The position numbers and the translations under genes were made by a program. From Burkholderiales bacterium (lineage in GTDB: Bacteria; Pseudomonadota; Gammaproteobacteria; Burkholderiales; Burkholderiaceae_C), in NCBI GenBank assembly GCA_016191525.1, contig JACPOK010000026.1, positions 62,001 to 126,000 on the forward strand: a DNA stretch of 64,000 nucleotides. Direction: 5' to 3'. Shown here one piece after another: positions 1 to 64,000 of the stretch. The notes under the pieces are model-generated. The model saw nothing but the letters and a program-made list of their open reading frames with translations, was not told the origin of the DNA and did no database searches. Position 1 is the first letter of the stretch; each line of letters opens with the position of its first letter.

Positions 1-144
1 GGGAGTGAGCAATTTGAAGGACGTCGCGTCGATCACGCTCACCGTATCGGCGTTCTCGTTGGCGATGTACACCTTGTCGGCAGCGCTGGCTGCGAAGCCG
101 CAGGCGAGCAAGGCAATAGCGAGAAGAGTCTTGGGCGTTGACAT
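1..144 (-). CDS. YVTN-type beta-propeller protein, N-terminal part only (cut by window edge)
   Basis: Read on the minus strand from the ATG at 144, the frame stays open to the window edge (48 codons). It starts with a typical Sec signal peptide (MSTPKTLLAIALLACGF..., cleavage likely after ASA-A). The next segment, DKVYIANENADTVSVIDAT, is the signature of the first blade of a YVTN/NHL beta-propeller protein. Such proteins are periplasmic or secreted and are often found beside copper-resistance or cytochrome genes; their substrate is usually unknown. It lies 4 nt downstream of the DUF3141 gene on the same strand, so the two are probably co-transcribed. The rest of the gene is outside the window, so the function cannot be refined. 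Confidence 0.75.
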   Translation of the reverse strand, partial: MSTPKTLLAIALLACGFAASAADKVYIANENADTVSVIDATSFKLLTP

Positions 145-148
145 GGGT

Positions 149-1918
149 CTAGTCCTTTCCGTAAAGCAAGGAGAAAAGCCGCTCGCTCGCGCCATCCCTG
201 GCGCTTCGATAGTTCTCAAGCGACTGCGATATGAGCTTGCTTGTGTGAGCTTCCACCGCGGCGAAAGGGTTGTCCTGCTTGGCCGGCATCCGTCCCTGCG
301 CAAGGAAAGGGGCGAACAGCTTCAGCGGCAGCATCCAGGGATTGAACTTGTCGGAGAACATCAAGGCGCTGGACCGCATTGGATGCAGCCACTTCAACAC
401 CTGCGCGCTCAACGGGTTGGAGAATGCCGTGACCCAAGGACGCAGAGTGTTCTGGTACACCACTTCGTTCCACTCCGAGACTGCTCCGACCTTCTCGAAC
501 GATCTTTGCGGGTACACGTAGCGGATCTGCTCGACCTCGCGCTCCTCGAAGCGAACTGTGTACTGGGGCTTGCGGCAATCCGGGTCCCCGGTCGGATTGC
601 TGATCTTCATCTCGTACAGGCCAGGCTTCAGCGCATTGAGGTCGGCAAGGCTTTCCAGGATCGCGCGGTGCTCCAGCTTGGCCACGTTGCCAGATACGAA
701 GATGCCTAGATGCCCGACGTGGGGATTGAGGAGGTACACAATTCTCTGCCGCGCCTTCTTGAGGTCCGCAGTCGTGGGATAAACGGCCGGAATCCAGTTC
801 AGCGCCTGGTGCGGCGGTGAGATGTTGTCGCCGCTGGAGGCAAAGATCACCAGCGGATTGCGGATGCGCTTGAGGTCAACGAAGCAGTGCTCGTCGATCT
901 TCAAGGTTCCACGTTCGAGCTTGTTGCCGATGAAGAGGTCCTGGACGATTGACAAGATCTCCTCGCGGCTCAGGAAGTGATACCCCGTCCACCACTTTTC
1001 GAAATCGAGGAAGCGCTGTCGTTCGGTATCGATGTTCGCGAAGACGTTGTAGTTCTTGTCCCAAAGCGTATTGGATGGGCTCAGGTTTTCGAAGTTCTGT
1101 ACCAGCCATGCGCCGTCCAGCTTCCCGTCGCCCAGGTCCGCGAGCAGATGCGTCATCCAGCTGCCGCCCATCAAGCCGCCTGACAGGCGCATCGGGTTGA
1201 CGTCGGATGCACCGGCCCAGTACGAAAGCGGAGACCCGTTCAGCACAGTAACCCCCGCAAGGCCTTCACAGTCGGCCGCAAGGAGGGTTGCCGCCCAGCC
1301 GGCCTGGCAATTGCCATAGAGCACGGGCGGCATGCCGTCGTGCCGGCTGCTCACCTCCTCGACAAAGCGCCGCAGCACATGCAGCACGTCCGCAAGGGTC
1401 TGGTTCGGACATGGCAGCGGAAAAAATACGACAAAGTAGGTTGCGTGGCCTTCGTGCAGGGACATGCCAACTTCGGAGTCGTGCTTGAAGCCGCCGATGC
1501 CCGGGCCGTGTCCGGCACGGGGATCAATGATGACCACTGGCGGCTTGCTGGCGTCCACGCAATCCATGGCGTCGTCCTCCTCGCAGCGAGTGATGCGCAG
1601 CAAGGCGTAGTTCGCCGGGCGCTCGAACAGCCTGGCATCCAGGATCGTCTCGTACTCGAAATGGAGTGGGGGCGGCATGCCGGCTGTCTCATGCGCCAAC
1701 ATGTTGTTGGCCCGCTCCCTGAACGTGTCCAGGAGCATCAGGCTGCGTTGCCAGCGATCGATCTGGTAGCGCAATGCCTGTTCCATGAGGGACACCGGTA
1801 CTGCGGGCGCCACACCGGCTTGCGCGGCAGCCGCAATCCCGGCATTTGCAGGCTTGGGTGCCCGGGTGGTCTTGGTGGCCGCCTTGGCTTTGGGCTTCAC
1901 TGCAGCAGCCGCGGTCAT
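149..1918 (-). CDS. DUF3141 family protein (PHA-synthase-like alpha/beta hydrolase)
   Basis: 589 aa. After an Ala/Lys/Pro-rich low-complexity N-terminus (residues 1-40) comes an alpha/beta-hydrolase-like region. It holds [18 protein letters not shown] and the box [10 protein letters not shown], in which Cys sits where the lipase-type nucleophile would be, as in PhaC polyhydroxyalkanoate synthases. This matches the DUF3141 family, described as poly(3-hydroxyalkanoate) synthetase-like; no reaction is established for it. No signal peptide is seen. Its start overlaps the stop of the upstream copper-type ATPase by 4 nt, so it belongs to the same operon. Why a PHA-synthase-like protein should be translated together with a metal pump is unknown. 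Confidence 0.8.
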
Positions 1919-4362
1919 GCCAGCGCCTCTGCTGCGACCCGCGCCGTTTCGGCGCGCGCCTTAGAGGACGGGGCTGCCTTGATGCCCGCAAGCTTCGTCC
2001 GCTTGAGCATCAACGCGTTCAATGCCACCAACGCCGAGCTGCCGGACATCGACAGCGCAGCGATTTCGGGCGAGAGGGTGAACGGGTAGAAGACACCAGC
2101 AGCCACCGGAAACGCAATCACGTTGTAGCCCACGGCCCACCAGAGGTTCTGGTGCATTTTGCGCAATGTCGCGCGCGACAGCTCAATGGCGCCGACCACG
2201 TCATACGGGTCGCTCTTCATCAGCACCACCTGGGCGCTTTCCATCGCTACGTCCGTACCGGCGCCGATTGCGAAGCCGACATCCGCCTGGGTCAATGCCG
2301 GTGCATCGTTGATGCCGTCGCCTACCATGCCGACCTTGTTCCCCTGGTCCTGCAGCTCCTTGATCTTGGCGGCCTTCTGGCCAGGGAGAACTTCCGCCAG
2401 CACGATGTCGATCCCCAGCTCCTTGCCGATGCGGTCGGCAGTTGCCTGGTTGTCGCCGGTCATCATCGCTACCTTGACGCCTCGCTCCTGCAGCTTGGCA
2501 ATCGTCGCCTTGGACGTTGGCCGGACGGCATCGGCAATGGCAATCAGGCCGATGAGCTTTCCCGCCCTTGCCACGTGCACGGCGGTGCGTCCACCCCCTT
2601 CAAGCCGCGCAGCCTCGACGGCCAGTGCGTTAAGGTCCACGCCTTCGGCCTGCATCAGTTTGCGGTTGCCCAGCAAGACCGCGTCGGGTCCGATGCTGGC
2701 CCGAGCGCCCTGACCATCGACGTTGGTGAAGCCCGTGGCCAGCTCTGTCGGCATGGCGCCGGCCCGCTTGAGAATGGCATGCGCGAGCGGATGCTCGGAA
2801 AACTTCTCCAGTGCAGCCGCGGTGGCGAGCAAGTCAGCTTCGCTCACCCCAGGGGCCGTGACCATCTCCACCACATCGGGCTGGCCCACAGTGAGCGTGC
2901 CGGTCTTATCGAAGACGACGACCGTCAGCTTGGTGGCGTTCTCCAACGCCGACGCGTTCTTGAAGAGGATGCCGTTCATCGCGCCCAAGCCGGTGCCGAC
3001 CATGATCGCCATCGGGGTGGCGAGTCCCAGTGCGTCAGGACAGGCGATGACAAACACCGTGATGGTCAGGGTGAGGGCGAACAGCAGAGGTTGACCGAGT
3101 ACCCAGAACCACACTGCGAAGGTCAACAGGCCGATGACGATTGCTGCCAGCACCAGCCACTGCGATGCGCGATCCGCGAGCAGCTGGCCTGGCGCCTTTG
3201 AGTTTTGCGCCTCCTGGACCAGCTTGACGATCTGGGCGAGGGCGGTATCCGCACCTACCTTGGTCGCCTTGTAGCGAAAGCTGCCGCTCTTGTTGATGGT
3301 GGCGCCGATGACCGAGTCGCCCGCAACCTTCTTCACCGGCATCGATTCCCCCGTCAGCATCGACTCATCGACCTGGGAGATTCCTTCGGTGATTTGCCCG
3401 TCGACCGGGATCCTGCCACCCGGCTTGACGACGACCGTTTCGCCAGCCAGAACTTCCGATGTGGGCACCTCGACCTCGGCGCCGGAACGAAGCACGGTGG
3501 CCATGGGCGGCGCGAGATCCATCAAGGCGCGGATGGCCTCGGAAGCGCCGGCGCGCGCGCGCATCTCCAGCCAATGGCCCAGTAGGATGAACACGAGCAG
3601 CACGGCCGAGGCTTCGTAGAACACCTCGCCCTCGTACAGGAACGTGGCTCCCACGCTGAACAGGTAGCCCGTGCCCACCGAGAGGACGACCAGCGTCGCC
3701 ATGTTGGCGACCCCATTGCGGGCAGACCGCCATGCAGCGACGAGGAAGGGCCAGCCCGGGTAAGCGATCGCCCCTGTCGCAGCGGCGAACAGGAAGAGCT
3801 TTCGGTCCATGCCAAATGGCACTGGAAAGTCTCCAAACATCTCCCCCATCGGTGAGTACAAGAAGACCGGGATGGCGAACAGGAGGGCGACCAGGAAGCG
3901 GTTACGCATGTCGCGGGCCATGTCTTGCATGGACATGCCTGGAGCATGACCCATGTCATGCATCATCTCCGCCTTGTCGTGCGCCATGGACTTGCCTGCC
4001 GCTGCAGGCGCCTTGTGACCCGCGTGACCCGCGTGGTCAGCGTGGTCAGCGTGAGCAGCGTGAGCAGCGTGAGCAGCGTGAGCAGCGTGAGGGGACCGGT
4101 CAGGCGCGCTCGCGATGCGACCGGCGGCATCACAGACATGGGCCGGAACCAATTCGCCGCGGCAGTGATAGCCGCAGTCCTTCACGCGTTGCCGAATAGC
4201 ATCCAGCGTGACTCTTGATTCGTCATAGTGCAGGGTGGCGCTCCCAGCGACATAGTTGACGTCCGCGTGGTGAACACCGGGGAGTGACTCCAGCTGCCGG
4301 GCGACACCTGCCGCGCTCAGGCTGGAGACCATCTCCGCGACTTCGACAGTGCTGGTTTTCAT
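1915..4362 (-). CDS. Copper-type P1B ATPase with CPD membrane motif
   Basis: 815 aa heavy-metal P-type ATPase. An N-terminal ferredoxin-like HMA fold (residues 1-70) lacks the CxxC pair. It is followed by an Ala/His/Asp-rich tract (about 91-116) and a Met/His-rich linker. The catalytic core is complete: TGES (337-340), DKTGT phosphorylation site (485-489), an HP pair (about 524), GDGINDAP (681-688). The transmembrane metal motif is CPD (441-443) rather than the CPC of CopA or CPH of CopB. The later membrane signatures YN (746-747) and MSGSS (772-776) resemble Cu pumps. Copper or silver export from the cytoplasm is inferred from these and from the DUF2933/DUF5676/Met-rich neighbours, but the CPD change makes the metal uncertain. 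It overlaps its neighbours on both sides by 4 nt. Confidence 0.88.
4029..4091. repeat. 9-bp tandem repeat encoding the Ala/His-rich tract of the CPD ATPase
   Basis: About seven consecutive, slightly varied copies of a 9-nt unit (GCGTGAGCA / GCGTGGTCA / GCGTGACCC on the plus strand). On the coding minus strand they encode HAA, HAD or HAG triplets, that is a His every third residue. The unit length is a multiple of three, so gain or loss of copies changes tract length without breaking the frame. Confidence 0.85.
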
Positions 4363-5009
4363 GCCGCAGCCTCTTTTTTCCCGAAGGAGGGAATGAACCG
4401 CGGCGTGCGCGCCGCGTAGGCGTCAAAGGCCGCTCCGAAGTGCTTTCGCATCTCCGCTTCTTCCGTCACTGCCAGCCGGCCGTACATGACCAGCAGGATC
4501 GGAAACATAGCCAGGGTGAGCAGCGTCGGCCATTGCAGCAGGAATCCCAGCAGGATCAAGACAAAAGCCACGTACTGCGGATGGCGGATGTGGGCATAGG
4601 CGCCTGTGGTCGCCAGCGTGTCGTGGCGTTGCGCGTGATACAGCACGTTCCAGGCGGTGGACAACAAATAGAAGCCGTAGCCCAGGAATACGTAGCTGGC
4701 GATATGAAGCGGGCCGAAATGAGCGTCGCCCTTTTCGCCAAGGAGGGTCGACCACAGGTGACCGGAGTTGTGCGACAGCAGGTCGAGGCCGGGGTACCTT
4801 GTCTGCAGCCATCCGGACAAGACATATAGCGTGAGAGGGAAGCCGTACATCTCGACGAAGAGAGCCACGATGAAGGCAGCGAAAGCGCCGAAAGTTCGCC
4901 AGTCGCGGGCCGTCTGCGGCTTGAAGAAGCTGAACGCGAACATCAGAAATATCGCCGAGTTCAGGATGACCAGCGTCCAGAGGCCGTAGGCGGAAGTGTC
5001 GTGGGTCAT
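4359..5009 (-). CDS. ICMT/PEMT-family membrane methyltransferase-like protein
   Basis: 216 aa with about five hydrophobic helices. The C-terminal half contains [11 protein letters not shown] followed by a hydrophobic helix and an EEAEM segment, the signature of the isoprenylcysteine carboxyl methyltransferase / phospholipid methyltransferase membrane family, which uses S-adenosylmethionine. Bacteria have no prenylated CAAX proteins, so the substrate is unknown; a lipid or a small metal-binding molecule would fit. The gene is wedged between the CPD-type ATPase (4-nt overlap) and the DUF2933 gene (4-nt overlap), so it is translated as part of the copper module. The family call is good, the function is open. 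Confidence 0.75.
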
Positions 5010-5290
5010 GGCTGCTCTCCCGATCGTGGGGCCGAATCTGCGGATGAAGCTTTATGACCGCGGTGGTCTGCATGGCCGCCGCCGTGGGAGCCGTGCCCGT
5101 TGTGCATGAACACGTGCATCAGCGGGCACGCGAGGAGCAGAAGCAGGGGCAGCGCGCCGATGAAGTGCGCGCGATGCTCGCTGAGCAGGAAGTATGCTGC
5201 GATGGCGCCCATCACAAGTAGCCCGATGGCGTAGCGCGAGCGCCAAAAGCCGGGTGCTTCTTGCTGCGGCGGGGAATGAAGATCGGTCAT
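5006..5290 (-). CDS. DUF2933 small membrane protein
   Basis: 94 aa. The ATG at 5290 was chosen because the protein from there matches the family length. A short polar N-terminus leads into two hydrophobic helices (about 21-35 and 43-60), then the hallmark ACPLMHVFMHNGHG followed by a His/Gly-rich tail. DUF2933 proteins are small inner-membrane proteins repeatedly found with copper or other heavy-metal efflux genes. The CxLMHxFMHxxH cluster is a plausible soft-metal site, which is my inference. It overlaps the methyltransferase gene by 4 nt. Confidence 0.75.
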   Translation of the reverse strand: MTDLHSPPQQEAPGFWRSRYAIGLLVMGAIAAYFLLSEHRAHFIGALPLLLLLACPLMHVFMHNGHGSHGGGHADHRGHKASSADSAPRSGEQP

Positions 5291-5313
5291 TTGGTTCTCC
5301 GAGGAATTTGCGG

Positions 5314-5574
5314 TCAGCGCGCCAGCCGGTTTTGCAGCCAGCTGAAGAACATCCCGGCAAGCAGCGCCCACGTGCTCAGCACGAGAAGCGCAACAAGGAA
5401 TCCAGGGAATGCGAAGGGCTGCGGACGAACCATGGTGGTGAAGTCCATGCCATGGAACAAGTTGTTCATCAAACCCAGGAAGGTGGTCGGTGCAAGTACC
5501 CAGGCCACTGTGCATAGGGCATAGAACCCACCGACGGTGATCGCCAGCGCGAGGCCGGTGCGTAAGGGTGACAT
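5314..5574 (-). CDS. DUF5676 family small membrane protein
   Basis: 86 aa with two transmembrane helices (about 8-30 and 55-78). Between them is the family's conserved segment around NNLFHGMDFTTM, followed by a WALLAGMFFSWLQN helix. DUF5676 proteins accompany copper ATPases and DUF2933 in many proteobacterial clusters; their role is unknown. The gene sits 23 nt from the DUF2933 start and 10 nt from the upstream Met-rich protein, on the same strand, so all belong to one transcription unit. Confidence 0.7.
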   Translation of the reverse strand: MSPLRTGLALAITVGGFYALCTVAWVLAPTTFLGLMNNLFHGMDFTTMVRPQPFAFPGFLVALLVLSTWALLAGMFFSWLQNRLAR

Positions 5575-5584
5575 GGCGTTCTGC

Positions 5585-6019
5585 CTACTTCGCCGGTGCC
5601 GGAGGCAGACGGTCCATCATCATCTGCATGGAAGCGCCCATCATTTCCATGCGCTTTTCCATCATTTGATGGTGCATCGACATGTCGCCCTTCATGGACT
5701 TCATGCCCCCGGCCGACATGCCATTCATCATGGTCATGCCGTCCTGCATGGTCTTCATGTGTTCTGCCATCAGAGCGCTACGCTCTTCTGGCGTCTTCGC
5801 GGCCATCATCTTTTCGTGCATGTCACGCATGGCTTTAGTCTGCGCATCCATCTTTTCCACGCTCGGTCCGGGCTTAGGAGCTGCCTGTTTGGATGTGGTT
5901 GCGGGGGCGTTTCCGGCGGGATGATGGCCGGTGTGCTGATCGGTCGGGGCCGCCGCGAACGCTGACGTGCCGAGGATGGAAACTGCAAATGCGATAGAAA
6001 GAAGGTGAACTCGGTTCAT
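5585..6019 (-). CDS. Exported Met/His-rich protein, probable periplasmic copper-binding protein
   Basis: 144 aa. A clear Sec signal peptide (MNRVHLLSIAFAVSILGTSAFA) is followed by a His-containing linker, a charged helical stretch and a very Met-rich region (about 60-135) with repeated MM and MxxM spacings such as MMNGM and MEMMGASMQMMM. Met clusters bind Cu(I) in the periplasm (for example in CopC, CusF and PcoE-type proteins), so a copper sponge or chaperone role is likely. It appears to be the first or second gene of the CPD-ATPase operon. No recognised domain covers the whole protein. Confidence 0.7.
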   Translation of the reverse strand: MNRVHLLSIAFAVSILGTSAFAAAPTDQHTGHHPAGNAPATTSKQAAPKPGPSVEKMDAQTKAMRDMHEKMMAAKTPEERSALMAEHMKTMQDGMTMMNGMSAGGMKSMKGDMSMHHQMMEKRMEMMGASMQMMMDRLPPAPAK

Positions 6020-6135
6020 GTGGAACTCCAGTGTGAATGTGGTGAAAAGCGAGGCGCAGGATCATGCATATCGGCCCCGCCCTGCGGAACCGAGGTGCAA
6101 CGCCGCAATGAGATTGCGGTCGACCTAACAGGAGG

Positions 6136-6549
6136 CTAGAGCGCCCACCGCGAGTAGATGATTCTTTCGGGGGGATCACTCAGCGAAGGCTGAGCTTCGA
6201 AGCCGCTCCAGTGGCGCGCGAGCAGGAGCGAGGGTTCGGTCCAGATGACTGCGGCCAAAGGCGGGGAACCCGGATCTACGGAGTCCACCCCGTTATTGCC
6301 TTGTAAGGCCTGCGATCCCTCGTCGCAGGCTTTCAAACACGGGGCGTTAGGGGCTTGTTCATTCTCATGCGCAGCCGCCGCGACGTGCGCTGTGGTGTGA
6401 GAGCTCTCAGAGGAGAGTTGGTGCCCGCCGTGGTTGGGCGCTTCCAACATGCAAGCATTAGCGAAGCCAGACGCCAGCACGAATAACCACACAGCCAGCA
6501 TCAACGATGCAGTAGTGCGGTTGGTGGTGGTGCGAAAGAGGAACTTCAT
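6136..6549 (-). CDS. Exported Cys/His protein with C-terminal RIIYSRWAL tail
   Basis: 137 aa. A signal anchor or signal peptide (about 15-32) ends near FANAC, followed by a His-rich region and a CLKACDEG pair. The C-terminus ends in PERIIYSRWAL. I do not recognise a named family. The small protein downstream of cusA (18356-18721) has the same plan: signal sequence, Cys pairs, then a [10 protein letters not shown] end. It lies upstream of the Met-rich protein and the CPD ATPase, separated by 116 nt, and its promoter region contains an FNR-like site. A copper-linked role is inferred from context only. Confidence 0.6.
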   Translation of the reverse strand: MKFLFRTTTNRTTASLMLAVWLFVLASGFANACMLEAPNHGGHQLSSESSHTTAHVAAAAHENEQAPNAPCLKACDEGSQALQGNNGVDSVDPGSPPLAAVIWTEPSLLLARHWSGFEAQPSLSDPPERIIYSRWAL

Positions 6550-6597
6550 GGCGGAAAACTAGTAGGTTCATGGTAGGGGGGCATTCGCTGAAGTCAG

Positions 6598-6611
6598 TTG
6601 ACTTAGATCAA
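6598..6611. promoter_or_regulatory. FNR/Anr-like box
   Basis: TTGACTTAGATCAA fits the FNR/Anr consensus TTGAT-N4-ATCAA at nine of ten positions and has perfect TTGA...TCAA arms. It lies in the divergent space between the minus-strand gene starting at 6549 and the ATP-grasp gene starting at 6791. The centre is about 55 nt from the first start and about 186 nt from the second. Regulation by oxygen limitation is possible; no strong -10 element is obvious on either side. Confidence 0.4.
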
Positions 6612-6790
6612 AGAGACCGCCATACATAAATCAGTATGCGCTCGCGTGCGGGTACGTGCGGCGTGTTGGCGATTACCTGCGTAAGGGAATGCGCCGAAGC
6701 ATATTTAGACTAGAGCTCAGCGGCTAGGCGGCCGTACTATGGGGCTATGTATCAATCCTCTTCTTCCGGCTTAATTGCAAGTCGTTCATC

Positions 6791-8170
6791 ATGAGCATCG
6801 CTGAACTGCAGCGCTCGTCCGTGCCTGTTCTTGGCGCGCAAGAGGCCCTCAATAACGGGTGTTTCTGCCTGACCTTGGACAACGGCGCCCTGGCGCGAGC
6901 ATTGGACTTTGAGCTTGCAGGAGTGCAGCTTTCCGAGCTCGTGCGGGAGCGCTGCCCTTATGTGTTCGCCGCCAGGCCAGTGTTTGTTGAAGCCGCCCAG
7001 GCCCGTCGCATGGCCGAGGTGATCCACGCGGTCGAGGCGGTTGTGGCTCTGCCGGCGTACGGTGATCAGGTGCTGGGAGCGGCTCCCGCAATTGCCCGTC
7101 TCGGTGCGGCAGGCCCGAAAGGAGTTTTCTTCGGGTACGACTTTCACGTCGGGAAGGATCGGCTGGGGCTGATTGAGATCAACACGAACGCCGGGGGCGC
7201 GATGCTGAACGCGGTCCTCGCACGCGCGCAGCGCGCTTGCTGTGCAGTGATGGAGGGGATGGCCCCGACGCTCCTGGATGTGGACGCGTTCGAAGAGCGG
7301 ATCGCGGCCATGTTTGTTCGGGAATGGGATCTCGCCGTTCGGGGAAGACAGCTTGCGAGCATTGCAATCGTCGATGACGTGCCTGAGCAGCAATATCTCT
7401 ACCCTGAGTTTCTGCTGTTCCAGCGGCTTTTTGAACAGCACGGTCTACGGGCCGTCATCGTCGGCCCGACCGACTTGCAGTGGCGAGGTGGCGTGCTTTG
7501 GGCCGGAGAGCTTGCGATCGACCTCGTCTATAACCGCCTGACTGACTTTTACCTCGAGGAGTCGGGCAGCGCGGCCTTGCGCGAAGCATATCTCCAGGAT
7601 GGAGTGGTCTTGACGCCGAACCCACGGGCTCATGCCTTGTACGCGGACAAGCGCAACCTAGCGCTCTTCAGTGATCGATCGCGGATGAGCGCGCTGGGGG
7701 TCCCAGACGAGGTGCAAAAGGTCCTGCTAGAACATGTGCCCCACACGGAAGTTGTCGTGGCTGAAGACGCACAACGGCTCTGGGACGCGCGGCGAAGTTT
7801 GTTCTTCAAACCGGTTGCGGGGTTTGGCAGCCGTGCGGCCTATCGTGGAGACAAGCTGACCAAGCGCGTCTGGCAGGAGATCCTGGCCGGGGACTACGTT
7901 GCCCAGGCGTTCGTGACACCAGGTGAGCGCAAGGTCAGCGGGGATGACGCAGGGCAAGCCATGAAGTTCGACATGCGGGCGTACACATACGAGGGATCTG
8001 TGATGTGGTTGGCCGCCCGGTTGTATCAGGGGCAGACCACCAACTTTCGCACCGTGGGCGGAGGCTTTGCGCCGGTGTACAGCGGATCGATGGTGGGCGG
8101 CTTCGGCGTGTCATCGAGTTCAGGCGACTGCGGGCCGGAGCTGGGTCACTGCAGTCCGGTCGGCGGCTGA
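6791..8170 (+). CDS. ATP-grasp superfamily protein
   Basis: 459 aa, cytoplasmic. Features of an ATP-grasp carboxylate-amine ligase are visible: GLIEINTNAGGA (about 137-148), PNPRAHALYADKRNLALF (about 278-295), FKPVAGFGSRAAYRG with the nucleotide-binding Lys, and an acidic/Asn metal-binding end KFDMRAYTYEG...QGQTTNFRTVGGG. The substrate is not evident, and resemblance to glutathionylspermidine-synthase-like enzymes is only general. It is followed after 36 nt by an APC permease. The last 25 residues look unlike a conserved domain and may be a non-homologous extension. ATG 6791 has no strong ribosome-binding site. Confidence 0.65.
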   Translation: MSIAELQRSSVPVLGAQEALNNGCFCLTLDNGALARALDFELAGVQLSELVRERCPYVFAARPVFVEAAQARRMAEVIHAVEAVVALPAYGDQVLGAAPAIARLGAAGPKGVFFGYDFHVGKDRLGLIEINTNAGGAMLNAVLARAQRACCAVMEGMAPTLLDVDAFEERIAAMFVREWDLAVRGRQLASIAIVDDVPEQQYLYPEFLLFQRLFEQHGLRAVIVGPTDLQWRGGVLWAGELAIDLVYNRLTDFYLEESGSAALREAYLQDGVVLTPNPRAHALYADKRNLALFSDRSRMSALGVPDEVQKVLLEHVPHTEVVVAEDAQRLWDARRSLFFKPVAGFGSRAAYRGDKLTKRVWQEILAGDYVAQAFVTPGERKVSGDDAGQAMKFDMRAYTYEGSVMWLAARLYQGQTTNFRTVGGGFAPVYSGSMVGGFGVSSSSGDCGPELGHCSPVGG

Positions 8171-8206
8171 TCGCTCCGGGCATCTGCGCGAGATGGGCCA
8201 GCCTTC

Positions 8207-9541
8207 TTGAGCACGGATCCTGTCAATCCCGAGGCTGGGGCCCCGGGGTCAACGCTGATACGCTCAATCGGGCCGTTCCAGCTGACGCTGTATGGACTCG
8301 GGAGCATGCTGGGCTCGGGCATCTACGGACTGATCGGCCAAGCGGCCGGCCAGGTTGGGAACGCCGTATGGGCGTCCTTCCTCGTTGCCATGGTTGCGGC
8401 CTTGCTGACCGCGTTGTCGTACGCATCGCTGGGCTCACGCTATCCCCGGGCGGGCGGCGCGGCATTCGTGACCCAGAAGGCCTATGGCATGCCGCTCCTG
8501 AGCTTCGTGGTGGGCTTGGCAGTGGTTTTCTCGGGACTGGCGTCGGTCGCCACGCAATCGCAAGTCTTCGCTGGCAACCTTAACGTTTTGCTGAGCCCTG
8601 GATCGCTCCCCGTGTGGGCGATCGGCGGCGGGTTTCTTCTTGCCATGGCGGCCCTGGTCCTGCGCGGCATCAAGGAATCGATGTGGGTCAATGTCGCATT
8701 CACCCTGGTCGAAGCCGCAGGCCTGCTGCTCGTCATTGCAGTTGGCATCCCTTACTGGGGATCGGTCGACCTGCTCGAGGTTCCCGATCTGCCTGGCGGC
8801 GACGCTACCGTCCTGCTCGTGATGCAGGGAGCGGTGCTGACATTCTTCGCGTTCATCGGCTTCGAAGACACGCTGAATGTCGCTGAAGAATGCCGCGACC
8901 CGCAGCGCACCATTCCCATTGCGCTGGTGACTGCGATGGTCATCGGCGCGCTGATCTACGTCGCAGTGGCCGTGTCGGCCGTTTCCGTCGTGCCATGGCG
9001 GGAGTTGTCGGAAGCCCCCGGGCCGTTGACGGAGGTGATCGCGCGTGCCGCGCCCGCCATCGCGCCCTGGGTCTTTACCGTGGTGACGCTGTTCGCGGTC
9101 GCCAACACGGCGCTGGTCAACTACGTCACGAGTTCCCGCCTGGTCTATGGCATGGCGCGGCAGGGGCTATTGCCGCGAGCGCTGGGCAATGTGCACCAGC
9201 GCTCGCGCACTCCGCACCTGGCAGCCATCCTGCTGCTGGCGCTCCTGCTGCCGCTCGGAGTGTTTGGAAGCGTCGCCAACCTGGCCTCGGCCTCCGTGCT
9301 GCTGCTGCTGGCCGTCTTCGCCGTCGTCAATGGGGCACTGTTCATCCTGAAGGGGCGCAAGAGTGAGCCCGTCGGCCGCTTTGAAATTCCACGCTGGGTG
9401 CCAGCTGCGGGAACCGTCACATGCGTGGTGTTGGTTGGCCTGCGGGTGTACAGCAGTGACTGGCACGCCCCTGCTTTGGCTGGGGGGCTCCTGGCGGGAA
9501 TCCTCGCCCTGTATGCACTGCTTCGTCCGAAGTTGTCTTAG
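8207..9541 (+). CDS. APC-superfamily amino acid/polyamine permease
   Basis: 444 aa, about 12 transmembrane helices. Helix 1 contains the APC signature LYGLGSMLGSGIYGLIG, with the broken-helix GSGI motif that binds the substrate's carboxylate. Later GFEDTLNVAEE and NTALVNYVTSSRLVYGMAR follow the usual APC pattern. It probably exchanges or imports an amino acid or amine at the inner membrane. The start is a TTG at 8207; no ATG lies in frame nearby. It follows the ATP-grasp gene closely, so the pair may form an operon in which one protein makes or uses the compound the other moves. Confidence 0.8.
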   Translation: MSTDPVNPEAGAPGSTLIRSIGPFQLTLYGLGSMLGSGIYGLIGQAAGQVGNAVWASFLVAMVAALLTALSYASLGSRYPRAGGAAFVTQKAYGMPLLSFVVGLAVVFSGLASVATQSQVFAGNLNVLLSPGSLPVWAIGGGFLLAMAALVLRGIKESMWVNVAFTLVEAAGLLLVIAVGIPYWGSVDLLEVPDLPGGDATVLLVMQGAVLTFFAFIGFEDTLNVAEECRDPQRTIPIALVTAMVIGALIYVAVAVSAVSVVPWRELSEAPGPLTEVIARAAPAIAPWVFTVVTLFAVANTALVNYVTSSRLVYGMARQGLLPRALGNVHQRSRTPHLAAILLLALLLPLGVFGSVANLASASVLLLLAVFAVVNGALFILKGRKSEPVGRFEIPRWVPAAGTVTCVVLVGLRVYSSDWHAPALAGGLLAGILALYALLRPKLS

Positions 9542-9551
9542 CTGTCGCCGT

Positions 9552-10031
9552 TCACGCTGTTCGCTTCGCCGGGGCCTTCAGTGCCCGAGCCTTCACCTTC
9601 GTCTCTGTTGGTGCGGGGGCGACGAAGCTTTCCAAGTCTCCAAGGATTGGACAATCCGGACGGTCATCGCCCTGGCAGCAGTGGATCAGGTGTCCCAGCG
9701 TCTTGCGCATGGACGCCATCTCCGTGATCTTGCGATCGAGCTCCGCAAGGTGCGCGGATGCCACCTTCTTCACGCTTGCGCTTGGCCGCCTGCGATCCTG
9801 CCAGAGCTTCACCAGCTCGCCGATCACGGGGATCGAAAAGCCCAGGTCGCGTGAGCGTTTGATGAAGCGCAGCGTGTGAACCTCCGACTCGCCATAAACG
9901 CGGTAGCCCGACTCGGTGCGGTGGACCCTTGGCAGCAGACCCAGCGACTCGTAGTGACGCACCATCTTCGGCGTCACCCCCGCCTTCTCGGCGGCCTCAC
10001 CGATGTTCATTCCATCGCTGATCGGTTTCAT
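9552..10031 (-). CDS. cueR: CueR-type MerR family copper regulator
   Basis: 159 aa. The N-terminal MerR winged-helix domain (about 8-75, [20 protein letters not shown]) is followed by a long dimerisation helix and the metal-binding loop [13 protein letters not shown]. Cys119 and Cys127 are seven residues apart, as in CueR (Cu(I)/Ag(I)/Au(I) sensing). A Lys/Ala-rich tail of about 20 residues extends the usual length. The gene follows copA with a 4-nt overlap, so the regulator is made from the promoter it controls, and a matching CueR-type promoter lies before copA. Confidence 0.9.
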
Positions 10032-12475
10032 GCGGACCTTCCTCTCCAGCGGCGCAGGGTCAATGCATTGGCAACCACGCTCACCGAGGAGAACGCCATC
10101 GCGGCTCCGGCGAGCATGGGGTTGAGCAGCCCGAATGCCGCGAGGGGAATGCCCACCACGTTGTAGATGAAAGCCCAGAACAGGCCTTGGCGGATCTTCG
10201 CGTAGGTCTTGCGCGAGATCTCGATCGCATCGGCCACCAGGCGGGGATCGCCGCGCATCAAGGTGACTCCGGCCGCGTGCATGGCGGCTTCCGTGCCGGT
10301 GGACATGGAGAAGCCCACGTCGGCCGCGGCCAGAGCCGGCGCGTCGTTGATGCCGTCGCCCACCATGGCCACGGCCAGCCCGCTCGCCTTGAGCTCGGAG
10401 ACGACCCGCGCTTTGTCCGCCGGCAAAACTTCGGCGCGAACCTCGTCAATGCCCAGCTCCTGGGCTGCGACGCGCGCGGCGCCATTGTTGTCGCCTGTGA
10501 CCATGACGACCCTGACGCCTTGCTCACGCAGGCTCGCGACCGCCTCCTTGGCGGTGGCCTTCGCGGCATCGCCAAACGCCAGCAGGCCGACGAGGCGCGC
10601 GGGCTGCGCGCCTTCGGCCAACCACGACACGGTGCGGCCCTCGTCTTCGAGCTCCTGGGCTCGCGAGGCCAACGGCGAGAGGTCGACGCCCAGCTCCTGC
10701 ATCCAGCGGGAGCTTCCGAGGCTGAGAACCTGCCCCTTCACTTGCGCCGACATGCCACGGCCTGCGACGGACTTGGCGTCCTGCGCGGGAGCGATGCTGA
10801 CCAGGTTCTCTTTCGCCGCGTCCAATACGGCGCGGGCCAGGGGGTGCTCGCTCGCCGCTTGCACGCTGGCGGCCAGGCGCAGAAGGCCTTGGTGGTCGCT
10901 GTCGGCGGCTTCGAACGCCACCAGGCGCGGCTTGCCTTCGGTGAGGGTGCCAGTCTTGTCGAAGGCGACGACCTTGACGTTGTGGGCGACCTCCAGGGCC
11001 TCCGCGTCCTTGATCAGGATGCCTCGGCGGGCGGCCACTCCTGTGCCGGCCATGATGGCGGTGGGCGTGGCGAGCCCCAGTGCGCATGGGCAGGCGATGA
11101 CCAGAACGGCGACGGCGTTGAGGATCGCGCGCTCCCAGTCGCCTGTGGTCAAACCCCAGCCGAGGAGGGTGAGGAGGGCAATTCCCAGGACGACCGGGAC
11201 AAAGACCTCGCTCACTTGATCGACGAGGCGCTGGATGGGCGCCTTCTTGGCCTGAGCAGACTCCACCATCCGCGCGATGCGCGAAAGAGTGGACTCCGCG
11301 CCGACAGCGGTGGTGCGGGCCGTGAATAGCCCCTCCGCGTTCACCGAACCCCCGACGATTTTCGCACCGGGAGCCTTCGCCACCGGCAGGCTTTCGCCCG
11401 TGATGAGCGACTCGTCGACGTGCGTGGATCCTTCCAGGATCTCGCCGTCCACGGGCACGCGCTCGCCGGGGCGAACCACCACGACATCTCCGACCTGCAC
11501 CTGCGCTGCGGGGACCTCGATTTCCATGTCGCCTCGCCGCACTCGCGCTGTTTCGGGGCGAAGCGCGTTGAGGGCCCGAATGGCCTCCGTGGTCTGATGC
11601 TTGGCGCGCTGCTCCAGCCATTTGCCCAGCAGGACCAACGTGATCACGACAGCGGAGGCCTCAAAATAGAGGTGGGGCGCCTCGCCGTGCCCCTCGTGTC
11701 CCATCCCTGCGATCAGCAGGTAGACCGATAGACCGTAGCCTGCAGAGGTGCCGAGCGCCACCAGAAGGTCCATGTTGCCCGCGCGCGCTTTGACAGCCCT
11801 CCATGCAGAGCGGTAGAAGCGCGCCCCAAGCCAGAACTGCACGGGCGTCGCCAGCGCCAATTGCCACCAGCCGGGAAGGGCCCAGTTGATGCCGAACAGC
11901 ATGCCCAGCATCGGGAGCACAAGGGGCAGGGACAGAACGGCGGCCACGGCGACGGGCCACCAATCCGGCAGGCCAGCCTTATCGACTGCCGCAGCCGCGT
12001 CGGCTGCTTGTGGAAGCTTCGCCTGGTAGCCAGCTTTTTCGACGGCGGCCAACAGCCGAGGAAGCACTTCGCTGGGGCGTCCCACAAACTTGACCTCGGC
12101 CTTCTCGGTCGCGAGGTTCACTTCGACCGACGCGACCTCCGGCAACTTGCGCAGCGCCTTTTCAACTCGACCGACACAGGTGGCACAAGTCATCCCCTCA
12201 ATCGCGAGGCTGGCTTGCTCCTCGCGGACGGTGTAACCCGCCTTCTCCACCGCACCGCGCAGCGTTGCAAGGTTTACCTGGGGCGATGCCGCGATGCTCG
12301 CGTTCTCCGTGGCGAGGTTCACGCTCGCGCTCTCTACGCCTGGCACTTTGGCCAACGCCTTTTCGACTCGGGACACGCACGAGGCGCAAGTCATTCCATC
12401 GATCGGCAGTTCGATGCCAAGGTTCTGGAGGTTCACTTTTGCCAGGCTGCCTGGCAGTGTCGTCGTGCTCTGCAT
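10028..12475 (-). CDS. copA: Cu(I)-exporting P1B-1 ATPase CopA
   Basis: 815 aa. Two N-terminal HMA domains carry CASC (30-33) and CATC (97-100). These are followed by eight membrane helices and a complete P-type core: TGES (359-362), CPC transmembrane motif (462-464), DKTGT (506-510), TGDN and [10 protein letters not shown]. This is the textbook Cu(I) exporter from cytoplasm to periplasm. It is transcribed on the minus strand from a CueR-type promoter and overlaps cueR downstream. Unlike the CPD ATPase of the same length at 1915-4362, all metal ligands are intact. Confidence 0.95.
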
Positions 12476-12513
12476 TTTCAGTTCCTTGCGCCTGCACCCC
12501 AGGCGATGGAGGC

Positions 12514-12544
12514 ATCTTCAAGCTTGCCATCATGGCAAGGTCAA
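12514..12544 (-). promoter_or_regulatory. CueR-type promoter of copA
   Basis: On the minus strand TTGACC (-35, 12539-12544) and GAAGAT (-10, 12514-12519) are 19 bp apart. The spacer holds the dyad CTTGCCATGATGGCAAG. An overlong 19-bp spacer with a central dyad is the hallmark of promoters activated by MerR-family proteins. It is 39 nt upstream of the copA start. Confidence 0.85.
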
Positions 12545-12645
12545 GTCCATTCTGCCAGTAGGGGCGCGCCAGGTGAACGATTGACTCTGACACGGTGACA
12601 AGCTCGACGATTCAGGCCTTCACTAATTTTTTAAGGAGAAAAGCC

Positions 12646-12840
12646 ATGATTGAACTAAACCTCCCCGACATGACCTGCGGCCACTGCGCCAGCACCGTCG
12701 CGCAGACTTGCAAGCTCGTCGACTCAGCCGCGAAGGTGGAGGTCGACCTGAACACAAGGCAGGTGAAGATCTCGTCCAGCGAAGATCGCAACGACTTTGT
12801 GGACGCGCTGACCGAAGCTGGATACCCGCCGGCCCCGTGA
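12646..12840 (+). CDS. copZ: CopZ-like copper chaperone (single HMA domain)
   Basis: 64 aa, one heavy-metal-associated domain with the metal loop DMTCGHCAST (CxxC at residues 10-13), then the beta-alpha-beta core and GYPPAP end. It carries Cu(I) in the cytoplasm and can hand it to CopA or CueR. The ATG at 12646 is chosen because AAGGAG lies just upstream (12633-12638) and the protein then has the standard chaperone length. It is divergent from copA across a 170-nt region containing the CueR-type promoter. Confidence 0.85.
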   Translation: MIELNLPDMTCGHCASTVAQTCKLVDSAAKVEVDLNTRQVKISSSEDRNDFVDALTEAGYPPAP

Positions 12841-13070
12841 CCTGGAAATCTGCTCGCAAGGGGGCGATTGACCTTGACGCCGCAGCAGTCAACCAAGGCT
12901 CCCAAATTGAACGGGCCTCCACCATGAACACAACGAACATTTGGACCGTGTCGCGCGCGTGGATTACCGGTTCCGCCATGGAGCCGAGAAACGGACGCGT
13001 CCTCGGGTTTTTCAACACAAACGGCCGGAAGCGGACCTGTGAATGAAAATGGCGCCGAGGAGGAGCGGGA

Positions 13071-13622
13071 ATGAACCACTCACAGGCGAGCCTCACATTT
13101 GCCGAGGCCATCAAGGATGCAGAAAACCTGCTTGCCCACTTCGATAAGCTCAACACGAAACCGCCTCCGCCGGAAAATGAAGTATTGAAACGTGCGGGGT
13201 TGGTGATGGCGATGACCGCCTGGGAGACTTACGTGGAGGATAGGGTGATCGAGGCCGCGTCTGCCCGCCTATCAACAGTCTCCGATGCCTTGCTGGCGAG
13301 TTTCGTGAAGACACGCTTAAAAGAAGAAGTAAACAAGCTGCACAACCCGAGTTCAGAGAAGACAATCCAGTTGTTCGCAGACTATGCAGGCGTTGACGTT
13401 TCTTCCCATTGGAACTGGAGCCACGTAGAACCCAGTGTTGCGAAGCAACGCCTCAACGGCTACCTAAAACTTCGCGGTGATGTCGTTCACCGTTCTCGCC
13501 TTGTTACGAAGGGGCCTCCTCAGCCGCACCCTGTTACGAGGGAGGATTTGCAGAAGGCAGTGGGCTTCCTAAAGGAACTGGTCAAGGGGACGGAACGCGC
13601 ACTTGCCGCCCCTTCGACTTGA
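13071..13622 (+). CDS. HEPN-domain protein (RiboL-PSP-HEPN type)
   Basis: 183 aa, mostly helical. It contains KRAGLVMAMTAWETYVEDRV and, near the end of the domain, YLKLRGDVVHRSR, that is R-x4-H, the HEPN ribonuclease motif. This arrangement resembles the RiboL-PSP-HEPN / MAE_28990-like families, which are predicted RNases in toxin-antitoxin or defence settings. A GAGGAGGAGCGGG stretch gives a good ribosome-binding site before ATG 13071. No obvious partner antitoxin overlaps it, but an HTH protein follows 200 nt downstream. Role inferred from the family. Confidence 0.7.
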   Translation: MNHSQASLTFAEAIKDAENLLAHFDKLNTKPPPPENEVLKRAGLVMAMTAWETYVEDRVIEAASARLSTVSDALLASFVKTRLKEEVNKLHNPSSEKTIQLFADYAGVDVSSHWNWSHVEPSVAKQRLNGYLKLRGDVVHRSRLVTKGPPQPHPVTREDLQKAVGFLKELVKGTERALAAPST

Positions 13623-13632
13623 ATAGGCACGG

Positions 13633-13673
13633 CTGATTCCGACCGTTTCTTGAAGAACTCGGGTCGGAATCAG
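13633..13673. repeat. 12-bp perfect inverted repeat with nested palindrome
   Basis: CTGATTCCGACC (13633-13644) is mirrored by GGTCGGAATCAG (13662-13673). The 17-nt loop itself contains the palindrome TTCTTGAAGAA. It begins 11 nt after the HEPN gene stop. It could act as a terminator, although there is no clear T-run, or as a binding site or attachment-like site. Confidence 0.7.
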
Positions 13674-13820
13674 TCCTCATGCGCGGCAATGTCCAAGTTG
13701 CCGAAATACCTGTCCACGCAGATTCGATCGCAATGTCCACCTGTGGCCGCCACACACAATGAGCGATTCGAAGCTGTGGCGCGAAATTCGGCGGTCAGCA
13801 GGTAGGGCAGAATCCGCGCC

Positions 13821-14252
13821 ATGCCTAACATTGCAATCGCCCTCAAAGAAGAGATCGCCCGCCTTGCCCGCAAGGAGCTGCGGTCGAACACGGACAGCCT
13901 CAAAAAGGCAGTCTCGACGAGCAGGTCCGAGATTGCTGCCCTCAAGCGGCGTGTCGAGCAACTGGAGCGGCAGCTAAAGCAAACCGCAAAACGGATACCT
14001 GCCCCGAAGGCGCTAGAAGACGCTGGGACCGACGGTCAGCACCGCTGGCGCGCTGCGGGGTTCGCTCAGCACCGCAAACGCCTGGCGCTCTCTGCTGCGG
14101 ACTGTGCAAAGCTGCTTGGCGTGAGCGCACTGACCGTCTACAAGTGGGAAGGCGGGCAAGCACGTCCGCGGCCCAAGTATCTTCCCGCGATTGCCGCACT
14201 GCGTACCTTGGGCAAACGAGAAGCGGCCGCGAGGCTCGCCGAGCTGTCCTAG
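13821..14252 (+). CDS. Coiled-coil plus XRE-like HTH DNA-binding protein
   Basis: 143 aa. The N-terminal half (about 5-62) is a charged helix with repeated Arg/Lys/Glu spacing (ALKRRVEQLERQLKQ), likely a coiled coil. The C-terminal half holds a helix-turn-helix of the XRE/Cro type: LSAADCAKLLGVSALTVYKWEGGQARPRPKYLPAIAAL. The protein is probably a dimeric DNA-binding regulator. No metal ligands are seen. Its neighbours are a HEPN protein upstream and a gene remnant 20 nt downstream; whether it regulates either is not known. Confidence 0.7.
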   Translation: MPNIAIALKEEIARLARKELRSNTDSLKKAVSTSRSEIAALKRRVEQLERQLKQTAKRIPAPKALEDAGTDGQHRWRAAGFAQHRKRLALSAADCAKLLGVSALTVYKWEGGQARPRPKYLPAIAALRTLGKREAAARLAELS

Positions 14253-14276
14253 CGATACAAAAGGAACGACCAATGA

Positions 14277-14465
14277 CCTACATCGAGAACGAAGGAGCAT
14301 TGTTCCGCGGACCTGTTGCGCGAGAGGTTCGTGACGTCGCCGAAGGCCTATGGTTTTCCCTACAGCCAGTACCTGGCGGTGCGCAACCTGCCGGGCGCAC
14401 TGACGGTGGTGATTCCTAAGGGCGGTCCGGTGCCTCCCTTCATGTCAACGTTCAATCCTCGCTGA
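14277..14465 (+). pseudogene. Open frame resembling the C-terminal end of a lost gene
   Basis: This frame is open for 63 codons but lacks a good start codon. It reads as protein-like sequence near its end (SPKAYGFPYSQYLAVRNLP, then a VIPKGGPVPPF segment). Another frame from an ATG at 14273 gives a 48-residue peptide of unlike character. I interpret the stretch as a truncated or frameshifted remnant. I do not recognise the family. Confidence 0.3.
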
Positions 14466-14927
<462 letters not shown>

Positions 14928-15124
14928 CCTGCAGGCGCAACGAACCCGAAGCCGGTGCCGTCAAGAGGTCGACAAGAAGGGGGCAAGCCGGGATAAGGCC
15001 AGAAATGGCACATAGGCAGTTTTCTACATCCGCGTCCCGTGCGCTGAGACGCTGCGCAGGCATTTTCATGACGGTCGGCACGGGCTGATAAAGCGTTGAA
15101 CTTCTCCGCCCAAGACGCACGTTG

Positions 15125-17065
15125 TTACGGTAGTTCGGCTGCCGATCTCTTGGCCGCCGTGCGCGCATTCCACATGAAGCCCGCACCTACGAGCGCGGCC
15201 ATCAGCACCTGAGCGATGATCCCTTGCAAGGACGGATGAACCCCCAAGACATCGACGCGCGGCCCATTGAACGACGACGAGACGAGCCATCCCGCTTCCT
15301 GAAGCGCAGCAATGCCCTTGCCCGTGAGCACGACTGCAAGCACAGCCACCAAAGCTGAACTCCATGTGAAGAACTTGCCGATGGGCAGGCGGGCACTGAA
15401 GCGCAGCAGCGCCACGGCGACGACAGCCAATATCGCGACGCCACTCGCCAAGCCCATGAGAAGCGCGTGATGGTTTCCCTGCTCCCACAGGGCGGCATAG
15501 AACAGGATGGTTTCGAATACTTCGCGGTAGACCGCGATGAACGACAAGCCGAACATGAACCAGGCGGACTTGCGGCTGAGAGCGGCGGACAGCTTGTCGT
15601 GGATGTATCTCTGCCATGCCCCGGCCATGCCCTTTTGGTGCATCCACATTCCAACACTCAAAAGAACAACAGCCGCGAAAAGGGACGACAGGCCCTCGGT
15701 GACTTCGCGGCTCGCACCGCTCACGCCGACAAAGTAGGTGGCAACGGCCCAGGTAACGACGCCCAGAGCCAGCGCGCCGGCCCAGCCAGCATGCACATAG
15801 CGCAGCATGTCACCGCGCTCGGCCTTGCGCAGAAAGGCGATCATGGCCACGACCACCAACAACGCTTCCACGCCCTCGCGCAGAAGAATCGTGAGGCTTC
15901 CCAAGTAGGCCGCCGTGGCATCCGCGCTGGAATCCAGCAACGCATCGGCCTCCTTGAACATCCCATCGATGTCGCGTGCCTGGGCCTGCAACTGCGCCAG
16001 AGGCGCCTTACGCGCAAGCAAGGAACGATAGGTTCCCATCGCGGCTTCAATACGGCCCATCAAGGCGCGATCTCGCGTGGCCAGCGTCGGCTCGATCGGC
16101 TCGACGCCATCCAGGTAGGCTGACAGAGCGAGATCCGTGGCGCGCGCGGTATCACCGCTAGCGAACGCCTGCAGGCTCTGGGCCAGCTTCTGCCGGGCCA
16201 CGTCAAAACTCAGGGTGCGGTTTTGGACGACCGCCTCGGGACGTGTGTGCAGGTAAGCCATGGCCATTGCCGCAGGCTCATCGCCCACCTGTTTTGCCAG
16301 ATCAGCCTGCGTCGTGCGAGAAAGCGCGTCCAGGCTTGTCAGCTGTGCGCGGACAGCGGCGTTCTCGGCCCAGACCTTCTGCCCCGCCGCGGCTTCGCCG
16401 TCGGTGTGGGCAAACTGGCCGACAAAGAAGGCCAAAGCCCAGCGGTCGGCTTCGGAAACGCTGGCGAAGCTGGGCATGGACGTGCCTTCAATGCCCTGGC
16501 TGATCGCCTGATAGAGCGCAAACGCACTTCGCTCCCTGGCGCGGTCCTTGTCGGTGAAGGCGACGGGACGCGGGCTTAACTTGAGGCCGACCGGTCCGTC
16601 TCCATTGCCGGTGGCGCCATGGCAACCCGCGCACTGCGCTTGATAGAGCGTCGCTGCTTGAGCGACTTGCGGGGGCACGGCGGGCGACGAGGGTATCGGG
16701 TAGGCAGCAAGCAGGTGATTGGCGAGCGCCTTGGCCAGCAAGGCCACTTCCACGGAACTCTTTTTTGCTTCAATCGCGCTGGACAGCGCTTGCGCCTCGG
16801 CGACCAAAGCGGCGCGCTCAGGGTGAGCATCGAGCGCCGCCAGCTTGGCTTGTGCCGTCCTGGCGAACTCGCGCATTTCTTCGAACTCCGTCGCGCTGAC
16901 GATGGAACCACCTTTCACCGCACCGCCGTAGTCCACAGCCAGGTAGTCGAGCAGTTGCCAGACGCGGCGGACCTCGGGCTCAGCAGCGTGCGCCGCCGAC
17001 GCGAGGGCAATCGCAATGAAGAAGAGTACGGACGCGCAGAGGCGAAGTCTGAAGACGGAAGCCAT
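15125..17065 (-). CDS. FTR1-family iron permease with N-terminal cytochrome c domain
   Basis: 646 aa. A signal peptide (to about residue 28) precedes a helical periplasmic region and a class-I cytochrome c domain with haem motif CAGCH (145-149) and a distal Met in TSMPSF. The C-terminal half has about seven membrane helices with the FTR1 signatures LREGVEALL and, in the second half, YREVFETILF in place of the usual REGLE. FTR1 proteins import ferric or ferrous iron, usually with an oxidase; the attached cytochrome c may do the electron transfer here. The Fur-like box just upstream suggests iron regulation. It is not obviously co-transcribed with the copper genes. Confidence 0.88.
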   Translation of the reverse strand: MASVFRLRLCASVLFFIAIALASAAHAAEPEVRRVWQLLDYLAVDYGGAVKGGSIVSATEFEEMREFARTAQAKLAALDAHPERAALVAEAQALSSAIEAKKSSVEVALLAKALANHLLAAYPIPSSPAVPPQVAQAATLYQAQCAGCHGATGNGDGPVGLKLSPRPVAFTDKDRARERSAFALYQAISQGIEGTSMPSFASVSEADRWALAFFVGQFAHTDGEAAAGQKVWAENAAVRAQLTSLDALSRTTQADLAKQVGDEPAAMAMAYLHTRPEAVVQNRTLSFDVARQKLAQSLQAFASGDTARATDLALSAYLDGVEPIEPTLATRDRALMGRIEAAMGTYRSLLARKAPLAQLQAQARDIDGMFKEADALLDSSADATAAYLGSLTILLREGVEALLVVVAMIAFLRKAERGDMLRYVHAGWAGALALGVVTWAVATYFVGVSGASREVTEGLSSLFAAVVLLSVGMWMHQKGMAGAWQRYIHDKLSAALSRKSAWFMFGLSFIAVYREVFETILFYAALWEQGNHHALLMGLASGVAILAVVAVALLRFSARLPIGKFFTWSSALVAVLAVVLTGKGIAALQEAGWLVSSSFNGPRVDVLGVHPSLQGIIAQVLMAALVGAGFMWNARTAAKRSAAELP

Positions 17066-17082
17066 GGAAATTAGCCGTAAAT

Positions 17083-17101
17083 GAAAATGATTCTAATTTC
17101 C
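17083..17101. promoter_or_regulatory. Fur-like box before the FTR1 gene
   Basis: GAAAATGATTCTAATTTCC matches the 19-bp Fur consensus (GATAATGATAATCATTATC) at 13 positions by eye. It ends 18 nt upstream of the permease start codon and stands out as AT-rich in a GC-rich region. Repression by Fur when iron is sufficient is a reasonable inference. Confidence 0.55.
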
Positions 17102-17307
17102 ATTTTGCGCTCAAGTTGGGTTACTCAAGATTTCAAGGGACATGCTTGACCCTACAGCGACTTCAGGGTTTCAAATCGAGCGGAGACGTAGTCTGTCTAA
17201 GGGTTCCCGTGCGAGGCCCATGGTATTTGGCGGTAGCACAATCTCATCTGGCGGATAGCCAAAAGCGCACCTCGCCCCGCGGTGTATGGGCCGCGCGCGC
17301 CTCGTCG

Positions 17308-17388
17308 CTGCGGAAAGGGGACATCATTCGCTTCCGCGCCGAAAAAAGCGACGGCGCCCTCGTCATCACCGACGTGGTGCGTCGCTAG
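17308..17388 (+). pseudogene. Fragment resembling the end of a CusF-type domain
   Basis: The last 26 codons of an open frame ending at 17388 read KGDIIRFRAEKSDGALVI..., which resembles the final strands of CusF-family copper-binding domains. The upstream part of this frame (from about 17116) shows no signal peptide or W/M copper motif. It lies on the opposite strand, 71 nt from an intact CusF gene. I read it as a remnant of a duplicated cusF. Confidence 0.35.
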
Positions 17389-17459
17389 ATATCCCCGGCT
17401 CGCGGCCCGGTGCGCGCATGCTCGAGAACGGGCGCGGGACCGCGCCCATTCCCTCAAGG

Positions 17460-17807
17460 TCACTTCACCTTGGTGACGACATAGTCGTCACCGTCCTTGA
17501 CGAATTCCACGTCGACCTTCTTGCCGTCGCCGAGCTTGCTCCAGAGCATCTTGTCCTTGACCTTGAAGTTCATGGTCATGGACGGCCAGTTGAGACTTTC
17601 CACCGGCTCGTGCGCCAGCGTCACCGTTCCGGCTTTGTTGTCGGCCTTCTTGACCGTCGCTTTCGCCTTGTGGGTTGCCTGCTTCGCCTCGACGCTGGGC
17701 TTCTTGCCCATGTCCATGCCCTTTATGTCGTCCATCTTCTGTTGGGCGAAAGCCCCGGCGGCGGCAAACGCGCAGGCGGCGACGATGGTGTAGGTGCAGA
17801 ATTTCAT
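17460..17807 (-). CDS. cusF: CusF-family periplasmic copper-binding protein
   Basis: 115 aa. A signal peptide (to about residue 21, AFA-Q) is followed by a short Met/Asp linker and the OB-fold CusF domain with LNWPSMTMNFKV. That segment contains the Trp and two Met residues which, with a His, bind Cu(I)/Ag(I) in CusF. It shuttles metal to CusB/CusA in the periplasm. It is the last gene of the minus-strand cus operon. Confidence 0.88.
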   Translation of the reverse strand: MKFCTYTIVAACAFAAAGAFAQQKMDDIKGMDMGKKPSVEAKQATHKAKATVKKADNKAGTVTLAHEPVESLNWPSMTMNFKVKDKMLWSKLGDGKKVDVEFVKDGDDYVVTKVK

Positions 17808-17853
17808 GTGAGTCCTTTAAGTTGGTGAGTGGGTAAATGGGGTGAGGGGATGC

Positions 17854-18300
17854 TCAGTTGCGCTTCATCATCATTTCGTGGCATTGCTCCATCATGCTTT
17901 TGCCGGATGCATGGGGCATGCCCTGCATTCCCTCCATCGGCGCCTGGCTGACCACAGCGCCGCCGGGCATCGCCTGCAACGACGTGATGGCAGGTCCGGC
18001 CGAGCCGCGCGCCGACAGGACGAAAGCGATCGCGTCGCCCGGCTTGAGGGAGGCGATGTCGACGGAGACATCGGCCTTGAAGGCCATCGTCATGGCGGGC
18101 ATCCCCATGGAAGCGATCGCCTGGTGCGAGATGGTGAGAGCGCGGTTCTTGGCGTCGATGGCCTTCACCACGCCCACCGCGAGATGGCCTGCCGACGCGC
18201 TGGACATGCCCTGCGCAGGCGTGTTCGGGATCTGTGCGTGGACGCTGATTAGCAACGAAGCGGCAAGCGCACAGAAGACGAAGAATTTGCGGGTTTCCAT
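17854..18300 (-). CDS. CusF-like copper-binding protein with Met-rich tail
   Basis: 148 aa. A signal peptide (to about residue 22) precedes a CusF-like OB domain with MGMPAMTMAFKA: the Met pair is kept, but the Trp of CusF is replaced. The following KPGDAIAFVL strand fits the fold. The C-terminal 35 residues are Met/His/Cys-rich (MEGMQGMPHASGKSMMEQC). It is probably a second periplasmic Cu(I) carrier or buffer. It sits 46 nt upstream of the canonical CusF gene. Confidence 0.8.
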   Translation of the reverse strand: METRKFFVFCALAASLLISVHAQIPNTPAQGMSSASAGHLAVGVVKAIDAKNRALTISHQAIASMGMPAMTMAFKADVSVDIASLKPGDAIAFVLSARGSAGPAITSLQAMPGGAVVSQAPMEGMQGMPHASGKSMMEQCHEMMMKRN

Positions 18301-18355
18301 AGTGACTCCTGTGGAACATTCGAAAAAAGGGGAATTCGGTGGTTGACGTCCTTCG

Positions 18356-18721
18356 TCAATTCAGCCAACGGCAGTACGCGATCCGCAGGGGAAGCTCCAG
18401 GGTTCTTGCGGCCGTTGCGCTGCATCGTGCGTCATCGCTGACGCGCCGCTGCGGTTCCGGCCAGGCAGCAGCCCTCGGCTGTCCATCGGGTTGGGTAAAC
18501 GATTGCGCCGCCGTGGCGGGAGCAACGGGGCAAGTTATGCACGGCTGGCAGGGGTCCGCCGCCCGGTCGCGCGACGGGCGCAACTCGTCGGGCGTCGCCG
18601 AGGCCAGCGCCGGGTGATGCGACCCCATCCCGGCCATGGCCCAAGCCCCGGCGGGCAGCCATAGGCCCAGCAGCACGGCCGCCGCTGGCACCAGCCTTGT
18701 AAGCCCGTCACGCGGCAGCAC
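18356..18721 (-). CDS. Small exported Cys-rich protein following cusA
   Basis: 121 aa from a GTG at 18721 that overlaps the end of cusA. A signal peptide ([19 protein letters not shown]) is followed by a MAGMGSHHP segment, a cysteine cluster [10 protein letters not shown] and a C-terminus [10 protein letters not shown]. The same layout and ending occur in the protein at 6136-6549 near the other copper ATPase. No named family is recognised. Position between cusA and the CusF genes implies a copper/silver role, perhaps as a regulator or metal ligand in the periplasm. Confidence 0.6.
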
Positions 18722-21700
18722 GGCGCTTCCTCCAGAAACTGAGGCCGTGCGAACCCGCTGGCTCGCGCGGTCTGCACAGCAGCAGATAGGCCGCCGGGAT
18801 GACAAACATCGAAAGCAGCGGTGCGGTGATCATCCCGCCCACCATCGGTGCGGCGATGCGCTGCATCACCTCCGAGCCGGTTCCGGTCCCCCGCATGATC
18901 GGGAACAGGCCGGCCAGGATCACGGCCACCGTCATCGCCTTGGGCCGCACGCGCAGCACCGCGCCTTCCCGGATGGCGTCCAGCAGATCCGGCAGCGTGT
19001 TCTTGCCGGCATCCAGCCGTTCATGCCAAGCGTTCTTCAGGTACAGCAGCATGATGACGCCGAACTCGGCGGCCACGCCGGCCAGCGCGATGAAGCCGAC
19101 GGCGCCGGCGACCGAAAGGTTGTAGCCCAGCAGGTACAGCAGCCAGATGCCACCCACAAGGGCGAAGGGGAGCGTCGCCATGATCAGCAGCGCCTCGCCG
19201 AACCGCTTGAAGGTCAGGTACAGCAGCACGAAGATGATCAGCAGCGTGAACGGCACCACCACTTTGAGCTTGGCGGTGGCGCGCTCCAGGAACTCGAACT
19301 GGCCCGACCACGAGACCGAATAGCCTGGCGGCAGCTTGACCTTCTGCGCGACGGCGCGCTGCATGTCTTGCACTGCCGAGCGCAAGTCGCGGCCGCGGAT
19401 GTCCACGTACACCCAACCGGAAAGGCGCGCGTTCTCGCTGCGCAGCATGGGCGGTCCATCGGTGATGCGCACATCCGCGACGTCCGACAGCACCAGCCGA
19501 GCGCCGCGCTCGGTGACGATGGGAAGCGCGCGCAGCTTCTCCAGCGAATCGCGGATCTCTCGCGGATAGCGCACGCTGATCGGGAAGCGTTGCAGGCCTT
19601 CCACGGTTTCGCCGACGTTGTCGCCGCCGACGGCCGCACTGATGACCGACTGGACGTCGGCGATGTTCAGGCCGAAGCGGGACGCCGACTCGCGCCGGAT
19701 GTTGATGTCCACATAGCGGCCGCCGGTCAGGCGCTCGGCCAGGGCGCTGCTCACGCCGGGAACATCCTTAAGCACACGCTCGATCTCGCCGGTGGCCCGG
19801 TCGATCTCGGCCAGGTCCGTGCCTGCGACCTTGACGCCCACCGGGCTCTTGATGCCGGTGGCCAGCATGTCGATGCGGTTGCGGATCGGCGGCACCCAGA
19901 TGTTGGCCAAGCCCGGCACCTTGACGATCCGGTCCAGCTCCTCCACCAGCTTGTCGGTGGTCATGCCGGCCCGCCATTGGTCCTTCGGCTTGAATTGGAT
20001 GGTGGTTTCGAACATCTCCAGGGGCGCGGGATCGGTCGCGGTCTCGGCACGGCCGGCCTTGCCGTAGACGCTCGCGACCTCCGGCACGGTCTTGATCAAG
20101 CGGTCGGTCTGCTGCAGCAGCTCGCCCGCCTTGCCGGCCGACAGCCCCGGCAGGGCCGAGGGCATGTACAGCAGGTCGCCCTCATCGAGCTTGGGCATGA
20201 ATTCACCGCCGATGTGCTGCAAGGGCCAGAGGCTGACCGCCAGGACGACGCCGGCGATGGCCAGCGTGAGCTTGGGAGCGCGCAGAACGGCGTCCAGCAA
20301 AGGCCGGTAGGCGGCGATCAACAGCCGATTCAGCGGGTTCTTCTGTTCGTCGGGAATCTTGCCGCGGATCAGGTAGCCCATGAGGACCGGGATCAGCGTG
20401 ACTGCCAAGCCCGCTGCCGCCGCCATCGAGTAAGTCTTGGTGAAGGCCAATGGCGAGAACAGCCGCCCCTCCTGCGCCTCCAGTGTGAACACCGGGATGA
20501 ATGAGAGAGTGATGATCAGCAGCGAGAAAAAGAGCGCCGGTCCAACTTCGGCCGCCGCATCGCCGATGACGCTCCAACGGTTTTCGCCTTCGAGCTTTTC
20601 GCCAGGATGCTCGTGTGCCCATTCCTCCAGATGCTTGTGGGCGTTCTCGATCATCACCACCGCCGCGTCCACCATGGCGCCGATCGCGATGGCGATGCCC
20701 CCCAGCGACATGATGTTGGCATTGACGCCCTGGTAGTACATGACGATGAACGCGGCCAGGATGCCCAATGGCAGCGAGACGATGGCGACAAAGGCCGAAC
20801 GCAGGTGAAACAGGAAGATGAAGCACACCACCGCGACCACCAGAAACTCCTCCAGCAGCTTGAACTTGAGGTTGTCCACGGCGCGCTCGATCAGGCCGGA
20901 GCGGTCGTACACCGGCACGATCTCGACGCCCTTGGGCAGGCTGGCTTGCAGCGACTTCAGCTTGCTCTTCACGGCCTCAATGGTCTCCAGCGCGTTCTTG
21001 CCGGAGCGCATCACGATGACGCCTCCCGCAGCCTCGCCTTCGCCGTCCAGCTCACCGATGCCGCGCCGCATCTCCGGGCCAACCTGGATGCGTGCCACAT
21101 CCCCCAGCTTCACCGAGACTCCTGCAGGCGTCGTCATCAGCGGCACCTGCCTGAAGTCGTCCAGAGATTGCAGGTAGCCCGAGGCACGCACCATGTACTC
21201 GGCCTCGCCCAGTTCCAGCACTGAGCCGCCCGCCTCCTGGTTCGATTTCTGCAACGCCTCCACCACCTTGGTGTGCGGGATGGCGTAGGCGGCGAGCTTC
21301 TCCGGGTCGAGTACCACCTGGTACTGCTTCACCATGCCGCCAACCGAGGCCACTTCAGCCACGTTGGCGACGCTTTTGAGTTCGTACTTCAGAAACCAAT
21401 CCTGCAGCGCGCGCAGCTGGCCGGCGTCGTGGGTGTTGCTGCGATCGATGAGCGCGTACTGGTAGATCCAGCCGACACCGGTCGCATCCGGGCCGAGCGA
21501 TGCCTTGGCCCCCGCCGGCAGCCGCGACTGCACCTGGTTCAGGTACTCCAGCACACGCGAGCGTGCCCAGTAGAGATCGGTGCCGTCGTCGAACAGGACA
21601 TAGACGAACGAGTCGCCGAAGAAAGAGTAGCCACGCACCGTCTTGGCCCCCGGCACCGACAACATGGTCGTCGTCAGCGGATAAGTGATCTGGTTCTCGA

Positions 21701-21881
21701 CGATGCGCGGCGCCTGGCCGGGGTAGGTGGTGCGGATGATCACCTGCACGTCCGACAGGTCTGGCAAGGCGTCCAGCGGTGTCTTGAGCAAGGCATACAT
21801 GCCCCAGGCGCTGATGATCAACGTGCCCAGCAGCACGAGGAACCGGTTGCCGATGGACCAGCGGATCAGGTTGGCGATCAT
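18708..21881 (-). CDS. cusA: Cu(I)/Ag(I) efflux RND pump CusA
   Basis: 1057 aa, twelve transmembrane helices with two large periplasmic loops. The helix-4 motif [20 protein letters not shown] (D405 and E412) is the monovalent-metal HME4 type, with Asp at the same position as the essential D405 of E. coli CusA. Several Met-rich spots occur. It drives proton-powered export of Cu(I)/Ag(I) through CusC. It overlaps cusB by 4 nt upstream and the small Cys protein downstream. Confidence 0.95.
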
Positions 21882-23533
21882 TGCTTGGCCCCTTGCGGCG
21901 CCGGCGCCGATGCGGCGGCTTGCGGGCTAGGCCCCGCGGCAGCGGGCGAAACGCGAGTCAACTGAGGAGGCCCTTCCTTGCCCATGTAGAACTCGAACGT
22001 GATTCGATCGCCGGTCTGGAGGTTGCGCGGCAGCTGGTTGGGCGGCGGCAACTTGAAGTCCATGGTCATCGGGCCCCATTTGAGCGAGGGGATGGGGCCG
22101 TGCGACAGCGTCATGGTGTCCTTGCCGATCGCTTCGATCTTGGCTTCACCCTCGTGGCGCGGCGCGGCGGCGGCCGCTGCCGCCACAGACGCGGGCTCGT
22201 TGTTCAGCCGCGCCTCGACGCCCTTGAGACTTGCCTCCGAATCGATCAGGAATTGAGAAGAGACCACCACTTTCTGGCCGGCCTGCAGGCCGCGCTTGAT
22301 CTCGGTCTGGCCGCCGGTCTCGATGCCGATCTGAACGTCCACCGGCCGGAACTTGCCATTGTCTTCCGCGACCATCACCACCGCGCGCCTACCCGTCTGG
22401 ATCACAGCTTCGGTGGGGATCAGTAAGGCGCTCTCTGCCCGCATATCCATGAACTGCATGGAGACGAACATGCCGGGCACCAGCCGGGCGCCGGGGTTGG
22501 CTAGCTCCAGGCGGGCCTTGAGCGTGCGCGTAGCGGCATTGACGTCCGGCAGGATCGCCTGCACCCGGCCTTCGAACGAGACACCGGGCGCGGCCGGGCT
22601 TTGGGCCCGCACCATCGCACCCGGACGCACCAGGGCGGCCTGGCTCTCGGGGACTTCAGCGTTCGCCCACACCGTGGACAGGCCGTTGATGCGAAACAGG
22701 GGCGCCCCGGCCATCACCGTCATGCCCTCGCGCGCCGACAACTCGACCACCACACCCCCGATAGGAGCGACGATGGTTGTGCGCGCCTGGGTCCTGCCGG
22801 TGCGCTCCACCAGCCGGATTTGATCCTCGCTCATGCCGGCCTGGCGCATGCGCTGGCGCGCGCCATCGACGAGATCCGCGAGATCGGAGCCCTCCATTCG
22901 CTTGAGCGAAAGGAACTCTTCCTGCGCGGCCACCCAGTCGGGCACATAGAGGTCAACCAGGGGCTGACCCTTGCCGACGCGGTCCAGCGTGGCCCGAACG
23001 TGCAGGCGTTCCACATACCCCGTGGCGCGCGCCTGGACGATCGCCTGATCGCGTTCGTTGAAAGCGATGCTGCCAACGGTGGCGACCTGGGGCATCAATT
23101 TGCCCTCGATGACGACGGCGGTGCGCACGCCCAGGTTTTGCTGGATGCGGGGACTGACCGTGACCTTGCCCTGGTCGCTGTCGCCATCGGCGTAGACCGG
23201 GACCAGCATCATGTCCATGAACGGGGACTTGGCCGGCTTGTCGAACTTGTTGCCCGGCACCATCGGGTCGTGGTAGTACAGGATCTTGCGGCCGTTGGCT
23301 GGATCCATGTCGCCGGCCTTGACACCCGCGGCGATGTGCCTGCGCGTGGCCTCTTCGCCTTCCGCAATGTTTTGCGGGACGGCACCTTGCGCCGCGGGCG
23401 CGGCCGCGCCCGCCGGCTGGGATCCTGTCCCGGAGCTGGCAGCTTGCTGTTTGCCCAGTTCGAAGGCCGCATATCCCCCGGCGGCAATCGCCGCGGCGGC
23501 GATCACTGCGGGGATGACAATTTTCTTTTTCAT
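21878..23533 (-). CDS. cusB: RND membrane-fusion protein CusB fused to a CusF domain
   Basis: 551 aa, longer than standalone CusB (about 400). Order: N-terminal membrane anchor (1-25); heavy-metal-binding domain with [11 protein letters not shown]...[12 protein letters not shown] (about 84-115); lipoyl/hairpin/beta-barrel adaptor region (about 125-440); and a C-terminal CusF domain (about 461-530) with [10 protein letters not shown] (Trp486, Met489, Met491). The protein links CusA to CusC and, through its own CusF domain, can collect periplasmic Cu(I). A Pro/Ala-rich tail ends it. It overlaps both neighbours by 4 nt. Confidence 0.93.
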
Positions 23534-24810
23534 TGTTTCTCCTGGCGCTGCACGGCGTCGTGATCGGGGATGAGGAAGTTAAGTTGGGCCCAGGCGCGGG
23601 CGGTCTCCATCTCGACAGATAGCGCCTGCATGCGGGCATCGACCTCGTCGCGCCGCGCCACCAAGGTGGCCGCGAGCGAACCCTTGCCGGTCCTGTATTC
23701 CGTCGATGACGCCTGGGAGCGTCGAGTGGCCAGCGGAACCAGTTCGTCCTGATAGCGCGCGACTCGACGCTTTCCGGTTCTCCAGTCGTTCAGGAGATTG
23801 CGCACCTCAGCGTCATGCTGGCGCAGCATCTCGTCATACTTGGCCTGCGCCTCGCTGACCATGGCGAGCTTGGCCGCGACTTCACGGTCCTGGCGGTTCT
23901 TCTGGTCCCACTGCAGCGGCACCGAGACGCCAATGGAGACCATGTTGGAATAGGCTGAACCGCGCTGGCTGTACATGGCCTCGACACTCCAATCGGCCCG
24001 CTTGTTGGCTTCGGCCAGCCGCGCTTCGGTCTGCGCCGCTTCCACCTGCGCCTTGAGCATCAGCAGATCGGGGTGGTACTGGATGTGCTCGTCCAGTCTG
24101 CCGTCGTCGAATACGCTCGATTGCCATGGGGGAGCGCCCTCGGGCGACCGCGCGGCGTCGGGGCCAATCCATCGCGCCAGAGTCCACGAGGTGTTCGTGT
24201 CCTGCCTGTCGATCTGGCTCAAGCGGTCTTCCAGCATGACCAGCGCCGCACGCGCCGCGAAAACATCGGCTTGGCTGTTGCGCCCCACACCGAATCCGGA
24301 CTCCGCAGTCCGCATCTGCAGTTCGGTTTCCTGGATTTGGCGCAACACGAGCTCGCGCATCTGTTGCGTGTAATAGCGCTCGATCCACGCGACGGCCGTT
24401 TCGCGTCGAATGTTCGCCACGTTCAGCTGTCTTTCTGCTCGAGTGCGATCGGCTTCTCGCTCAAAGCGCTCGGCACGCAGCTGGCGCTTTTGCTCGCGCG
24501 GCAGTTCCTGCGACAGGCCAATGCGCCGCATCGTCATGAAATCGCGCGACAGGCTCAGGCGGTCCGGGCCGTTGACGGGAAGGCTTTCGACGCCTAGCTT
24601 CAGGACTGGATCGGGCAGCTGGCTTGCCGCAGCGGCCATCTCCCGCGAGGCGGTGATGGACGCACTGTTGGCCGCGAGCAGCTGGGAGCGTACAACGGCG
24701 AGCGCCTGGGCCTCCGACAGCGTCAAGGGCTCGGCCGCCCATGCGGGCAAGGTGAGGAATGCGACCCACACGGCCGCCGCGCGCGAGCGCCTCAATAGCG
24801 AAAGAAACAT
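23530..24810 (-). CDS. cusC: TolC-family outer membrane channel CusC
   Basis: 426 aa. A signal peptide (to AWA, about residue 25) is followed by two outer-membrane-efflux repeats of long amphipathic helices: LTLSEAQALAVVRS near the start, then ELQMRTAESGFGVGRNSQADVF and the second-repeat counterpart STEYRTGKGSLAATL. This is the channel partner for CusBA. It lies 68 nt downstream of the small Cys protein and overlaps cusB by 4 nt. Confidence 0.9.
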   Translation of the reverse strand: MFLSLLRRSRAAAVWVAFLTLPAWAAEPLTLSEAQALAVVRSQLLAANSASITASREMAAAASQLPDPVLKLGVESLPVNGPDRLSLSRDFMTMRRIGLSQELPREQKRQLRAERFEREADRTRAERQLNVANIRRETAVAWIERYYTQQMRELVLRQIQETELQMRTAESGFGVGRNSQADVFAARAALVMLEDRLSQIDRQDTNTSWTLARWIGPDAARSPEGAPPWQSSVFDDGRLDEHIQYHPDLLMLKAQVEAAQTEARLAEANKRADWSVEAMYSQRGSAYSNMVSIGVSVPLQWDQKNRQDREVAAKLAMVSEAQAKYDEMLRQHDAEVRNLLNDWRTGKRRVARYQDELVPLATRRSQASSTEYRTGKGSLAATLVARRDEVDARMQALSVEMETARAWAQLNFLIPDHDAVQRQEKQ

Positions 24811-24878
24811 GACAACTCCAGACGACGAAGAACAAACTGCCTGCGCGAAGCGCAGGCAGCGTCAGACGGTCTGGCGGG

Positions 24879-25268
24879 TCAGATTCGGAAGCAGCAGTTA
24901 CGAACGGCGATCGATGGAGCCGTAGTTCGCAACATCGATGGCGCTTGAGCCGGACGGGCCGGCGGGGAAACTCGAGCGGGTTCGATCGTGTGGGTGAAAC
25001 CAGTCGCCACGGCACCCATCGGCGTTGGCGTCTGGACTTTTTCGACGGTCTGTTGGGCACCCTGGCAGTGCGCATGGCACAAGCTGGGCTGCTCTGTGTC
25101 TTTGACCATTTCACCGGCGCAAGGCATCCCGGCTTCAGCCATAGACATCGTCTCGGCTACGTTGCTCTCGACCGGGCATGCATAGCCCGCCACCGCCAAC
25201 TGCATGAACAGCAGGCTGAACAGCGCAACGAGCACTGTGATCACGCGGTGGCGGCGGCGAACGAACAT
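24879..25268 (-). CDS. Small exported Cys/Met protein heading the cus operon
   Basis: 129 aa from ATG 25268. A signal anchor (about 9-28) leads to GYACPVES, a Met-containing stretch EAGMPCAGEMV, a CHAHC pair, and a Pro/Ala-rich C-terminal part ending RNCCFRI. Such short Cys-bearing leader proteins are common at the head of copper operons in Burkholderiales. It may bind copper or act as a translated leader that senses copper, by analogy with the CruR/DUF2946 uORF of Bordetella; this is inference. Its start is only 37 nt from the end of the mer-linked GDCCVxC gene. Confidence 0.65.
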   Translation of the reverse strand: MFVRRRHRVITVLVALFSLLFMQLAVAGYACPVESNVAETMSMAEAGMPCAGEMVKDTEQPSLCHAHCQGAQQTVEKVQTPTPMGAVATGFTHTIEPARVSPPARPAQAPSMLRTTAPSIAVRNCCFRI

Positions 25269-25305
25269 GGAGCCTATTGTAGGAAAGTTTGCGGTCCCGG
25301 TGAGA

Positions 25306-25539
25306 TCAGGCAATTTTTTGCGAGCAACACGCGCCGCCTTGGCCTTGCTCTTGTATTGGAGGACAGGGCACATCCCCATACGAACAAAAGACACAGCAGT
25401 CGCCGGGGTTCGGGCGCAGCACCGTGTGGCATTGCTCGCATTCGTAGAGCCATTGGCAGGCGTTCGTCGGCATGGTTTCGGTCTTGGCATGTCCACATTC
25501 GGGACACGTCAAGGTCGATTCATGAATCACCGCGGTCAT
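25306..25539 (-). CDS. GDCCVxC-type small cysteine-rich protein of the mer cluster
   Basis: 77 aa, cytoplasmic, ten cysteines plus the C-terminal CC. A zinc-ribbon-like pair (CPECGH ... CEQCH) is followed by the family hallmark NPGDCCVFCSYGDVPCPPIQ and a CC near the end. GDCCVxC proteins recur in mercury operons and some have selenocysteine at one Cys; here all are Cys. ATG 25539 overlaps the merP stop by 4 nt. A role in binding or handing over Hg(II) in the cytoplasm is likely but unproven. Confidence 0.8.
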   Translation of the reverse strand: MTAVIHESTLTCPECGHAKTETMPTNACQWLYECEQCHTVLRPNPGDCCVFCSYGDVPCPPIQEQGQGGACCSQKIA

Positions 25540-25814
25540 TGCTTCATGACCGTCGATGGGAACCCGGCGTCTTTGGTAGCCTGAGTGATGAGCGCGGGAG
25601 TGACCTTCGCGTCGTCGAATGTCACCGTGGTCTGGCGCTTGTCGAGGTTGGAAGAAACTGCCTTGACGCCATCCACCTTCGTGAGCGCTTGTTTGACCGT
25701 GATTGGACAGGCCGCACAATCCATCGACGGGATAGACAGGGTAACGCTCTTTTGCGCGGACCACGCCGAGCCTGCCAGCGCGGCGAACGCAAACGTCATC
25801 AGAAATCTGGTCAT
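25536..25814 (-). CDS. merP: Periplasmic mercury-binding protein MerP
   Basis: 92 aa from ATG 25814 (an earlier in-frame start at 25847 would precede the signal peptide and lacks support). A signal peptide (to about SAWSA, residue 20) is followed by an HMA fold with SMDCAACPITV (Cys33 and Cys36), the MerP metal loop. It captures Hg(II) in the periplasm and passes it to MerT. It is 13 nt downstream of merT and overlaps the GDCCVxC gene. Confidence 0.93.
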   Translation of the reverse strand: MTRFLMTFAFAALAGSAWSAQKSVTLSIPSMDCAACPITVKQALTKVDGVKAVSSNLDKRQTTVTFDDAKVTPALITQATKDAGFPSTVMKQ

Positions 25815-25827
25815 GGGGTACCTTTCT

Positions 25828-26193
25828 TCAGTAGAACCACGGGGCAATGAATGGGAAACCGAAAGCGCCGATCAACAGAATGACCACCAGGCCAAAGAGG
25901 AGCTTGTAGGCCAGATTGACGCGCGGGATGGCGCAAACCTGGTCCGGCGCGCAGGCGACAGGGCGCCAGATCTGCCGCCAGGCATAAAAAAGTGCCGCCA
26001 CTGAAGCGCCCACGAAGATCGGCTGATAGGGTGCGAGTGCTGCAAGGTTGCTGATCCACGCACCCGAGATCCCGACTAGCACCAGCACCAGAGGACCCAG
26101 ACAGCACACCGAAGCCAACAAGGCGGCGAGCCCGCCGGCAATGAGTGCCCGGCCCCCGGACCGGGGCATGCGAGTGACAAGGTCCTTGTTCAT
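25828..26193 (-). CDS. merT: Mercuric transport protein MerT
   Basis: 121 aa, three transmembrane helices. The first helix has the vicinal pair LASVCCLGP (Cys30-Cys31), and the cytoplasmic loop has CAPDQVC (Cys81, Cys87), both needed for Hg(II) uptake. It is transcribed divergently from merR through the operator in the 40-nt gap. In a normal operon MerA would reduce the imported Hg(II), but no merA follows here. Confidence 0.95.
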   Translation of the reverse strand: MNKDLVTRMPRSGGRALIAGGLAALLASVCCLGPLVLVLVGISGAWISNLAALAPYQPIFVGASVAALFYAWRQIWRPVACAPDQVCAIPRVNLAYKLLFGLVVILLIGAFGFPFIAPWFY

Positions 26194-26199
26194 GGACTA

Positions 26200-26230
26200 A
26201 GCTTACCTCCGTACCAAAGCACGGAGTCAA
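26200..26230 (-). promoter_or_regulatory. merT promoter/MerR operator
   Basis: On the minus strand TTGACT (-35, 26225-26230) and TAAGCT (-10, 26200-26205) flank a 19-bp spacer holding the dyad CTCCGTGCTTTGGTACGGAG. This matches the classical MerO/PmerT layout. It fills the gap between merT and merR, so the same site also autoregulates merR. Confidence 0.9.
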
Positions 26231-26233
26231 GTC

Positions 26234-26656
26234 ATGTCCAGCCCGTCCGATTTCCTCACCATTGGCGCCTTGGCCGAGGCCGCCTCGGTCAATGTAGAAA
26301 CCATTCGCTTCTACCAGCGCAAGGGTTTGGTGCCCGAGCCCGATCGCCCTGCGGGCGGCATCAGACGGTATGCCGGAAGTGATCTGGCTCGCGTCACCTT
26401 CATCAAGTCCGCGCAACGGCTGGGCTTCAGCCTGGACGAGATCGCCGAGCTCCTCGCACTCGAGGATGGTTCGAGCTGCACCAAGGCCCGGACGAAAGCG
26501 CAGGAGAAGCTGGTGGACGTCCGCGCGAAACTGATCGATCTGCAACGGATCGAGCGCGTGTTGAACAACTTGATCGGCCAGTGCGAAAAAGCGAAAGGGA
26601 AGGTTCGTTGTCCGCTGATCGCAGCGCTGCACGTACCTGCTGGGGTGCCAGGCTAA
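26234..26656 (+). CDS. merR: Mercury-responsive regulator MerR
   Basis: 140 aa. The winged-helix domain ([25 protein letters not shown]) is followed by the dimer helix and Cys82, Cys117 and Cys126. These are the same three positions that bind Hg(II) in the Tn501 MerR. It represses and, with Hg(II), activates PmerT. The ATG at 26234 follows directly after the operator. Confidence 0.95.
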
Positions 26657-26876
26657 AGCGGACGCGCTGGCGAGCCATCAGACATGCCAGTGCCGCTTGC
26701 GCCCTGCCAGTTCGATGGGGAGTGCATCAGCCCTGCTGTGCAGCACCTCGACGAGTTGACGTAGAACCGAAGCCGCCAAAGTGCCGGCGCCGGGCTGTTC
26801 CGCGCTCCCGCCATGGAATGCCGCCGAGGAGGCGCTGGCAAGGGCAGCGCGCGGCGGCCTCCAGCTCGCTGGAACC

Positions 26877-27250
26877 TCAGGTTGTACCGGTCAATTGGCA
26901 ATCGACGGCCTCGCGGGCTTCTTCGATCAGCCGGCGCAGGGCCGGAGCCACTGGCATGGGCTTGAATGCACTGACGGTGGCCCTACCCATGTTGCCCAAG
27001 GGGAGCCTGCCCGTCGCATTTCCCAGGGGCACCAACAAGAGACGCAACACTTGCCCGGCAGCCGGCCAGTCCCGTTCGGCCGCCGCGAGGCGAAGCATCA
27101 TCAAGTGACTGTGCAAGTGCAGGCCCACGCGCTACTGTCCCACGATGTGCGCCGCCATGAGCCATTGCCAGCGCGGTTCGGAACGTTGGTCCGAACTGCC
27201 CCTGATTTGGTGGATCGGGAGCCAAATTTCGACTGGCTCAGCCCACTGCG
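26877..27250 (-). pseudogene. DUF3703 family gene with an in-frame stop
   Basis: From a GTG at 27128 to the stop at 26877 the minus strand encodes 83 residues (GLHLHSHLMMLRLAAAERDW ... GNMGRATVSAFKPMPVAP) matching the C-terminal two thirds of DUF3703 proteins, which occur in metal-resistance clusters. Directly upstream in the same frame the sequence PRWQWLMAAHIVGQ continues the family pattern but is separated by a TAG. I therefore read an interrupted gene. The 5' limit is approximate. If the GTG is used, a truncated protein could still be made. The stretch 26657-26876 beside it shows nothing convincing. Confidence 0.5.
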
Positions 27251-27338
27251 CCCCCTTCGCCTTCCCGTGACCTAGCGGATGGCTCCTCGGTTGGATCACC
27301 GGCGTCATACTTCATCAAAATTAACTCAGGAGAGCCCC

Positions 27339-28163
27339 ATGCAACTCGACCGGACCGCCATTGCACGCGAACTTGGCGTCAGCCCCGCTTTCGACGCGCA
27401 AGCTGAAGCCGCGCGCCGCGTGGATTTTCTTTGCACTTACCTCGTCCAATCCAGAATGGATTGTCTTGTCCTCGGCATCAGCGGCGGGGTCGATTCGACT
27501 GTGGCGGGTCGTCTGTGCCAACTCGCGGTCCACAAAGCCCGCCCCGAGCGAGCAGGCGCCAAGTTTGTCGCGATGCGCCTTCCCTATGGCTCGCAAGCGG
27601 ACGAACAGGATGCCCGGCGGGCGCTGGAATTCATCGATCCTGACGAGGTCTTCACCGTGAACATCCAACCGGCATCCGATGCCATGCTGGCAAGCCTGAA
27701 GGCGGCGGGCCACGCTTTCGAGCATGCGTCCCAGGAAGACTTCGTCCTGGGCAACATCAAGGCACGACAACGCATGATTGCCCAATACGCGGTCGCCGGC
27801 GCGCGGCGAGGCCTGGTCATCGGCACCGACCATGCGGCCGAAGCCGTCATGGGCTTCTTCACCAAGTACGGGGATGGCGCGTGTGACCTGGCGCCGCTTT
27901 CGGGACTGACGAAAGGCCGCGTGCGCGAGCTCGCTTCTCACCTTGGCGCCCCGGCCGAACTCGTCCGGAAAATTCCAACAGCCGATCTGGAAACGCTGCG
28001 CCCTCAGCTTCCGGACGAGTCGGCATTCGGCGTCGGTTACGACGAGATCGACGCCTTCCTGGAAGGACGGCCCGTGTCGGAATCCACCATGGCCATCATC
28101 GAACGGTTCTACCTCGCCAGCCGGCACAAACGCACCCTTCCTGTCCAACCCGAGCAAAATTGA
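27339..28163 (+). CDS. nadE: NH3-dependent NAD+ synthetase
   Basis: 274 aa from ATG 27339, which has CAGGAGA just upstream. The PP-loop ATP pyrophosphatase motif GISGGVDST (47-55) and the family segments GNIKARQRM and GTDHAAEAVMGFFTKYGDG are all present, followed by KIPTADLETLRPQ and a C-terminal SRHKR. It makes NAD+ from deamido-NAD+ and ammonia with ATP. No glutaminase domain is present. This is a housekeeping-type enzyme in an unusual place; a second nadE may exist elsewhere in the genome. Confidence 0.93.
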   Translation: MQLDRTAIARELGVSPAFDAQAEAARRVDFLCTYLVQSRMDCLVLGISGGVDSTVAGRLCQLAVHKARPERAGAKFVAMRLPYGSQADEQDARRALEFIDPDEVFTVNIQPASDAMLASLKAAGHAFEHASQEDFVLGNIKARQRMIAQYAVAGARRGLVIGTDHAAEAVMGFFTKYGDGACDLAPLSGLTKGRVRELASHLGAPAELVRKIPTADLETLRPQLPDESAFGVGYDEIDAFLEGRPVSESTMAIIERFYLASRHKRTLPVQPEQN

Positions 28164-28343
28164 TGGGTGCACCGCTTGACTCTCTACCGACTTTAGTCTT
28201 TCAAATAGGCGTTCACCACTAACAAACTGGATCGACTCGCGGGAACTAAGCTGATCAGCACGACTCGCATGCGAGCGACGTCTCCATAGGTGCTTTCATA
28301 TTTCCCCTCTACGGCTTGCAATCAAGCCTCTGCAATCGACTCC

Positions 28344-28808
28344 ATGCCAATTGGTCTTTCAAACACCACGCCTCCTCGCACCAACATTCCATCGCCGCAG
28401 TGGTCTCTTTTGCTGCTGGCTTTCTTGGTTGCGTTCGTCGCAACCCTGGGCAGCTTGTTCTTCAGCGAGGTCATGAAGCTGGCGCCGTGCGTGCTGTGCT
28501 GGTATCAGCGTATCGCAATGTTCCCCCTGGTGCCCATCCTCGCCATTGGGCTCTACACGCAAGATTCGGGAGGCATCAAATACGCCATGCCGCTGGCCGG
28601 AGCCGGCTGGCTGGCCGCGTTTTACCACTGGCTGCTTTATTCGGGCTACATCCCAAAGGGCCTGCAGCCATGCGGCACGGGCGTGTCTTGCGCCGAGGTC
28701 AGCCTGGAATTGGGGGGCCTGGTCACCATCCCGATGCTCTCGCTGGTTTCATTCACCGTCATCATTGTCTTGCTGCTGTTGGCAACCCGGAAAGGATTGT
28801 CCCGATGA
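28344..28808 (+). CDS. DsbB-family disulfide bond formation protein
   Basis: 154 aa, four transmembrane helices. The first Cys pair is in KLAPCVLCWYQRI (Cys49, Cys52) and the second in LQPCGTGVSC, as in the short DsbB/BdbC form. It re-oxidises a periplasmic DsbA-like partner by passing electrons to quinone. An upstream GTG at 28290 is possible but would add an odd N-terminus. It overlaps the next gene by 4 nt, which encodes its likely partner. Confidence 0.85.
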   Translation: MPIGLSNTTPPRTNIPSPQWSLLLLAFLVAFVATLGSLFFSEVMKLAPCVLCWYQRIAMFPLVPILAIGLYTQDSGGIKYAMPLAGAGWLAAFYHWLLYSGYIPKGLQPCGTGVSCAEVSLELGGLVTIPMLSLVSFTVIIVLLLLATRKGLSR

Positions 28809-29461
28809 ACCGGCAGCGAATCCTTCTGATTTCAGCCATGGCCGTCATCCTGCTGTTCGGCTTGGGCGTCTACCTGTACGACCGGATGGAGGACGAACGC
28901 TTTGGCGAACTCGCCCGCCAAAGCGACTCCGTGTTTAATCGCCCGCATTCTCCGACGTATGGCTCTGCGCAGGCCAAGGTCAGGATCGTCGAATTCTTCG
29001 ATCCGGCCTGCGAGACCTGCAGGGCCTTCTACCCTTTGGTGAAGGACATTGTGGACAGCCACCCCGGCAAGGTTCAACTGGTCGTGCGGTACACGCCGTT
29101 CCATGCCGGCGCCGACACCGCCGTGAAAGTTCTCGAGGCGGCCAGGCTTCAAGGCCTCTTCTGGCCGGTGAATCGCACCTTGCTCAACGCCCAGCGAACC
29201 TGGGGAGCTGACCACAATCCCCGGCCCGATTTGATCTGGTCCATCGTGGACGGCACCGGCCTGAACCTCAGGAAAGCGCGCGAGGATGCCAACTCACCTC
29301 AGGTCCTGGCCAACATCGAACAAGATATGGCCGACGCCAAGGCCCTAAACGTCACCCGCACGCCGGGATTTTTCGTGAACGGAAAACCGTTGAAGGACTT
29401 TGGCGAAGAACAGCTTAAAGCGCTGGTCAGTCGAGAGCTCAAAGCGGCTTACCCGCAGTGA
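28805..29461 (+). CDS. DsbA-like thioredoxin-fold oxidase/isomerase (membrane-anchored)
   Basis: 218 aa. One N-terminal membrane anchor (about 6-25) precedes a thioredoxin/DsbA domain with active site FFDPACETCRAFYP (Cys69, Cys72) and cis-Pro loop RTPGFFVNG. It belongs to the DsbA/BdbD or ScsC-like group and introduces or shuffles disulfides in exported proteins. It is translationally coupled to dsbB upstream and followed 11 nt later by the ScsB-type reductase, forming a self-contained redox set. Confidence 0.85.
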   Translation: MNRQRILLISAMAVILLFGLGVYLYDRMEDERFGELARQSDSVFNRPHSPTYGSAQAKVRIVEFFDPACETCRAFYPLVKDIVDSHPGKVQLVVRYTPFHAGADTAVKVLEAARLQGLFWPVNRTLLNAQRTWGADHNPRPDLIWSIVDGTGLNLRKAREDANSPQVLANIEQDMADAKALNVTRTPGFFVNGKPLKDFGEEQLKALVSRELKAAYPQ

Positions 29462-29472
29462 AGTGAGATGAG

Positions 29473-31662
29473 ATGAGAAACTCAAGTTGGTCGCGGATCA
29501 GGCCGCGTGTCCTTCGCCGGGTAAGTGCGCCCTTGGCGTTCGCGCGCCTCGCGTGTGCCGCCCTGCTGATCGTCGGGAGTGCATTCGCCCTGCCGGTCAA
29601 AGCGCAAGTGGTCAAGAGCGTGGTCACGACCGAGCGCGCGCGGGCCGAATTGCTGGCCCATGCTCCAGATGGCGTCGAGCCGGGCAAGGCGTTGTGGGTG
29701 GGCCTGCAGCTGGCCCACCAGCCAGAGTGGCACACGTACTGGAAGAACTCCGGAGATTCCGGCCTCCCGACGCAGCTGAAGTGGACGTTGCCGCCGGGCG
29801 TGGAGGCCGGTGAAATCGCCTGGCCGATACCGAAGAAGTACCCGATCGGAAATCTGGCCAACTACGGCTACAGCGGCACAGTGCTGTTGCCCGTGCCGCT
29901 CACCGTCACGCCTCAGTTCAAGCCTTCGCTCCTAGGCGGTGACTTGGAAATCAAGCTGAAGGCGCAGTGGCTGATATGCCGGCAGGAGTGTGTGCCCGAA
30001 GAGGGCGAGTTCGCGCTCAAGATTCCCGCGCGCAGTGCCACAGCCCTGTACGCGGATGTCTTCAATGCCAGCTTCCAGGCACAGCCCCGGTCGCTGGCCG
30101 GCGCCGGCACGGTTCGAATCGACGGTGGCATGCTCAAGGTTAGTGTGCCCGGCTTGCCGTCAGAGGCGCACGGCAAGGTTCTGGGCTTCTTCCCGGAGAC
30201 GAAGGAGGTGATCGAGACCGCGGCGCCGGTCACGCAATCCTGGGATGGCAGGGTTTGGAACGCAGTCGTGCCTCTGTCGCTCCAGCGCAGCCAGAGCCCG
30301 GCGGTGATGCCTTTGGTGCTGACCCTAGGGGACAAGGGATGGCGCACGGAGGCCCAAGTCATTGGCCAATGGCCGCAAGTGGTGGCTGCAACCGGTGTGT
30401 CCCCCGCGCTGGAAGAAGCGTTGCGCCGCAACAGCCTGAGCCAGTCCGCCCCCGCTGTGTCACTGACCTTGGCGGCAGCGCTGCTGGGCGCACTGCTCGG
30501 CGGCCTGATTCTCAATCTGATGCCATGCGTCTTCCCCGTGCTGGCGATAAAGGTGATGGGATTCGCGCGCCATGCCGACGACAGGCGTGGGCACCGCGTC
30601 AGCGGCTTGGCGTTTTCGGCGGGGGTGGTGCTGTCGTTTGTGCTGCTCGGCGCCTTGCTGGTCGGTCTGCGCGCGGCGGGCCAGCAGCTTGGTTGGGGCT
30701 TTCAGCTGCAGTCCCCGCTGGTGGTCGCGACACTGGCGGCGCTATTCACCGTGATCGGCCTGAATCTCGCCGGAGTGTTCGAGTTCGGCGCCTTTTTGCC
30801 GAGCAAACTGGCTACCCTGGAGAGCAGGCATCCAGTGGTCAATTCGTTCTTGTCCGGGGTGCTGGCCGTGGCGATCGCCTCGCCGTGTACCGCGCCATTC
30901 ATGGGTGCTTCGCTCGGCTTGGCCGTCACGCTGCCGACGCCGCAGGCCTTGCTCGTGTTCGCAGCCCTCGGCTTTGGCATGGCCTTGCCCTACCTTGCCG
31001 CAGGCTGGATTCCCGCGGTGGCCAAGTTGATGCCTCGGCCCGGACCCTGGATGGTGACGCTGCGCCAGTTCATGGCATTTCCTATGTTTGCAACGGTGAC
31101 CTGGCTGCTGTGGGTGTTGGGTCAGCAAAGCGGAATCGACGGGGCGGCTTCGCTGCTGGTGCTACTGGTCGCCATGAGCATGGTGATCTGGTCCCTCACG
31201 CTGATTGGACGTTCGCGGCGAATCGTGGGGGGCATTTCTGTGGTCGTGCTCGCGCTGTTGATGTGGCATGCAGGTCAGAACATCACCGCAGTCGACGCCC
31301 GGCCGGCAACCGCTGGCAGCGACGGTGCTTGGCAGCCCTGGGAGCCGGGACGCGTCGAGCAACTCCTGGCAACGGGCCGTCCCGTGTTTGTCGACTTCAC
31401 GGCTGCCTGGTGCGTGACTTGCCAGTACAACAAGAAAACTACCTTGGCGAACCCGGCGGTGCTGGCTGACCTGTCAGCCAAGAATGTCGCGCTCGTGCGG
31501 GCCGATTGGACGCGGCGCGATCCGGCCGTCACCGAAGCCCTTGGCCAGCTCGGCCGCAACGGGGTGCCCGTCTACGTGCTCTACCAAAATGGCAGGCAGC
31601 CGGTGGTGCTCTCCGAAGTGCTGAGCGTGGATGAGGTGCGCGCAGCCGTCGCATCGCTCTAA
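29473..31662 (+). CDS. ScsB/DsbD-type thiol:disulfide interchange protein
   Basis: 729 aa. A signal peptide (to VKA-Q, about 45) leads to a DsbD-alpha-like periplasmic domain (about 46-320, with CRQECVPEE). This is followed by eight membrane helices carrying LMPCVFPVLAIKVMGF and SPCTAPFMGASLG (the membrane Cys pair), and a C-terminal thioredoxin-like domain with FTAAWCVTCQYNK. It moves electrons from cytoplasmic thioredoxin to periplasmic partners. The ScsB form is known as a suppressor of copper sensitivity, which suits this neighbourhood. Confidence 0.88.
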   Translation: MRNSSWSRIRPRVLRRVSAPLAFARLACAALLIVGSAFALPVKAQVVKSVVTTERARAELLAHAPDGVEPGKALWVGLQLAHQPEWHTYWKNSGDSGLPTQLKWTLPPGVEAGEIAWPIPKKYPIGNLANYGYSGTVLLPVPLTVTPQFKPSLLGGDLEIKLKAQWLICRQECVPEEGEFALKIPARSATALYADVFNASFQAQPRSLAGAGTVRIDGGMLKVSVPGLPSEAHGKVLGFFPETKEVIETAAPVTQSWDGRVWNAVVPLSLQRSQSPAVMPLVLTLGDKGWRTEAQVIGQWPQVVAATGVSPALEEALRRNSLSQSAPAVSLTLAAALLGALLGGLILNLMPCVFPVLAIKVMGFARHADDRRGHRVSGLAFSAGVVLSFVLLGALLVGLRAAGQQLGWGFQLQSPLVVATLAALFTVIGLNLAGVFEFGAFLPSKLATLESRHPVVNSFLSGVLAVAIASPCTAPFMGASLGLAVTLPTPQALLVFAALGFGMALPYLAAGWIPAVAKLMPRPGPWMVTLRQFMAFPMFATVTWLLWVLGQQSGIDGAASLLVLLVAMSMVIWSLTLIGRSRRIVGGISVVVLALLMWHAGQNITAVDARPATAGSDGAWQPWEPGRVEQLLATGRPVFVDFTAAWCVTCQYNKKTTLANPAVLADLSAKNVALVRADWTRRDPAVTEALGQLGRNGVPVYVLYQNGRQPVVLSEVLSVDEVRAAVASL

Positions 31663-31924
31663 AAGCGCACGGCAGACTATGGACGACATGCCGAAAGGTG
31701 AATCGCGAATCGATGATTGGCGGCGCTAGTCAGCGCCTTCAATCAAGGTAGTCCGAGTACTCTTTTTGCGTGAACTCCCGTAACCCATCCCATGGACGTG
31801 ATGGCGAATTCCCCAGCACCTGGATAACAGTGTGGCGTTGTGACATCCTGTCTGTAGATTCCACGAGCGTAGGCAGTTTCAGCGCCGAGTTCCATACCAC
31901 TTTCAGACTGCGACCCTTCTCAAT

Positions 31925-32251
31925 CTAGGTGTATGTCGTGAGGTCACCCGAGGTAGATTCAGGTTTCATTCGCTTCAACGTACCCGCGTCGATCAAGCCC
32001 CAGGCGGCATCCCAGGAGCCATCAAAGCCAACACTGTCGTAGTCGGCCTTGCCGACAGTCACGACGACCTTCCCATGGGCGGGAACAAGCTTGAGCTGCG
32101 CCTTGCCGGTGGCGTCCCTGGTGATCCAGCGCGACGCGGTGGCAACGTAAAGGTGCTTGTGCGCCTTGTCACCTTTCGGATGCCCTCCTGCGGAATGGGA
32201 ATCCGCAGGCAAAACCCGGCTAACCCACAGATTGTCCTTGGTGCGGGACAT
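31925..32251 (-). CDS. Hypothetical protein of unknown family
   Basis: 108 aa from ATG 32251; the open frame continues upstream to 32353 without a better start. It is polar and mixed alpha/beta in character (HLYVATASRWITRD, KVVVTVGKADYDSVGFDG) with no signal peptide, membrane helix or Cys. I do not recognise it. It ends 260 nt after the ScsB gene on the opposite strand and starts 60 nt from the end of the DUF4148 gene, same strand. It may be real, but the evidence is codon texture only. Confidence 0.35.
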   Translation of the reverse strand: MSRTKDNLWVSRVLPADSHSAGGHPKGDKAHKHLYVATASRWITRDATGKAQLKLVPAHGKVVVTVGKADYDSVGFDGSWDAAWGLIDAGTLKRMKPESTSGDLTTYT

Positions 32252-32310
32252 GCGCTCGGCAAAACCTGTGCGGGACAGAAACAGGCGTGAGTGCGACAGG
32301 TTGGGAACGC

Positions 32311-32646
32311 TCAGGGCATGGTGACAGGCGCACCCGTGCGTCGCGCATTCCAACTCGGATGTTGCTGCGCACGTTCGAGGTCAGCAAGGACCTGCGCGCG
32401 CGTCAGACCCGACCCGCTTGATTTAGCGGGCAACGCTCCACCGACGCGAAGCGCCGCCCAGGTGCCGTCTCTCTTGGCCTGTTCAATTTCTGCCGTGACC
32501 TCCGCACGCGACCTACTGGGCTGGGCGTGAGCGGGGTGTACGGTGTATCCCACCTCGGTGTTGGCGTTGTGGATCAAGCCGTAAGCGAACGCTGGTGCCG
32601 CCAGTGCACCAGACATGAGAGCGAAGGCCAGTCTGCGGTAATGCAT
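32311..32646 (-). CDS. DUF4148 exported protein
   Basis: 111 aa from ATG 32646. A signal peptide (MHYRRLAFALMSGALAAPAFA) is followed by two copies of a short helical motif typical of DUF4148: SRAEVTAEIEQAKRDG and LTRAQVLADLERAQQHP. This family is largely confined to Burkholderiales, mostly as multiple small periplasmic paralogues of unknown role. It is divergent from the two-component regulator gene and shares its promoter region. Confidence 0.75.
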   Translation of the reverse strand: MHYRRLAFALMSGALAAPAFAYGLIHNANTEVGYTVHPAHAQPSRSRAEVTAEIEQAKRDGTWAALRVGGALPAKSSGSGLTRAQVLADLERAQQHPSWNARRTGAPVTMP

Positions 32647-32694
32647 CGATTGCTCCTTGATGATGATGAAAGTCACCGGGATGTCACCGATAAC

Positions 32695-32715
32695 GTGGTG
32701 TGTACGTCACACCAC
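32695..32715. promoter_or_regulatory. Inverted repeat in the DUF4148/response-regulator divergent region
   Basis: GTGGTGTG-TACGT-CACACCAC is a perfect 8-bp dyad with a 5-nt centre. It lies about 50 nt from the DUF4148 start and about 100 nt from the response-regulator start. Two GTCACCG direct repeats lie just before it (32672-32690). An operator is likely; the cognate protein, possibly the adjacent response regulator, is not shown. Confidence 0.45.
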
Positions 32716-32816
32716 ACAGGGAGTCTGCGAAAGTTATGCCGACACAAGGCGTTCAGCAGGATTACAAGTCGGTTATCTTCGGCACCCGGCTGCTTGCACT
32801 GCCCTATGCTCTCGTC

Positions 32817-33497
32817 ATGCGAATCCTGGTTGTCGAAGACGAGCGAAAGCTGGCGGACTATTTGGCGAAGGGCCTGAACGAGAATGGGTTCGTGACCGAC
32901 ATTGCGCGGGACGGGATCGAAGGTAGGCATCTGGCACTTGAGGGGGAGTACGACCTGCTGATCCTCGACATCATGCTACCGGGTCTCGACGGCTTGGCCC
33001 TGCTGGAGGCCGTCCGGCAAGTCAGGCGGACGCCGGTTCTCATGCTGACGGCGCGCGATCGGATCGAGGACCGAGTGCGCGGCTTGCAGCAAGGGGCTGA
33101 CGATTACCTGGTCAAGCCTTTCGCATTCTCCGAGTTGTTCGCGCGGATTCACGCACTCCTGCGCCGCGGCGGCCAACCGCTGACCGAGATGTCAAAGCTT
33201 CAGCTTGCGGACCTGGAACTCGACTTGCTGCGCAGGAAGGCCTGGCGCAACCGCCAGAGCCTGAACCTGACGGCGAAGGAGTTCTCGCTGTTAGCCTTGC
33301 TGCTACGTCGGCGCGGCGAAGTGCTGTCCCGCACCACGCTGGCAGAGCAGGTCTGGGACATGAACTTCGACAGCGACACCAACGTCGTGGAAGTGGCGGT
33401 GCGGCGATTGCGCTCCAAGCTCGATGACCCCTTCGAGTCGAAGCTGCTTCATACGGTTCGCGGCATGGGCTATGTGTTGGAGGACCGCCGCGAGTGA
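32817..33497 (+). CDS. OmpR-family response regulator, heavy-metal type (CopR/CzcR/IrlR-like)
   Basis: 226 aa from ATG 32817. The receiver domain has the acidic pair ED (7-8), phospho-acceptor Asp51 ([13 protein letters not shown]) and Lys100 (DDYLVKPF). The winged-helix output domain (about 130-224) has the OmpR signature [16 protein letters not shown]...VRGMGYVLE. It is the regulator half of a two-component system whose kinase overlaps it by 4 nt. Likely targets are its own downstream envelope genes or the divergent DUF4148 gene; metal specificity is not visible. Confidence 0.9.
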
Positions 33498-34834
33498 ACA
33501 TGCTCAAGCCGCGCCGCGCCTACTCGCTCGGAATGCGCTTGTCCTGGCTCTTTGCCGCATTGACGATCCTTGGCCTTGGCGTCATCAGCTTGTGCATTTT
33601 TGTGGTGATGTACGTCGACCTGGAACAAAAGGCAGACACCGAACTGCGGCAGAAGACCCAGCTCGTGAAACATCTGGTCAGCGAGGCTGCGCGGACCGGC
33701 GACATGGCCCTGATGCGCCACAAACTGGACGAATACTTTGCCTCCCACGAGGACATGGCAATCACCTTGCTGGATCGCAATGGCACTCCCTCCTATGCCA
33801 AACTGCCGCGCTCAGGAGCGTTCACGGACGCCCGCGACGCGACAATCGAACTGTCCCAACTGGACAAACTTCCTTCGGTGGGCAGTGCGCGCATTGCGCT
33901 GGATCGCTCAGCCGACAGCAAATTGCTGCGTGAACTGGTCATTGCCTTGGGCGTCGCCACCGCTTTGGGTGCTCTTGTGATTTCGATGGGAGGCTTCTGG
34001 ATCGTTCGACGGTCCATGGCACCTTTGGTTAGCCTTGCGCGGCAGACGAGCGCCCTGCGAGTTGATCAGCTTGGCCAGAGGCTCGCTTTGACCCCCCCAG
34101 TCGAAGAATTGCAACCCTGGATCGACCAGTTCAATGGCTTGCTGGGCCGCCTCGAGCAAGCATACGTCCAGCTGGAAGGCTTTAATGCCGACGTCGCACA
34201 CGAGCTTCGAACGCCGCTGGCCACCCTCATCGGCCAATCGGAGGTCGAGTTGGCTCGGGTCCGCAGCGCCGACGAGCTGCGCGAGACGCTCGGCTCCAAC
34301 CTCGAGGAGTTGCATCGGCTGGGGGCGATCGTGAACGACATGCTGTTTCTCTCACGCGCGGATCGCGGCGCCAGGGCGGCTCCTTCGCCCCAAGCCAGTC
34401 TGCGCGATGAAGTTCTGGAAGTTGCGGAGTTCTACGAAGCCATGCTGGCTGACAAGCGGCTCACCTGCAAGGTCGACGGCGATGCGCGCACGTCGTTTGA
34501 ACGGGGCCTGGTGCGACGGGCCGTCTCGAATCTCCTGAGCAATGCGATCCGATATGCCGAACCCGACAGCGCCATTCAGGTCGATATTGCGCGCGCCGGC
34601 GCCACCAGCACAATTCTCGTGCAAAACGACGGGGCGCCTCTGTCGCAACTGGAACTGCCTCGCCTGTTCGACCGCTTCTATCGCATCCAGGCCTCGCGTG
34701 AGGGGGGCAGCGAAAACCATGGCCTTGGCTTGGCCATCGTGGCCGCAATTGCCCGCATGCATGACGGGGACACCATTGCACAGTGCGCCGGTGGGCGAAC
34801 CTCGATCGGCTTTACCATCGGCAGTCGTCTGTAA
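33494..34834 (+). CDS. Sensor histidine kinase, heavy-metal type
   Basis: 446 aa. Two membrane helices (about 17-40 and 147-172) enclose a short periplasmic sensor of about 105 residues. This is followed by a HAMP linker, the phospho-acceptor His236 ([13 protein letters not shown]), N-box [11 protein letters not shown] and G-box [18 protein letters not shown]. The sensor loop has several acidic residues and one SHED segment but no Cys/Met cluster. It resembles CopS/CzcS/IrlS kinases. A short gap (10 nt) separates it from the phosphoethanolamine transferase, so it may equally serve a PmrB-like envelope-sensing role. Confidence 0.88.
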
Positions 34835-34844
34835 GGTGTAGCCC

Positions 34845-36515
34845 ATGCGCACGAGAGTTCTCGAGGATTGGCTTGCCAAGCACCCATGGGTGGCTACACC
34901 TGCTGCACTGGCGGGTGCCGTGGCCTTGTGGATCGTCGTCTTCGACAATTCGGCCTTCTGGCGCCTCTTGTGGGCGTCTCGCGATACGTCATCGTTGCGC
35001 GGCGCCTTGGCGATTGCTGGCTTGGGGCTGGTCCTGTGGTCCTTCTTTTCGTTGATCGCGCGCTTGCTGTGCTGGCCCGGCGTGGGCAAGCCCATCATCG
35101 CCCTGCTGGTAGCGATCGCGGCCCTCGCTGCGTACTTCACGGGGACCTATGGCGTCCTGGTTGACAAGGGCATGATGCGCAATGTGCAGCAGACCGATTG
35201 GCGCGAAGTGGCTGACCTCCTGTCGTGGCCCCTGCTGCTCGACTTCGCGTGGCGTGGTCTTCTGCCTGTGGTGTTGGTGCTGGGGGCGCGCGTTTCTTAT
35301 CCGGGCTGGTTCCCGGCGGCGACCGGAATCGCCCGCAGTGCTCTGTTGTTTGCCGGCGTTGCAGTGGGATGCATGATGACTTTCTATCCTGACTACGCGG
35401 CCGCAGCAAGGAATCACCGCGAGCTTCGCCACCTCCTGACGCCGACCAATGTGTTTAACGCCATGGCGGGCCTCTGGAAGGAGCGCTCGCGGGCCGACCG
35501 CAGCCTCGTGCAAATCGGCCTCGATGCGCAGCGCGATCCAGTCCAACCGGGCGCCAAGCCCCTGCTGGTCGTGCTGGTCGTCGGCGAGACCGCGCGGGCG
35601 GCGAACTTTTCGCTCGGCGGATACCCCCGAGCAACGAATCAGGCCCTGGCCGGCAGGGACGTCGTCTATTTCAACGACGTGCGCTCCTGCGGCACGGATA
35701 CGGCAACCTCTTTGCCCTGCATGTTCTCGGACCTGGGTGCCGCGCGGTTCTCGGCGGCCGAGGCGGGCGCCCGCGAGAACGTGCTCGACATCCTTGCACG
35801 CGCGGGTGTCAAGGTGAGCTGGCACGACAACAACTCGGGCTGTAAGGGCGTGTGCGAGCGCATCCCGTCGCAAGATCTGTCCGCCGGCGGCGATCCGGGG
35901 TTGTGCGCGGCCGGCGAGTGCCTCGATGGGGTGCTGCTGCAAGGGCTGCGCGAGGGCCTGTCCGCTGCGGCACCGGCCAGCCTGCTGGTGCTGCACATGA
36001 AGGGCAGCCACGGGCCGGCCTACTACAAGCGCTATCCGTCGGCGGGCCGGCGTTTCGAGCCGACCTGCGACACCAACGAAATCCAGCGCTGCAGCGTCGA
36101 AGCGCTGCGCAACACTTACGACAACGGCATTGCCTATACTAGCCAGGTGCTGGCCGACCAGATTGACCTGCTCGCGACGCAGGCCGGGCGTGTCGATAGC
36201 GTGCTGCTCTACGCGTCGGATCATGGCGAGTCACTTGGCGAGCGCAACATTTATCTGCACGGGCTGCCGGTGCCCTTTGCCCCACGCGAGCAGACGCATG
36301 TGCCGATGCTGGCATGGTTCTCGGCCGGGGCGCGCGAGCGCCTGGAGCTGAACGCGGGCGCGCTGCGGCAAATCGCAACGCAGCCGCTCTCGCACGACAA
36401 CCTGGCGCCTACTCTGCTCGGACTGTTCGGCGTGCGCACGAGCGCCGTCCGGTCTGAACTCGACATGATGGCGGGGGCGCGGCGCGCCGCCCCGCAGGGA
36501 GCCGGTGTACGATGA
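34845..36515 (+). CDS. eptA: EptA/MCR-family lipid A phosphoethanolamine transferase
   Basis: 556 aa. Five N-terminal membrane helices precede a periplasmic alkaline-phosphatase-fold domain. Catalytic features: VVGETARAANFSLGGY (metal-ligand Glu248), SCGTDTATSLPCMFS with the catalytic Thr (about 286), and YASDHGESLGE (metal-binding Asp-His). It adds phosphoethanolamine to lipid A, lowering negative charge; homologues give polymyxin resistance. It directly follows a two-component system and overlaps the LTA-synthase-like gene by 4 nt, as in pmr-type loci. Confidence 0.9.
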   Translation: MRTRVLEDWLAKHPWVATPAALAGAVALWIVVFDNSAFWRLLWASRDTSSLRGALAIAGLGLVLWSFFSLIARLLCWPGVGKPIIALLVAIAALAAYFTGTYGVLVDKGMMRNVQQTDWREVADLLSWPLLLDFAWRGLLPVVLVLGARVSYPGWFPAATGIARSALLFAGVAVGCMMTFYPDYAAAARNHRELRHLLTPTNVFNAMAGLWKERSRADRSLVQIGLDAQRDPVQPGAKPLLVVLVVGETARAANFSLGGYPRATNQALAGRDVVYFNDVRSCGTDTATSLPCMFSDLGAARFSAAEAGARENVLDILARAGVKVSWHDNNSGCKGVCERIPSQDLSAGGDPGLCAAGECLDGVLLQGLREGLSAAAPASLLVLHMKGSHGPAYYKRYPSAGRRFEPTCDTNEIQRCSVEALRNTYDNGIAYTSQVLADQIDLLATQAGRVDSVLLYASDHGESLGERNIYLHGLPVPFAPREQTHVPMLAWFSAGARERLELNAGALRQIATQPLSHDNLAPTLLGLFGVRTSAVRSELDMMAGARRAAPQGAGVR

Positions 36516-38443
36516 GCTTCAATCTCGACGCACTCCGGGGGGTGATTCGTCACGCCGCGCCGTCGGGTCGCGCGATGACCCTTGCTTGGGTCGTGGCACT
36601 GTTCCTGGCGGTCAATCTCCTCGTGCGCATTGGCCTCATCGGTTTCGATGGGGACTCGGCGGTGCTGCTACCGTGGCGGTTGGCGGCCGTGCTCGGCATC
36701 GGCACGCTGTATGATCTGGCGGCACTCGCCTGGGTGCTGCTGCCGTTTGCGCTGCTGGCGCTTGTCTGCAGTGACAGCCGATGGGGACGCACGGTACATG
36801 CGGCGCTGGCGAGCACAGCCTTGGCAATCCTGGTCGTCGCCCTGTGCTTCGTCGCTGCCAGCGAGTGGGTGTTCTGGAGCGAGTTCGGCGCGCGCTTCAA
36901 CTTCATCGCCGTCGACTACCTGATCTACACGCGCGAGGTGGTCGGCAACGTGCGAGCGTCGTATCCGATGGAGCTGCTGCTCGGCACGGTTGCTGCCGCC
37001 GCACTGCTTTTGCTCGCTCTCGTCGCCAAGCCTTTTGTACGAGCCGCCCTGGCGCCTGCGGGCAGCATGGGCGCCCGGTTTCGCAGCTTCGCGGCCCTGC
37101 TTGCGCTGGCGCTTGTGTTGCAGATCGCGATTAGCGACGGGCTTCGTGAGGTGGCAGGGCCCGCATCGGCTGGGCAGCTCGCGAGCAATGGCTGGTACGA
37201 ATTTTTCCGCGCCTTCCGCAACAATGACCTTGACTATCGAGCGTTCTACCGCGTGATGCCGGCCGAGCGCGCCCACGCACTGGTCCGGCACGATCGGCAA
37301 GCGCCAGACGCAGTGCATCCGCGCTTGCCGCTCAACGTCGTGATGGTGTCGATGGAGAGTCTGGGTTCCGACTACGTGGAATCGTTTGGGGGCCGGCCCG
37401 GGCTGACACCACGGCTCGACGCTCTGGCCCGCCAAGGCTTGATGTTCACCGACCTGTACGCGACCGGATTGAGAACTGTGCGCGGGCTGGAGGCGCTGAC
37501 CCTTTCCGTGCCACCGACGCCCGGTCATGCAGTGCCGATGCGCAAGCACAACAAGGGATTTTCCACGGTAGGCGGGGCCTTTGCCAAGATGGGCTATGAG
37601 CCGCTGTTCCTCTATGGGGGTTATGCCTATTTCGACAACATGCGCGATTTCTTCGGTGGCAACGGCTACACGGTAATCGACCGAACCGATATCGCGCAGA
37701 AGAACATCAATCACGAGACGGTCTGGGGGGTGGCAGACGAGGACCTGTTCGCCCAGGCACTGCGCGAGATCGACGCGCGGGCGAAGCGCGGCAGCCGCTT
37801 TTATGCGCACATCCTGACAACCTCGAACCACCGCCCCTTCACCTATCCGAACGGCCGCATCGACATTCCCTCGGGTAGTGGGCGCGACGGTGCCGTCAAG
37901 TACACCGACTGGGCAGTCGGCCGCTTCATGGACGAGGCGAAAAAGCAGCCGTGGTTTTTGGATACGCTGTTCGTGTTCGTCGCCGATCACACCTCCAACG
38001 GCCGCGGCCGAACCGACCTGCCCCCAGCCAACTACCGTATCCCATTCTTCCTGTATGCACCGCGTCACGTCGCACCAGGGCGGGTGCCCTGGACGGCCTC
38101 GCAGATCGATGTGGGTCCCACGGTGCTGGCATTGCTGGGCGCAGTTCCCGAACCACAGTTTTTCGGCACGGACATTCTGCGCCACGGTCGAGAGCATCCA
38201 CGTGCTTTCATGGCCAACTACCTGACTGTCGGTTACATGGATGACGGCCTGATCGTAGAGTTGACGCCCCGGCGCGGCGTTCGCGTCGTCGATGCAGCCA
38301 CGGGCGATCTGGTGCCCAACGGTGAAGCGCGGGCGGCGGGCATCATCGATCAGGCGGTCGCGAACTACCAGATGGCCAGCGACCGCCTCCGCGGGCCGAT
38401 GGCGGCCGCGCGCTGGCCGACTGTCGGCTCCGATGGGCGCTGA
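36512..38443 (+). CDS. LTA-synthase-family sulfatase-domain membrane protein
   Basis: 643 aa. About five N-terminal membrane helices precede a sulfatase/alkaline-phosphatase-fold domain with NVVMVSMESLGSDY (metal ligand Glu), TDLYATGLRTVRGLE (catalytic Thr region), the TSNHRPF segment and FVADHTSN (Asp-His metal site). In Gram-negatives these LTA-synthase-like enzymes (OpgB/LtaS-like) transfer phosphoglycerol or phosphoethanolamine groups to periplasmic glucans or lipids. Here the acceptor is unknown. Translation is coupled to the eptA gene. Confidence 0.82.
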   Translation: MSFNLDALRGVIRHAAPSGRAMTLAWVVALFLAVNLLVRIGLIGFDGDSAVLLPWRLAAVLGIGTLYDLAALAWVLLPFALLALVCSDSRWGRTVHAALASTALAILVVALCFVAASEWVFWSEFGARFNFIAVDYLIYTREVVGNVRASYPMELLLGTVAAAALLLLALVAKPFVRAALAPAGSMGARFRSFAALLALALVLQIAISDGLREVAGPASAGQLASNGWYEFFRAFRNNDLDYRAFYRVMPAERAHALVRHDRQAPDAVHPRLPLNVVMVSMESLGSDYVESFGGRPGLTPRLDALARQGLMFTDLYATGLRTVRGLEALTLSVPPTPGHAVPMRKHNKGFSTVGGAFAKMGYEPLFLYGGYAYFDNMRDFFGGNGYTVIDRTDIAQKNINHETVWGVADEDLFAQALREIDARAKRGSRFYAHILTTSNHRPFTYPNGRIDIPSGSGRDGAVKYTDWAVGRFMDEAKKQPWFLDTLFVFVADHTSNGRGRTDLPPANYRIPFFLYAPRHVAPGRVPWTASQIDVGPTVLALLGAVPEPQFFGTDILRHGREHPRAFMANYLTVGYMDDGLIVELTPRRGVRVVDAATGDLVPNGEARAAGIIDQAVANYQMASDRLRGPMAAARWPTVGSDGR

Positions 38444-38500
38444 TCGCGCGTGGGAGTTTTCGTCGGGACAGAACTGCGGTTCCAACCCACCATCGGATCA

Positions 38501-38953
38501 TTAATAGGAAGCGTCCGGGCGATCTTCTTTCTTCGCCGGGGCGAGGAAGCGCAAGGTCACATAAGTGACCACGCTCAGGATCACGGCGATATCGTAAAGG
38601 CCGTAACCTACCGCTGCCCCGAGTGCGCCCGTCGCCCACAGGCTTGCGGCCGTCGCCGTTCCGAGGGCTTGCGTTCCGTGCTTCAGGATCGCGCCACCCC
38701 CGATGAAGCCGACACCGGTGATCAATCCCTCAAGAATTCGGGCCTGACCCGATGAGGTTGCGCCGAGGACGCCGATCGCGACCAGCACGAAGCCGCAAGC
38801 AGCCATCGCGACCAGGGGGAAGGTCCGGATTCCAGCGCTGCGTTCCTCGCGTTCCCGATTCCATCCGATCGGGAGCGCGAGCAAATACGCAACGACAAGG
38901 CTAATCACATGGGATAGCACTTCCCATAGGTTCAGAGACGAGATCGCAGCCAC
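38501..38953 (-). CDS. MgtC/SapB family membrane protein
   Basis: 150 aa, about four helices: LPIGWNREREERSAGIRTF and the signature ITGVGFIGGGAILKHG typical of MgtC/SapB. The longer MgtC ACT-like tail is missing, so it is the SapB-like short form. The family is linked to Mg2+ limitation and acid or macrophage survival, with no proven transport. Start is a GTG that overlaps the TAG stop of the CDF gene, so the two are co-translated. Confidence 0.85.
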   Translation of the reverse strand: MAAISSLNLWEVLSHVISLVVAYLLALPIGWNREREERSAGIRTFPLVAMAACGFVLVAIGVLGATSSGQARILEGLITGVGFIGGGAILKHGTQALGTATAASLWATGALGAAVGYGLYDIAVILSVVTYVTLRFLAPAKKEDRPDASY

Positions 38954-39870
38954 TAAAGTCTCAATTCGCCCTCGGCCTGCCGCAGGTTCTGATCCTCGAT
39001 CTGGATCGTCGCATGCGTCAGGCCGAAGCCGGTCTTCATCGCGTCACAGGCGCTGAGAAGCGTCGTGCGCGCTTGGGCCATGTCGGCTACGACCAGGTGG
39101 CAGCTCATGGCGTCGATGCCGGAGGTTATCGTCCAGACATGCAGATCGTGGACGGCCGTCACGCCGGGAATGGCTAGCAACTTTCGCTCCACGAGAGCCA
39201 AATCGACTTCGGGCGGTGTGCCTTCCATCAGGATATGGATTGCCTGCTTCAACAGTATCCACGTGCGCGGAATGATGAAAAGCCCGATGCCGGCGCCGAT
39301 GATCGGATCGGCCAGCGTCCAGCCGGTGACCATGACAACGCCTGCGGCCACGATGACGCCGAGCGAGCCCAGCATGTCGCTTAACACTTCGAAATAAGCT
39401 CCCTTAACATTCAGGCTCTCTGACGATCCCGCCGAAAGAAGTTTCATGCTTCCAAGATTCACCGCGAGGCCGACGATCGCCACCGCCAGCATCGGGCCAC
39501 CCAGAATTTCGGGTGGGTCTACAAAGCGTTTGTATGCCTCGTAGAAGATGTAGATCGTCAACAGCAGGAGCACGACCGCGTTCGTCAGCGCCGAAAGAAC
39601 CTCCATGCGAACGTAGCCATAGGTCTTCTGCGGAGTCGCGGGGCGTTCCGAAAACCGGACGGCGATCAGCGCCAGCGCAAGACCGCCGGCATCGGTCAGC
39701 ATGTGGGCCGCGTCGGCCAGCAGTGCAAGGCTGCCTGTCCACAGACCGCCGACCACCTCGACCGCCATGAAGGTCGTCGTCAGCGCAAGCGCTCCCAGGA
39801 GCTTGCTCTTATGCCGCCCCGCAGCGGTCACGGACGGCGCTGAAGCCGCGCGCGCATGTCCTGCTCCCAC
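38953..39870 (-). CDS. czcD: CDF-family zinc/cobalt/cadmium exporter (CzcD-like)
   Basis: 305 aa from a GTG at 39870. Six membrane helices carry the two site-A motifs LLADAAHMLTDAGGLA (H-x3-D in helix 2) and YFEVLSDMLGSLG (helix 5, E-x3-D rather than H-x3-D). The C-terminal cytoplasmic domain has HDLHVWTITSGIDAMSCHL. It exports divalent metal by proton exchange. The change of the helix-5 His to Glu differs from zinc-selective CzcD/ZitB and could alter metal choice; I infer this by eye. It pairs with an MgtC/SapB protein. Confidence 0.88.
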   Translation of the reverse strand: MGAGHARAASAPSVTAAGRHKSKLLGALALTTTFMAVEVVGGLWTGSLALLADAAHMLTDAGGLALALIAVRFSERPATPQKTYGYVRMEVLSALTNAVVLLLLTIYIFYEAYKRFVDPPEILGGPMLAVAIVGLAVNLGSMKLLSAGSSESLNVKGAYFEVLSDMLGSLGVIVAAGVVMVTGWTLADPIIGAGIGLFIIPRTWILLKQAIHILMEGTPPEVDLALVERKLLAIPGVTAVHDLHVWTITSGIDAMSCHLVVADMAQARTTLLSACDAMKTGFGLTHATIQIEDQNLRQAEGELRL

Positions 39871-39941
39871 GGTAACTCCCCCTCGTTTATGAATTTCCGG
39901 CGTCGCGAAAGCCCCTTCCGCAATGGAAACGGCGCAAATAA

Positions 39942-40280
39942 TTAATCGAACAACCGTCCGAGGAATGAGCCGTGCCCGCGGCTTCGGCCGTGGCCGCCGC
40001 CATGCCCCGAACCATGACCGCCGTCGTAGCCTTGAGACGGATAAGCCTGGCCCTGTGGTGCGGACTGAGTCGTTCGCGGCCCCCGAATCTCTTCGCTTGC
40101 GTTGCGCTCGATGATCTTGTCAAGTTCACCGCGGTCCAGCCAGACGCCCCGACACTTGGGACAGTAGTCTATTTCGATGCCCTGGCGCTCGCTCATCACC
40201 AAATCAACCTTGCAGGCCGGGCAAAGAAGCCCATGGCCTTCGCCCACGGGATGTGCGATGTTTTCCACTTCATTCCCCAA
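39942..40280 (-). CDS. TFIIB-type zinc-ribbon protein with Gly/His-rich tail
   Basis: 112 aa. The N-terminal zinc ribbon LLCPACKVDLVM...IDYCPKCRGVWLDRGELDKIIER is the zf-TFIIB-like domain, a small bacterial zinc-binding family of unknown role. It is followed by a Gly/His/Ser-rich tail (GGHGSGHGGGHGRSRGHG) and a GRLFD end. The start is uncertain: TTG at 40280, or a GTG four codons later. It lies 71 nt from the CDF gene on the same strand. Zinc binding in both parts suggests a cytoplasmic zinc-handling protein. Confidence 0.75.
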   Translation of the reverse strand: MGNEVENIAHPVGEGHGLLCPACKVDLVMSERQGIEIDYCPKCRGVWLDRGELDKIIERNASEEIRGPRTTQSAPQGQAYPSQGYDGGHGSGHGGGHGRSRGHGSFLGRLFD

Positions 40281-40476
40281 AGTTTTTGCGGATACCGCGA
40301 GAAGCCTGACGATACCTGAAACAGAGCGCTTTTGGCGCGGTCGCCCCCGCCTTGTCGAGTAGTCCGGCGCCTATGCCTACGCGGTGCCATCGACTTATAG
40401 GCTGCTGCTCCCGTCTCCTACGTCGCCGCCCACGCATTCTTCTATCCTGATGGCTTCAGCTAACTGGAGAAAAAAC

Positions 40477-40677
40477 ATGCCCACCCAACCCACCGAACAA
40501 CCTGGCGCCCATCATCCTCACGAGGGGCACGTCCCCGGCGACCTCGATCCGCATGGTCACAGGGACAAGACTGTTCCTCCGCAGGTGGAGCAGCCGGGAG
40601 CCCATCATCCGCATGAAGGCCACAAGCCGGGCGATCTCGATCAGCACGGCCATCGCGATACTGGCGGCAAAAAGTAA
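40477..40677 (+). CDS. 66-residue His-rich protein made of two tandem repeats
   Basis: 66 aa, no signal peptide. It is almost wholly two copies of a 24-residue unit, EQPGAHHPHEGH-x-PGDLD-x-HGHRD, starting at residues 7 and 38 and joined by a short KTVPPQV linker. Each unit has six His plus acidic residues, so strong Zn/Ni/Cu binding is likely. ACTGGAGAAAAAAC gives a plausible ribosome-binding site. Other small His-rich proteins (Hpn-like, or the HGHxPGD proteins of Burkholderiales) are metal buffers; I cannot assign a name. It faces the zinc-ribbon gene across a divergent region of about 200 nt. Confidence 0.7.
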   Translation: MPTQPTEQPGAHHPHEGHVPGDLDPHGHRDKTVPPQVEQPGAHHPHEGHKPGDLDQHGHRDTGGKK

Positions 40678-40691
40678 CCGACGTTCATCAG

Positions 40692-40715
40692 GCGCGGGGG
40701 CTTCGGTCCCCGACG
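40692..40715 (+). terminator. Possible terminator hairpin after the His-rich gene
   Basis: The sequence GCGCGGGGGCTTCGGTCCCC, continuing to CGC, can pair GGGG with CCCC and outer GCG with CGC around a CTTCGG loop. It lies 15 nt after the stop codon. No T-run follows, so termination is only possible. Confidence 0.35.
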
Positions 40716-40763
40716 CTTGAGCGAGCTACCCGCTCGGAAGCCCGCTAAGGAGCGGCAGCAGTA

Positions 40764-41249
40764 TCAGTACTGCAGTGCCGCGCGCTCGCTCAAAATGCGC
40801 TCAAGCTGTTGCTGAACCGTCCTCAGCCGATTTTCGAGTTCGCGCTGCCGATCCCAATAGGACAGCACCAGGCGCCGTCCTTGCCGCTCTCCCTCCATCA
40901 CGTTCCTCCCGGCTTCGCGCTGTTCCTGCGCCTGACGCACCGCCTCATAGGCATCGCTTGCCAAATTGTCGAGTTGCCGCAGGCGCGCCGCCCTGGCATC
41001 AGCGTCGCGCAGGATTTGAGCGCGGGTCAGCGCAAGCGCGCGCTGGGCGGCTTCTTCCCGCTGCGGATTCGCCGCGTGCCGTTCGATGCGCAAGCGAGTC
41101 GATTGCTTCGCACCTGACACCGGAGCGTCTCCGTACAAAACGCGACCGTCCGGCATCTGTGATCGGTACACGATCCGCTCGCCGGCCCAGGCGCCTGCAG
41201 CGGCGACGGCCAGCCAACTCAGCAGCGCATGTCGCAGAGCAGACATCAT
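40764..41249 (-). CDS. DUF4124-like exported coiled-coil protein
   Basis: 161 aa. A signal peptide (to AWA, about residue 22) is followed by the short RIVYRSQMPDGRVLYGDAPV segment typical of DUF4124-type proteins, then a long charged, Arg/Glu/Gln-rich helix (about 60-158) that is probably a coiled coil. It is a periplasmic protein of unknown role found widely in betaproteobacteria. Two ATG codons occur in tandem at the start. Downstream on the same strand is only the 85-nt gap to the His-rich gene's terminator. Confidence 0.65.
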   Translation of the reverse strand: MMSALRHALLSWLAVAAAGAWAGERIVYRSQMPDGRVLYGDAPVSGAKQSTRLRIERHAANPQREEAAQRALALTRAQILRDADARAARLRQLDNLASDAYEAVRQAQEQREAGRNVMEGERQGRRLVLSYWDRQRELENRLRTVQQQLERILSERAALQY

Positions 41250-41290
41250 GATCTATCTCCTTCAGTAGTGAAGGTGTGCGTGCGGACCTG

Positions 41291-41632
41291 TCACCCGGGT
41301 GCATGGACCAGTGCCGTCATGCGCAGTGCCATATCGATGCGATCGGCTCGGAAGCGGACATTGTCTCCTGGGGCACGGCCGATGATCAAACGCGCCTCCA
41401 CATAACGGAAGGTCGTCGTGCCGGCGGGGAGGTGGAGGTGGGGGATACCGTTGTGCCGCAAGGTGATCCTGCCGCCCTCGGCGTCGATGTTGACGATGCG
41501 GCCGGCAATGAAGTCATTGGCCGAAGGTTGCGCGAAGAGGCTTCCACCGGGCACGAGCATGCATGCGGCGGCGAGCAGCGCTCGGCGGGACCAGCTTGAG
41601 GACCTGCAAGCCAGACTTGAATCGCAATTCAT
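41291..41632 (-). CDS. Degenerate CusF-family protein
   Basis: 113 aa from ATG 41632. A signal peptide with Arg-Arg (SSWSRRALLAAACMLVPGGSLFA) could be Tat- or Sec-type. The mature part has the CusF-like pattern GRIVNIDAEGGRITLRHNGIP ... PGDNVRFRADRID, but the Trp/Met copper motif is replaced by HLHLPAGTTTF, leaving His residues. It may bind another metal or have lost binding. It is 41 nt upstream of the DUF4124-like gene and divergent from the TelA-like operon. Confidence 0.6.
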   Translation of the reverse strand: MNCDSSLACRSSSWSRRALLAAACMLVPGGSLFAQPSANDFIAGRIVNIDAEGGRITLRHNGIPHLHLPAGTTTFRYVEARLIIGRAPGDNVRFRADRIDMALRMTALVHAPG

Positions 41633-41789
41633 GGAATTACCCCGAACCAGTGTAATTAAGGCCGACGGCGGCCTGAGGGACTTGGCGGCCGGACTGCGTG
41701 ACCGGCGAAGGTTTCGAACACTGCCACAATCGTACACTGCGGGGCTGGGCGGTGACGCGATCACCCGATCCGCCCCCAGAGGAGAAACC

Positions 41790-42959
41790 ATGGAACGCAG
41801 CATTGTCCCCACCGTAGTGCCCGCGCCGTCGCCGGTGCTGGCCCCAATTGTTCAAGATCCCTTGGAGACCGGAGCCATCGTCCTGCGGCCGGAGCAGGTG
41901 CTGCAGGCCGAACAGGCACTGGCCGCGCTGGACTTCGCAGCCGTTCCATCTGGCGACATCATCAAGATCGGCCTCGGTGCGGAACAGGCATTGCAGAAGA
42001 CGCTGGACGGCTTTCTTGCGCGGCTCGACAAGAAGACGGCGTCCAAGGTGTTCGCCCTCTTCGGACGCTTGGAAAAGGGTGTCGACGACGCGAAACTGCC
42101 TGAAATCCTGGACAAGATCCAGAAGGGCGAGGATCCGGGATTTTTCGCCGGTTTGTTTGCCAAGCTCACCGGCCGCAAGCCCGAGGAGGCCTTTCGCGAG
42201 TTCATGCAGGAGGTCGGTGAGTTGATCTCCAGCCGGACCCAGACGCTGGCCGACGAGATGGGCCGCCTGGAGGGCGAACTGTCGAAGGAAATGAAGACGC
42301 TGTTCGGCGAACTACAGGCGCTGGAGACCCTCAAGCAATCCTACGGCACGCACTTCGCCAGCTTCACCGTCGATGCGGCAGTGGCCCGGGCGTTTCTCGA
42401 AAAGGCCCGGAAATACCTGGCGCAGCAGACCGCGGCAGCTGACCCGGCCGACGTGTCCGCCCTGGCCCGGCTGCGAGAGCTGCAGGACAAGCTCCGGCTG
42501 CTGGAAAGCCGGGCGCTGGCGCTCGAAGGCACGTACACGCGGCTGCCGGCCGATCAGATGGTGATCCAGCAGATCGAGGCCGCCGGCATCGCGACGCTGC
42601 AGGAGACGGCCACCACGGTCTCGTCGCGGTTCGCGTCGATCAAGATGACCTTGCTGGCCATCCACGGCGCGTTCGCGGTCAAGTCGGTGCAGCAGATTGC
42701 CGAGCGCCAGGCGCGTCTCGACCAGCAGTTGACGCAGCTGCGCGGCCAGGCCACCAAGGACGTGGCCGTTGCTGCGGCGAAGGCACCCGGTGACAACCGT
42801 GTCGCGCAGGCGCAGCAAATCGCCGCCATCATCACGCAGACGCGCGAGATCCACGAACTGGTCGAAGCCGCCAAGCAGGAGAGCGAAGCGAAGTTCGAAA
42901 CGGCGAGGCAGATGTTCGAGCAGTCGCGCGCCGAGCTCGCGGCGCTGCGCAAGGCATGA
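41790..42959 (+). CDS. TelA/KlaA-like toxic-anion-resistance protein
   Basis: 389 aa from ATG 41790, preceded by AGAGGAGA. Almost entirely helical. The N-terminal part is Pro-rich; the middle has PGFFAGLFAKLTGRKPEEAF followed by long coiled-coil helices; the C-terminal part includes VIQQIEAAGIATLQETATT, matching the TelA (PF05816) pattern of a QIR-type helix followed by a dynamin-like stalk arrangement. TelA proteins occur with TerC/TerD genes and confer tellurite or phage-related stress tolerance; the mechanism is unknown. First gene of a tight four-gene operon (gaps of 19, 13 and 13 nt). Confidence 0.75.
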   Translation: MERSIVPTVVPAPSPVLAPIVQDPLETGAIVLRPEQVLQAEQALAALDFAAVPSGDIIKIGLGAEQALQKTLDGFLARLDKKTASKVFALFGRLEKGVDDAKLPEILDKIQKGEDPGFFAGLFAKLTGRKPEEAFREFMQEVGELISSRTQTLADEMGRLEGELSKEMKTLFGELQALETLKQSYGTHFASFTVDAAVARAFLEKARKYLAQQTAAADPADVSALARLRELQDKLRLLESRALALEGTYTRLPADQMVIQQIEAAGIATLQETATTVSSRFASIKMTLLAIHGAFAVKSVQQIAERQARLDQQLTQLRGQATKDVAVAAAKAPGDNRVAQAQQIAAIITQTREIHELVEAAKQESEAKFETARQMFEQSRAELAALRKA

Positions 42960-42978
42960 CCATCACTCCGGAGAAGCT

Positions 42979-43635
42979 ATGCTCACACTGACTCTAGACA
43001 AGCCCGGCGCCGCGCCGGCCCGCAAGCTGCAGCTCTCGCTCAACAAGGGCGCTGCGTTCAAGGTGACCGTCGCATGGCAGTGCGACGCCAGCCACCAGGA
43101 TGACATCGACATCCACGCGCTCGAGGCGCGCAATGGCGGCAATGGCGCGAAGGTCGCGGCGCTCGAAGAGATCCTGTCCACCTACAACACAACGAAGATG
43201 AGCCCGAAAACCGGCGTGCTGGCGTCAGCGGCGGATGGCTCGTTCGCCACGCCCTCCGGCGGGCTCAGGCATTCGGGCGACGTCCGGGTGCAGGGCAACA
43301 CCGAAACCATCGTCGTCGACGGCGCCAAGCTGCCCGCGGGCGTCAACGAGATCCCTTTGTTCGCTACCGTCCACAAAGCCGAGCACGGACAGGGCCACGA
43401 CGAAGGCGCCGCGTCCGAGGACGAGCCGGCCTTCGCCGACATCGAGGTCTGCACCGTCACCATCGCGGACGAGGGCGGGCGCGAGTTGGGCGCCTACCAG
43501 CTGTCCAAGGAGTTCGGCGAGTTCAACGTGGTGCAGCTGGGCAGCATCATGCACGGCGACAACGGCTGGGAGTACGCTCCCGTGGGCCGTGGCTTCACCG
43601 GGACGTTCAACGATGTTTTGGGCCACTTCTCCTGA
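42979..43635 (+). CDS. TerD-family tellurium/stress resistance protein
   Basis: 218 aa, cytoplasmic. The N-terminal strand LTLTLDKPGAAPARKLQLSLNKG and core DDIDIHALEARNGG, DVRVQGNT, GVNEIPLFATVHKA, CTVTIADEGGRELGAYQLS and MHGDNGWEYAPVGRGF follow the TerD beta-sandwich with Ca2+-binding Asp positions. An insertion of acidic and His residues (EHGQGHDEGAASEDEP) is unusual. TerD proteins are Ca2+-binding and join membrane-linked complexes with TerC. It is the second gene of the TelA/TerD/vWA operon. Confidence 0.85.
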   Translation: MLTLTLDKPGAAPARKLQLSLNKGAAFKVTVAWQCDASHQDDIDIHALEARNGGNGAKVAALEEILSTYNTTKMSPKTGVLASAADGSFATPSGGLRHSGDVRVQGNTETIVVDGAKLPAGVNEIPLFATVHKAEHGQGHDEGAASEDEPAFADIEVCTVTIADEGGRELGAYQLSKEFGEFNVVQLGSIMHGDNGWEYAPVGRGFTGTFNDVLGHFS

Positions 43636-43648
43636 ACTGAGGCCAGTC

Positions 43649-44629
43649 GTGCCGCCCCCGAATGACAAATTGCGCCCGACGGTCATTGGCCCCGCGGGCG
43701 CTTCCCTGCGCAGCCCTGGGGGTGCCGCGCCGCAGCCGGTGGACGCGCCATCTCCGGCGCGCCGTGTACCCGCGGCGACGCCGGTGGTGCGGCGGGCGAC
43801 GGCCATGCCCGGCGCCGAAAGAACGCGCATCGAAGTGGCCGCGCGCGATCTGGAAGCGTTGTCGCCGGGGGCGGCGGCCGCTGTCTATCAGCAGGCGCGC
43901 TCGCTGATTGGCGCATTCGTCCTCGGCAAGGGTGCGCAGCGCAAGGCGATCCTGTGGGGCCACGACCTGCAGAAGGCGCACGGAGACCTCGTCACCGAGA
44001 TGCTGGCCCTTGCGCGCAGCCCTGTGCTGCGCCAGGTGGAGGGCTACCTCGCACGGATGATGGACATCCTTGGATCGATCGACCTCATGGCCGTCTGCGG
44101 ACACGGCGGCGACAGCGTCGTGCGCCGGCTCTTCCAAGGCGTCAACGGCAGGATCGACACGCCGGGCGAACTGGCCAAAGCCCAGGCCGAGCTGGAACAG
44201 CTGCTGGCACTCATGGGCGGGGCGCTCGACCCCCTGCTGGATCTGAAGGACCGGCTGCTGTGCCTGTCCGGCTCGATGGAGGGCGCCGCTGCTCAGGTCG
44301 AAGCCGCCGCCATCGGCGCGCTGTTCCTGTCGGAGCGCCTTCGTCAGGACGACGCCGCGCTGGCGCAGCGCTTTGCCGAGCGCAGCATGAGTCTCACGCA
44401 GACCTTGGCGCAGATGCGGCAAACGGGCTCCACGCGGGAATCGCAGATCGAGCAGCCGATCCGCATGATCGGCGCCATCCAGAACGTGGCGCTCGTCGTC
44501 ATGCCGGCATTCATCGGCAGCATTGCCACCGTCGCCACACTGGGCGCCAGGAAGACCACGATCTCGCCGACCGAAGCCGGCGAACTGGCCTATCGGCTGC
44601 GGGACATCATCAGCCAGTTGAAACCCTGA
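43649..44629 (+). CDS. TelA-like helical protein of the Ter operon
   Basis: 326 aa from GTG 43649; a later ATG at 43805 would remove the Pro/Arg-rich leader. The leader (1-55) is unstructured; the rest is helical, with segments SLIGAFVLGKGAQRKAILWG, a Gly-rich CGHGGDSVVRR, and near the end SQIEQPIRMIGAIQNVALVV followed by a hydrophobic helix. The QPIRMIGAIQN stretch resembles the C-terminal QIRLIQ region of TelA, so this could be a second, diverged TelA half working with the first gene. No named family is certain. Confidence 0.55.
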   Translation: MPPPNDKLRPTVIGPAGASLRSPGGAAPQPVDAPSPARRVPAATPVVRRATAMPGAERTRIEVAARDLEALSPGAAAAVYQQARSLIGAFVLGKGAQRKAILWGHDLQKAHGDLVTEMLALARSPVLRQVEGYLARMMDILGSIDLMAVCGHGGDSVVRRLFQGVNGRIDTPGELAKAQAELEQLLALMGGALDPLLDLKDRLLCLSGSMEGAAAQVEAAAIGALFLSERLRQDDAALAQRFAERSMSLTQTLAQMRQTGSTRESQIEQPIRMIGAIQNVALVVMPAFIGSIATVATLGARKTTISPTEAGELAYRLRDIISQLKP

Positions 44630-44642
44630 ACCAGGAGCACAC

Positions 44643-45434
44643 ATGAACAGCAAACTCACACTGAATCTCGACAAGTCGGCCAACGCGCTGCGCCTCGCGC
44701 TCGACAAGGCCGGCGTGGTGGCGAACGTGAAGGCGGAAACCGCCGCCATCATCGACGTCTCCGGCTCGTTCGAGCACGAGCATGAGGAGGGCACGACCAG
44801 CATCCTGATCGAGCGGCTCGTACCGTACTGCATGGTGCTCGACCCGGACCGCAAGATGGACGTCTTCACCTTCAGCGACGGTGAACGCAACGCCCACTAC
44901 TTGGGCGCGGTGACGCCCGACGATGCGCGCGACTACGTCACGCGCAACATCGTCGACCGGGTTCCGGGCTGGAACGGCGGCACGACGTACAGCTTCGTTC
45001 TCGAGCGCGCGCTCGAGCACTTCGGATGGAAGGCGTGCGAGGAGGCGCACCGCTCATCGCAGGGCGCCGGCTTCCTGAGCCGGCTGTTCGGCTGGTCACC
45101 GGGCGGGCATGAGCACAGTGCGTCGCACACGCACGAGAAGAGGCGCTCGCTGGTTCTCTTCATCACCGACGGCGAAAACGACGGCAGCGACGAGGCGCGC
45201 ACCATGCGCGTCCTGGAGGAATCGCAGCAGCGTGGCGACCAGGTCTACTTCCTGTTCATCGGTGCCTGTGAAGACAAGGGCGTCACGTTCGAATTCGTAC
45301 AGAAGATCGCGCGCCGGTTCAGGAATACCGGCGTGGTGGTGATCCGCGATCTCGAAGCCTTCGTGGCGCAATCGGACGAGGAACTCAACGCCGCGCTGCT
45401 TGGAGCCGAGCTTGTCGAGTGGCTGAAGTCGTAG
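44643..45434 (+). CDS. von Willebrand factor A domain protein of the Ter operon (TerY/TerF-like)
   Basis: 263 aa. The N-terminal 25 residues (NSKLTLNLDKSANALRLALDK) copy the first strands of TerD proteins. A vWA domain follows with all MIDAS residues: AAIIDVSGSFEHEHEEG (D-x-S-x-S), the Thr in GGTTYSF, and FITDGENDG. A His-rich insertion (HEHSASHTHEK) lies before the last MIDAS loop. It is likely a divalent-cation-dependent protein-binding partner that assembles the TelA/TerD proteins. No signal peptide, so it is cytoplasmic. Last gene of the operon. Confidence 0.82.
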   Translation: MNSKLTLNLDKSANALRLALDKAGVVANVKAETAAIIDVSGSFEHEHEEGTTSILIERLVPYCMVLDPDRKMDVFTFSDGERNAHYLGAVTPDDARDYVTRNIVDRVPGWNGGTTYSFVLERALEHFGWKACEEAHRSSQGAGFLSRLFGWSPGGHEHSASHTHEKRRSLVLFITDGENDGSDEARTMRVLEESQQRGDQVYFLFIGACEDKGVTFEFVQKIARRFRNTGVVVIRDLEAFVAQSDEELNAALLGAELVEWLKS

Positions 45435-45696
45435 GACGCATGCCCTCGCATGAGGGTTCCTTTGCCCGTGCGAGGTGACCGAAGCCAGCATGACCTCAAT
45501 CCGCCTCTTGAGCGGCAGCGCTCTCCTGCCTATCGCGGCAGCCGAGGCAGTGTAGCGATTCAAGTCGCCGAGTTAGTCGTTTGCCGAGTCGGTATGTCCA
45601 ATTTCGGACCTTTGCGGCCCAACTCAGCTTTAGACGCATCTCAATGGACGGGGGCTGCGGGACCCGAGGTTAAAGTTTTCACTTAGAATCCGCGCA

Positions 45697-46068
45697 ATGC
45701 GACGCTTGTTTCTCATCTTCTTGCTGCTCATGGTGCAGTTCCAGTTCGTCTGGGGCGCCGCCGCTGCATATTGCGGGCACGAGACGTCCGCAGTCCGTGC
45801 CGCACATTTTGGGCATCATGAGCATCGCCATCAAGGCGATGGGTCCAGGGCGCTGACCTCGGAGAAAGATAGCAACGGCCAAGGGCTCGCCCATGCCGAT
45901 TGCGGCAGCTGTCACTTCGGAACTTTGGGAGCGTTGCCCGCTCCTGGCGTTGTCATGGCCGAGCTGAGCCTTTCTGAATATCTCGCTGAGCTAGGCCCGC
46001 GCTTCAGCTCCCACGTCCCTTCCGCTCCGGAACGTCCCGATCGAATCGCACTCGTAGCTGCTGCCTGA
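45697..46068 (+). CDS. czcI: CzcI-like leader protein of the czc operon
   Basis: 123 aa. A signal peptide (MRRLFLIFLLLMVQFQFVWGAAA) is followed by YCGHE, the His run HFGHHEHRHQGDG, an ADCGSCHFG motif and a Pro-rich C-terminus (SAPERPDRIALV). This is the organisation of CzcI of Cupriavidus metallidurans, a small exported protein encoded just before czcC and thought to control czc expression. It lies 91 nt upstream of czcC on the same strand. The PxRPDR ending fits the idea of a translated regulatory leader. Confidence 0.8.
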   Translation: MRRLFLIFLLLMVQFQFVWGAAAAYCGHETSAVRAAHFGHHEHRHQGDGSRALTSEKDSNGQGLAHADCGSCHFGTLGALPAPGVVMAELSLSEYLAELGPRFSSHVPSAPERPDRIALVAAA

Positions 46069-46159
46069 TTCGGCGGCGGCATCGTGTCCGCCCGTCTTCG
46101 ACCGACGTCCCCGATGTCGCCTTCGGATCATTTTTACGTGATTCAAGAAGGATGATTCG

Positions 46160-47437
46160 ATGCAATTCCCCACACTGGTGCTGGCCTTCGTGCTGGCTGC
46201 CACCACCGCGTCAGCAAGCGCACAGAGTTCTGCTGGGGGCGGCTCGCTGTCCCTGGCCGAGGCGATGCGCCTGGCCGAAACAGCGAGCACGGCAGTCCGC
46301 TCCAAGGAGGCGCAATTGGCCGCCGCTGAGGGCGCCCGCCTTGAAGCCGCATCACCGTTTTTCCGCAACCCCGAGCTGAGCGTCGAGAAAACACGGCGCC
46401 AGTCAGCGGTTGCCGATTCGCGGGCCAGCGAGTGGACCGCAGGCATTGCCCAGCCCATCGAAATCGGGGGCCAACAGTCGCGGCGGCGTGAGGCAGCGGC
46501 CGCTTCCTTGGATGCATTGCGCGCGGAAATAGACGATTCACGCCGCCGGGCGCGCTCGGATGCAGCATCACGTTTTTTCGCCGTACTGGCAGCCCAGCGG
46601 CGGTTGTTGGTCGAGCAGCGGTCGCTCGACCTGTTCGACCGCGCTGCGCAGGCGGTCGCTAAGCGCCGAAGCGCGGGAGAGGACACTCGCCTTGACGCCA
46701 ATGTGGCATTGATTGAGGCGGAGCGCGCGCGCAATGCGGTTGCGCGGGCTCGCGAGCAAATCCTGGAAGCGCGCGGCGAGCTTGCCACTTTGCTGCAACT
46801 GCCGGCTGCGAATCTGACCGAGGTTGTGGGAGAAATCGGCGTGCCACCCGTCGATCGCCTCCCCTATGGACTCGACCAAATGCAGTCTTCGGCTCAGACA
46901 CTTCCCAGGCAGCGTGCGCTCACAGCTCGCCTGGACGCCGCGAAGGCCCGCGTGGCCCTGGCTCGGGCCGGTCGCCTCCCGGACCTAACGGTGGGGGTCA
47001 ACGTTGGCCGTGAGGGTTCCAGCGTCGCGCGCGAGCGGGTCACCGCGTTGGTGTTGAGAATGCCGCTTCCGATTTTTAATCGCAACGACGCCGCCATCGG
47101 CGAAGCCTTGACGGCTGCCACCCAGGCTGAAGTCGATCGCGACAGCGGCATGCGCAATGCGCTGGCGCAGGTTAGGGGACTCTGGAGCAAACTTGAAAGC
47201 CAGCGGGAGCGCGTGGAGCGCCTGCAGCGCACCATGCTCGCTGCCGCCACCGACAACCAGCAGCTTGCCGCGAAATCCAGGCAAGCCGGCCAGATCGGCC
47301 TGCTTGAGCAGCTCATCATTAACCGCCAGGCGCTGGACGCCGAGCGCGACCTGATCGAGGCTTTGGCGGACTATCACACGACCCGAATCGAACTTGAAAA
47401 TGCGGCCGGCTGGTCGCAGGAAGGAACTGCGCGATGA
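46160..47437 (+). CDS. czcC: CzcC outer membrane channel (TolC family)
   Basis: 425 aa. A signal peptide (to ASA, about 22) precedes two outer-membrane-efflux repeats of long helices: GSLSLAEAMRLAETAS and ASPFFRNPELSVE at the start, then the second repeat LDAAKARVALARAGRLPDLTVGVNVGREG. It forms the outer membrane and periplasmic tunnel for CzcBA. It overlaps czcB by 4 nt. Confidence 0.92.
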   Translation: MQFPTLVLAFVLAATTASASAQSSAGGGSLSLAEAMRLAETASTAVRSKEAQLAAAEGARLEAASPFFRNPELSVEKTRRQSAVADSRASEWTAGIAQPIEIGGQQSRRREAAAASLDALRAEIDDSRRRARSDAASRFFAVLAAQRRLLVEQRSLDLFDRAAQAVAKRRSAGEDTRLDANVALIEAERARNAVARAREQILEARGELATLLQLPAANLTEVVGEIGVPPVDRLPYGLDQMQSSAQTLPRQRALTARLDAAKARVALARAGRLPDLTVGVNVGREGSSVARERVTALVLRMPLPIFNRNDAAIGEALTAATQAEVDRDSGMRNALAQVRGLWSKLESQRERVERLQRTMLAAATDNQQLAAKSRQAGQIGLLEQLIINRQALDAERDLIEALADYHTTRIELENAAGWSQEGTAR

Positions 47438-48663
47438 AGATGTTCAACGATGCCGCTGGGCGCCCTGTGCGCTTGACTGCGCTGGCTGTAGCCCTAGCGA
47501 TGGTGTTTGCACTTGCTGCTTGCGGCAAGAGCGGAGAGAAGGACGCGGCTGCCGGTGACAGTGCCAAGAGCGCCGAGAAGTCTGGGGACAAGAAAGAGAA
47601 GGAAGGCGATCACAAGGAAGGCGAGAAGGCGCTGACCCTGACCACCGAAGAGGCGGAAAAGGCCGGCGTCAAGGTTCAGGAGATCAAAGCCGAAACCATG
47701 GGCGAAACCATTGTCGTCACGGCGACGATCGAGCCCAATCAGGAGCGGGTGGTGCGGGTGGCGCCACGTGTCGAGGGCAGAGTCATCGCCATGCCAGCAA
47801 AGCTCGGTGACCGGGTCGCCGTGGGACAGACCCTGGCGACTCTCGACAGCGTTGCGGTGGGCGAGGCCCATGCGGCCTGGGTCCAGGCGCAGGCCGAGCA
47901 GCGGATCGCCGAAAGTGATTTCAAGCGTGCCGAGTCGCTCATCGCAGACGAGATCATCCCGCGCAAGGACTTCCTGCGCGCCCAGGCCGAAAGGGACAAG
48001 ACCGCAGCCAACGCCCGCAACGCCGCCGACCGACTGCGGCTGCTCGGGGGAGCGCCGCGCGCGCAAGGCGGCGGTGTATCCACCTTTGCTCTGACGTCGC
48101 CATTCGCGGGCACCGTGATCGAGAAAAAGGCCTCTCTGGGCGGCCTGGCCAGTCCGAGCGAACCGATCTTCACCATTGCCGACCTGGGGCTTGTCTGGAT
48201 TCAGGCGGCCCTGCCGGAATCCGCTCTGGCGAAAGTGCGGGTGGGCGCCAGCGCCAAAGTGACGGTGCCGGCCTATCCCGCCGAGTCCTTCAGCGGCCGC
48301 GTGGCGCATATCGGCGCCGGCGTCAACAAGGATTCACGCACGGTGGCTGCGCGCATCGAAGTCACCAACGCCGATGGACGTCTGAAGCCCGAGATGTTTG
48401 CCACCGCAACCATCGAGGTGGCCGGCGAGAAGCGCGGCGTGATGACGCTGCCTGACGACGCGATCGTGTTGATGCAGGGGCAACCCACTGTCTTCGTCTT
48501 TGAACAGGGCGCCTACGCTGCGCGTGTGGTCGAACCCGGCGAACGGATGGGCGGCCGCACGGTACTCAAGGCCGGCATCAAGCCGGGCGAGCAAGTCGTA
48601 ACTGCGGGCGCATACGCGCTGAAGGCACGAACGCTCAAGTCGCAAATCAGCGGCGGGCATTGA
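47434..48663 (+). CDS. czcB: CzcB periplasmic adaptor (membrane fusion protein)
   Basis: 409 aa. A lipoprotein-like signal (VFALAACGKSGEKD) is followed by a Lys/Glu/Asp-rich, repetitive linker and the HlyD-type adaptor: VAPRVEGRVIAMPAKLGDRV (lipoyl half), a helical hairpin, LTSPFAGTVIEKKASLGGLA and beta-barrel segments ending at GEQVVTAGAYALKA. It lacks the extra N-terminal zinc-binding and C-terminal domains of some CzcB proteins. It couples CzcA to CzcC. Confidence 0.92.
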   Translation: MKMFNDAAGRPVRLTALAVALAMVFALAACGKSGEKDAAAGDSAKSAEKSGDKKEKEGDHKEGEKALTLTTEEAEKAGVKVQEIKAETMGETIVVTATIEPNQERVVRVAPRVEGRVIAMPAKLGDRVAVGQTLATLDSVAVGEAHAAWVQAQAEQRIAESDFKRAESLIADEIIPRKDFLRAQAERDKTAANARNAADRLRLLGGAPRAQGGGVSTFALTSPFAGTVIEKKASLGGLASPSEPIFTIADLGLVWIQAALPESALAKVRVGASAKVTVPAYPAESFSGRVAHIGAGVNKDSRTVAARIEVTNADGRLKPEMFATATIEVAGEKRGVMTLPDDAIVLMQGQPTVFVFEQGAYAARVVEPGERMGGRTVLKAGIKPGEQVVTAGAYALKARTLKSQISGGH

Positions 48664-48678
48664 GAAGGACTATAAATA

Positions 48679-51600
48679 ATGCTCAATGCAATAGTTGAAG
48701 CCTCCCTGCGCTACAAGGTGCTGGTGATGGTGGCTTTGGTGGTGCTGGCCGGCCTCGGCGTGATGGCGTTTCGGCAAGTGCCGGTCGATGCCTTCCCCGA
48801 TGTCACGCCCGTCCAAGTCAACGTCTACACCGAGTCCCCGGGGGTCGCTGCCGAAGATATCGAACGGCTGCTCACTGTGCCGATCGAGGGCGCGATGGCG
48901 GGCCTGGCCGACGTCGAGGTCGTACGCTCGGTGTCGCTGTTCGGCCTGTCCTATGTTGGCGTCTACTTCAAGGACGATGTTGATATCTACTTCGCTCGCC
49001 GTCTCGTAGGCGAAAAACTGCAGGAGGTCAAGGGGCGCCTGCCGCAGGGTTACGGCCAACCCGAACTCGGGCCGAACAGTTCGGGCCTGGGCCAAGTGTT
49101 CTGGTACACCATCGAGGACGCCGACAAGAAGCTCAGCGCGATGGACTTGCGCACGCTGAATGACTGGACTGTGCGTCTGATTCTGCGCACTGCGCCGGGC
49201 GTTGATGATGTGACGTCATGGGGTGGTTACGAGAAGCAGTTCCAAATCCAGATCGATCCGCGCCTTCTGCTGAAGTACAAGCTCTCGTTCAAGGACGTGA
49301 TGGAACGGGTCGCCGCCAACAACAAGCAGGTCGGTGGCCAATACCTGAACATTGGTGTAGAGCAGTACCTGGTGCGCGGGCTGGGCTTGGTCGGTAATGC
49401 GGTCGAAATTGGTGACATCGTTGTGGCCGAGCGCAACGGTTCGCCGGTCCGCGTCAAGGATGTGGCCGCGGTGAAGGAGGCCCCTGCGGTGCGGTTCGGC
49501 GCGGTGACGCGCAACGGCAAGGAGACCGTGCTGGGCATGGCACTTGCTCGGGTCAACGAGAACGCCGCCAAGGTGGTTGAAGGCACAAAGGCCAAGCTGG
49601 CTACTGCACAGGCGGCCCTGCCCAAAGGCGTAGAGCTGAAGGCGGTGTACGACCGCACCGAAATCGTCGCCAAGGCGGTGAAGACTGCTGAAAGCGCTTT
49701 GCTGGAGGGCTCGATCCTTGTCGCGGTGATCCTGTTCCTCTTCCTGGGCGAGTTGCGCTCGGCGTTGGTCGTCGTGGTAACACTGCCGCTGGCCATGCTG
49801 TTCGCCTTTATCTGCATGCAACGCTTCGGGCTGTCGGCCAATCTGATGTCGCTGGCCGGACTGGCCATCGGCATCGGCATGATGGTCGACGGCGCGGTGG
49901 TGATGGTGGAGAACGCCTTCCGCCTGCTGTCGCATGCACGCGAGTCGGGCCGGCCGATCAGCCGCACCCACGTCGTGCTGGAAGCGGCCCATGAGGTGGC
50001 CAATCCGATTGCGTTCGCTATCCTCATCATCATCGTCGTCTTCCTGCCCCTGTTCTCGCTGACCGGGCTGGAGGGAAAGATGTTCAAACCGATGGCGCTG
50101 ACGATCACGTTCGCGATGCTGGGTTCGCTGATCCTGTCGCTAACCGTCGTGCCTGTTCTGGCTGCGCTGATCCTTAAGCCCATGGAGGAGAAGGACACCT
50201 GGCTCGTGCGCCACGCGAAAAGGTTTTACTTGCCATTGCTGGATTGGGCCCTCGAACGCAAAAAGCTCGTCGTCCTTTCGGCGGTGGGGCTTCTGGTGGG
50301 GTCGCTGGCGCTCTTTCCGCTGCTGGGCAAGGAATTTATGCCGCAGCTGACTGAAGGCACCGTGATGTTCCGCGTGTCGGCAATTCCATCCACATCGCTG
50401 GAGGAGTCTGTTCGCATCGCCAATGTGATGGACGCCAAGCTGCGCGCCAAGTATCCGCAGGTGAACTCGGTGTTGGCGATGATTGGTCGCGCCGAGAAGG
50501 GCGAGACCACGGACGTGAGCTACATGGAGTTGCTGCTCGACTTGAAGCAACCGAAGGAATGGCCGCAGAAAATCGGCTATGCCGAACTTGCCAAGGACAT
50601 GCAGGAGATGCTTGAGGTCGAAGTGCCGACCGCCGTTTTCACGGCGACGCAGCCGATTCAGAGCCGGGTCGAAGAGCTGATTTCCGGCGTGCGTGCGACG
50701 CTGGCACTTAAGGTCTATGGCCAGGATCTCGACAAGCTGGAGGAACTGTCGGCCCAAATCCAGGGCGTACTCGGTGCCGTGCCCGGTGTGGCCGACCTGT
50801 CGGCCGAGGCCAATAAGGGCAAGCCGCAGATGGTCATCAAGGTGGACCGTGCGGCCGCGGCGCGGTACGGCCTCAACGCTGACGACATTCTCCAGGTCGT
50901 GCAAGCCGGGATTGGCGGCGAGACCGTCTCGACCCTGATCGAGGGGACAAAGCGCTTCGACATCGCCGTGCGCCTAGCCGACGAGTTCCGCAGCAGTCCG
51001 TCGGCCATCGCCAACATCCCGATCCGCACCGCCGAAGGGGCTTTGGTGCCCTTCTCTCAGGTCGCCAAAATCGACTTGGACGAAGGCTACACATTTGTGC
51101 GCCGCGAAGCCTTGCAGCGCTATGCCGTGTTGCAGATGGATGTTCAGGGACGCGATGTCGACAGCTTCGTGAAGGATGCGGACGCCGCCATCAAGGCAAA
51201 AGTGAAGATGCCCACCGGCTATTGGGTCGAATGGGGCGGCGCCTTTGAAAACCAGCAGCGTGCAATGGCTCGCCTGGCGATCATCGTGCCGCTGACCATT
51301 GGCCTCATCTTCATTCTTCTGTACACGGCTTTCAACTCGCTTCGGCATGCCACGCTGATCATTGCCAACGTGCCGTTTGCCATCATCGGCGGGATCATCG
51401 GCCTGTTCATCACGAGGCAGTACCTGTCGGTGCCGTCGGCGATTGGCTTCATCGCCGTCTTCGGGGTGGCGATGTTGAACGGCATCGTTCTGGTGACCTT
51501 CCTGAACGATCAGCGAAAGCATGGCCTGTCGATCCGTGACGCGGTACGCCAGGGCGCGGCGATGCGTTTGCGTCCGGTTCTCATGACAGCTTCGGTGGCC

Positions 51601-51801
51601 ATCCTGGGATTGGTGCCGATGCTACTCTCCTCGGGCGTCGGCGCCGAAACGCAGCGGCCCCTGGCGACCGTGGTCGTGGGCGGCTTGATCACGTCCACGC
51701 TGCTGACGTTGCTGCTGTTGCCGCTCCTCTACGAATGGTCCGAGACCCGGGCAGAGGCGCGGCAGCGCGCGCGCAACCCGGACGAATCAACGACATCTTG
51801 A
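48679..51801 (+). CDS. czcA: Heavy-metal RND efflux pump CzcA-like
   Basis: 1040 aa, twelve membrane helices, two periplasmic loops, with PVDAFPDVTPVQV at the start typical of HME-RND pumps. The helix-4 motif is LAIGIGMMVDGAVVMVENAF: D404, G, A and E411 are kept, but the first Asp of the CzcA DFG motif is Gly398, and the helix has features midway to CusA. Substrate (Zn, Co, Cd, Ni) is therefore uncertain even though the gene order czcICBA is classical. 15 nt after czcB with a weak AAGGA. Confidence 0.92.
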   Translation: MLNAIVEASLRYKVLVMVALVVLAGLGVMAFRQVPVDAFPDVTPVQVNVYTESPGVAAEDIERLLTVPIEGAMAGLADVEVVRSVSLFGLSYVGVYFKDDVDIYFARRLVGEKLQEVKGRLPQGYGQPELGPNSSGLGQVFWYTIEDADKKLSAMDLRTLNDWTVRLILRTAPGVDDVTSWGGYEKQFQIQIDPRLLLKYKLSFKDVMERVAANNKQVGGQYLNIGVEQYLVRGLGLVGNAVEIGDIVVAERNGSPVRVKDVAAVKEAPAVRFGAVTRNGKETVLGMALARVNENAAKVVEGTKAKLATAQAALPKGVELKAVYDRTEIVAKAVKTAESALLEGSILVAVILFLFLGELRSALVVVVTLPLAMLFAFICMQRFGLSANLMSLAGLAIGIGMMVDGAVVMVENAFRLLSHARESGRPISRTHVVLEAAHEVANPIAFAILIIIVVFLPLFSLTGLEGKMFKPMALTITFAMLGSLILSLTVVPVLAALILKPMEEKDTWLVRHAKRFYLPLLDWALERKKLVVLSAVGLLVGSLALFPLLGKEFMPQLTEGTVMFRVSAIPSTSLEESVRIANVMDAKLRAKYPQVNSVLAMIGRAEKGETTDVSYMELLLDLKQPKEWPQKIGYAELAKDMQEMLEVEVPTAVFTATQPIQSRVEELISGVRATLALKVYGQDLDKLEELSAQIQGVLGAVPGVADLSAEANKGKPQMVIKVDRAAAARYGLNADDILQVVQAGIGGETVSTLIEGTKRFDIAVRLADEFRSSPSAIANIPIRTAEGALVPFSQVAKIDLDEGYTFVRREALQRYAVLQMDVQGRDVDSFVKDADAAIKAKVKMPTGYWVEWGGAFENQQRAMARLAIIVPLTIGLIFILLYTAFNSLRHATLIIANVPFAIIGGIIGLFITRQYLSVPSAIGFIAVFGVAMLNGIVLVTFLNDQRKHGLSIRDAVRQGAAMRLRPVLMTASVAILGLVPMLLSSGVGAETQRPLATVVVGGLITSTLLTLLLLPLLYEWSETRAEARQRARNPDESTTS

Positions 51802-51818
51802 GCCGAAAGGAGACTAGC

Positions 51819-52157
51819 ATGAAAGAAGTAAAGGCCTATGTTCCACACGAACGGGTCGCGGACGTGGTCGCGGCCCTGCGCGACAGCCTGGTATGGGGCG
51901 GTAGCAAGGGCGACCGCCGCCACAACCTGGCGGTCTACGTCGTCAAGGGTTTCGCCCTGTCGCCTCAGACAGAGGACCACCATTTCTCGATGGCGCTCGG
52001 CGACGAGGTGGTCAATGAGTACAAGCTGGAGCTGATTTGCGAAGATGCCGAGGCCGACGGGCTGGTGGCCGCGATTGTGGCCGCAGCGCGTACGGGCCAG
52101 GCGCTGGCAGGTTGGATCACCGTTTCGGAACTGGTCAGTGCCGTTCCCATCAAGTAG
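51819..52157 (+). CDS. PII-like (GlnB-related) protein of the czc operon
   Basis: 112 aa. The beta-alpha-beta-beta-alpha-beta pattern of PII proteins is visible: KEVKAYVPHERVADVVAALR, KLELICEDAEADGLVAAIVAAARTGQALAGWITVSEL. The T-loop region is short and contains GGSKGDRRHN rather than the uridylylated Tyr motif of GlnB. PII-like proteins next to metal RND pumps form a separate group in the PII superfamily (PII-NG). AAAGGAGA precedes ATG 51819, 17 nt after czcA. A sensing or pump-control role is inferred. Confidence 0.75.
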   Translation: MKEVKAYVPHERVADVVAALRDSLVWGGSKGDRRHNLAVYVVKGFALSPQTEDHHFSMALGDEVVNEYKLELICEDAEADGLVAAIVAAARTGQALAGWITVSELVSAVPIK

Positions 52158-52194
52158 TTTTGCCACCCCTTGGAACCACTGAAAGGATATTTCC

Positions 52195-52563
52195 ATGAAC
52201 CGACTGCTCGTTCCCCTGATGCTCTGCGTGAGCATTGCCCCGCCAGCCATCGCCGCAGAAGACCACAAGCCGAAGAACGGCGGCGTGGTGGTCGAGACAA
52301 AGGCCGGCGACCTCGAACTGGTCGCCAAGCCAGACGTCATCGTGATCTACGTGAGCGACCACGGCAAGGCGGTGAAGCTGACCACCGCCAGTGGCAAGGT
52401 CACGGTGTTCGCGGGCACTGAAAAGGCCGAGGCGCCGTTGACCCTCGTCGGCGACAAGCTCGAGGCCAAGGGCAGCTTCAAGGTTGCGCCGGGCAACAAG
52501 GCGCTGGCCGAGGTCTCGATCAACGGCAAGCCGGCCGTTGCGGCCCGCTTCACCCTGAACTAA
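52195..52563 (+). CDS. Small periplasmic protein downstream of czcA
   Basis: 122 aa. Signal peptide MNRLLVPLMLCVSIAPPAIA (cleavage at AIA-AED) is followed by an all-beta domain with PKNGGVVVETKAGDLELVAK and alternating hydrophobic strands, ending at AAVAARFTLN-like sequence. It has no Cys or Met clusters and one His. Similar small proteins, sometimes fused to CzcB, follow czcA in many operons; the role is unknown. It is 37 nt after the PII-like gene. Confidence 0.65.
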   Translation: MNRLLVPLMLCVSIAPPAIAAEDHKPKNGGVVVETKAGDLELVAKPDVIVIYVSDHGKAVKLTTASGKVTVFAGTEKAEAPLTLVGDKLEAKGSFKVAPGNKALAEVSINGKPAVAARFTLN

Positions 52564-52644
52564 ACCCGAGCCTGCCGCTGGGTTGACGCACTCCACACAG
52601 CGGACGTTCGTCAACCTTCCGGCGGCGCACCGAGTGCCAAGGCC

Positions 52645-52884
52645 ATGTTTCGCATCCCGCACAATGTCCCGCTCGCCATCTTGATCTTCTGGATCTGGGT
52701 TGGGTTCGTTGCGGTCGTGCTGGCGACATACTTCTTGATTCGCTGGTGGCGACGCAAACATCCGTTGCCGCCTCCAGCGCCCGAACTCTCATATTCGGCG
52801 CGGCTGCGCGAGCGCTTGGAAGCGCAGCAGCGCGCCGCGCGCGCCGAGCGCGCCGCGCGGCGCCAAAAGGCGGGTAGCAAATGA
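52645..52884 (+). CDS. Single-pass membrane protein with charged tail
   Basis: 79 aa. One transmembrane helix (about 10-32, LAILIFWIWVGFVAVVLATYF) is followed by IRWWRRKHPLPPP and a basic/acidic, probably helical tail of Arg-Ala-Glu repeats (RLEAQQRAARAERAARRQK). The tail should face the cytoplasm. I recognise no family. It overlaps the HupE/UreJ gene by 4 nt, so the two are co-translated. Confidence 0.5.
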   Translation: MFRIPHNVPLAILIFWIWVGFVAVVLATYFLIRWWRRKHPLPPPAPELSYSARLRERLEAQQRAARAERAARRQKAGSK

Positions 52885-53504
52885 GGAGCGATCATCGCAT
52901 CCGGCGGTGCTTTGTTGGCGCGGGAATTGTGCTTTTGGCGAGTCCAGCGGCTTGCGCACATGAATTGGCGTCACGTTCGGGTGCGTTCCTCGCTCCAGCC
53001 GTGCACCTGGTCTTAGGAGTGGATCACGTCCTGGCCCTGCTCGCGCTGGGAATCCTTATCGGACAAACGCACGGCATGGGCCGGCTCGACAGCGTCTTCT
53101 CATTCGGCCTGACGTTCTTCATTGGCATTTACGCGATGCAGCTGATCCCGGATACCGCACTTGCCCCAAGTATGGAGGCACTGGGGAGCGCCGCCTGTGC
53201 GCTCTTGGTGGGACTCGTCGTAGCCTCAAGCCTTCGGCTTCCGTCGTGGGCGCCCTACTTGGCCGGCGGAATTCTCGGACTCGTCCAGGGTATGGTCAGC
53301 GGCCACGCGATGAGCGAGGGGCGCGCGCTGCTCCTGTCGATGCTCGGCGCCGTGCTGGCCGCGATAGCACTGCTCGTCTTAGGCGCCGTGGTCGCCAGTA
53401 GAAGTTCACTTCTGCGATATGGTGCCGCCGCCACGCGGATGTTCGGAGCCTTGGTGGCGGCCTTTGGCTTCGTCATGCTCATTGCAGGCACCATCGGTGG
53501 GTAA
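52881..53504 (+). CDS. HupE/UreJ-family membrane protein
   Basis: 207 aa. After a signal-like helix and HELASRSGAF comes the family motif HLVLGVDHVLALLALGIL, then five further helices including GHAMSEGRALL. HupE/UreJ proteins are nickel or cobalt permease-like proteins usually beside hydrogenase or urease genes; neither is present here, so it is probably a stand-alone metal transporter tied to the czc operon. ATG 52881 overlaps the previous stop. Confidence 0.8.
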   Translation: MRSDHRIRRCFVGAGIVLLASPAACAHELASRSGAFLAPAVHLVLGVDHVLALLALGILIGQTHGMGRLDSVFSFGLTFFIGIYAMQLIPDTALAPSMEALGSAACALLVGLVVASSLRLPSWAPYLAGGILGLVQGMVSGHAMSEGRALLLSMLGAVLAAIALLVLGAVVASRSSLLRYGAAATRMFGALVAAFGFVMLIAGTIGG

Positions 53505-53631
53505 CATGCTGCACGCACACTACACATGGAACGGCTGAGATGGATGCGGCCGATGGAAGACTTTGGATCAGCAGCTCAATGCGCTGGTTGGGCCTGAAGT
53601 CCAGCAAATTTATGGAACTGCATCGAAATGA

Positions 53632-53988
53632 ATGGAAGCAAAGATGAAGACCGCACTGCTGGCTGTTGCCATGACGAGTCTCCTTTCAGGTTGCGTGACG
53701 CCGCCGTATGAAGGGCAATACGCTTTCGGCGATGGCTGGCGCAAGGCGCAGGTGACGGCTGTTCTGCAAGGCAGCGAGCTCGACCGACCCAACTTTTACC
53801 GATGCGCGCGCAAGTTGTCACCCGATCAAGTCGCGGCTGGGCGGTTTGTCTTGTTGTCGTATCTTGAGATGGGGAGGTCCAAGCGCACCTTGGTGTCGGC
53901 GACGGGTAACGAACAGCATCCTGCGGGGGCGCGAGTGCTCGTCAATCTTGAGCGCTGCGACGCTCCCTTGATTACCAGGCATGACTGA
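53632..53988 (+). CDS. Small lipoprotein of unknown function
   Basis: 118 aa (115 if ATG 53641-53646 region MKTALL is used). Lipobox LLSGC shows lipidation at Cys20. The mature protein starts with VTPPYEGQYAFGDGWRKAQV and has two further Cys. I do not recognise it. It lies between the HupE-like gene and dsbA with gaps of about 130 and 57 nt, so it may have its own promoter. Confidence 0.6.
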   Translation: MEAKMKTALLAVAMTSLLSGCVTPPYEGQYAFGDGWRKAQVTAVLQGSELDRPNFYRCARKLSPDQVAAGRFVLLSYLEMGRSKRTLVSATGNEQHPAGARVLVNLERCDAPLITRHD

Positions 53989-54045
53989 CTGGCGCAATAG
54001 CAAGAATGCGCTGCATTGGCGTGAGACCGAAACAAGGAGAAGACC

Positions 54046-54687
54046 ATGAACCGGAGAAGTTTCACGGCCCACAGTGTCACTGTTGTACTTGCCGCCGTCC
54101 CGCACTCATCCACTTGGGCACACAAGCCCGCGTCTGGAAAGGACTACTTCGAGCTTGAGCAACCAGCCCCCGTGGAGGCTCCGACGGGGAAAGTCGAGGT
54201 GGTCGAATTTTTCTGGTATGGCTGTCCTCACTGCGATGCATTCGAGCCAAAATTGGAGGCATGGCTGCGGACACAGCCAGCGCAAGTTGCCTTTCGCCGT
54301 GTGCCAGTGAACTTCCGGGAAGAGTTCGTACCACAGCAAAAGCTTTACTACGCGCTCGAAGCAATGAACAAGATCGTCGAGATCCACCCGAAAGTCTTCG
54401 AGGCCATCCATGTCCACAAACAGGCCTTGAATCGAGACGACTTGATATTCGCATTCATTGAGCGCAATGGGATCGACGCCGCGAAGTTCCGCAGCCTCTA
54501 CGAGTCCTTCACCGTTTCCACCAAGGCCCGGCGCGCCACCCAGTTACAGAATGCCTATCGCATCGAAGGCGTGCCGGCCCTGGGAGTCGCAGGGCGCTTC
54601 TATGTGGATGCCGAGTCCGCTGGCAGCATGGATAAGGCTTTGCAGGTTGTCGACCGGCTGGTGAGCGACATCCGCAAAAGTAGATAA
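54046..54687 (+). CDS. dsbA: Thiol:disulfide interchange protein DsbA
   Basis: 213 aa. A signal peptide (to about STWA, residue 25) precedes the DsbA fold with active site EFFWYGCPHCDAF (Cys60, Cys63) and cis-Pro loop EGVPALGVAGRF. The FFWYGCPHC form is the classical DsbA of betaproteobacteria. It introduces disulfides into periplasmic proteins. AAGGAGAAGACC precedes the ATG. It is a second DsbA-like oxidase in the window, without its own dsbB next to it. Confidence 0.88.
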   Translation: MNRRSFTAHSVTVVLAAVPHSSTWAHKPASGKDYFELEQPAPVEAPTGKVEVVEFFWYGCPHCDAFEPKLEAWLRTQPAQVAFRRVPVNFREEFVPQQKLYYALEAMNKIVEIHPKVFEAIHVHKQALNRDDLIFAFIERNGIDAAKFRSLYESFTVSTKARRATQLQNAYRIEGVPALGVAGRFYVDAESAGSMDKALQVVDRLVSDIRKSR

Positions 54688-54724
54688 GCGGACCTGGGTC
54701 GTAAACCCTGCAATAAAGAATGGA

Positions 54725-56176
54725 TTGAAACTTTGTGCGCCACCCAGAGCTTCAATTGATGCCTCAACGGATGAGCACGATCCGTCTGACCGTCTACCCA
54801 GGTTTGTGTCCCGGTATGTTACCGTGGCCGTCTCAACAGGACAGCCATTGAAAGCCGCCACCAGCCCCACCGCAGCAGCGATCGAATCTCCTCGAGCGCC
54901 GGAAGCGGCCACGAACCTTGAAGACGAATCGTGGGTCAAGAAGCTGGGGCCCGGCATCGTCACCGGCGCCGCGGATGACGATCCAAGCGGTATCGCGACT
55001 TACTCCCAGGCGGGCGCAGTGTTCGGATTCGGCTTGCTCTGGACCGTCGTGCTGACCTACCCGCTCATGGTTGCCATTCAGCTGGTGAGCGCGCGCATCG
55101 GCCAAGTTACCGGCCGTGGCCTGGCAACGAACATCAGGCATCACTATCCACGGTGGTTGCTCTACAGTTTGGTGGGCCTTCTCCTGATTGCAAACACGAT
55201 CAACATAGCGGCCGACATGGCCGCGATGGGCGATGCGCTTCGGCTGCTGATAGGAGGCTCAGCGCGATGGTATGTCGTCATGTTCGGCGTTGTGTCCGTG
55301 CTGCTGCAGGTATTCGTGCCTTATGCGCGCTATGTCAGTGTGCTGAAGTGGCTGACGCTGGCGTTGCTGTCCTATGTTGCTACTGTGTTTGTTGTTCAGG
55401 TGCCGTGGATGGAAGTGGCGGCTCGCGTACTTGCTCCCCGGATTGAATGGAATGCGACAGCCATTACGATGATCGTGGCGGTCTTCGGCACGACCCTGAG
55501 CCCTTACCTGTTTTTTTGGCAAGCCTCCCAGGAAGTCGAGGAACAGAAGTCGGACCCCGCAGGCTCGCCCCTAAAGGATGCGCCACGTGGGTTCGCCCGA
55601 TGTGCTCTCGAACGGGTCAAGACTGATACCTTCATCGGGATGGGCTTCTCCAACCTCGTGGCGTTCTTCATCATCGTGACAACGGCGGTGACGCTCAACG
55701 CGAACGGGGTGACGAACATCGAGACTTCCGCCCAAGCCGCCGCCGCATTGCGACCGATTGCGGGGGACTTTGCTTTCCTGCTGTTCAGCCTGGGAATCAT
55801 CGGAACCGGCCTTCTAGCGGTTCCCGTGCTGGCGGGATCGGCGGCGTATGCGGTGGCAGGCACTTTTCGCTGGCGCAATAGCCTCGCGCTGAAGCCGTCC
55901 GCCGCTCGCAAGTTCTATACGATCATTGCCATCTCGACACTAGGCGGCGCGGCCATCAACTTTCTTCCGATCGACCCGATCCGCGCGCTGTTCTGGAGTG
56001 CCGTGATCAACGGCGTCATTTCGGTCCCGATCATGGTAGTCATGATGTTGCTTGCATCTCGCAGCGATGTCATGGGCAAGCTGACACCGCCGCTCAGGTT
56101 GAAGGTCTTTGGATGGCTCGCGACTGGCGTGATGGCAGTGGCTGTGCTTGCCATGTTCTGGACCATGCTTTTCTAA
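54725..56176 (+). CDS. NRAMP-related divalent metal transporter, divergent
   Basis: 483 aa at most; the TTG at 54725 is the frame's first start and GTG 54806 is an alternative, since the first 60 residues are not conserved-looking. About 11 helices. Helix 1 has GAADDDPSGIATYSQAG, the Nramp-related DPSG variant of the classical DPGN. The helix-6 region reads FGTTLSPYLFFWQASQ instead of the MPH motif used for Mn/Fe. The metal is therefore uncertain; import of a divalent ion into the cytoplasm is the family role. A ribosome-binding site overlaps its end for the next gene. Confidence 0.8.
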   Translation: MKLCAPPRASIDASTDEHDPSDRLPRFVSRYVTVAVSTGQPLKAATSPTAAAIESPRAPEAATNLEDESWVKKLGPGIVTGAADDDPSGIATYSQAGAVFGFGLLWTVVLTYPLMVAIQLVSARIGQVTGRGLATNIRHHYPRWLLYSLVGLLLIANTINIAADMAAMGDALRLLIGGSARWYVVMFGVVSVLLQVFVPYARYVSVLKWLTLALLSYVATVFVVQVPWMEVAARVLAPRIEWNATAITMIVAVFGTTLSPYLFFWQASQEVEEQKSDPAGSPLKDAPRGFARCALERVKTDTFIGMGFSNLVAFFIIVTTAVTLNANGVTNIETSAQAAAALRPIAGDFAFLLFSLGIIGTGLLAVPVLAGSAAYAVAGTFRWRNSLALKPSAARKFYTIIAISTLGGAAINFLPIDPIRALFWSAVINGVISVPIMVVMMLLASRSDVMGKLTPPLRLKVFGWLATGVMAVAVLAMFWTMLF

Positions 56177-56189
56177 GGAGGAGATCACC

Positions 56190-56483
56190 TTGCCAAATCG
56201 CCGTGCCGGCACGAAAGTCGGGTTTCTCGCGCGCCAGGCTGCAGCATTCGCGATCGTCTGGCTTGTCTTGTTCGCACTGACCGGCACATTCGATCTTCTG
56301 TTCGACACCATTGTTCGACTTGCCGTGGCTTCCTGGCTATGTATTGGCCTCGGGGTGATGCTCTCGAAGCGCGTAGCCTTTCCTTTGCCGAGGGGCGACC
56401 GGCTCGATGTCGGCGGGGCGCTAGCCACGCTGTGGTGGGCAGCTTTCTGGCCGAAGTACGTGGGCCGAGGAGATCGACGCTGA
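56190..56483 (+). CDS. Small two-helix membrane protein
   Basis: 97 aa from a TTG at 56190 preceded by AAGGAGGAG (56175-56183), 13 nt after the NRAMP-related gene. Two helices (about 11-35 and 38-58) with a basic N-terminus and a hydrophobic, Trp-containing C-terminal part (ALATLWWAAFWPKYVG). No family recognised. It is enclosed between two metal transporters and is probably part of their operon. Confidence 0.55.
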   Translation: MPNRRAGTKVGFLARQAAAFAIVWLVLFALTGTFDLLFDTIVRLAVASWLCIGLGVMLSKRVAFPLPRGDRLDVGGALATLWWAAFWPKYVGRGDRR

Positions 56484-56485
56484 CC

Positions 56486-57207
56486 ATGCAAGCGGCCCTG
56501 CTTGTCTTCTTGTTCACGCTACCGGCGCTGCTTGTAGCGACGCTTGGTGGTGTATTTGCCGCATTGCGTCCGCCTTCGGCGCAGAAAACCGCGGTCATTC
56601 AGCACTTTGCGGCGGGGATCGTGATCGCGGCGACGGCCCTGGAATTGTTGCCGAAGGAGCGATCAGAGGCGGCACTGCCGGTGATCATCGGTTTCGCCCT
56701 CGGGATCTGCCTCATGCTGTCGCTGCGGTGGCTGGGGGGGGCGATTGAAAAGCGCAACGAGGGCACCCGATTCCCCACTGGGCTGCTGATCGTCACGGGC
56801 CTGGACCTGCTGATCGACGGTCTTGTGCTGGGCATGGCATTCGCCGCTGGAGAGAAGTCCGGTGTGCTGCTGGCAGTGGCACTGACGCTGGAGGTGCTGT
56901 TCCTGGCGCTGTCCGTCAGTGCCGCGATTTCGAAGGCGGGCGGAAGGCGGATTGTCGCGATGGCGGCGCCGCCTGCCCTGGGCCTCCTGCTCTGCGCGGG
57001 GGCGTTTCTGGGACGGCTGTTCTTTGGTGGTCTTTCCCCCTTTCCATTCGCAGTTCTGCTCGGCGTCGGGATCGTCGCGCTGCTGTATCTTGTGGTGGAG
57101 GAGTTGCTTGTGGAAGCGCACGAAGTGGCGGAGACACCGTTGTCGATCGCAGCGTTTTTCCTTGGCTTTCTGTTGTTCCTGATCATCGAAATGTTGGTTG
57201 AAACTTG

Positions 57208-57208
<1 letters not shown>
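56486..57208 (+). CDS. ZIP-like membrane transporter lacking the usual histidines
   Basis: 240 aa from ATG 56486, 2 nt after the previous gene. Eight helices in the ZIP order. In helix 4 the segment TGLDLLIDGLVLGMAFAAG aligns with the ZIP metal site HNxxDG, with the His replaced by Asp; in helix 5 LTLEVLFLALSVSAAI keeps the Glu but not the His. These losses mean metal choice differs from zinc-importing ZIPs and could even mean loss of transport. A TGATG overlap couples it to the P1B-4 ATPase. Confidence 0.75.
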
Positions 57209-59844
<2,636 letters not shown>

Positions 59845-59871
59845 GACAAGCCGAGCCCGAAGGATATAGCT

Positions 59872-60501
59872 ATGCTCATTGAGCCAACAGATTCACTGCG
59901 GCATTACATCGTGGATGCTTTAGTCCAGGCGCGGGTGGCACTCGACACGTTGATCGGCAATGTGCAAACCTTGGCCGAAATCGAGCGCGGGGCCACGCTG
60001 CTGATCAACACCTTCGCGAAGGGTGGGCGAGTCTATTCCTGTGGCAATGGCGGCTCGATGAGCGACGCCATGCACTTCGCCGAAGAGTTGACGGGGCGCT
60101 ACCGGGGCAATCGGGCCGGATTGCCCGCGCAGGCCATCAGCGATGTGGGGCATCTCACTTGCGTGGCCAATGACTTCGGCTACGACCAGGTCTTCGCGCG
60201 TTACGTCACGAGTCACGGACGCGCTGGTGACTGCCTGCTGGCGATCAGCACGAGCGGCAAGAGCGCGAACGTCATCAACGCTGCGGTGGCGGCCAAGGAC
60301 CGGACAATGACGGTGCTGGCCCTTACCGGCCGGCCGATTTCTGAATTGGGCGCCGTAGCCGACGTCTGCATTTGCGCGCCCGGCGGCGACTTCGCGGACC
60401 GGTCGCAGGAACTCCACATCAAGATCATCCACATCCTGATCGAATTGGTCGAGCGGCACTTCTTCCCCGAAAACTACGTGACTGAAGGGCTTTCGGCATG
60501 A
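59872..60501 (+). CDS. gmhA: SIS-domain phosphosugar isomerase (GmhA-like)
   Basis: 209 aa. The SIS fold with GRVYSCGNGGSMSDAMHFAEELTGRY, the STSGKSANVINA motif and a C-terminal SQELHIKIIHILIELVE is that of sedoheptulose-7-phosphate isomerase GmhA, the first step of LPS heptose synthesis. It lies 27 nt after the P1B-4 ATPase with AAGGA upstream. Its link to a metal pump is unclear; zinc is a cofactor of GmhA. It could be a paralogue with another sugar-phosphate substrate. Confidence 0.82.
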   Translation: MLIEPTDSLRHYIVDALVQARVALDTLIGNVQTLAEIERGATLLINTFAKGGRVYSCGNGGSMSDAMHFAEELTGRYRGNRAGLPAQAISDVGHLTCVANDFGYDQVFARYVTSHGRAGDCLLAISTSGKSANVINAAVAAKDRTMTVLALTGRPISELGAVADVCICAPGGDFADRSQELHIKIIHILIELVERHFFPENYVTEGLSA

Positions 60502-60703
60502 GCGGCTCGCACCCCTGCAGGCTACCGGCCGTGTCTCCAGAGCCAAATGTACTGGTGCCAGTCGTGCGCGCCTACGCTGCCATGGAACACGCCTAACTGC
60601 GAAGTGGTCCAGCGCGTGCAACCCACGCGACGCCGACCGGATCCAACGGCCTCAATGCGCCGGCTTCGGGCTACGGCGTGTCCCGCTGCACACCCGACCA
60701 AGC

Positions 60704-61228
60704 CTACTTCGCCGGTTCGCCGCAACTGAAGCTGGCGGCGTAAGATGAAATCCGTGGTGCGCCCCGAGTTGCCCACCGCGTCGGTCGGTTCGTCGCAAGC
60801 GCCGACCACCGCCGTGGACGACTCTGAAGCTCCGACTCAGCGCGAAGGTCCTCCAGAGTTTTTTGCGCGGCCTGGTTCAGCTCCGTCGGAACGTCTCCGA
60901 GCATTCGCACCGGCTTCACTCTTGCCGAGAGGAGGTCGCTGTACACAAGCTGAGCCAGCTGGAATGTTGGGTAGTCCTTGACCAGTTTTTCGGAGGCTTC
61001 CATTGCGGCACGTGACCCGCCTATGCCAATCAACCGATAGACTTCCATGAGGCGAGCTTCTGCATCAAGTTGCCCACTGGCTGCGCGCGCCTGGATGGGG
61101 GTTGACGGCGTCGTCGCTCCAGCGGTACTGCTCCAAGCAGGCCCGACTGCGACCGACAGCCATGCCGCCATGCACACCGTGACATCCTGGCGGATCGGTT
61201 TTGCGAAAGGTAGCTGGTTGCGAGTCAT
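60704..61228 (-). pseudogene. Truncated exported protein, possibly the N-terminus of an L,D-transpeptidase-like gene
   Basis: 174 aa. A signal-like N-terminus is followed by SGQLDAEARLMEVYRLIGIGG, ALEKLVKDYPTFQLAQLVYSDLL-like helical repeats and NQAAQKTLEDLRAESELQSR, a layout I associate with the N-terminal region of YkuD/ErfK L,D-transpeptidases. The catalytic HGxxx...C region is missing, and after ALATNRPT the sequence becomes Arg-rich and unlike a protein core. I read it as a truncated or frameshifted remnant. The segment 60502-60703 beyond it shows nothing convincing. Confidence 0.4.
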
Positions 61229-61277
61229 CTATCAGGGCGGTTCTGTGTCTCGTGTCGTTCTTTGAATGGTCGGGCGC

Positions 61278-61778
61278 TCAGGTCTCGGCAAGCAATTCTT
61301 CAATCAGCTTTTCGAGCTCGCCGAAGTTGGGCTGGCCAACGTACCGCTTGACGATCTTGCCGCGCTTGTTCACTAGAAAGGTCGTCGGTGTGACCTTCAC
61401 ATCGCCCCACGCCTTCGCTGCAGCACCGGTGTTGTCCAGGGCAACTGCGAATGGCAACTTGCGGGTGCTGGCGAAGTTGACGACATAGGTCGGCGGGTCG
61501 TAGCTCATGGCAACAGCAAGCGTATCGTAGCCACGCGAGTGGTACTTCTCGTAGGTCCGCACGATCATCGGCATCTCTGCCACGCAGGTGGTGCAGCTCG
61601 TGGCCCAGAAGTTGACCAAGGTGACCTTCCCGCGAAAGTCATTGGCCGTCCTCGAAGTTCCGTCAAGAAGTACGAACGTGGCCTGCGGTGCACTGCTGGA
61701 GTTTGTGCCGTAAAGCAGGCCGGCGCCTAGCAAAACTGCAGAGGCGGCCACCGTAGGGATCAACAGGTTCAACTTCAT
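61278..61778 (-). CDS. TlpA/ResA-like thioredoxin, exported
   Basis: 166 aa. N-terminal signal anchor (about 5-24) and a thioredoxin-fold domain with active site NFWATSCTTCVAEMP (Cys62, Cys65), cis-Pro VTPTTFLVNKRGK. TlpA/ResA proteins reduce disulfides in the periplasm, for example in cytochrome c or copper-centre assembly. The CTTC active site differs from the usual CxPC. The gene stands alone on the minus strand, 149 nt from lpd. Confidence 0.85.
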   Translation of the reverse strand: MKLNLLIPTVAASAVLLGAGLLYGTNSSSAPQATFVLLDGTSRTANDFRGKVTLVNFWATSCTTCVAEMPMIVRTYEKYHSRGYDTLAVAMSYDPPTYVVNFASTRKLPFAVALDNTGAAAKAWGDVKVTPTTFLVNKRGKIVKRYVGQPNFGELEKLIEELLAET

Positions 61779-61926
61779 TTATTAGCCACGCGCCTGGTTA
61801 GCTGCAAAACCGGGATTTTGGCAATTTCCTTATCTTCATCGACAGTCTCCTTGAGGTGATGCGATTACGGGAATCCAGGAGCGGCGTTACTCAGCGGGTT
61901 CGACATCGCTCCCACGATCCCGCATT

Positions 61927-63372
61927 TCACAAATTGAGCGCCCCGGTGCCGATGGCCAGCGAAGCTTCACGCAGCGCCTCGTACAGCGTCGGATGGGCGT
62001 GCGAGATGCGCCCGATGTCTTCCGCCGAGGCTTTGAACTCGATTGCCATTGTCGCTTCACCAATCATCTCCGAGGCATACGTGCTGACAATGTGAATGCC
62101 CAGCACTGCATCCGTCTTTTGGTCGGCCAGAACCTTCACGAACCCCGAGGTGTCGCCATTTCCGAGTGCGCGCCCATTGGCAGTGAATGGGAATCTGCCC
62201 GCCCGATACGCAATACCAGCCTCTTTCAGCTCCTGCTCGGTACGCCCGACCCAAGCGACCTCCGGACTGGTGTAGATGATCGACGGGATGGCGCCGTAGT
62301 TCACGTGACCGGCCAGGCCTGCGATGCGCTCCATCACCATCACGCCTTCGTCTTCCGCCTTGTGGGCCAGCATGGGTCCCCGCACGACATCGCCGATTGC
62401 GTACACGCCCTCGACCGACGCGCGGCAGTAGGCGTCAACGTCCACGAAGCCGCGCTCGGTGGTCTTCACGCCAATGGTTTCCAGCCCGAGCCCGGAGCTC
62501 GTGGGGACTCGGCCTACCGCAACCACCAGCTTGTCACACGCCACTGAATGAGCCGCCCCTTGCGCGTCAACGTAGGCGAGGCTCAGCGAGCCGTCGCTCG
62601 CCCGGTCAAGACCTGTCACGCGCGCGCCGAAGCGAAAATCCATGCCCTGCGCGGTGAGCAACTTGAGCATCTCGCGCGCCACGTCCGTATCGCACATGGG
62701 CAACAGCTGCGGCAGCGCCTCGACCACGGTGACCTGCGCACCCAGCCGGCGCCAGACCGACCCCAATTCGAGTCCGATCACACCCGCGCCAATGATCGCC
62801 AGGCGGCGCGGAACCGTGGGCAAGTCGAGCGCGCCCGCGTTGTCGCAAATATCCACGTTGTCGATTTCGATGCCAGGCAGTTGGCGCGGAAGAGATCCCG
62901 TTGCGACCAAGAGGTTGCGGGTCGTCAGTTCCTGGGTGGAGCCCGATCGCGTGACGGCTACCCTGAAGCCTTCATCTGTCCGTCCAAGGATTGTTGCCCG
63001 GCCCTTCAAATAGACAACCTTGTTCTTGCGGAATAAGTATTCGATGCCTTGCGCCATCTTGGTGACGATCGCGTTTTTGCGTGCAATCATCGCCGGCACG
63101 TCCATCGTGGCACCCGACACGCGGATGCCATGAGCGGCGGCGTGCCTCTCGATCTTCTCGAATTCTTCGCTGGACGACAGCAACGCCTTTGACGGGATGC
63201 AGCCGACGTTCAGGCAGGTGCCACCCGGGCGCGGCTCTCCCCTCGGGTCTGCGTAGGGGTTGGCCTCAACGCACGCGACCTTGAGGCCGAGCTGACCGGC
63301 CCGAATCGATGCGATGTAGCCGCCGGAACCTGCGCCGATCACGAGCACGTCCAATACTTGTTCTTGAGTCAT
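61927..63372 (-). CDS. lpdA: Dihydrolipoamide dehydrogenase
   Basis: 481 aa from ATG 63372. FAD-binding GAGSGGYIASIRAGQLG, redox-active GGTCLNVGCIPSK, NAD-binding GAGVIGLELGSVWRRLG, FAD site YAIGDVV and the active-site His-Glu region ISHAHPTLYEALREA are all present. It re-oxidises lipoamide in 2-oxoacid dehydrogenase complexes. Neither the N-terminal HMA domain nor the C-terminal Cys-Cys of mercuric reductase is present, so it is not MerA. No 2-oxoacid dehydrogenase gene adjoins it. Confidence 0.92.
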   Translation of the reverse strand: MTQEQVLDVLVIGAGSGGYIASIRAGQLGLKVACVEANPYADPRGEPRPGGTCLNVGCIPSKALLSSSEEFEKIERHAAAHGIRVSGATMDVPAMIARKNAIVTKMAQGIEYLFRKNKVVYLKGRATILGRTDEGFRVAVTRSGSTQELTTRNLLVATGSLPRQLPGIEIDNVDICDNAGALDLPTVPRRLAIIGAGVIGLELGSVWRRLGAQVTVVEALPQLLPMCDTDVAREMLKLLTAQGMDFRFGARVTGLDRASDGSLSLAYVDAQGAAHSVACDKLVVAVGRVPTSSGLGLETIGVKTTERGFVDVDAYCRASVEGVYAIGDVVRGPMLAHKAEDEGVMVMERIAGLAGHVNYGAIPSIIYTSPEVAWVGRTEQELKEAGIAYRAGRFPFTANGRALGNGDTSGFVKVLADQKTDAVLGIHIVSTYASEMIGEATMAIEFKASAEDIGRISHAHPTLYEALREASLAIGTGALNL

Positions 63373-63579
63373 CGTTATTCGCAGCACTTAATGCAGCTGG
63401 ACGGGCATTGTAGGCAGGCCACACTCCCGCGAGCTCAATCTCCCCATGGTCGCGCAGCTTGTGAATGGCGCAGCTTGACCTTGTACCGACTTCATGGTTT
63501 TCAATTGACGGCCCCGCAAAGCAGCGCCTGCTCAGGCGCCACAAGCGTTAAGCCGTCAACTTCAAGTCGTCGACCATCT

Positions 63580-63687
63580 TCACGAGCAGAAAACCGTACT
63601 AACGGGCTTGGCCCGCTTATTGGCGAAAGTCGCCTGTTGGGTCTTGCCGCCTGAGCAGCCGCATGGTTTGGCCGGGCCTTTGTACAT
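63580..63687 (-). CDS. 35-residue Cys-containing small ORF behind a CadR-like operator
   Basis: From ATG 63687 the minus strand encodes a 35-residue peptide that begins MYKGPAKPCGCSGGK and ends VFCS, with four Cys in total and many Lys. A GGAGAGG lies 6-7 nt upstream of the ATG, a good ribosome-binding site. It is the first open frame after the MerR-family-type operator at about 63730-63760. A metallothionein-like or regulatory peptide is possible. Short length and lack of known relatives keep confidence low. The rest of 63373-63579 shows nothing I can support. Confidence 0.4.
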   Translation of the reverse strand: MYKGPAKPCGCSGGKTQQATFANKRAKPVSTVFCS

Positions 63688-63729
63688 AGAATTGCCTCTC
63701 CAATGGGATGGTTTTGACGTTGTTCTCTC

Positions 63730-63760
63730 ATTGGCTACCTTCTACTTGATATAGAGTCAA
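63730..63760 (-). promoter_or_regulatory. CadR/PbrR-type operator-promoter
   Basis: On the minus strand TTGACT (63755-63760) begins a dyad ACTCTA...TAGAAGGT typical of CadR/PbrR/ZntR sites, within a 19-bp spacer. The -10 element is not clear (GCCAAT at 63730-63735 with exact 19-bp spacing). It lies 20 nt upstream of the MerR-family gene at 63780 and 43 nt before the small ORF. Confidence 0.55.
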
Positions 63761-63779
63761 CCTTTTGCGGAGATGAATC

Positions 63780-64000
63780 ATGCTGCAGATCGGTCAACTG
63801 TCGAAGAAGGCGGACTGCCTGGCGCAGACGGTGCGTTTCTACGAGGCTGAAGGCTTGATTCCCGAACCCGCGCGCAGCCAGGGCAATTTCAGGCTGTACG
63901 ACGACGCTCATTTGCAGCGCTTGCTTTTCATTCGCCGCTGCCGAGCGATGGACCTGACGCTGGATGAGATTCGTCAACTGCTGAGTTTTCGGGATGGGCC
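63780..64000 (+). CDS. CadR/PbrR-like MerR-family regulator, N-terminal part (cut by window edge)
   Basis: 73 codons to the window edge. The winged-helix domain LQIGQLSKKADCLAQTVRFYEAEGLIPEPARS, then YDDAHLQRLLFIRRCRAMDLTLDEIRQLL, is the CadR/PbrR pattern, including the Cys in the second helix (Cys13) and the RRCR segment typical of these Cd/Pb/Zn sensors. The sensing C-terminus is outside the window. The ATG at 63780 is preceded by GCGGAG. Divergent from the small Cys ORF through the operator. Confidence 0.8.
   Translation, partial: MLQIGQLSKKADCLAQTVRFYEAEGLIPEPARSQGNFRLYDDAHLQRLLFIRRCRAMDLTLDEIRQLLSFRDG

Follow-up and report, generated by a model that had tools for sequence, protein, structure and literature searches.

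A compact, putatively mobile Ter-type module of four genes with two candidate TelA relatives in a Burkholderiales genome

The window analyzed here, a stretch of 64,000 nt from contig JACPOK010000026.1 of a Burkholderiales bacterium (GCA_016191525.1), carries four genes on the same strand at positions 41790-45434. They are separated by intergenic gaps of 19, 13, and 13 nt, which confirms both the predicted coordinates and the predicted spacing of 13-19 nt. The genes (g1 to g4) and their surroundings are as follows:

38953..39870, - strand: CDF cation-efflux transporter (PF01545), neighbor
40477..40677, + strand: His-rich small protein with two repeats, 66 aa, optional companion, no Pfam family
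41291..41812, - strand: CusF-like copper-binding protein (PF11604, 48.8 bits), divergent neighbor
41764..45434, + strand: extent of the putative mobile cassette, contiguous blastn match to loci L012 and L014
41790..42959, + strand: g1, 389 aa, helical, probable divergent TelA relative
42979..43635, + strand: g2, 218 aa, TerD protein with an acidic/His insertion and the motif DxDxH (D42, D44, H46)
43649..44629, + strand: g3, 326 aa, GTG start, probable second TelA-like protein, N-terminal tail with RPTVIG
44643..45434, + strand: g4, 263 aa, TerF-type vWA protein with full MIDAS and a TerD-like N-terminal stretch
46160..51801, + strand: outer-membrane, membrane-fusion, and RND efflux genes (PF02321, PF16576; the RND gene identified via its translation)

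As listed, the CusF-like ORF shares 23 nt with the 5' end of g1, and its true start is therefore probably located further in.

The order g1-g2-g3-g4, whose recurrence in other genomes had been named as a check on the idea of a dedicated system, was found intact in 50 of 56 related loci (26 of 28 groups). The hosts range from Proteobacteria to metagenome-assembled genomes labelled Chloroflexi and Moraniibacteriota, some copies reside on plasmids, and the occurrence of the module is patchy and mobile. Comparison by blastn with L012 and L014 (89%) yielded a contiguous match that begins 26 nt 5' of g1 and stops at the stop codon of g4; as contiguous DNA similarity to these close relatives is limited to the four genes, they are considered to form a cassette. 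Near-identical stretches of 17-19 kb were also found in three differently named organisms. Upstream of the module, the window and seven relatives appear to have only a ribosome-binding stretch in common, with some of the start codons set by the start of the match. Judged from sequence, the module is thus best described as a compact, probably horizontally mobile Ter-type unit related to tellurium-resistance stress systems, and family membership together with the kept gene order supports the earlier view of a dedicated Ter-family module in reduced form. The literature searched, to which the principal survey by Anantharaman et al. (2012) did not belong, yielded no earlier description of the four-gene unit.

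The product of g2 was identified as a TerD protein (PF02342, 48.6 bits vs. a cut-off of 25.3) over profile positions 67-187 only, and its acidic/His stretch is an insertion relative to PDB 3ibz in the alignment, so that the predicted TerD protein with such an insertion was borne out. The Ca2+-site residues of K. pneumoniae TerD, which has two sites, were taken from PMC8779313. D78 and E89 of this protein align with D101 and E109 of g2 and N79 aligns with V102. Residues 82 and 84 fall in a loop that g2 lacks, and D88 is replaced by T. The DxD is retained in g2, and we take it to represent the Ca2+-site residues 40 and 42 of TerD. The His of the DxDxH motif is invariant in the module TerD proteins (28 of 28 group representatives), whereas canonical TerD proteins carry a Ser at this position in all 24 rows compared, some of which are duplicates. 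This invariant His is new here. The genome contains a single PF02342 match and consequently lacks several TerD paralogues.

The fourth gene encodes a vWA protein of the TerF-like family PF10138 (56.9 bits vs. a cut-off of 29.4). Its predicted full MIDAS proved to be real, as D38, S40, S42, T114, and D176 are invariant in nine aligned proteins, three of them from phages. In a PDB sequence search, midasin was retrieved at E 0.0042 for this protein. TerF normally consists of a TerD domain fused to a vWA domain; g4 differs in carrying a short TerD-like stretch in place of the fused domain. The proposed likeness of this N-terminus to TerD is above chance, since only 0.6% of 500 shuffles reach the score of the window protein, and across 26 loci the value is at most 3.4% in 25 and 10.8% in L052. 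The similarity between the TerD and vWA starts was higher for matched than for permuted pairs (mean 32.5 vs. 28.1; 27 pairs, none of 5000 permutations as high). Concerted evolution of the two starts is not claimed because the vWA start from Rhizobium resembles the main-clade TerD (29.2) at least as much as its own (27.4).

The relationship of g1 and g3 to TelA (PF05816) is a distant one. Both window proteins fall short of the Pfam cut-off for TelA and, in single-sequence searches, have no Pfam match near any cut-off, so that profile comparison was used instead. Among the orthologues, g1 of L007 (R. rhododendri) passes the TelA cut-off (33.3 vs. 30 bits), g3 of the same locus remains below it (13.1 bits), and neither protein of L045 or L048 shows a Pfam TelA match. 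Likewise, the genome of the window itself contains no PF05816 match at E 0.001. Profile-profile comparison matched TelA with a probability of 90.9% for g1 and 94.4% for g3 (negative controls at most 1.6%) over about 200 profile columns; chance likeness between helical proteins was ruled out as a source of the match by reversed and block-shuffled controls. The TelA-like character of the first gene is therefore upheld by profiles, although the window protein itself misses the Pfam cut-off. For g3, whose assignment to an unrelated family would have spoken against a dedicated system, the profile match points to TelA instead, and the likeness anticipated for its end covers residues 98-298 rather than the end alone.

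Structure models were of unequal quality, with a weak model for g1 (pLDDT 66.8) and a better one for g3 (pLDDT 83.9), in which residues 1-52 are below 50 with the exception of one residue. In BFVD, the best matches of g1 were phage tellurite/toxic-anion proteins, with a tail fiber protein also found at E 9.1e-4, and those of g3 were two uncharacterized Caulobacter phage proteins, followed by phage tellurite proteins at E above 0.001. As these matches are built on long helices, with TM-scores below 0.5 and high rmsd values (even the best matches being at about 20 or above), the TelA relation is supported rather than proven, and g1 and g3 are probably two divergent TelA relatives. A PDB sequence search gave no credible match for either protein and a PDB fold search with g3 none below E 0.001; helical pore-forming proteins appeared there at 5e-3 and worse and were judged unspecific. 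The g3 tails exhibit a repeated [KR]PTxI-like motif. The pattern [KR]P[TKR][VIT][ILV] occurs 36 times in 30 of 39 tails (shuffled mean 0.31, maximum 3), statistics that are overstated since the pattern was defined after inspection of the tails and the tails are related to each other. Taken together, g1, g3, and a TerD with DxDxH are proposed as the signature of the module.

Compared with the classical operon terZABCDEF, with which it shares the TerD domain and the TerF-type vWA protein, the module differs in having one TerD, two TelA-like proteins, no TerC nearby, and no TerB in the genome. The absence of TerC and TerB in the original prediction is right for the locus and, for TerB (no PF05099 match at E 0.001), also holds genome-wide, but two TerC genes are found on another contig. 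TerC is absent from the stretch examined in 27 of 28 groups, including the window, and the exception, L048, has two TerC genes preceding the module. A narrow reading of the module as a tellurite-resistance system would be favored by its TerD and TelA-like parts. According to PMC8779313, however, resistance in P. citronellolis required terC plus terD or terE, which is hard to match with TerC near the module in a single group, and this function appears very improbable. The two TerC genes of the genome could act in trans, which touches on the same reading.

Metal-related genes are recurrent neighbors of the module. A CDF transporter was found nearby in 6, a P1B-ATPase in 7, and an RND pump in 4 of 28 groups, and any of the three in 10; gene counts would predict 0.43 (CDF) and 0.90 (P1B) genomes where 6 and 7 groups were observed. 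The neighbor-protein tally further includes two ACR_tran matches, whose members are not named. The CDF gene is located on opposite sides of the module in different loci. The His-rich protein is encoded in 8 of 28 carrier genomes and adjoins the module in 7 of these 8; counted by groups, it is found no more than 1.4 kb away in 6 of 28, at differing positions. Defence models were few among 277 neighbor proteins, with one protein-level hit set among 139 of them and, among the other 138, four mad3 matches and single ones including CBASS-like effector and cyclase models. The neighborhood speaks more for metal handling than for a defence island, even if the three pump families tested are represented in only 10 of 28 groups.

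These observations are compatible with a reduced, mobile Ter module that would protect the inner membrane and be linked to divalent-metal stress, a reading that we tentatively prefer and regard as plausible, if short of probable. In this model, the four products would assemble at the cytoplasmic face of the inner membrane, and TerD would bind a divalent cation through a Ca1-like site with the module-specific His beside it. The vWA protein, by means of its MIDAS and TerD-like N-terminal stretch, would connect TerD with a scaffold beneath the membrane. This scaffold would consist of the two long-helical TelA-like proteins, with the PTxI-like motifs near their N-termini as possible docking sites. 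It would stabilize the membrane in divalent-metal or other envelope stress and support the pumps that often accompany the module; any TerC membrane partner that is required would operate in trans. This reading draws on family membership, the kept order, the cassette boundaries, the pump excess, the His-rich companion, the DxDxH motif, and published ter data: the ter genes of Klebsiella have been reported to be responsive to Zn, Mn, and Te (PMC12054061), and PMC11128244 regards TelA/TerD as proteins that likely act in envelope stress.

Several points count against a metal-linked role. In RNA-seq of Mesorhizobium STM 2683 and STM 4661, two carriers, the neighboring cadA is strongly induced, and neither strain's list of Zn/Cd-regulated genes includes the labels inferred for the module (PMC3668242). 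None of the three pump families was found in the stretch examined in 18 of 28 groups (flanks being short in some), the metal link was less tight when the second half of the neighbor proteins was examined, and the g1 model is weak. As metal genes cluster, the module might also be a general unit against envelope stress, such as that caused by antimicrobial peptides or oxidants, and reside in metal islands because these gather mobile stress genes. The Mesorhizobium lists and the groups without pumps would fit such hitchhiking, as would Sphingobium and Novosphingobium, where the other neighbors are stress and metabolic genes. It is considered unlikely, given the CDF and P1B neighbors above expectation, the changing side of the CDF gene, and the regular adjacency of the His-rich protein.

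Relatives of the module also exist in phages. According to Iyer et al. (2021; PMC7824862), jumbo phages of the Caulobacter type carry abbreviated Ter operons with TerD, TerC, TerF, and TelA. Four jumbo phages were found to encode TelA-vWA-TerC-TerD with a g3-like protein after TerD, which matches g3 (82.8%) and TelA (88.0%) in profile comparison (shuffled controls at most 2.4%) and does not resemble g1 (1.7%). The Caulobacter-type operons thus share the TelA, vWA, and TerD parts and a g3-like protein following TerD with the module, but differ in the presence of TerC, in the order TelA-vWA-TerC-TerD-g3-like, and in a TerD with DxDxS, and their TelA is of the Pfam kind (121.3 bits in CcrColossus), unlike g1 and g3. 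Acinetobacter phage vB_AciJM_313 is arranged as g1-TerD-vWA-TerC: it resembles the module in its g1-type protein (91.2 bits), a TerD with DxDxH, and a vWA protein, and differs in lacking g3, with a 57-aa ORF in its place and TerC downstream. Among 50,697 phage records, its g1 protein matched only that phage itself, and scans of viral contigs with the g1 alignment and with the Acinetobacter phage protein gave no relative.

Such relatives with the same parts, the 81 phage records encoding a g4-like vWA protein, and the patchy, mobile occurrence raise the question of phage or plasmid exclusion, in which the module would block entry at the membrane and the phage versions would be aimed at competitors. 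Exclusion was proposed for jumbo-phage Ter systems (Iyer et al., 2021), and the introduction of PMC12054061 mentions an effect of ter insertions on phage inhibition. Against this stand the four proteins matching no PADLOC 2.0.0 model up to E 1, the scarcity of defence models among the neighbors, and the presence of TerC in the phage sets, in contrast to its absence near the module in 27 of 28 bacterial groups; exclusion is regarded as somewhat unlikely. In a further proposal, which we consider distinctly unlikely, the module would be a distinct Ter branch, a self-contained mobile machine forming a metal-gated lattice beneath the membrane. Its parts would be the two TelA-like coils, inherited together and bearing multivalent PTxI-like tails, the MIDAS vWA protein, and a TerD whose Ca site the invariant His has retuned to a transition metal. 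The machine would be common to metal-resistance islands and to jumbo phages, the latter using it to exclude competitors.

To our knowledge, no biochemical role of TelA and TerD proteins has been settled to date. A unit that lacks TerB and, in most cases, a nearby TerC, but is kept across distant lineages and echoed in phages, offers a small test set for their biochemistry. In addition, g1 and g3, which are labelled hypothetical in the annotated plasmid records examined, represent two protein families that thereby receive a name.

The module consists of four genes on one strand, and the window also holds the neighboring features discussed below:

41790-42959, same strand as the other three module genes, g1, TelA-like
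42979-43635, same strand, g2, TerD
43649-44629, same strand, g3, second TelA-like
44643-45434, same strand, g4, vWA-TerF-like
34845-38443, + strand, adjacent pair of sulfatase-fold genes; a phosphoethanolamine-transferase N-domain is present in the first
40477-40677, + strand, His-rich repeat protein, 66 aa
2005-3702, P1B-type metal ATPase match
10055-11773, P1B-type metal ATPase match
58066-59787, P1B-type metal ATPase match

The genes are spaced by 19, 13 and 13 nt and are preceded by GGAG (g1, g2 and g4) or GAGG (g3). g2 scores 48.6 bits with TerD (cut-off 25.3) and g4 56.9 bits with vWA-TerF-like (cut-off 29.4); these two proteins also match PHROGs 5698 and 5359, respectively (function unknown). 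No credible family match was obtained for g1 and g3 in Pfam, NCBIfam or PADLOC. The genome itself contains one TerD, one vWA-TerF-like protein (g4) and two TerC genes, both on a different contig, while searches of it for PF05816 and TerB returned no match.

The TelA likeness of g1 and g3 claimed in the original prediction was supported by profile-profile comparison, though not by Pfam family matching of the window proteins. The TelA reference set for hhalign comprised 19 proteins: phage CcrColossus supplied one, and the other 18 came from genomes of the class to which the window belongs. Alignments of 37 g1 and 38 g3 proteins were compared with this set, each comparison being accompanied by one reversed and six block-shuffled targets. 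The TelA profile was matched by g1 with a probability of 90.9% (E 1.1e-6) and by g3 with 94.4% (E 9.2e-8), and g3 against g1 gave 37.5%; control targets reached at most 1.6%. The g1 orthologue of R. rhododendri exceeds the Pfam TelA cut-off (33.3 vs. 30 bits), those of loci L045 and L048 fall below it, and the R. rhododendri g3 scores 13.1. The predicted g3 model (pLDDT 83.9) best matches two uncharacterized Caulobacter phage proteins (E 1.2e-4 and 7.4e-4, TM-scores 0.45-0.54), followed by phage tellurite-resistance proteins at E >0.001. The g1 model is weaker (pLDDT 66.8). Its four matches at E <0.001 include one tellurite and one toxic-anion protein; the other two are a tail fibre protein and a protein without a name. 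On the basis of the profile matches, their controls, the orthologue score and the model matches, g1 and g3 are distant TelA relatives that lie outside TelA by Pfam's own criterion.

Related gene sets occur in phages. CcrColossus, CcrBL9, CcrPW and Kikimora encode TelA, vWA, TerC/DUF475, TerD and a fifth protein consecutively, sharing TelA, vWA and TerD parts and a g3-like protein with the module but differing from it in TerC/DUF475. The fifth protein matches the g3 (82.8%) and TelA (88.0%) profiles but not that of g1 (1.7%), with reversed and shuffled controls at ≤2.4%; it is probably the CcrColossus match of the g3 model search, since both have a length of 336 aa. For Caulobacter phages, TerD, TerC, TerF and TelA are listed by Iyer et al. 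(2021; PMC7824862), where the listing does not name the fifth protein. Acinetobacter phage 313 carries a g1 protein (91.2 bits), TerD, a 57-aa ORF, vWA and TerC in this order, and its g1 matched no other phage record.

The TerD proteins of the module exhibit a D-x-D-x-H motif (D42, D44 and H46 in g2) in all 28 group representatives, whereas serine occupies the His position in 24 of 24 canonical TerD-family rows, some of them duplicated. Serine is also found in CcrColossus, CcrBL9, CcrPW, Kikimora and one VEcB protein, and valine and leucine in two XaC1 proteins; the phage 313 TerD, encoded next to g1, carries His. A second VEcB row, with serine and without the DxD, is probably not a TerD. Aligned with K. 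pneumoniae TerD using its reported calcium-site residues (PMC8779313), g2 retains two Ca1-site acids and has a shortened Ca2 loop. In 25 of the 26 loci compared, g4 begins with a stretch that is closer to the beginning of TerD than its shuffled versions are. A [KR]PTxI-like motif is present in 30 of 39 g3 tails, with six copies in L048 under a looser pattern; MKPTxIG occurs in g1 of 9/28 representatives and PTx[IV] close to the g1 start in 13/28.

The proposed four-gene order is kept in other genomes. Scanning 84,980 genomes for g1 by a pattern-based method yielded 50 loci, a lower bound, and six more came from annotated records (five of seven g1-bearing plasmids plus a record carrying a phage label). 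Of the resulting 56 loci, 50 have the complete module in order and on a single strand. The contig ends before the module does in L013, L060 and, as inferred from its near-twin L020, L019; g4 is displaced downstream by 6.5 kb in L020 and 1.4 kb in L022, and L021 lacks g2. In L021, the g1 frame continues into g3, reflecting a deletion or an assembly join. Clustering of 55 loci (L021 excluded afterwards) and the window at 88% g1 identity gave 28 groups, 26 with an intact example. Carrier labels include alpha-, beta- and gammaproteobacteria as well as MAGs of Chloroflexi, Dehalococcoidia and Moraniibacteriota, although MAG labels may err. The distribution is patchy: g3 was confined to its own genome among 150 genomes of the order, and g1, among 399 genomes, to this genome and one weak partial match.

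The contiguous blastn match between the window and L012 and L014 spans 41764-45434 (89%), the extent of the cassette; a CDF gene (76%) and, in L014 only, an RND gene (69%) match separately, on the opposite side of the module there. L014 (Gammaproteobacteria), L015 (Rhodocyclaceae) and L016 (Achromobacter ruhlandii) are 99.5-99.7% identical over 17-19 kb despite their different labels, indicating recent transfer unless MAGs are contaminated. The unit is a real, conserved and mobile Ter-type module. Two distinct versions were found in single assemblies of Acidovorax facilis DSM 649 (L017 and L019) and Sideroxydans MAG WOFB26 (L020 and L021). An 18-kb faecal-sample record labelled "Bacteriophage sp." (L008, MT836679) holds the module in full, together with genes for a P-type ATPase, a CDF and a penicillin-binding-like protein; it reads as a bacterial metal-island fragment, and its label is probably an error.

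In the window, the module is surrounded by CDF, MgtC, zinc-ribbon, CusF-like, outer-membrane and membrane-fusion efflux, and sulfatase/EptA genes. Judged by its P1B-type ATPases, contig C27 is a heavy-metal island, with five of the genome's six matches, three of them in the window; the sulfatase-fold pair suggests envelope modification. Seed searches within 9 kb of the module, where sequence reached, found CDF in 6, P1B-ATPase in 7, RND in 4 and any of the three in 10 of the 28 groups (MgtC 4, NRAMP 3, CorA 2), compared with 0.43 (CDF) and 0.90 (P1B) expected from gene counts in the 28 carrier genomes. As flank lengths vary and metal genes cluster, this excess is an association only. ORF and GC-frame rules selected 279 neighbor proteins from 26 of 28 groups, of which 277 were scanned: the first half (n = 139) contained Cation_efflux (5), E1-E2 ATPase (4), CorA (3) and MgtC (3), and the metal-poorer second half (n = 138) multicopper oxidase (3), E1-E2 ATPase (2) and TerC (2, both in L048). 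PADLOC matches were few. In Sphingobium (L003) and Novosphingobium (L004), the module is plasmid-borne, flanked according to annotation by genes for a mechanosensitive channel, an alpha/beta hydrolase with phosphate acetyltransferase and acetate kinase, GH130 and divalent-metal transporters.

Maynaud et al. (2013; PMC3668242) worked on the strains that carry loci L027 and L030. In both, a P1B-ATPase lies between the CcdA gene and the module, a layout that fits the published cadA and ccdA labels 740030/740029 and 360013/360014; the mapping follows gene order rather than the module's own tags. There, cadA, ccdA and 740031 are reported as Zn/Cd-induced. Since Tables 4 and 5 of that paper contain no 740-series label above 740031 and no 360-series label below 360013, the module, as mapped by gene order, is outside the published Zn/Cd-regulated lists under those conditions. 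This absence counts against a simple metal-induced operon, and the module may be constitutive or respond to another stress. Published data on relatives support a metal or envelope link (PMC12054061; PMC11128244), and the module may have a role of this kind. The module is of interest for its two-TelA make-up, its His signature and its frequent metal-island setting; it is a variant of the known Ter type, apparently new, although its gene order may have been described earlier.

The His-rich protein belongs to a family of 62-91 aa with two or three HHxHxGHxPGDLDxHGHRD-like repeats, which matches no Pfam family and varies in position and strand. It occurs in 8 of the 28 carrier genomes, adjoining the module in 7 of them, and lies within 1.4 kb of it in 6 of 28 groups; besides the window, the loci with a copy near the module are L018, L022, L026, L027, L030, L040 and L041. 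It is also encoded on 11 plasmids, none among the seven carrying g1, and is probably metal-binding.
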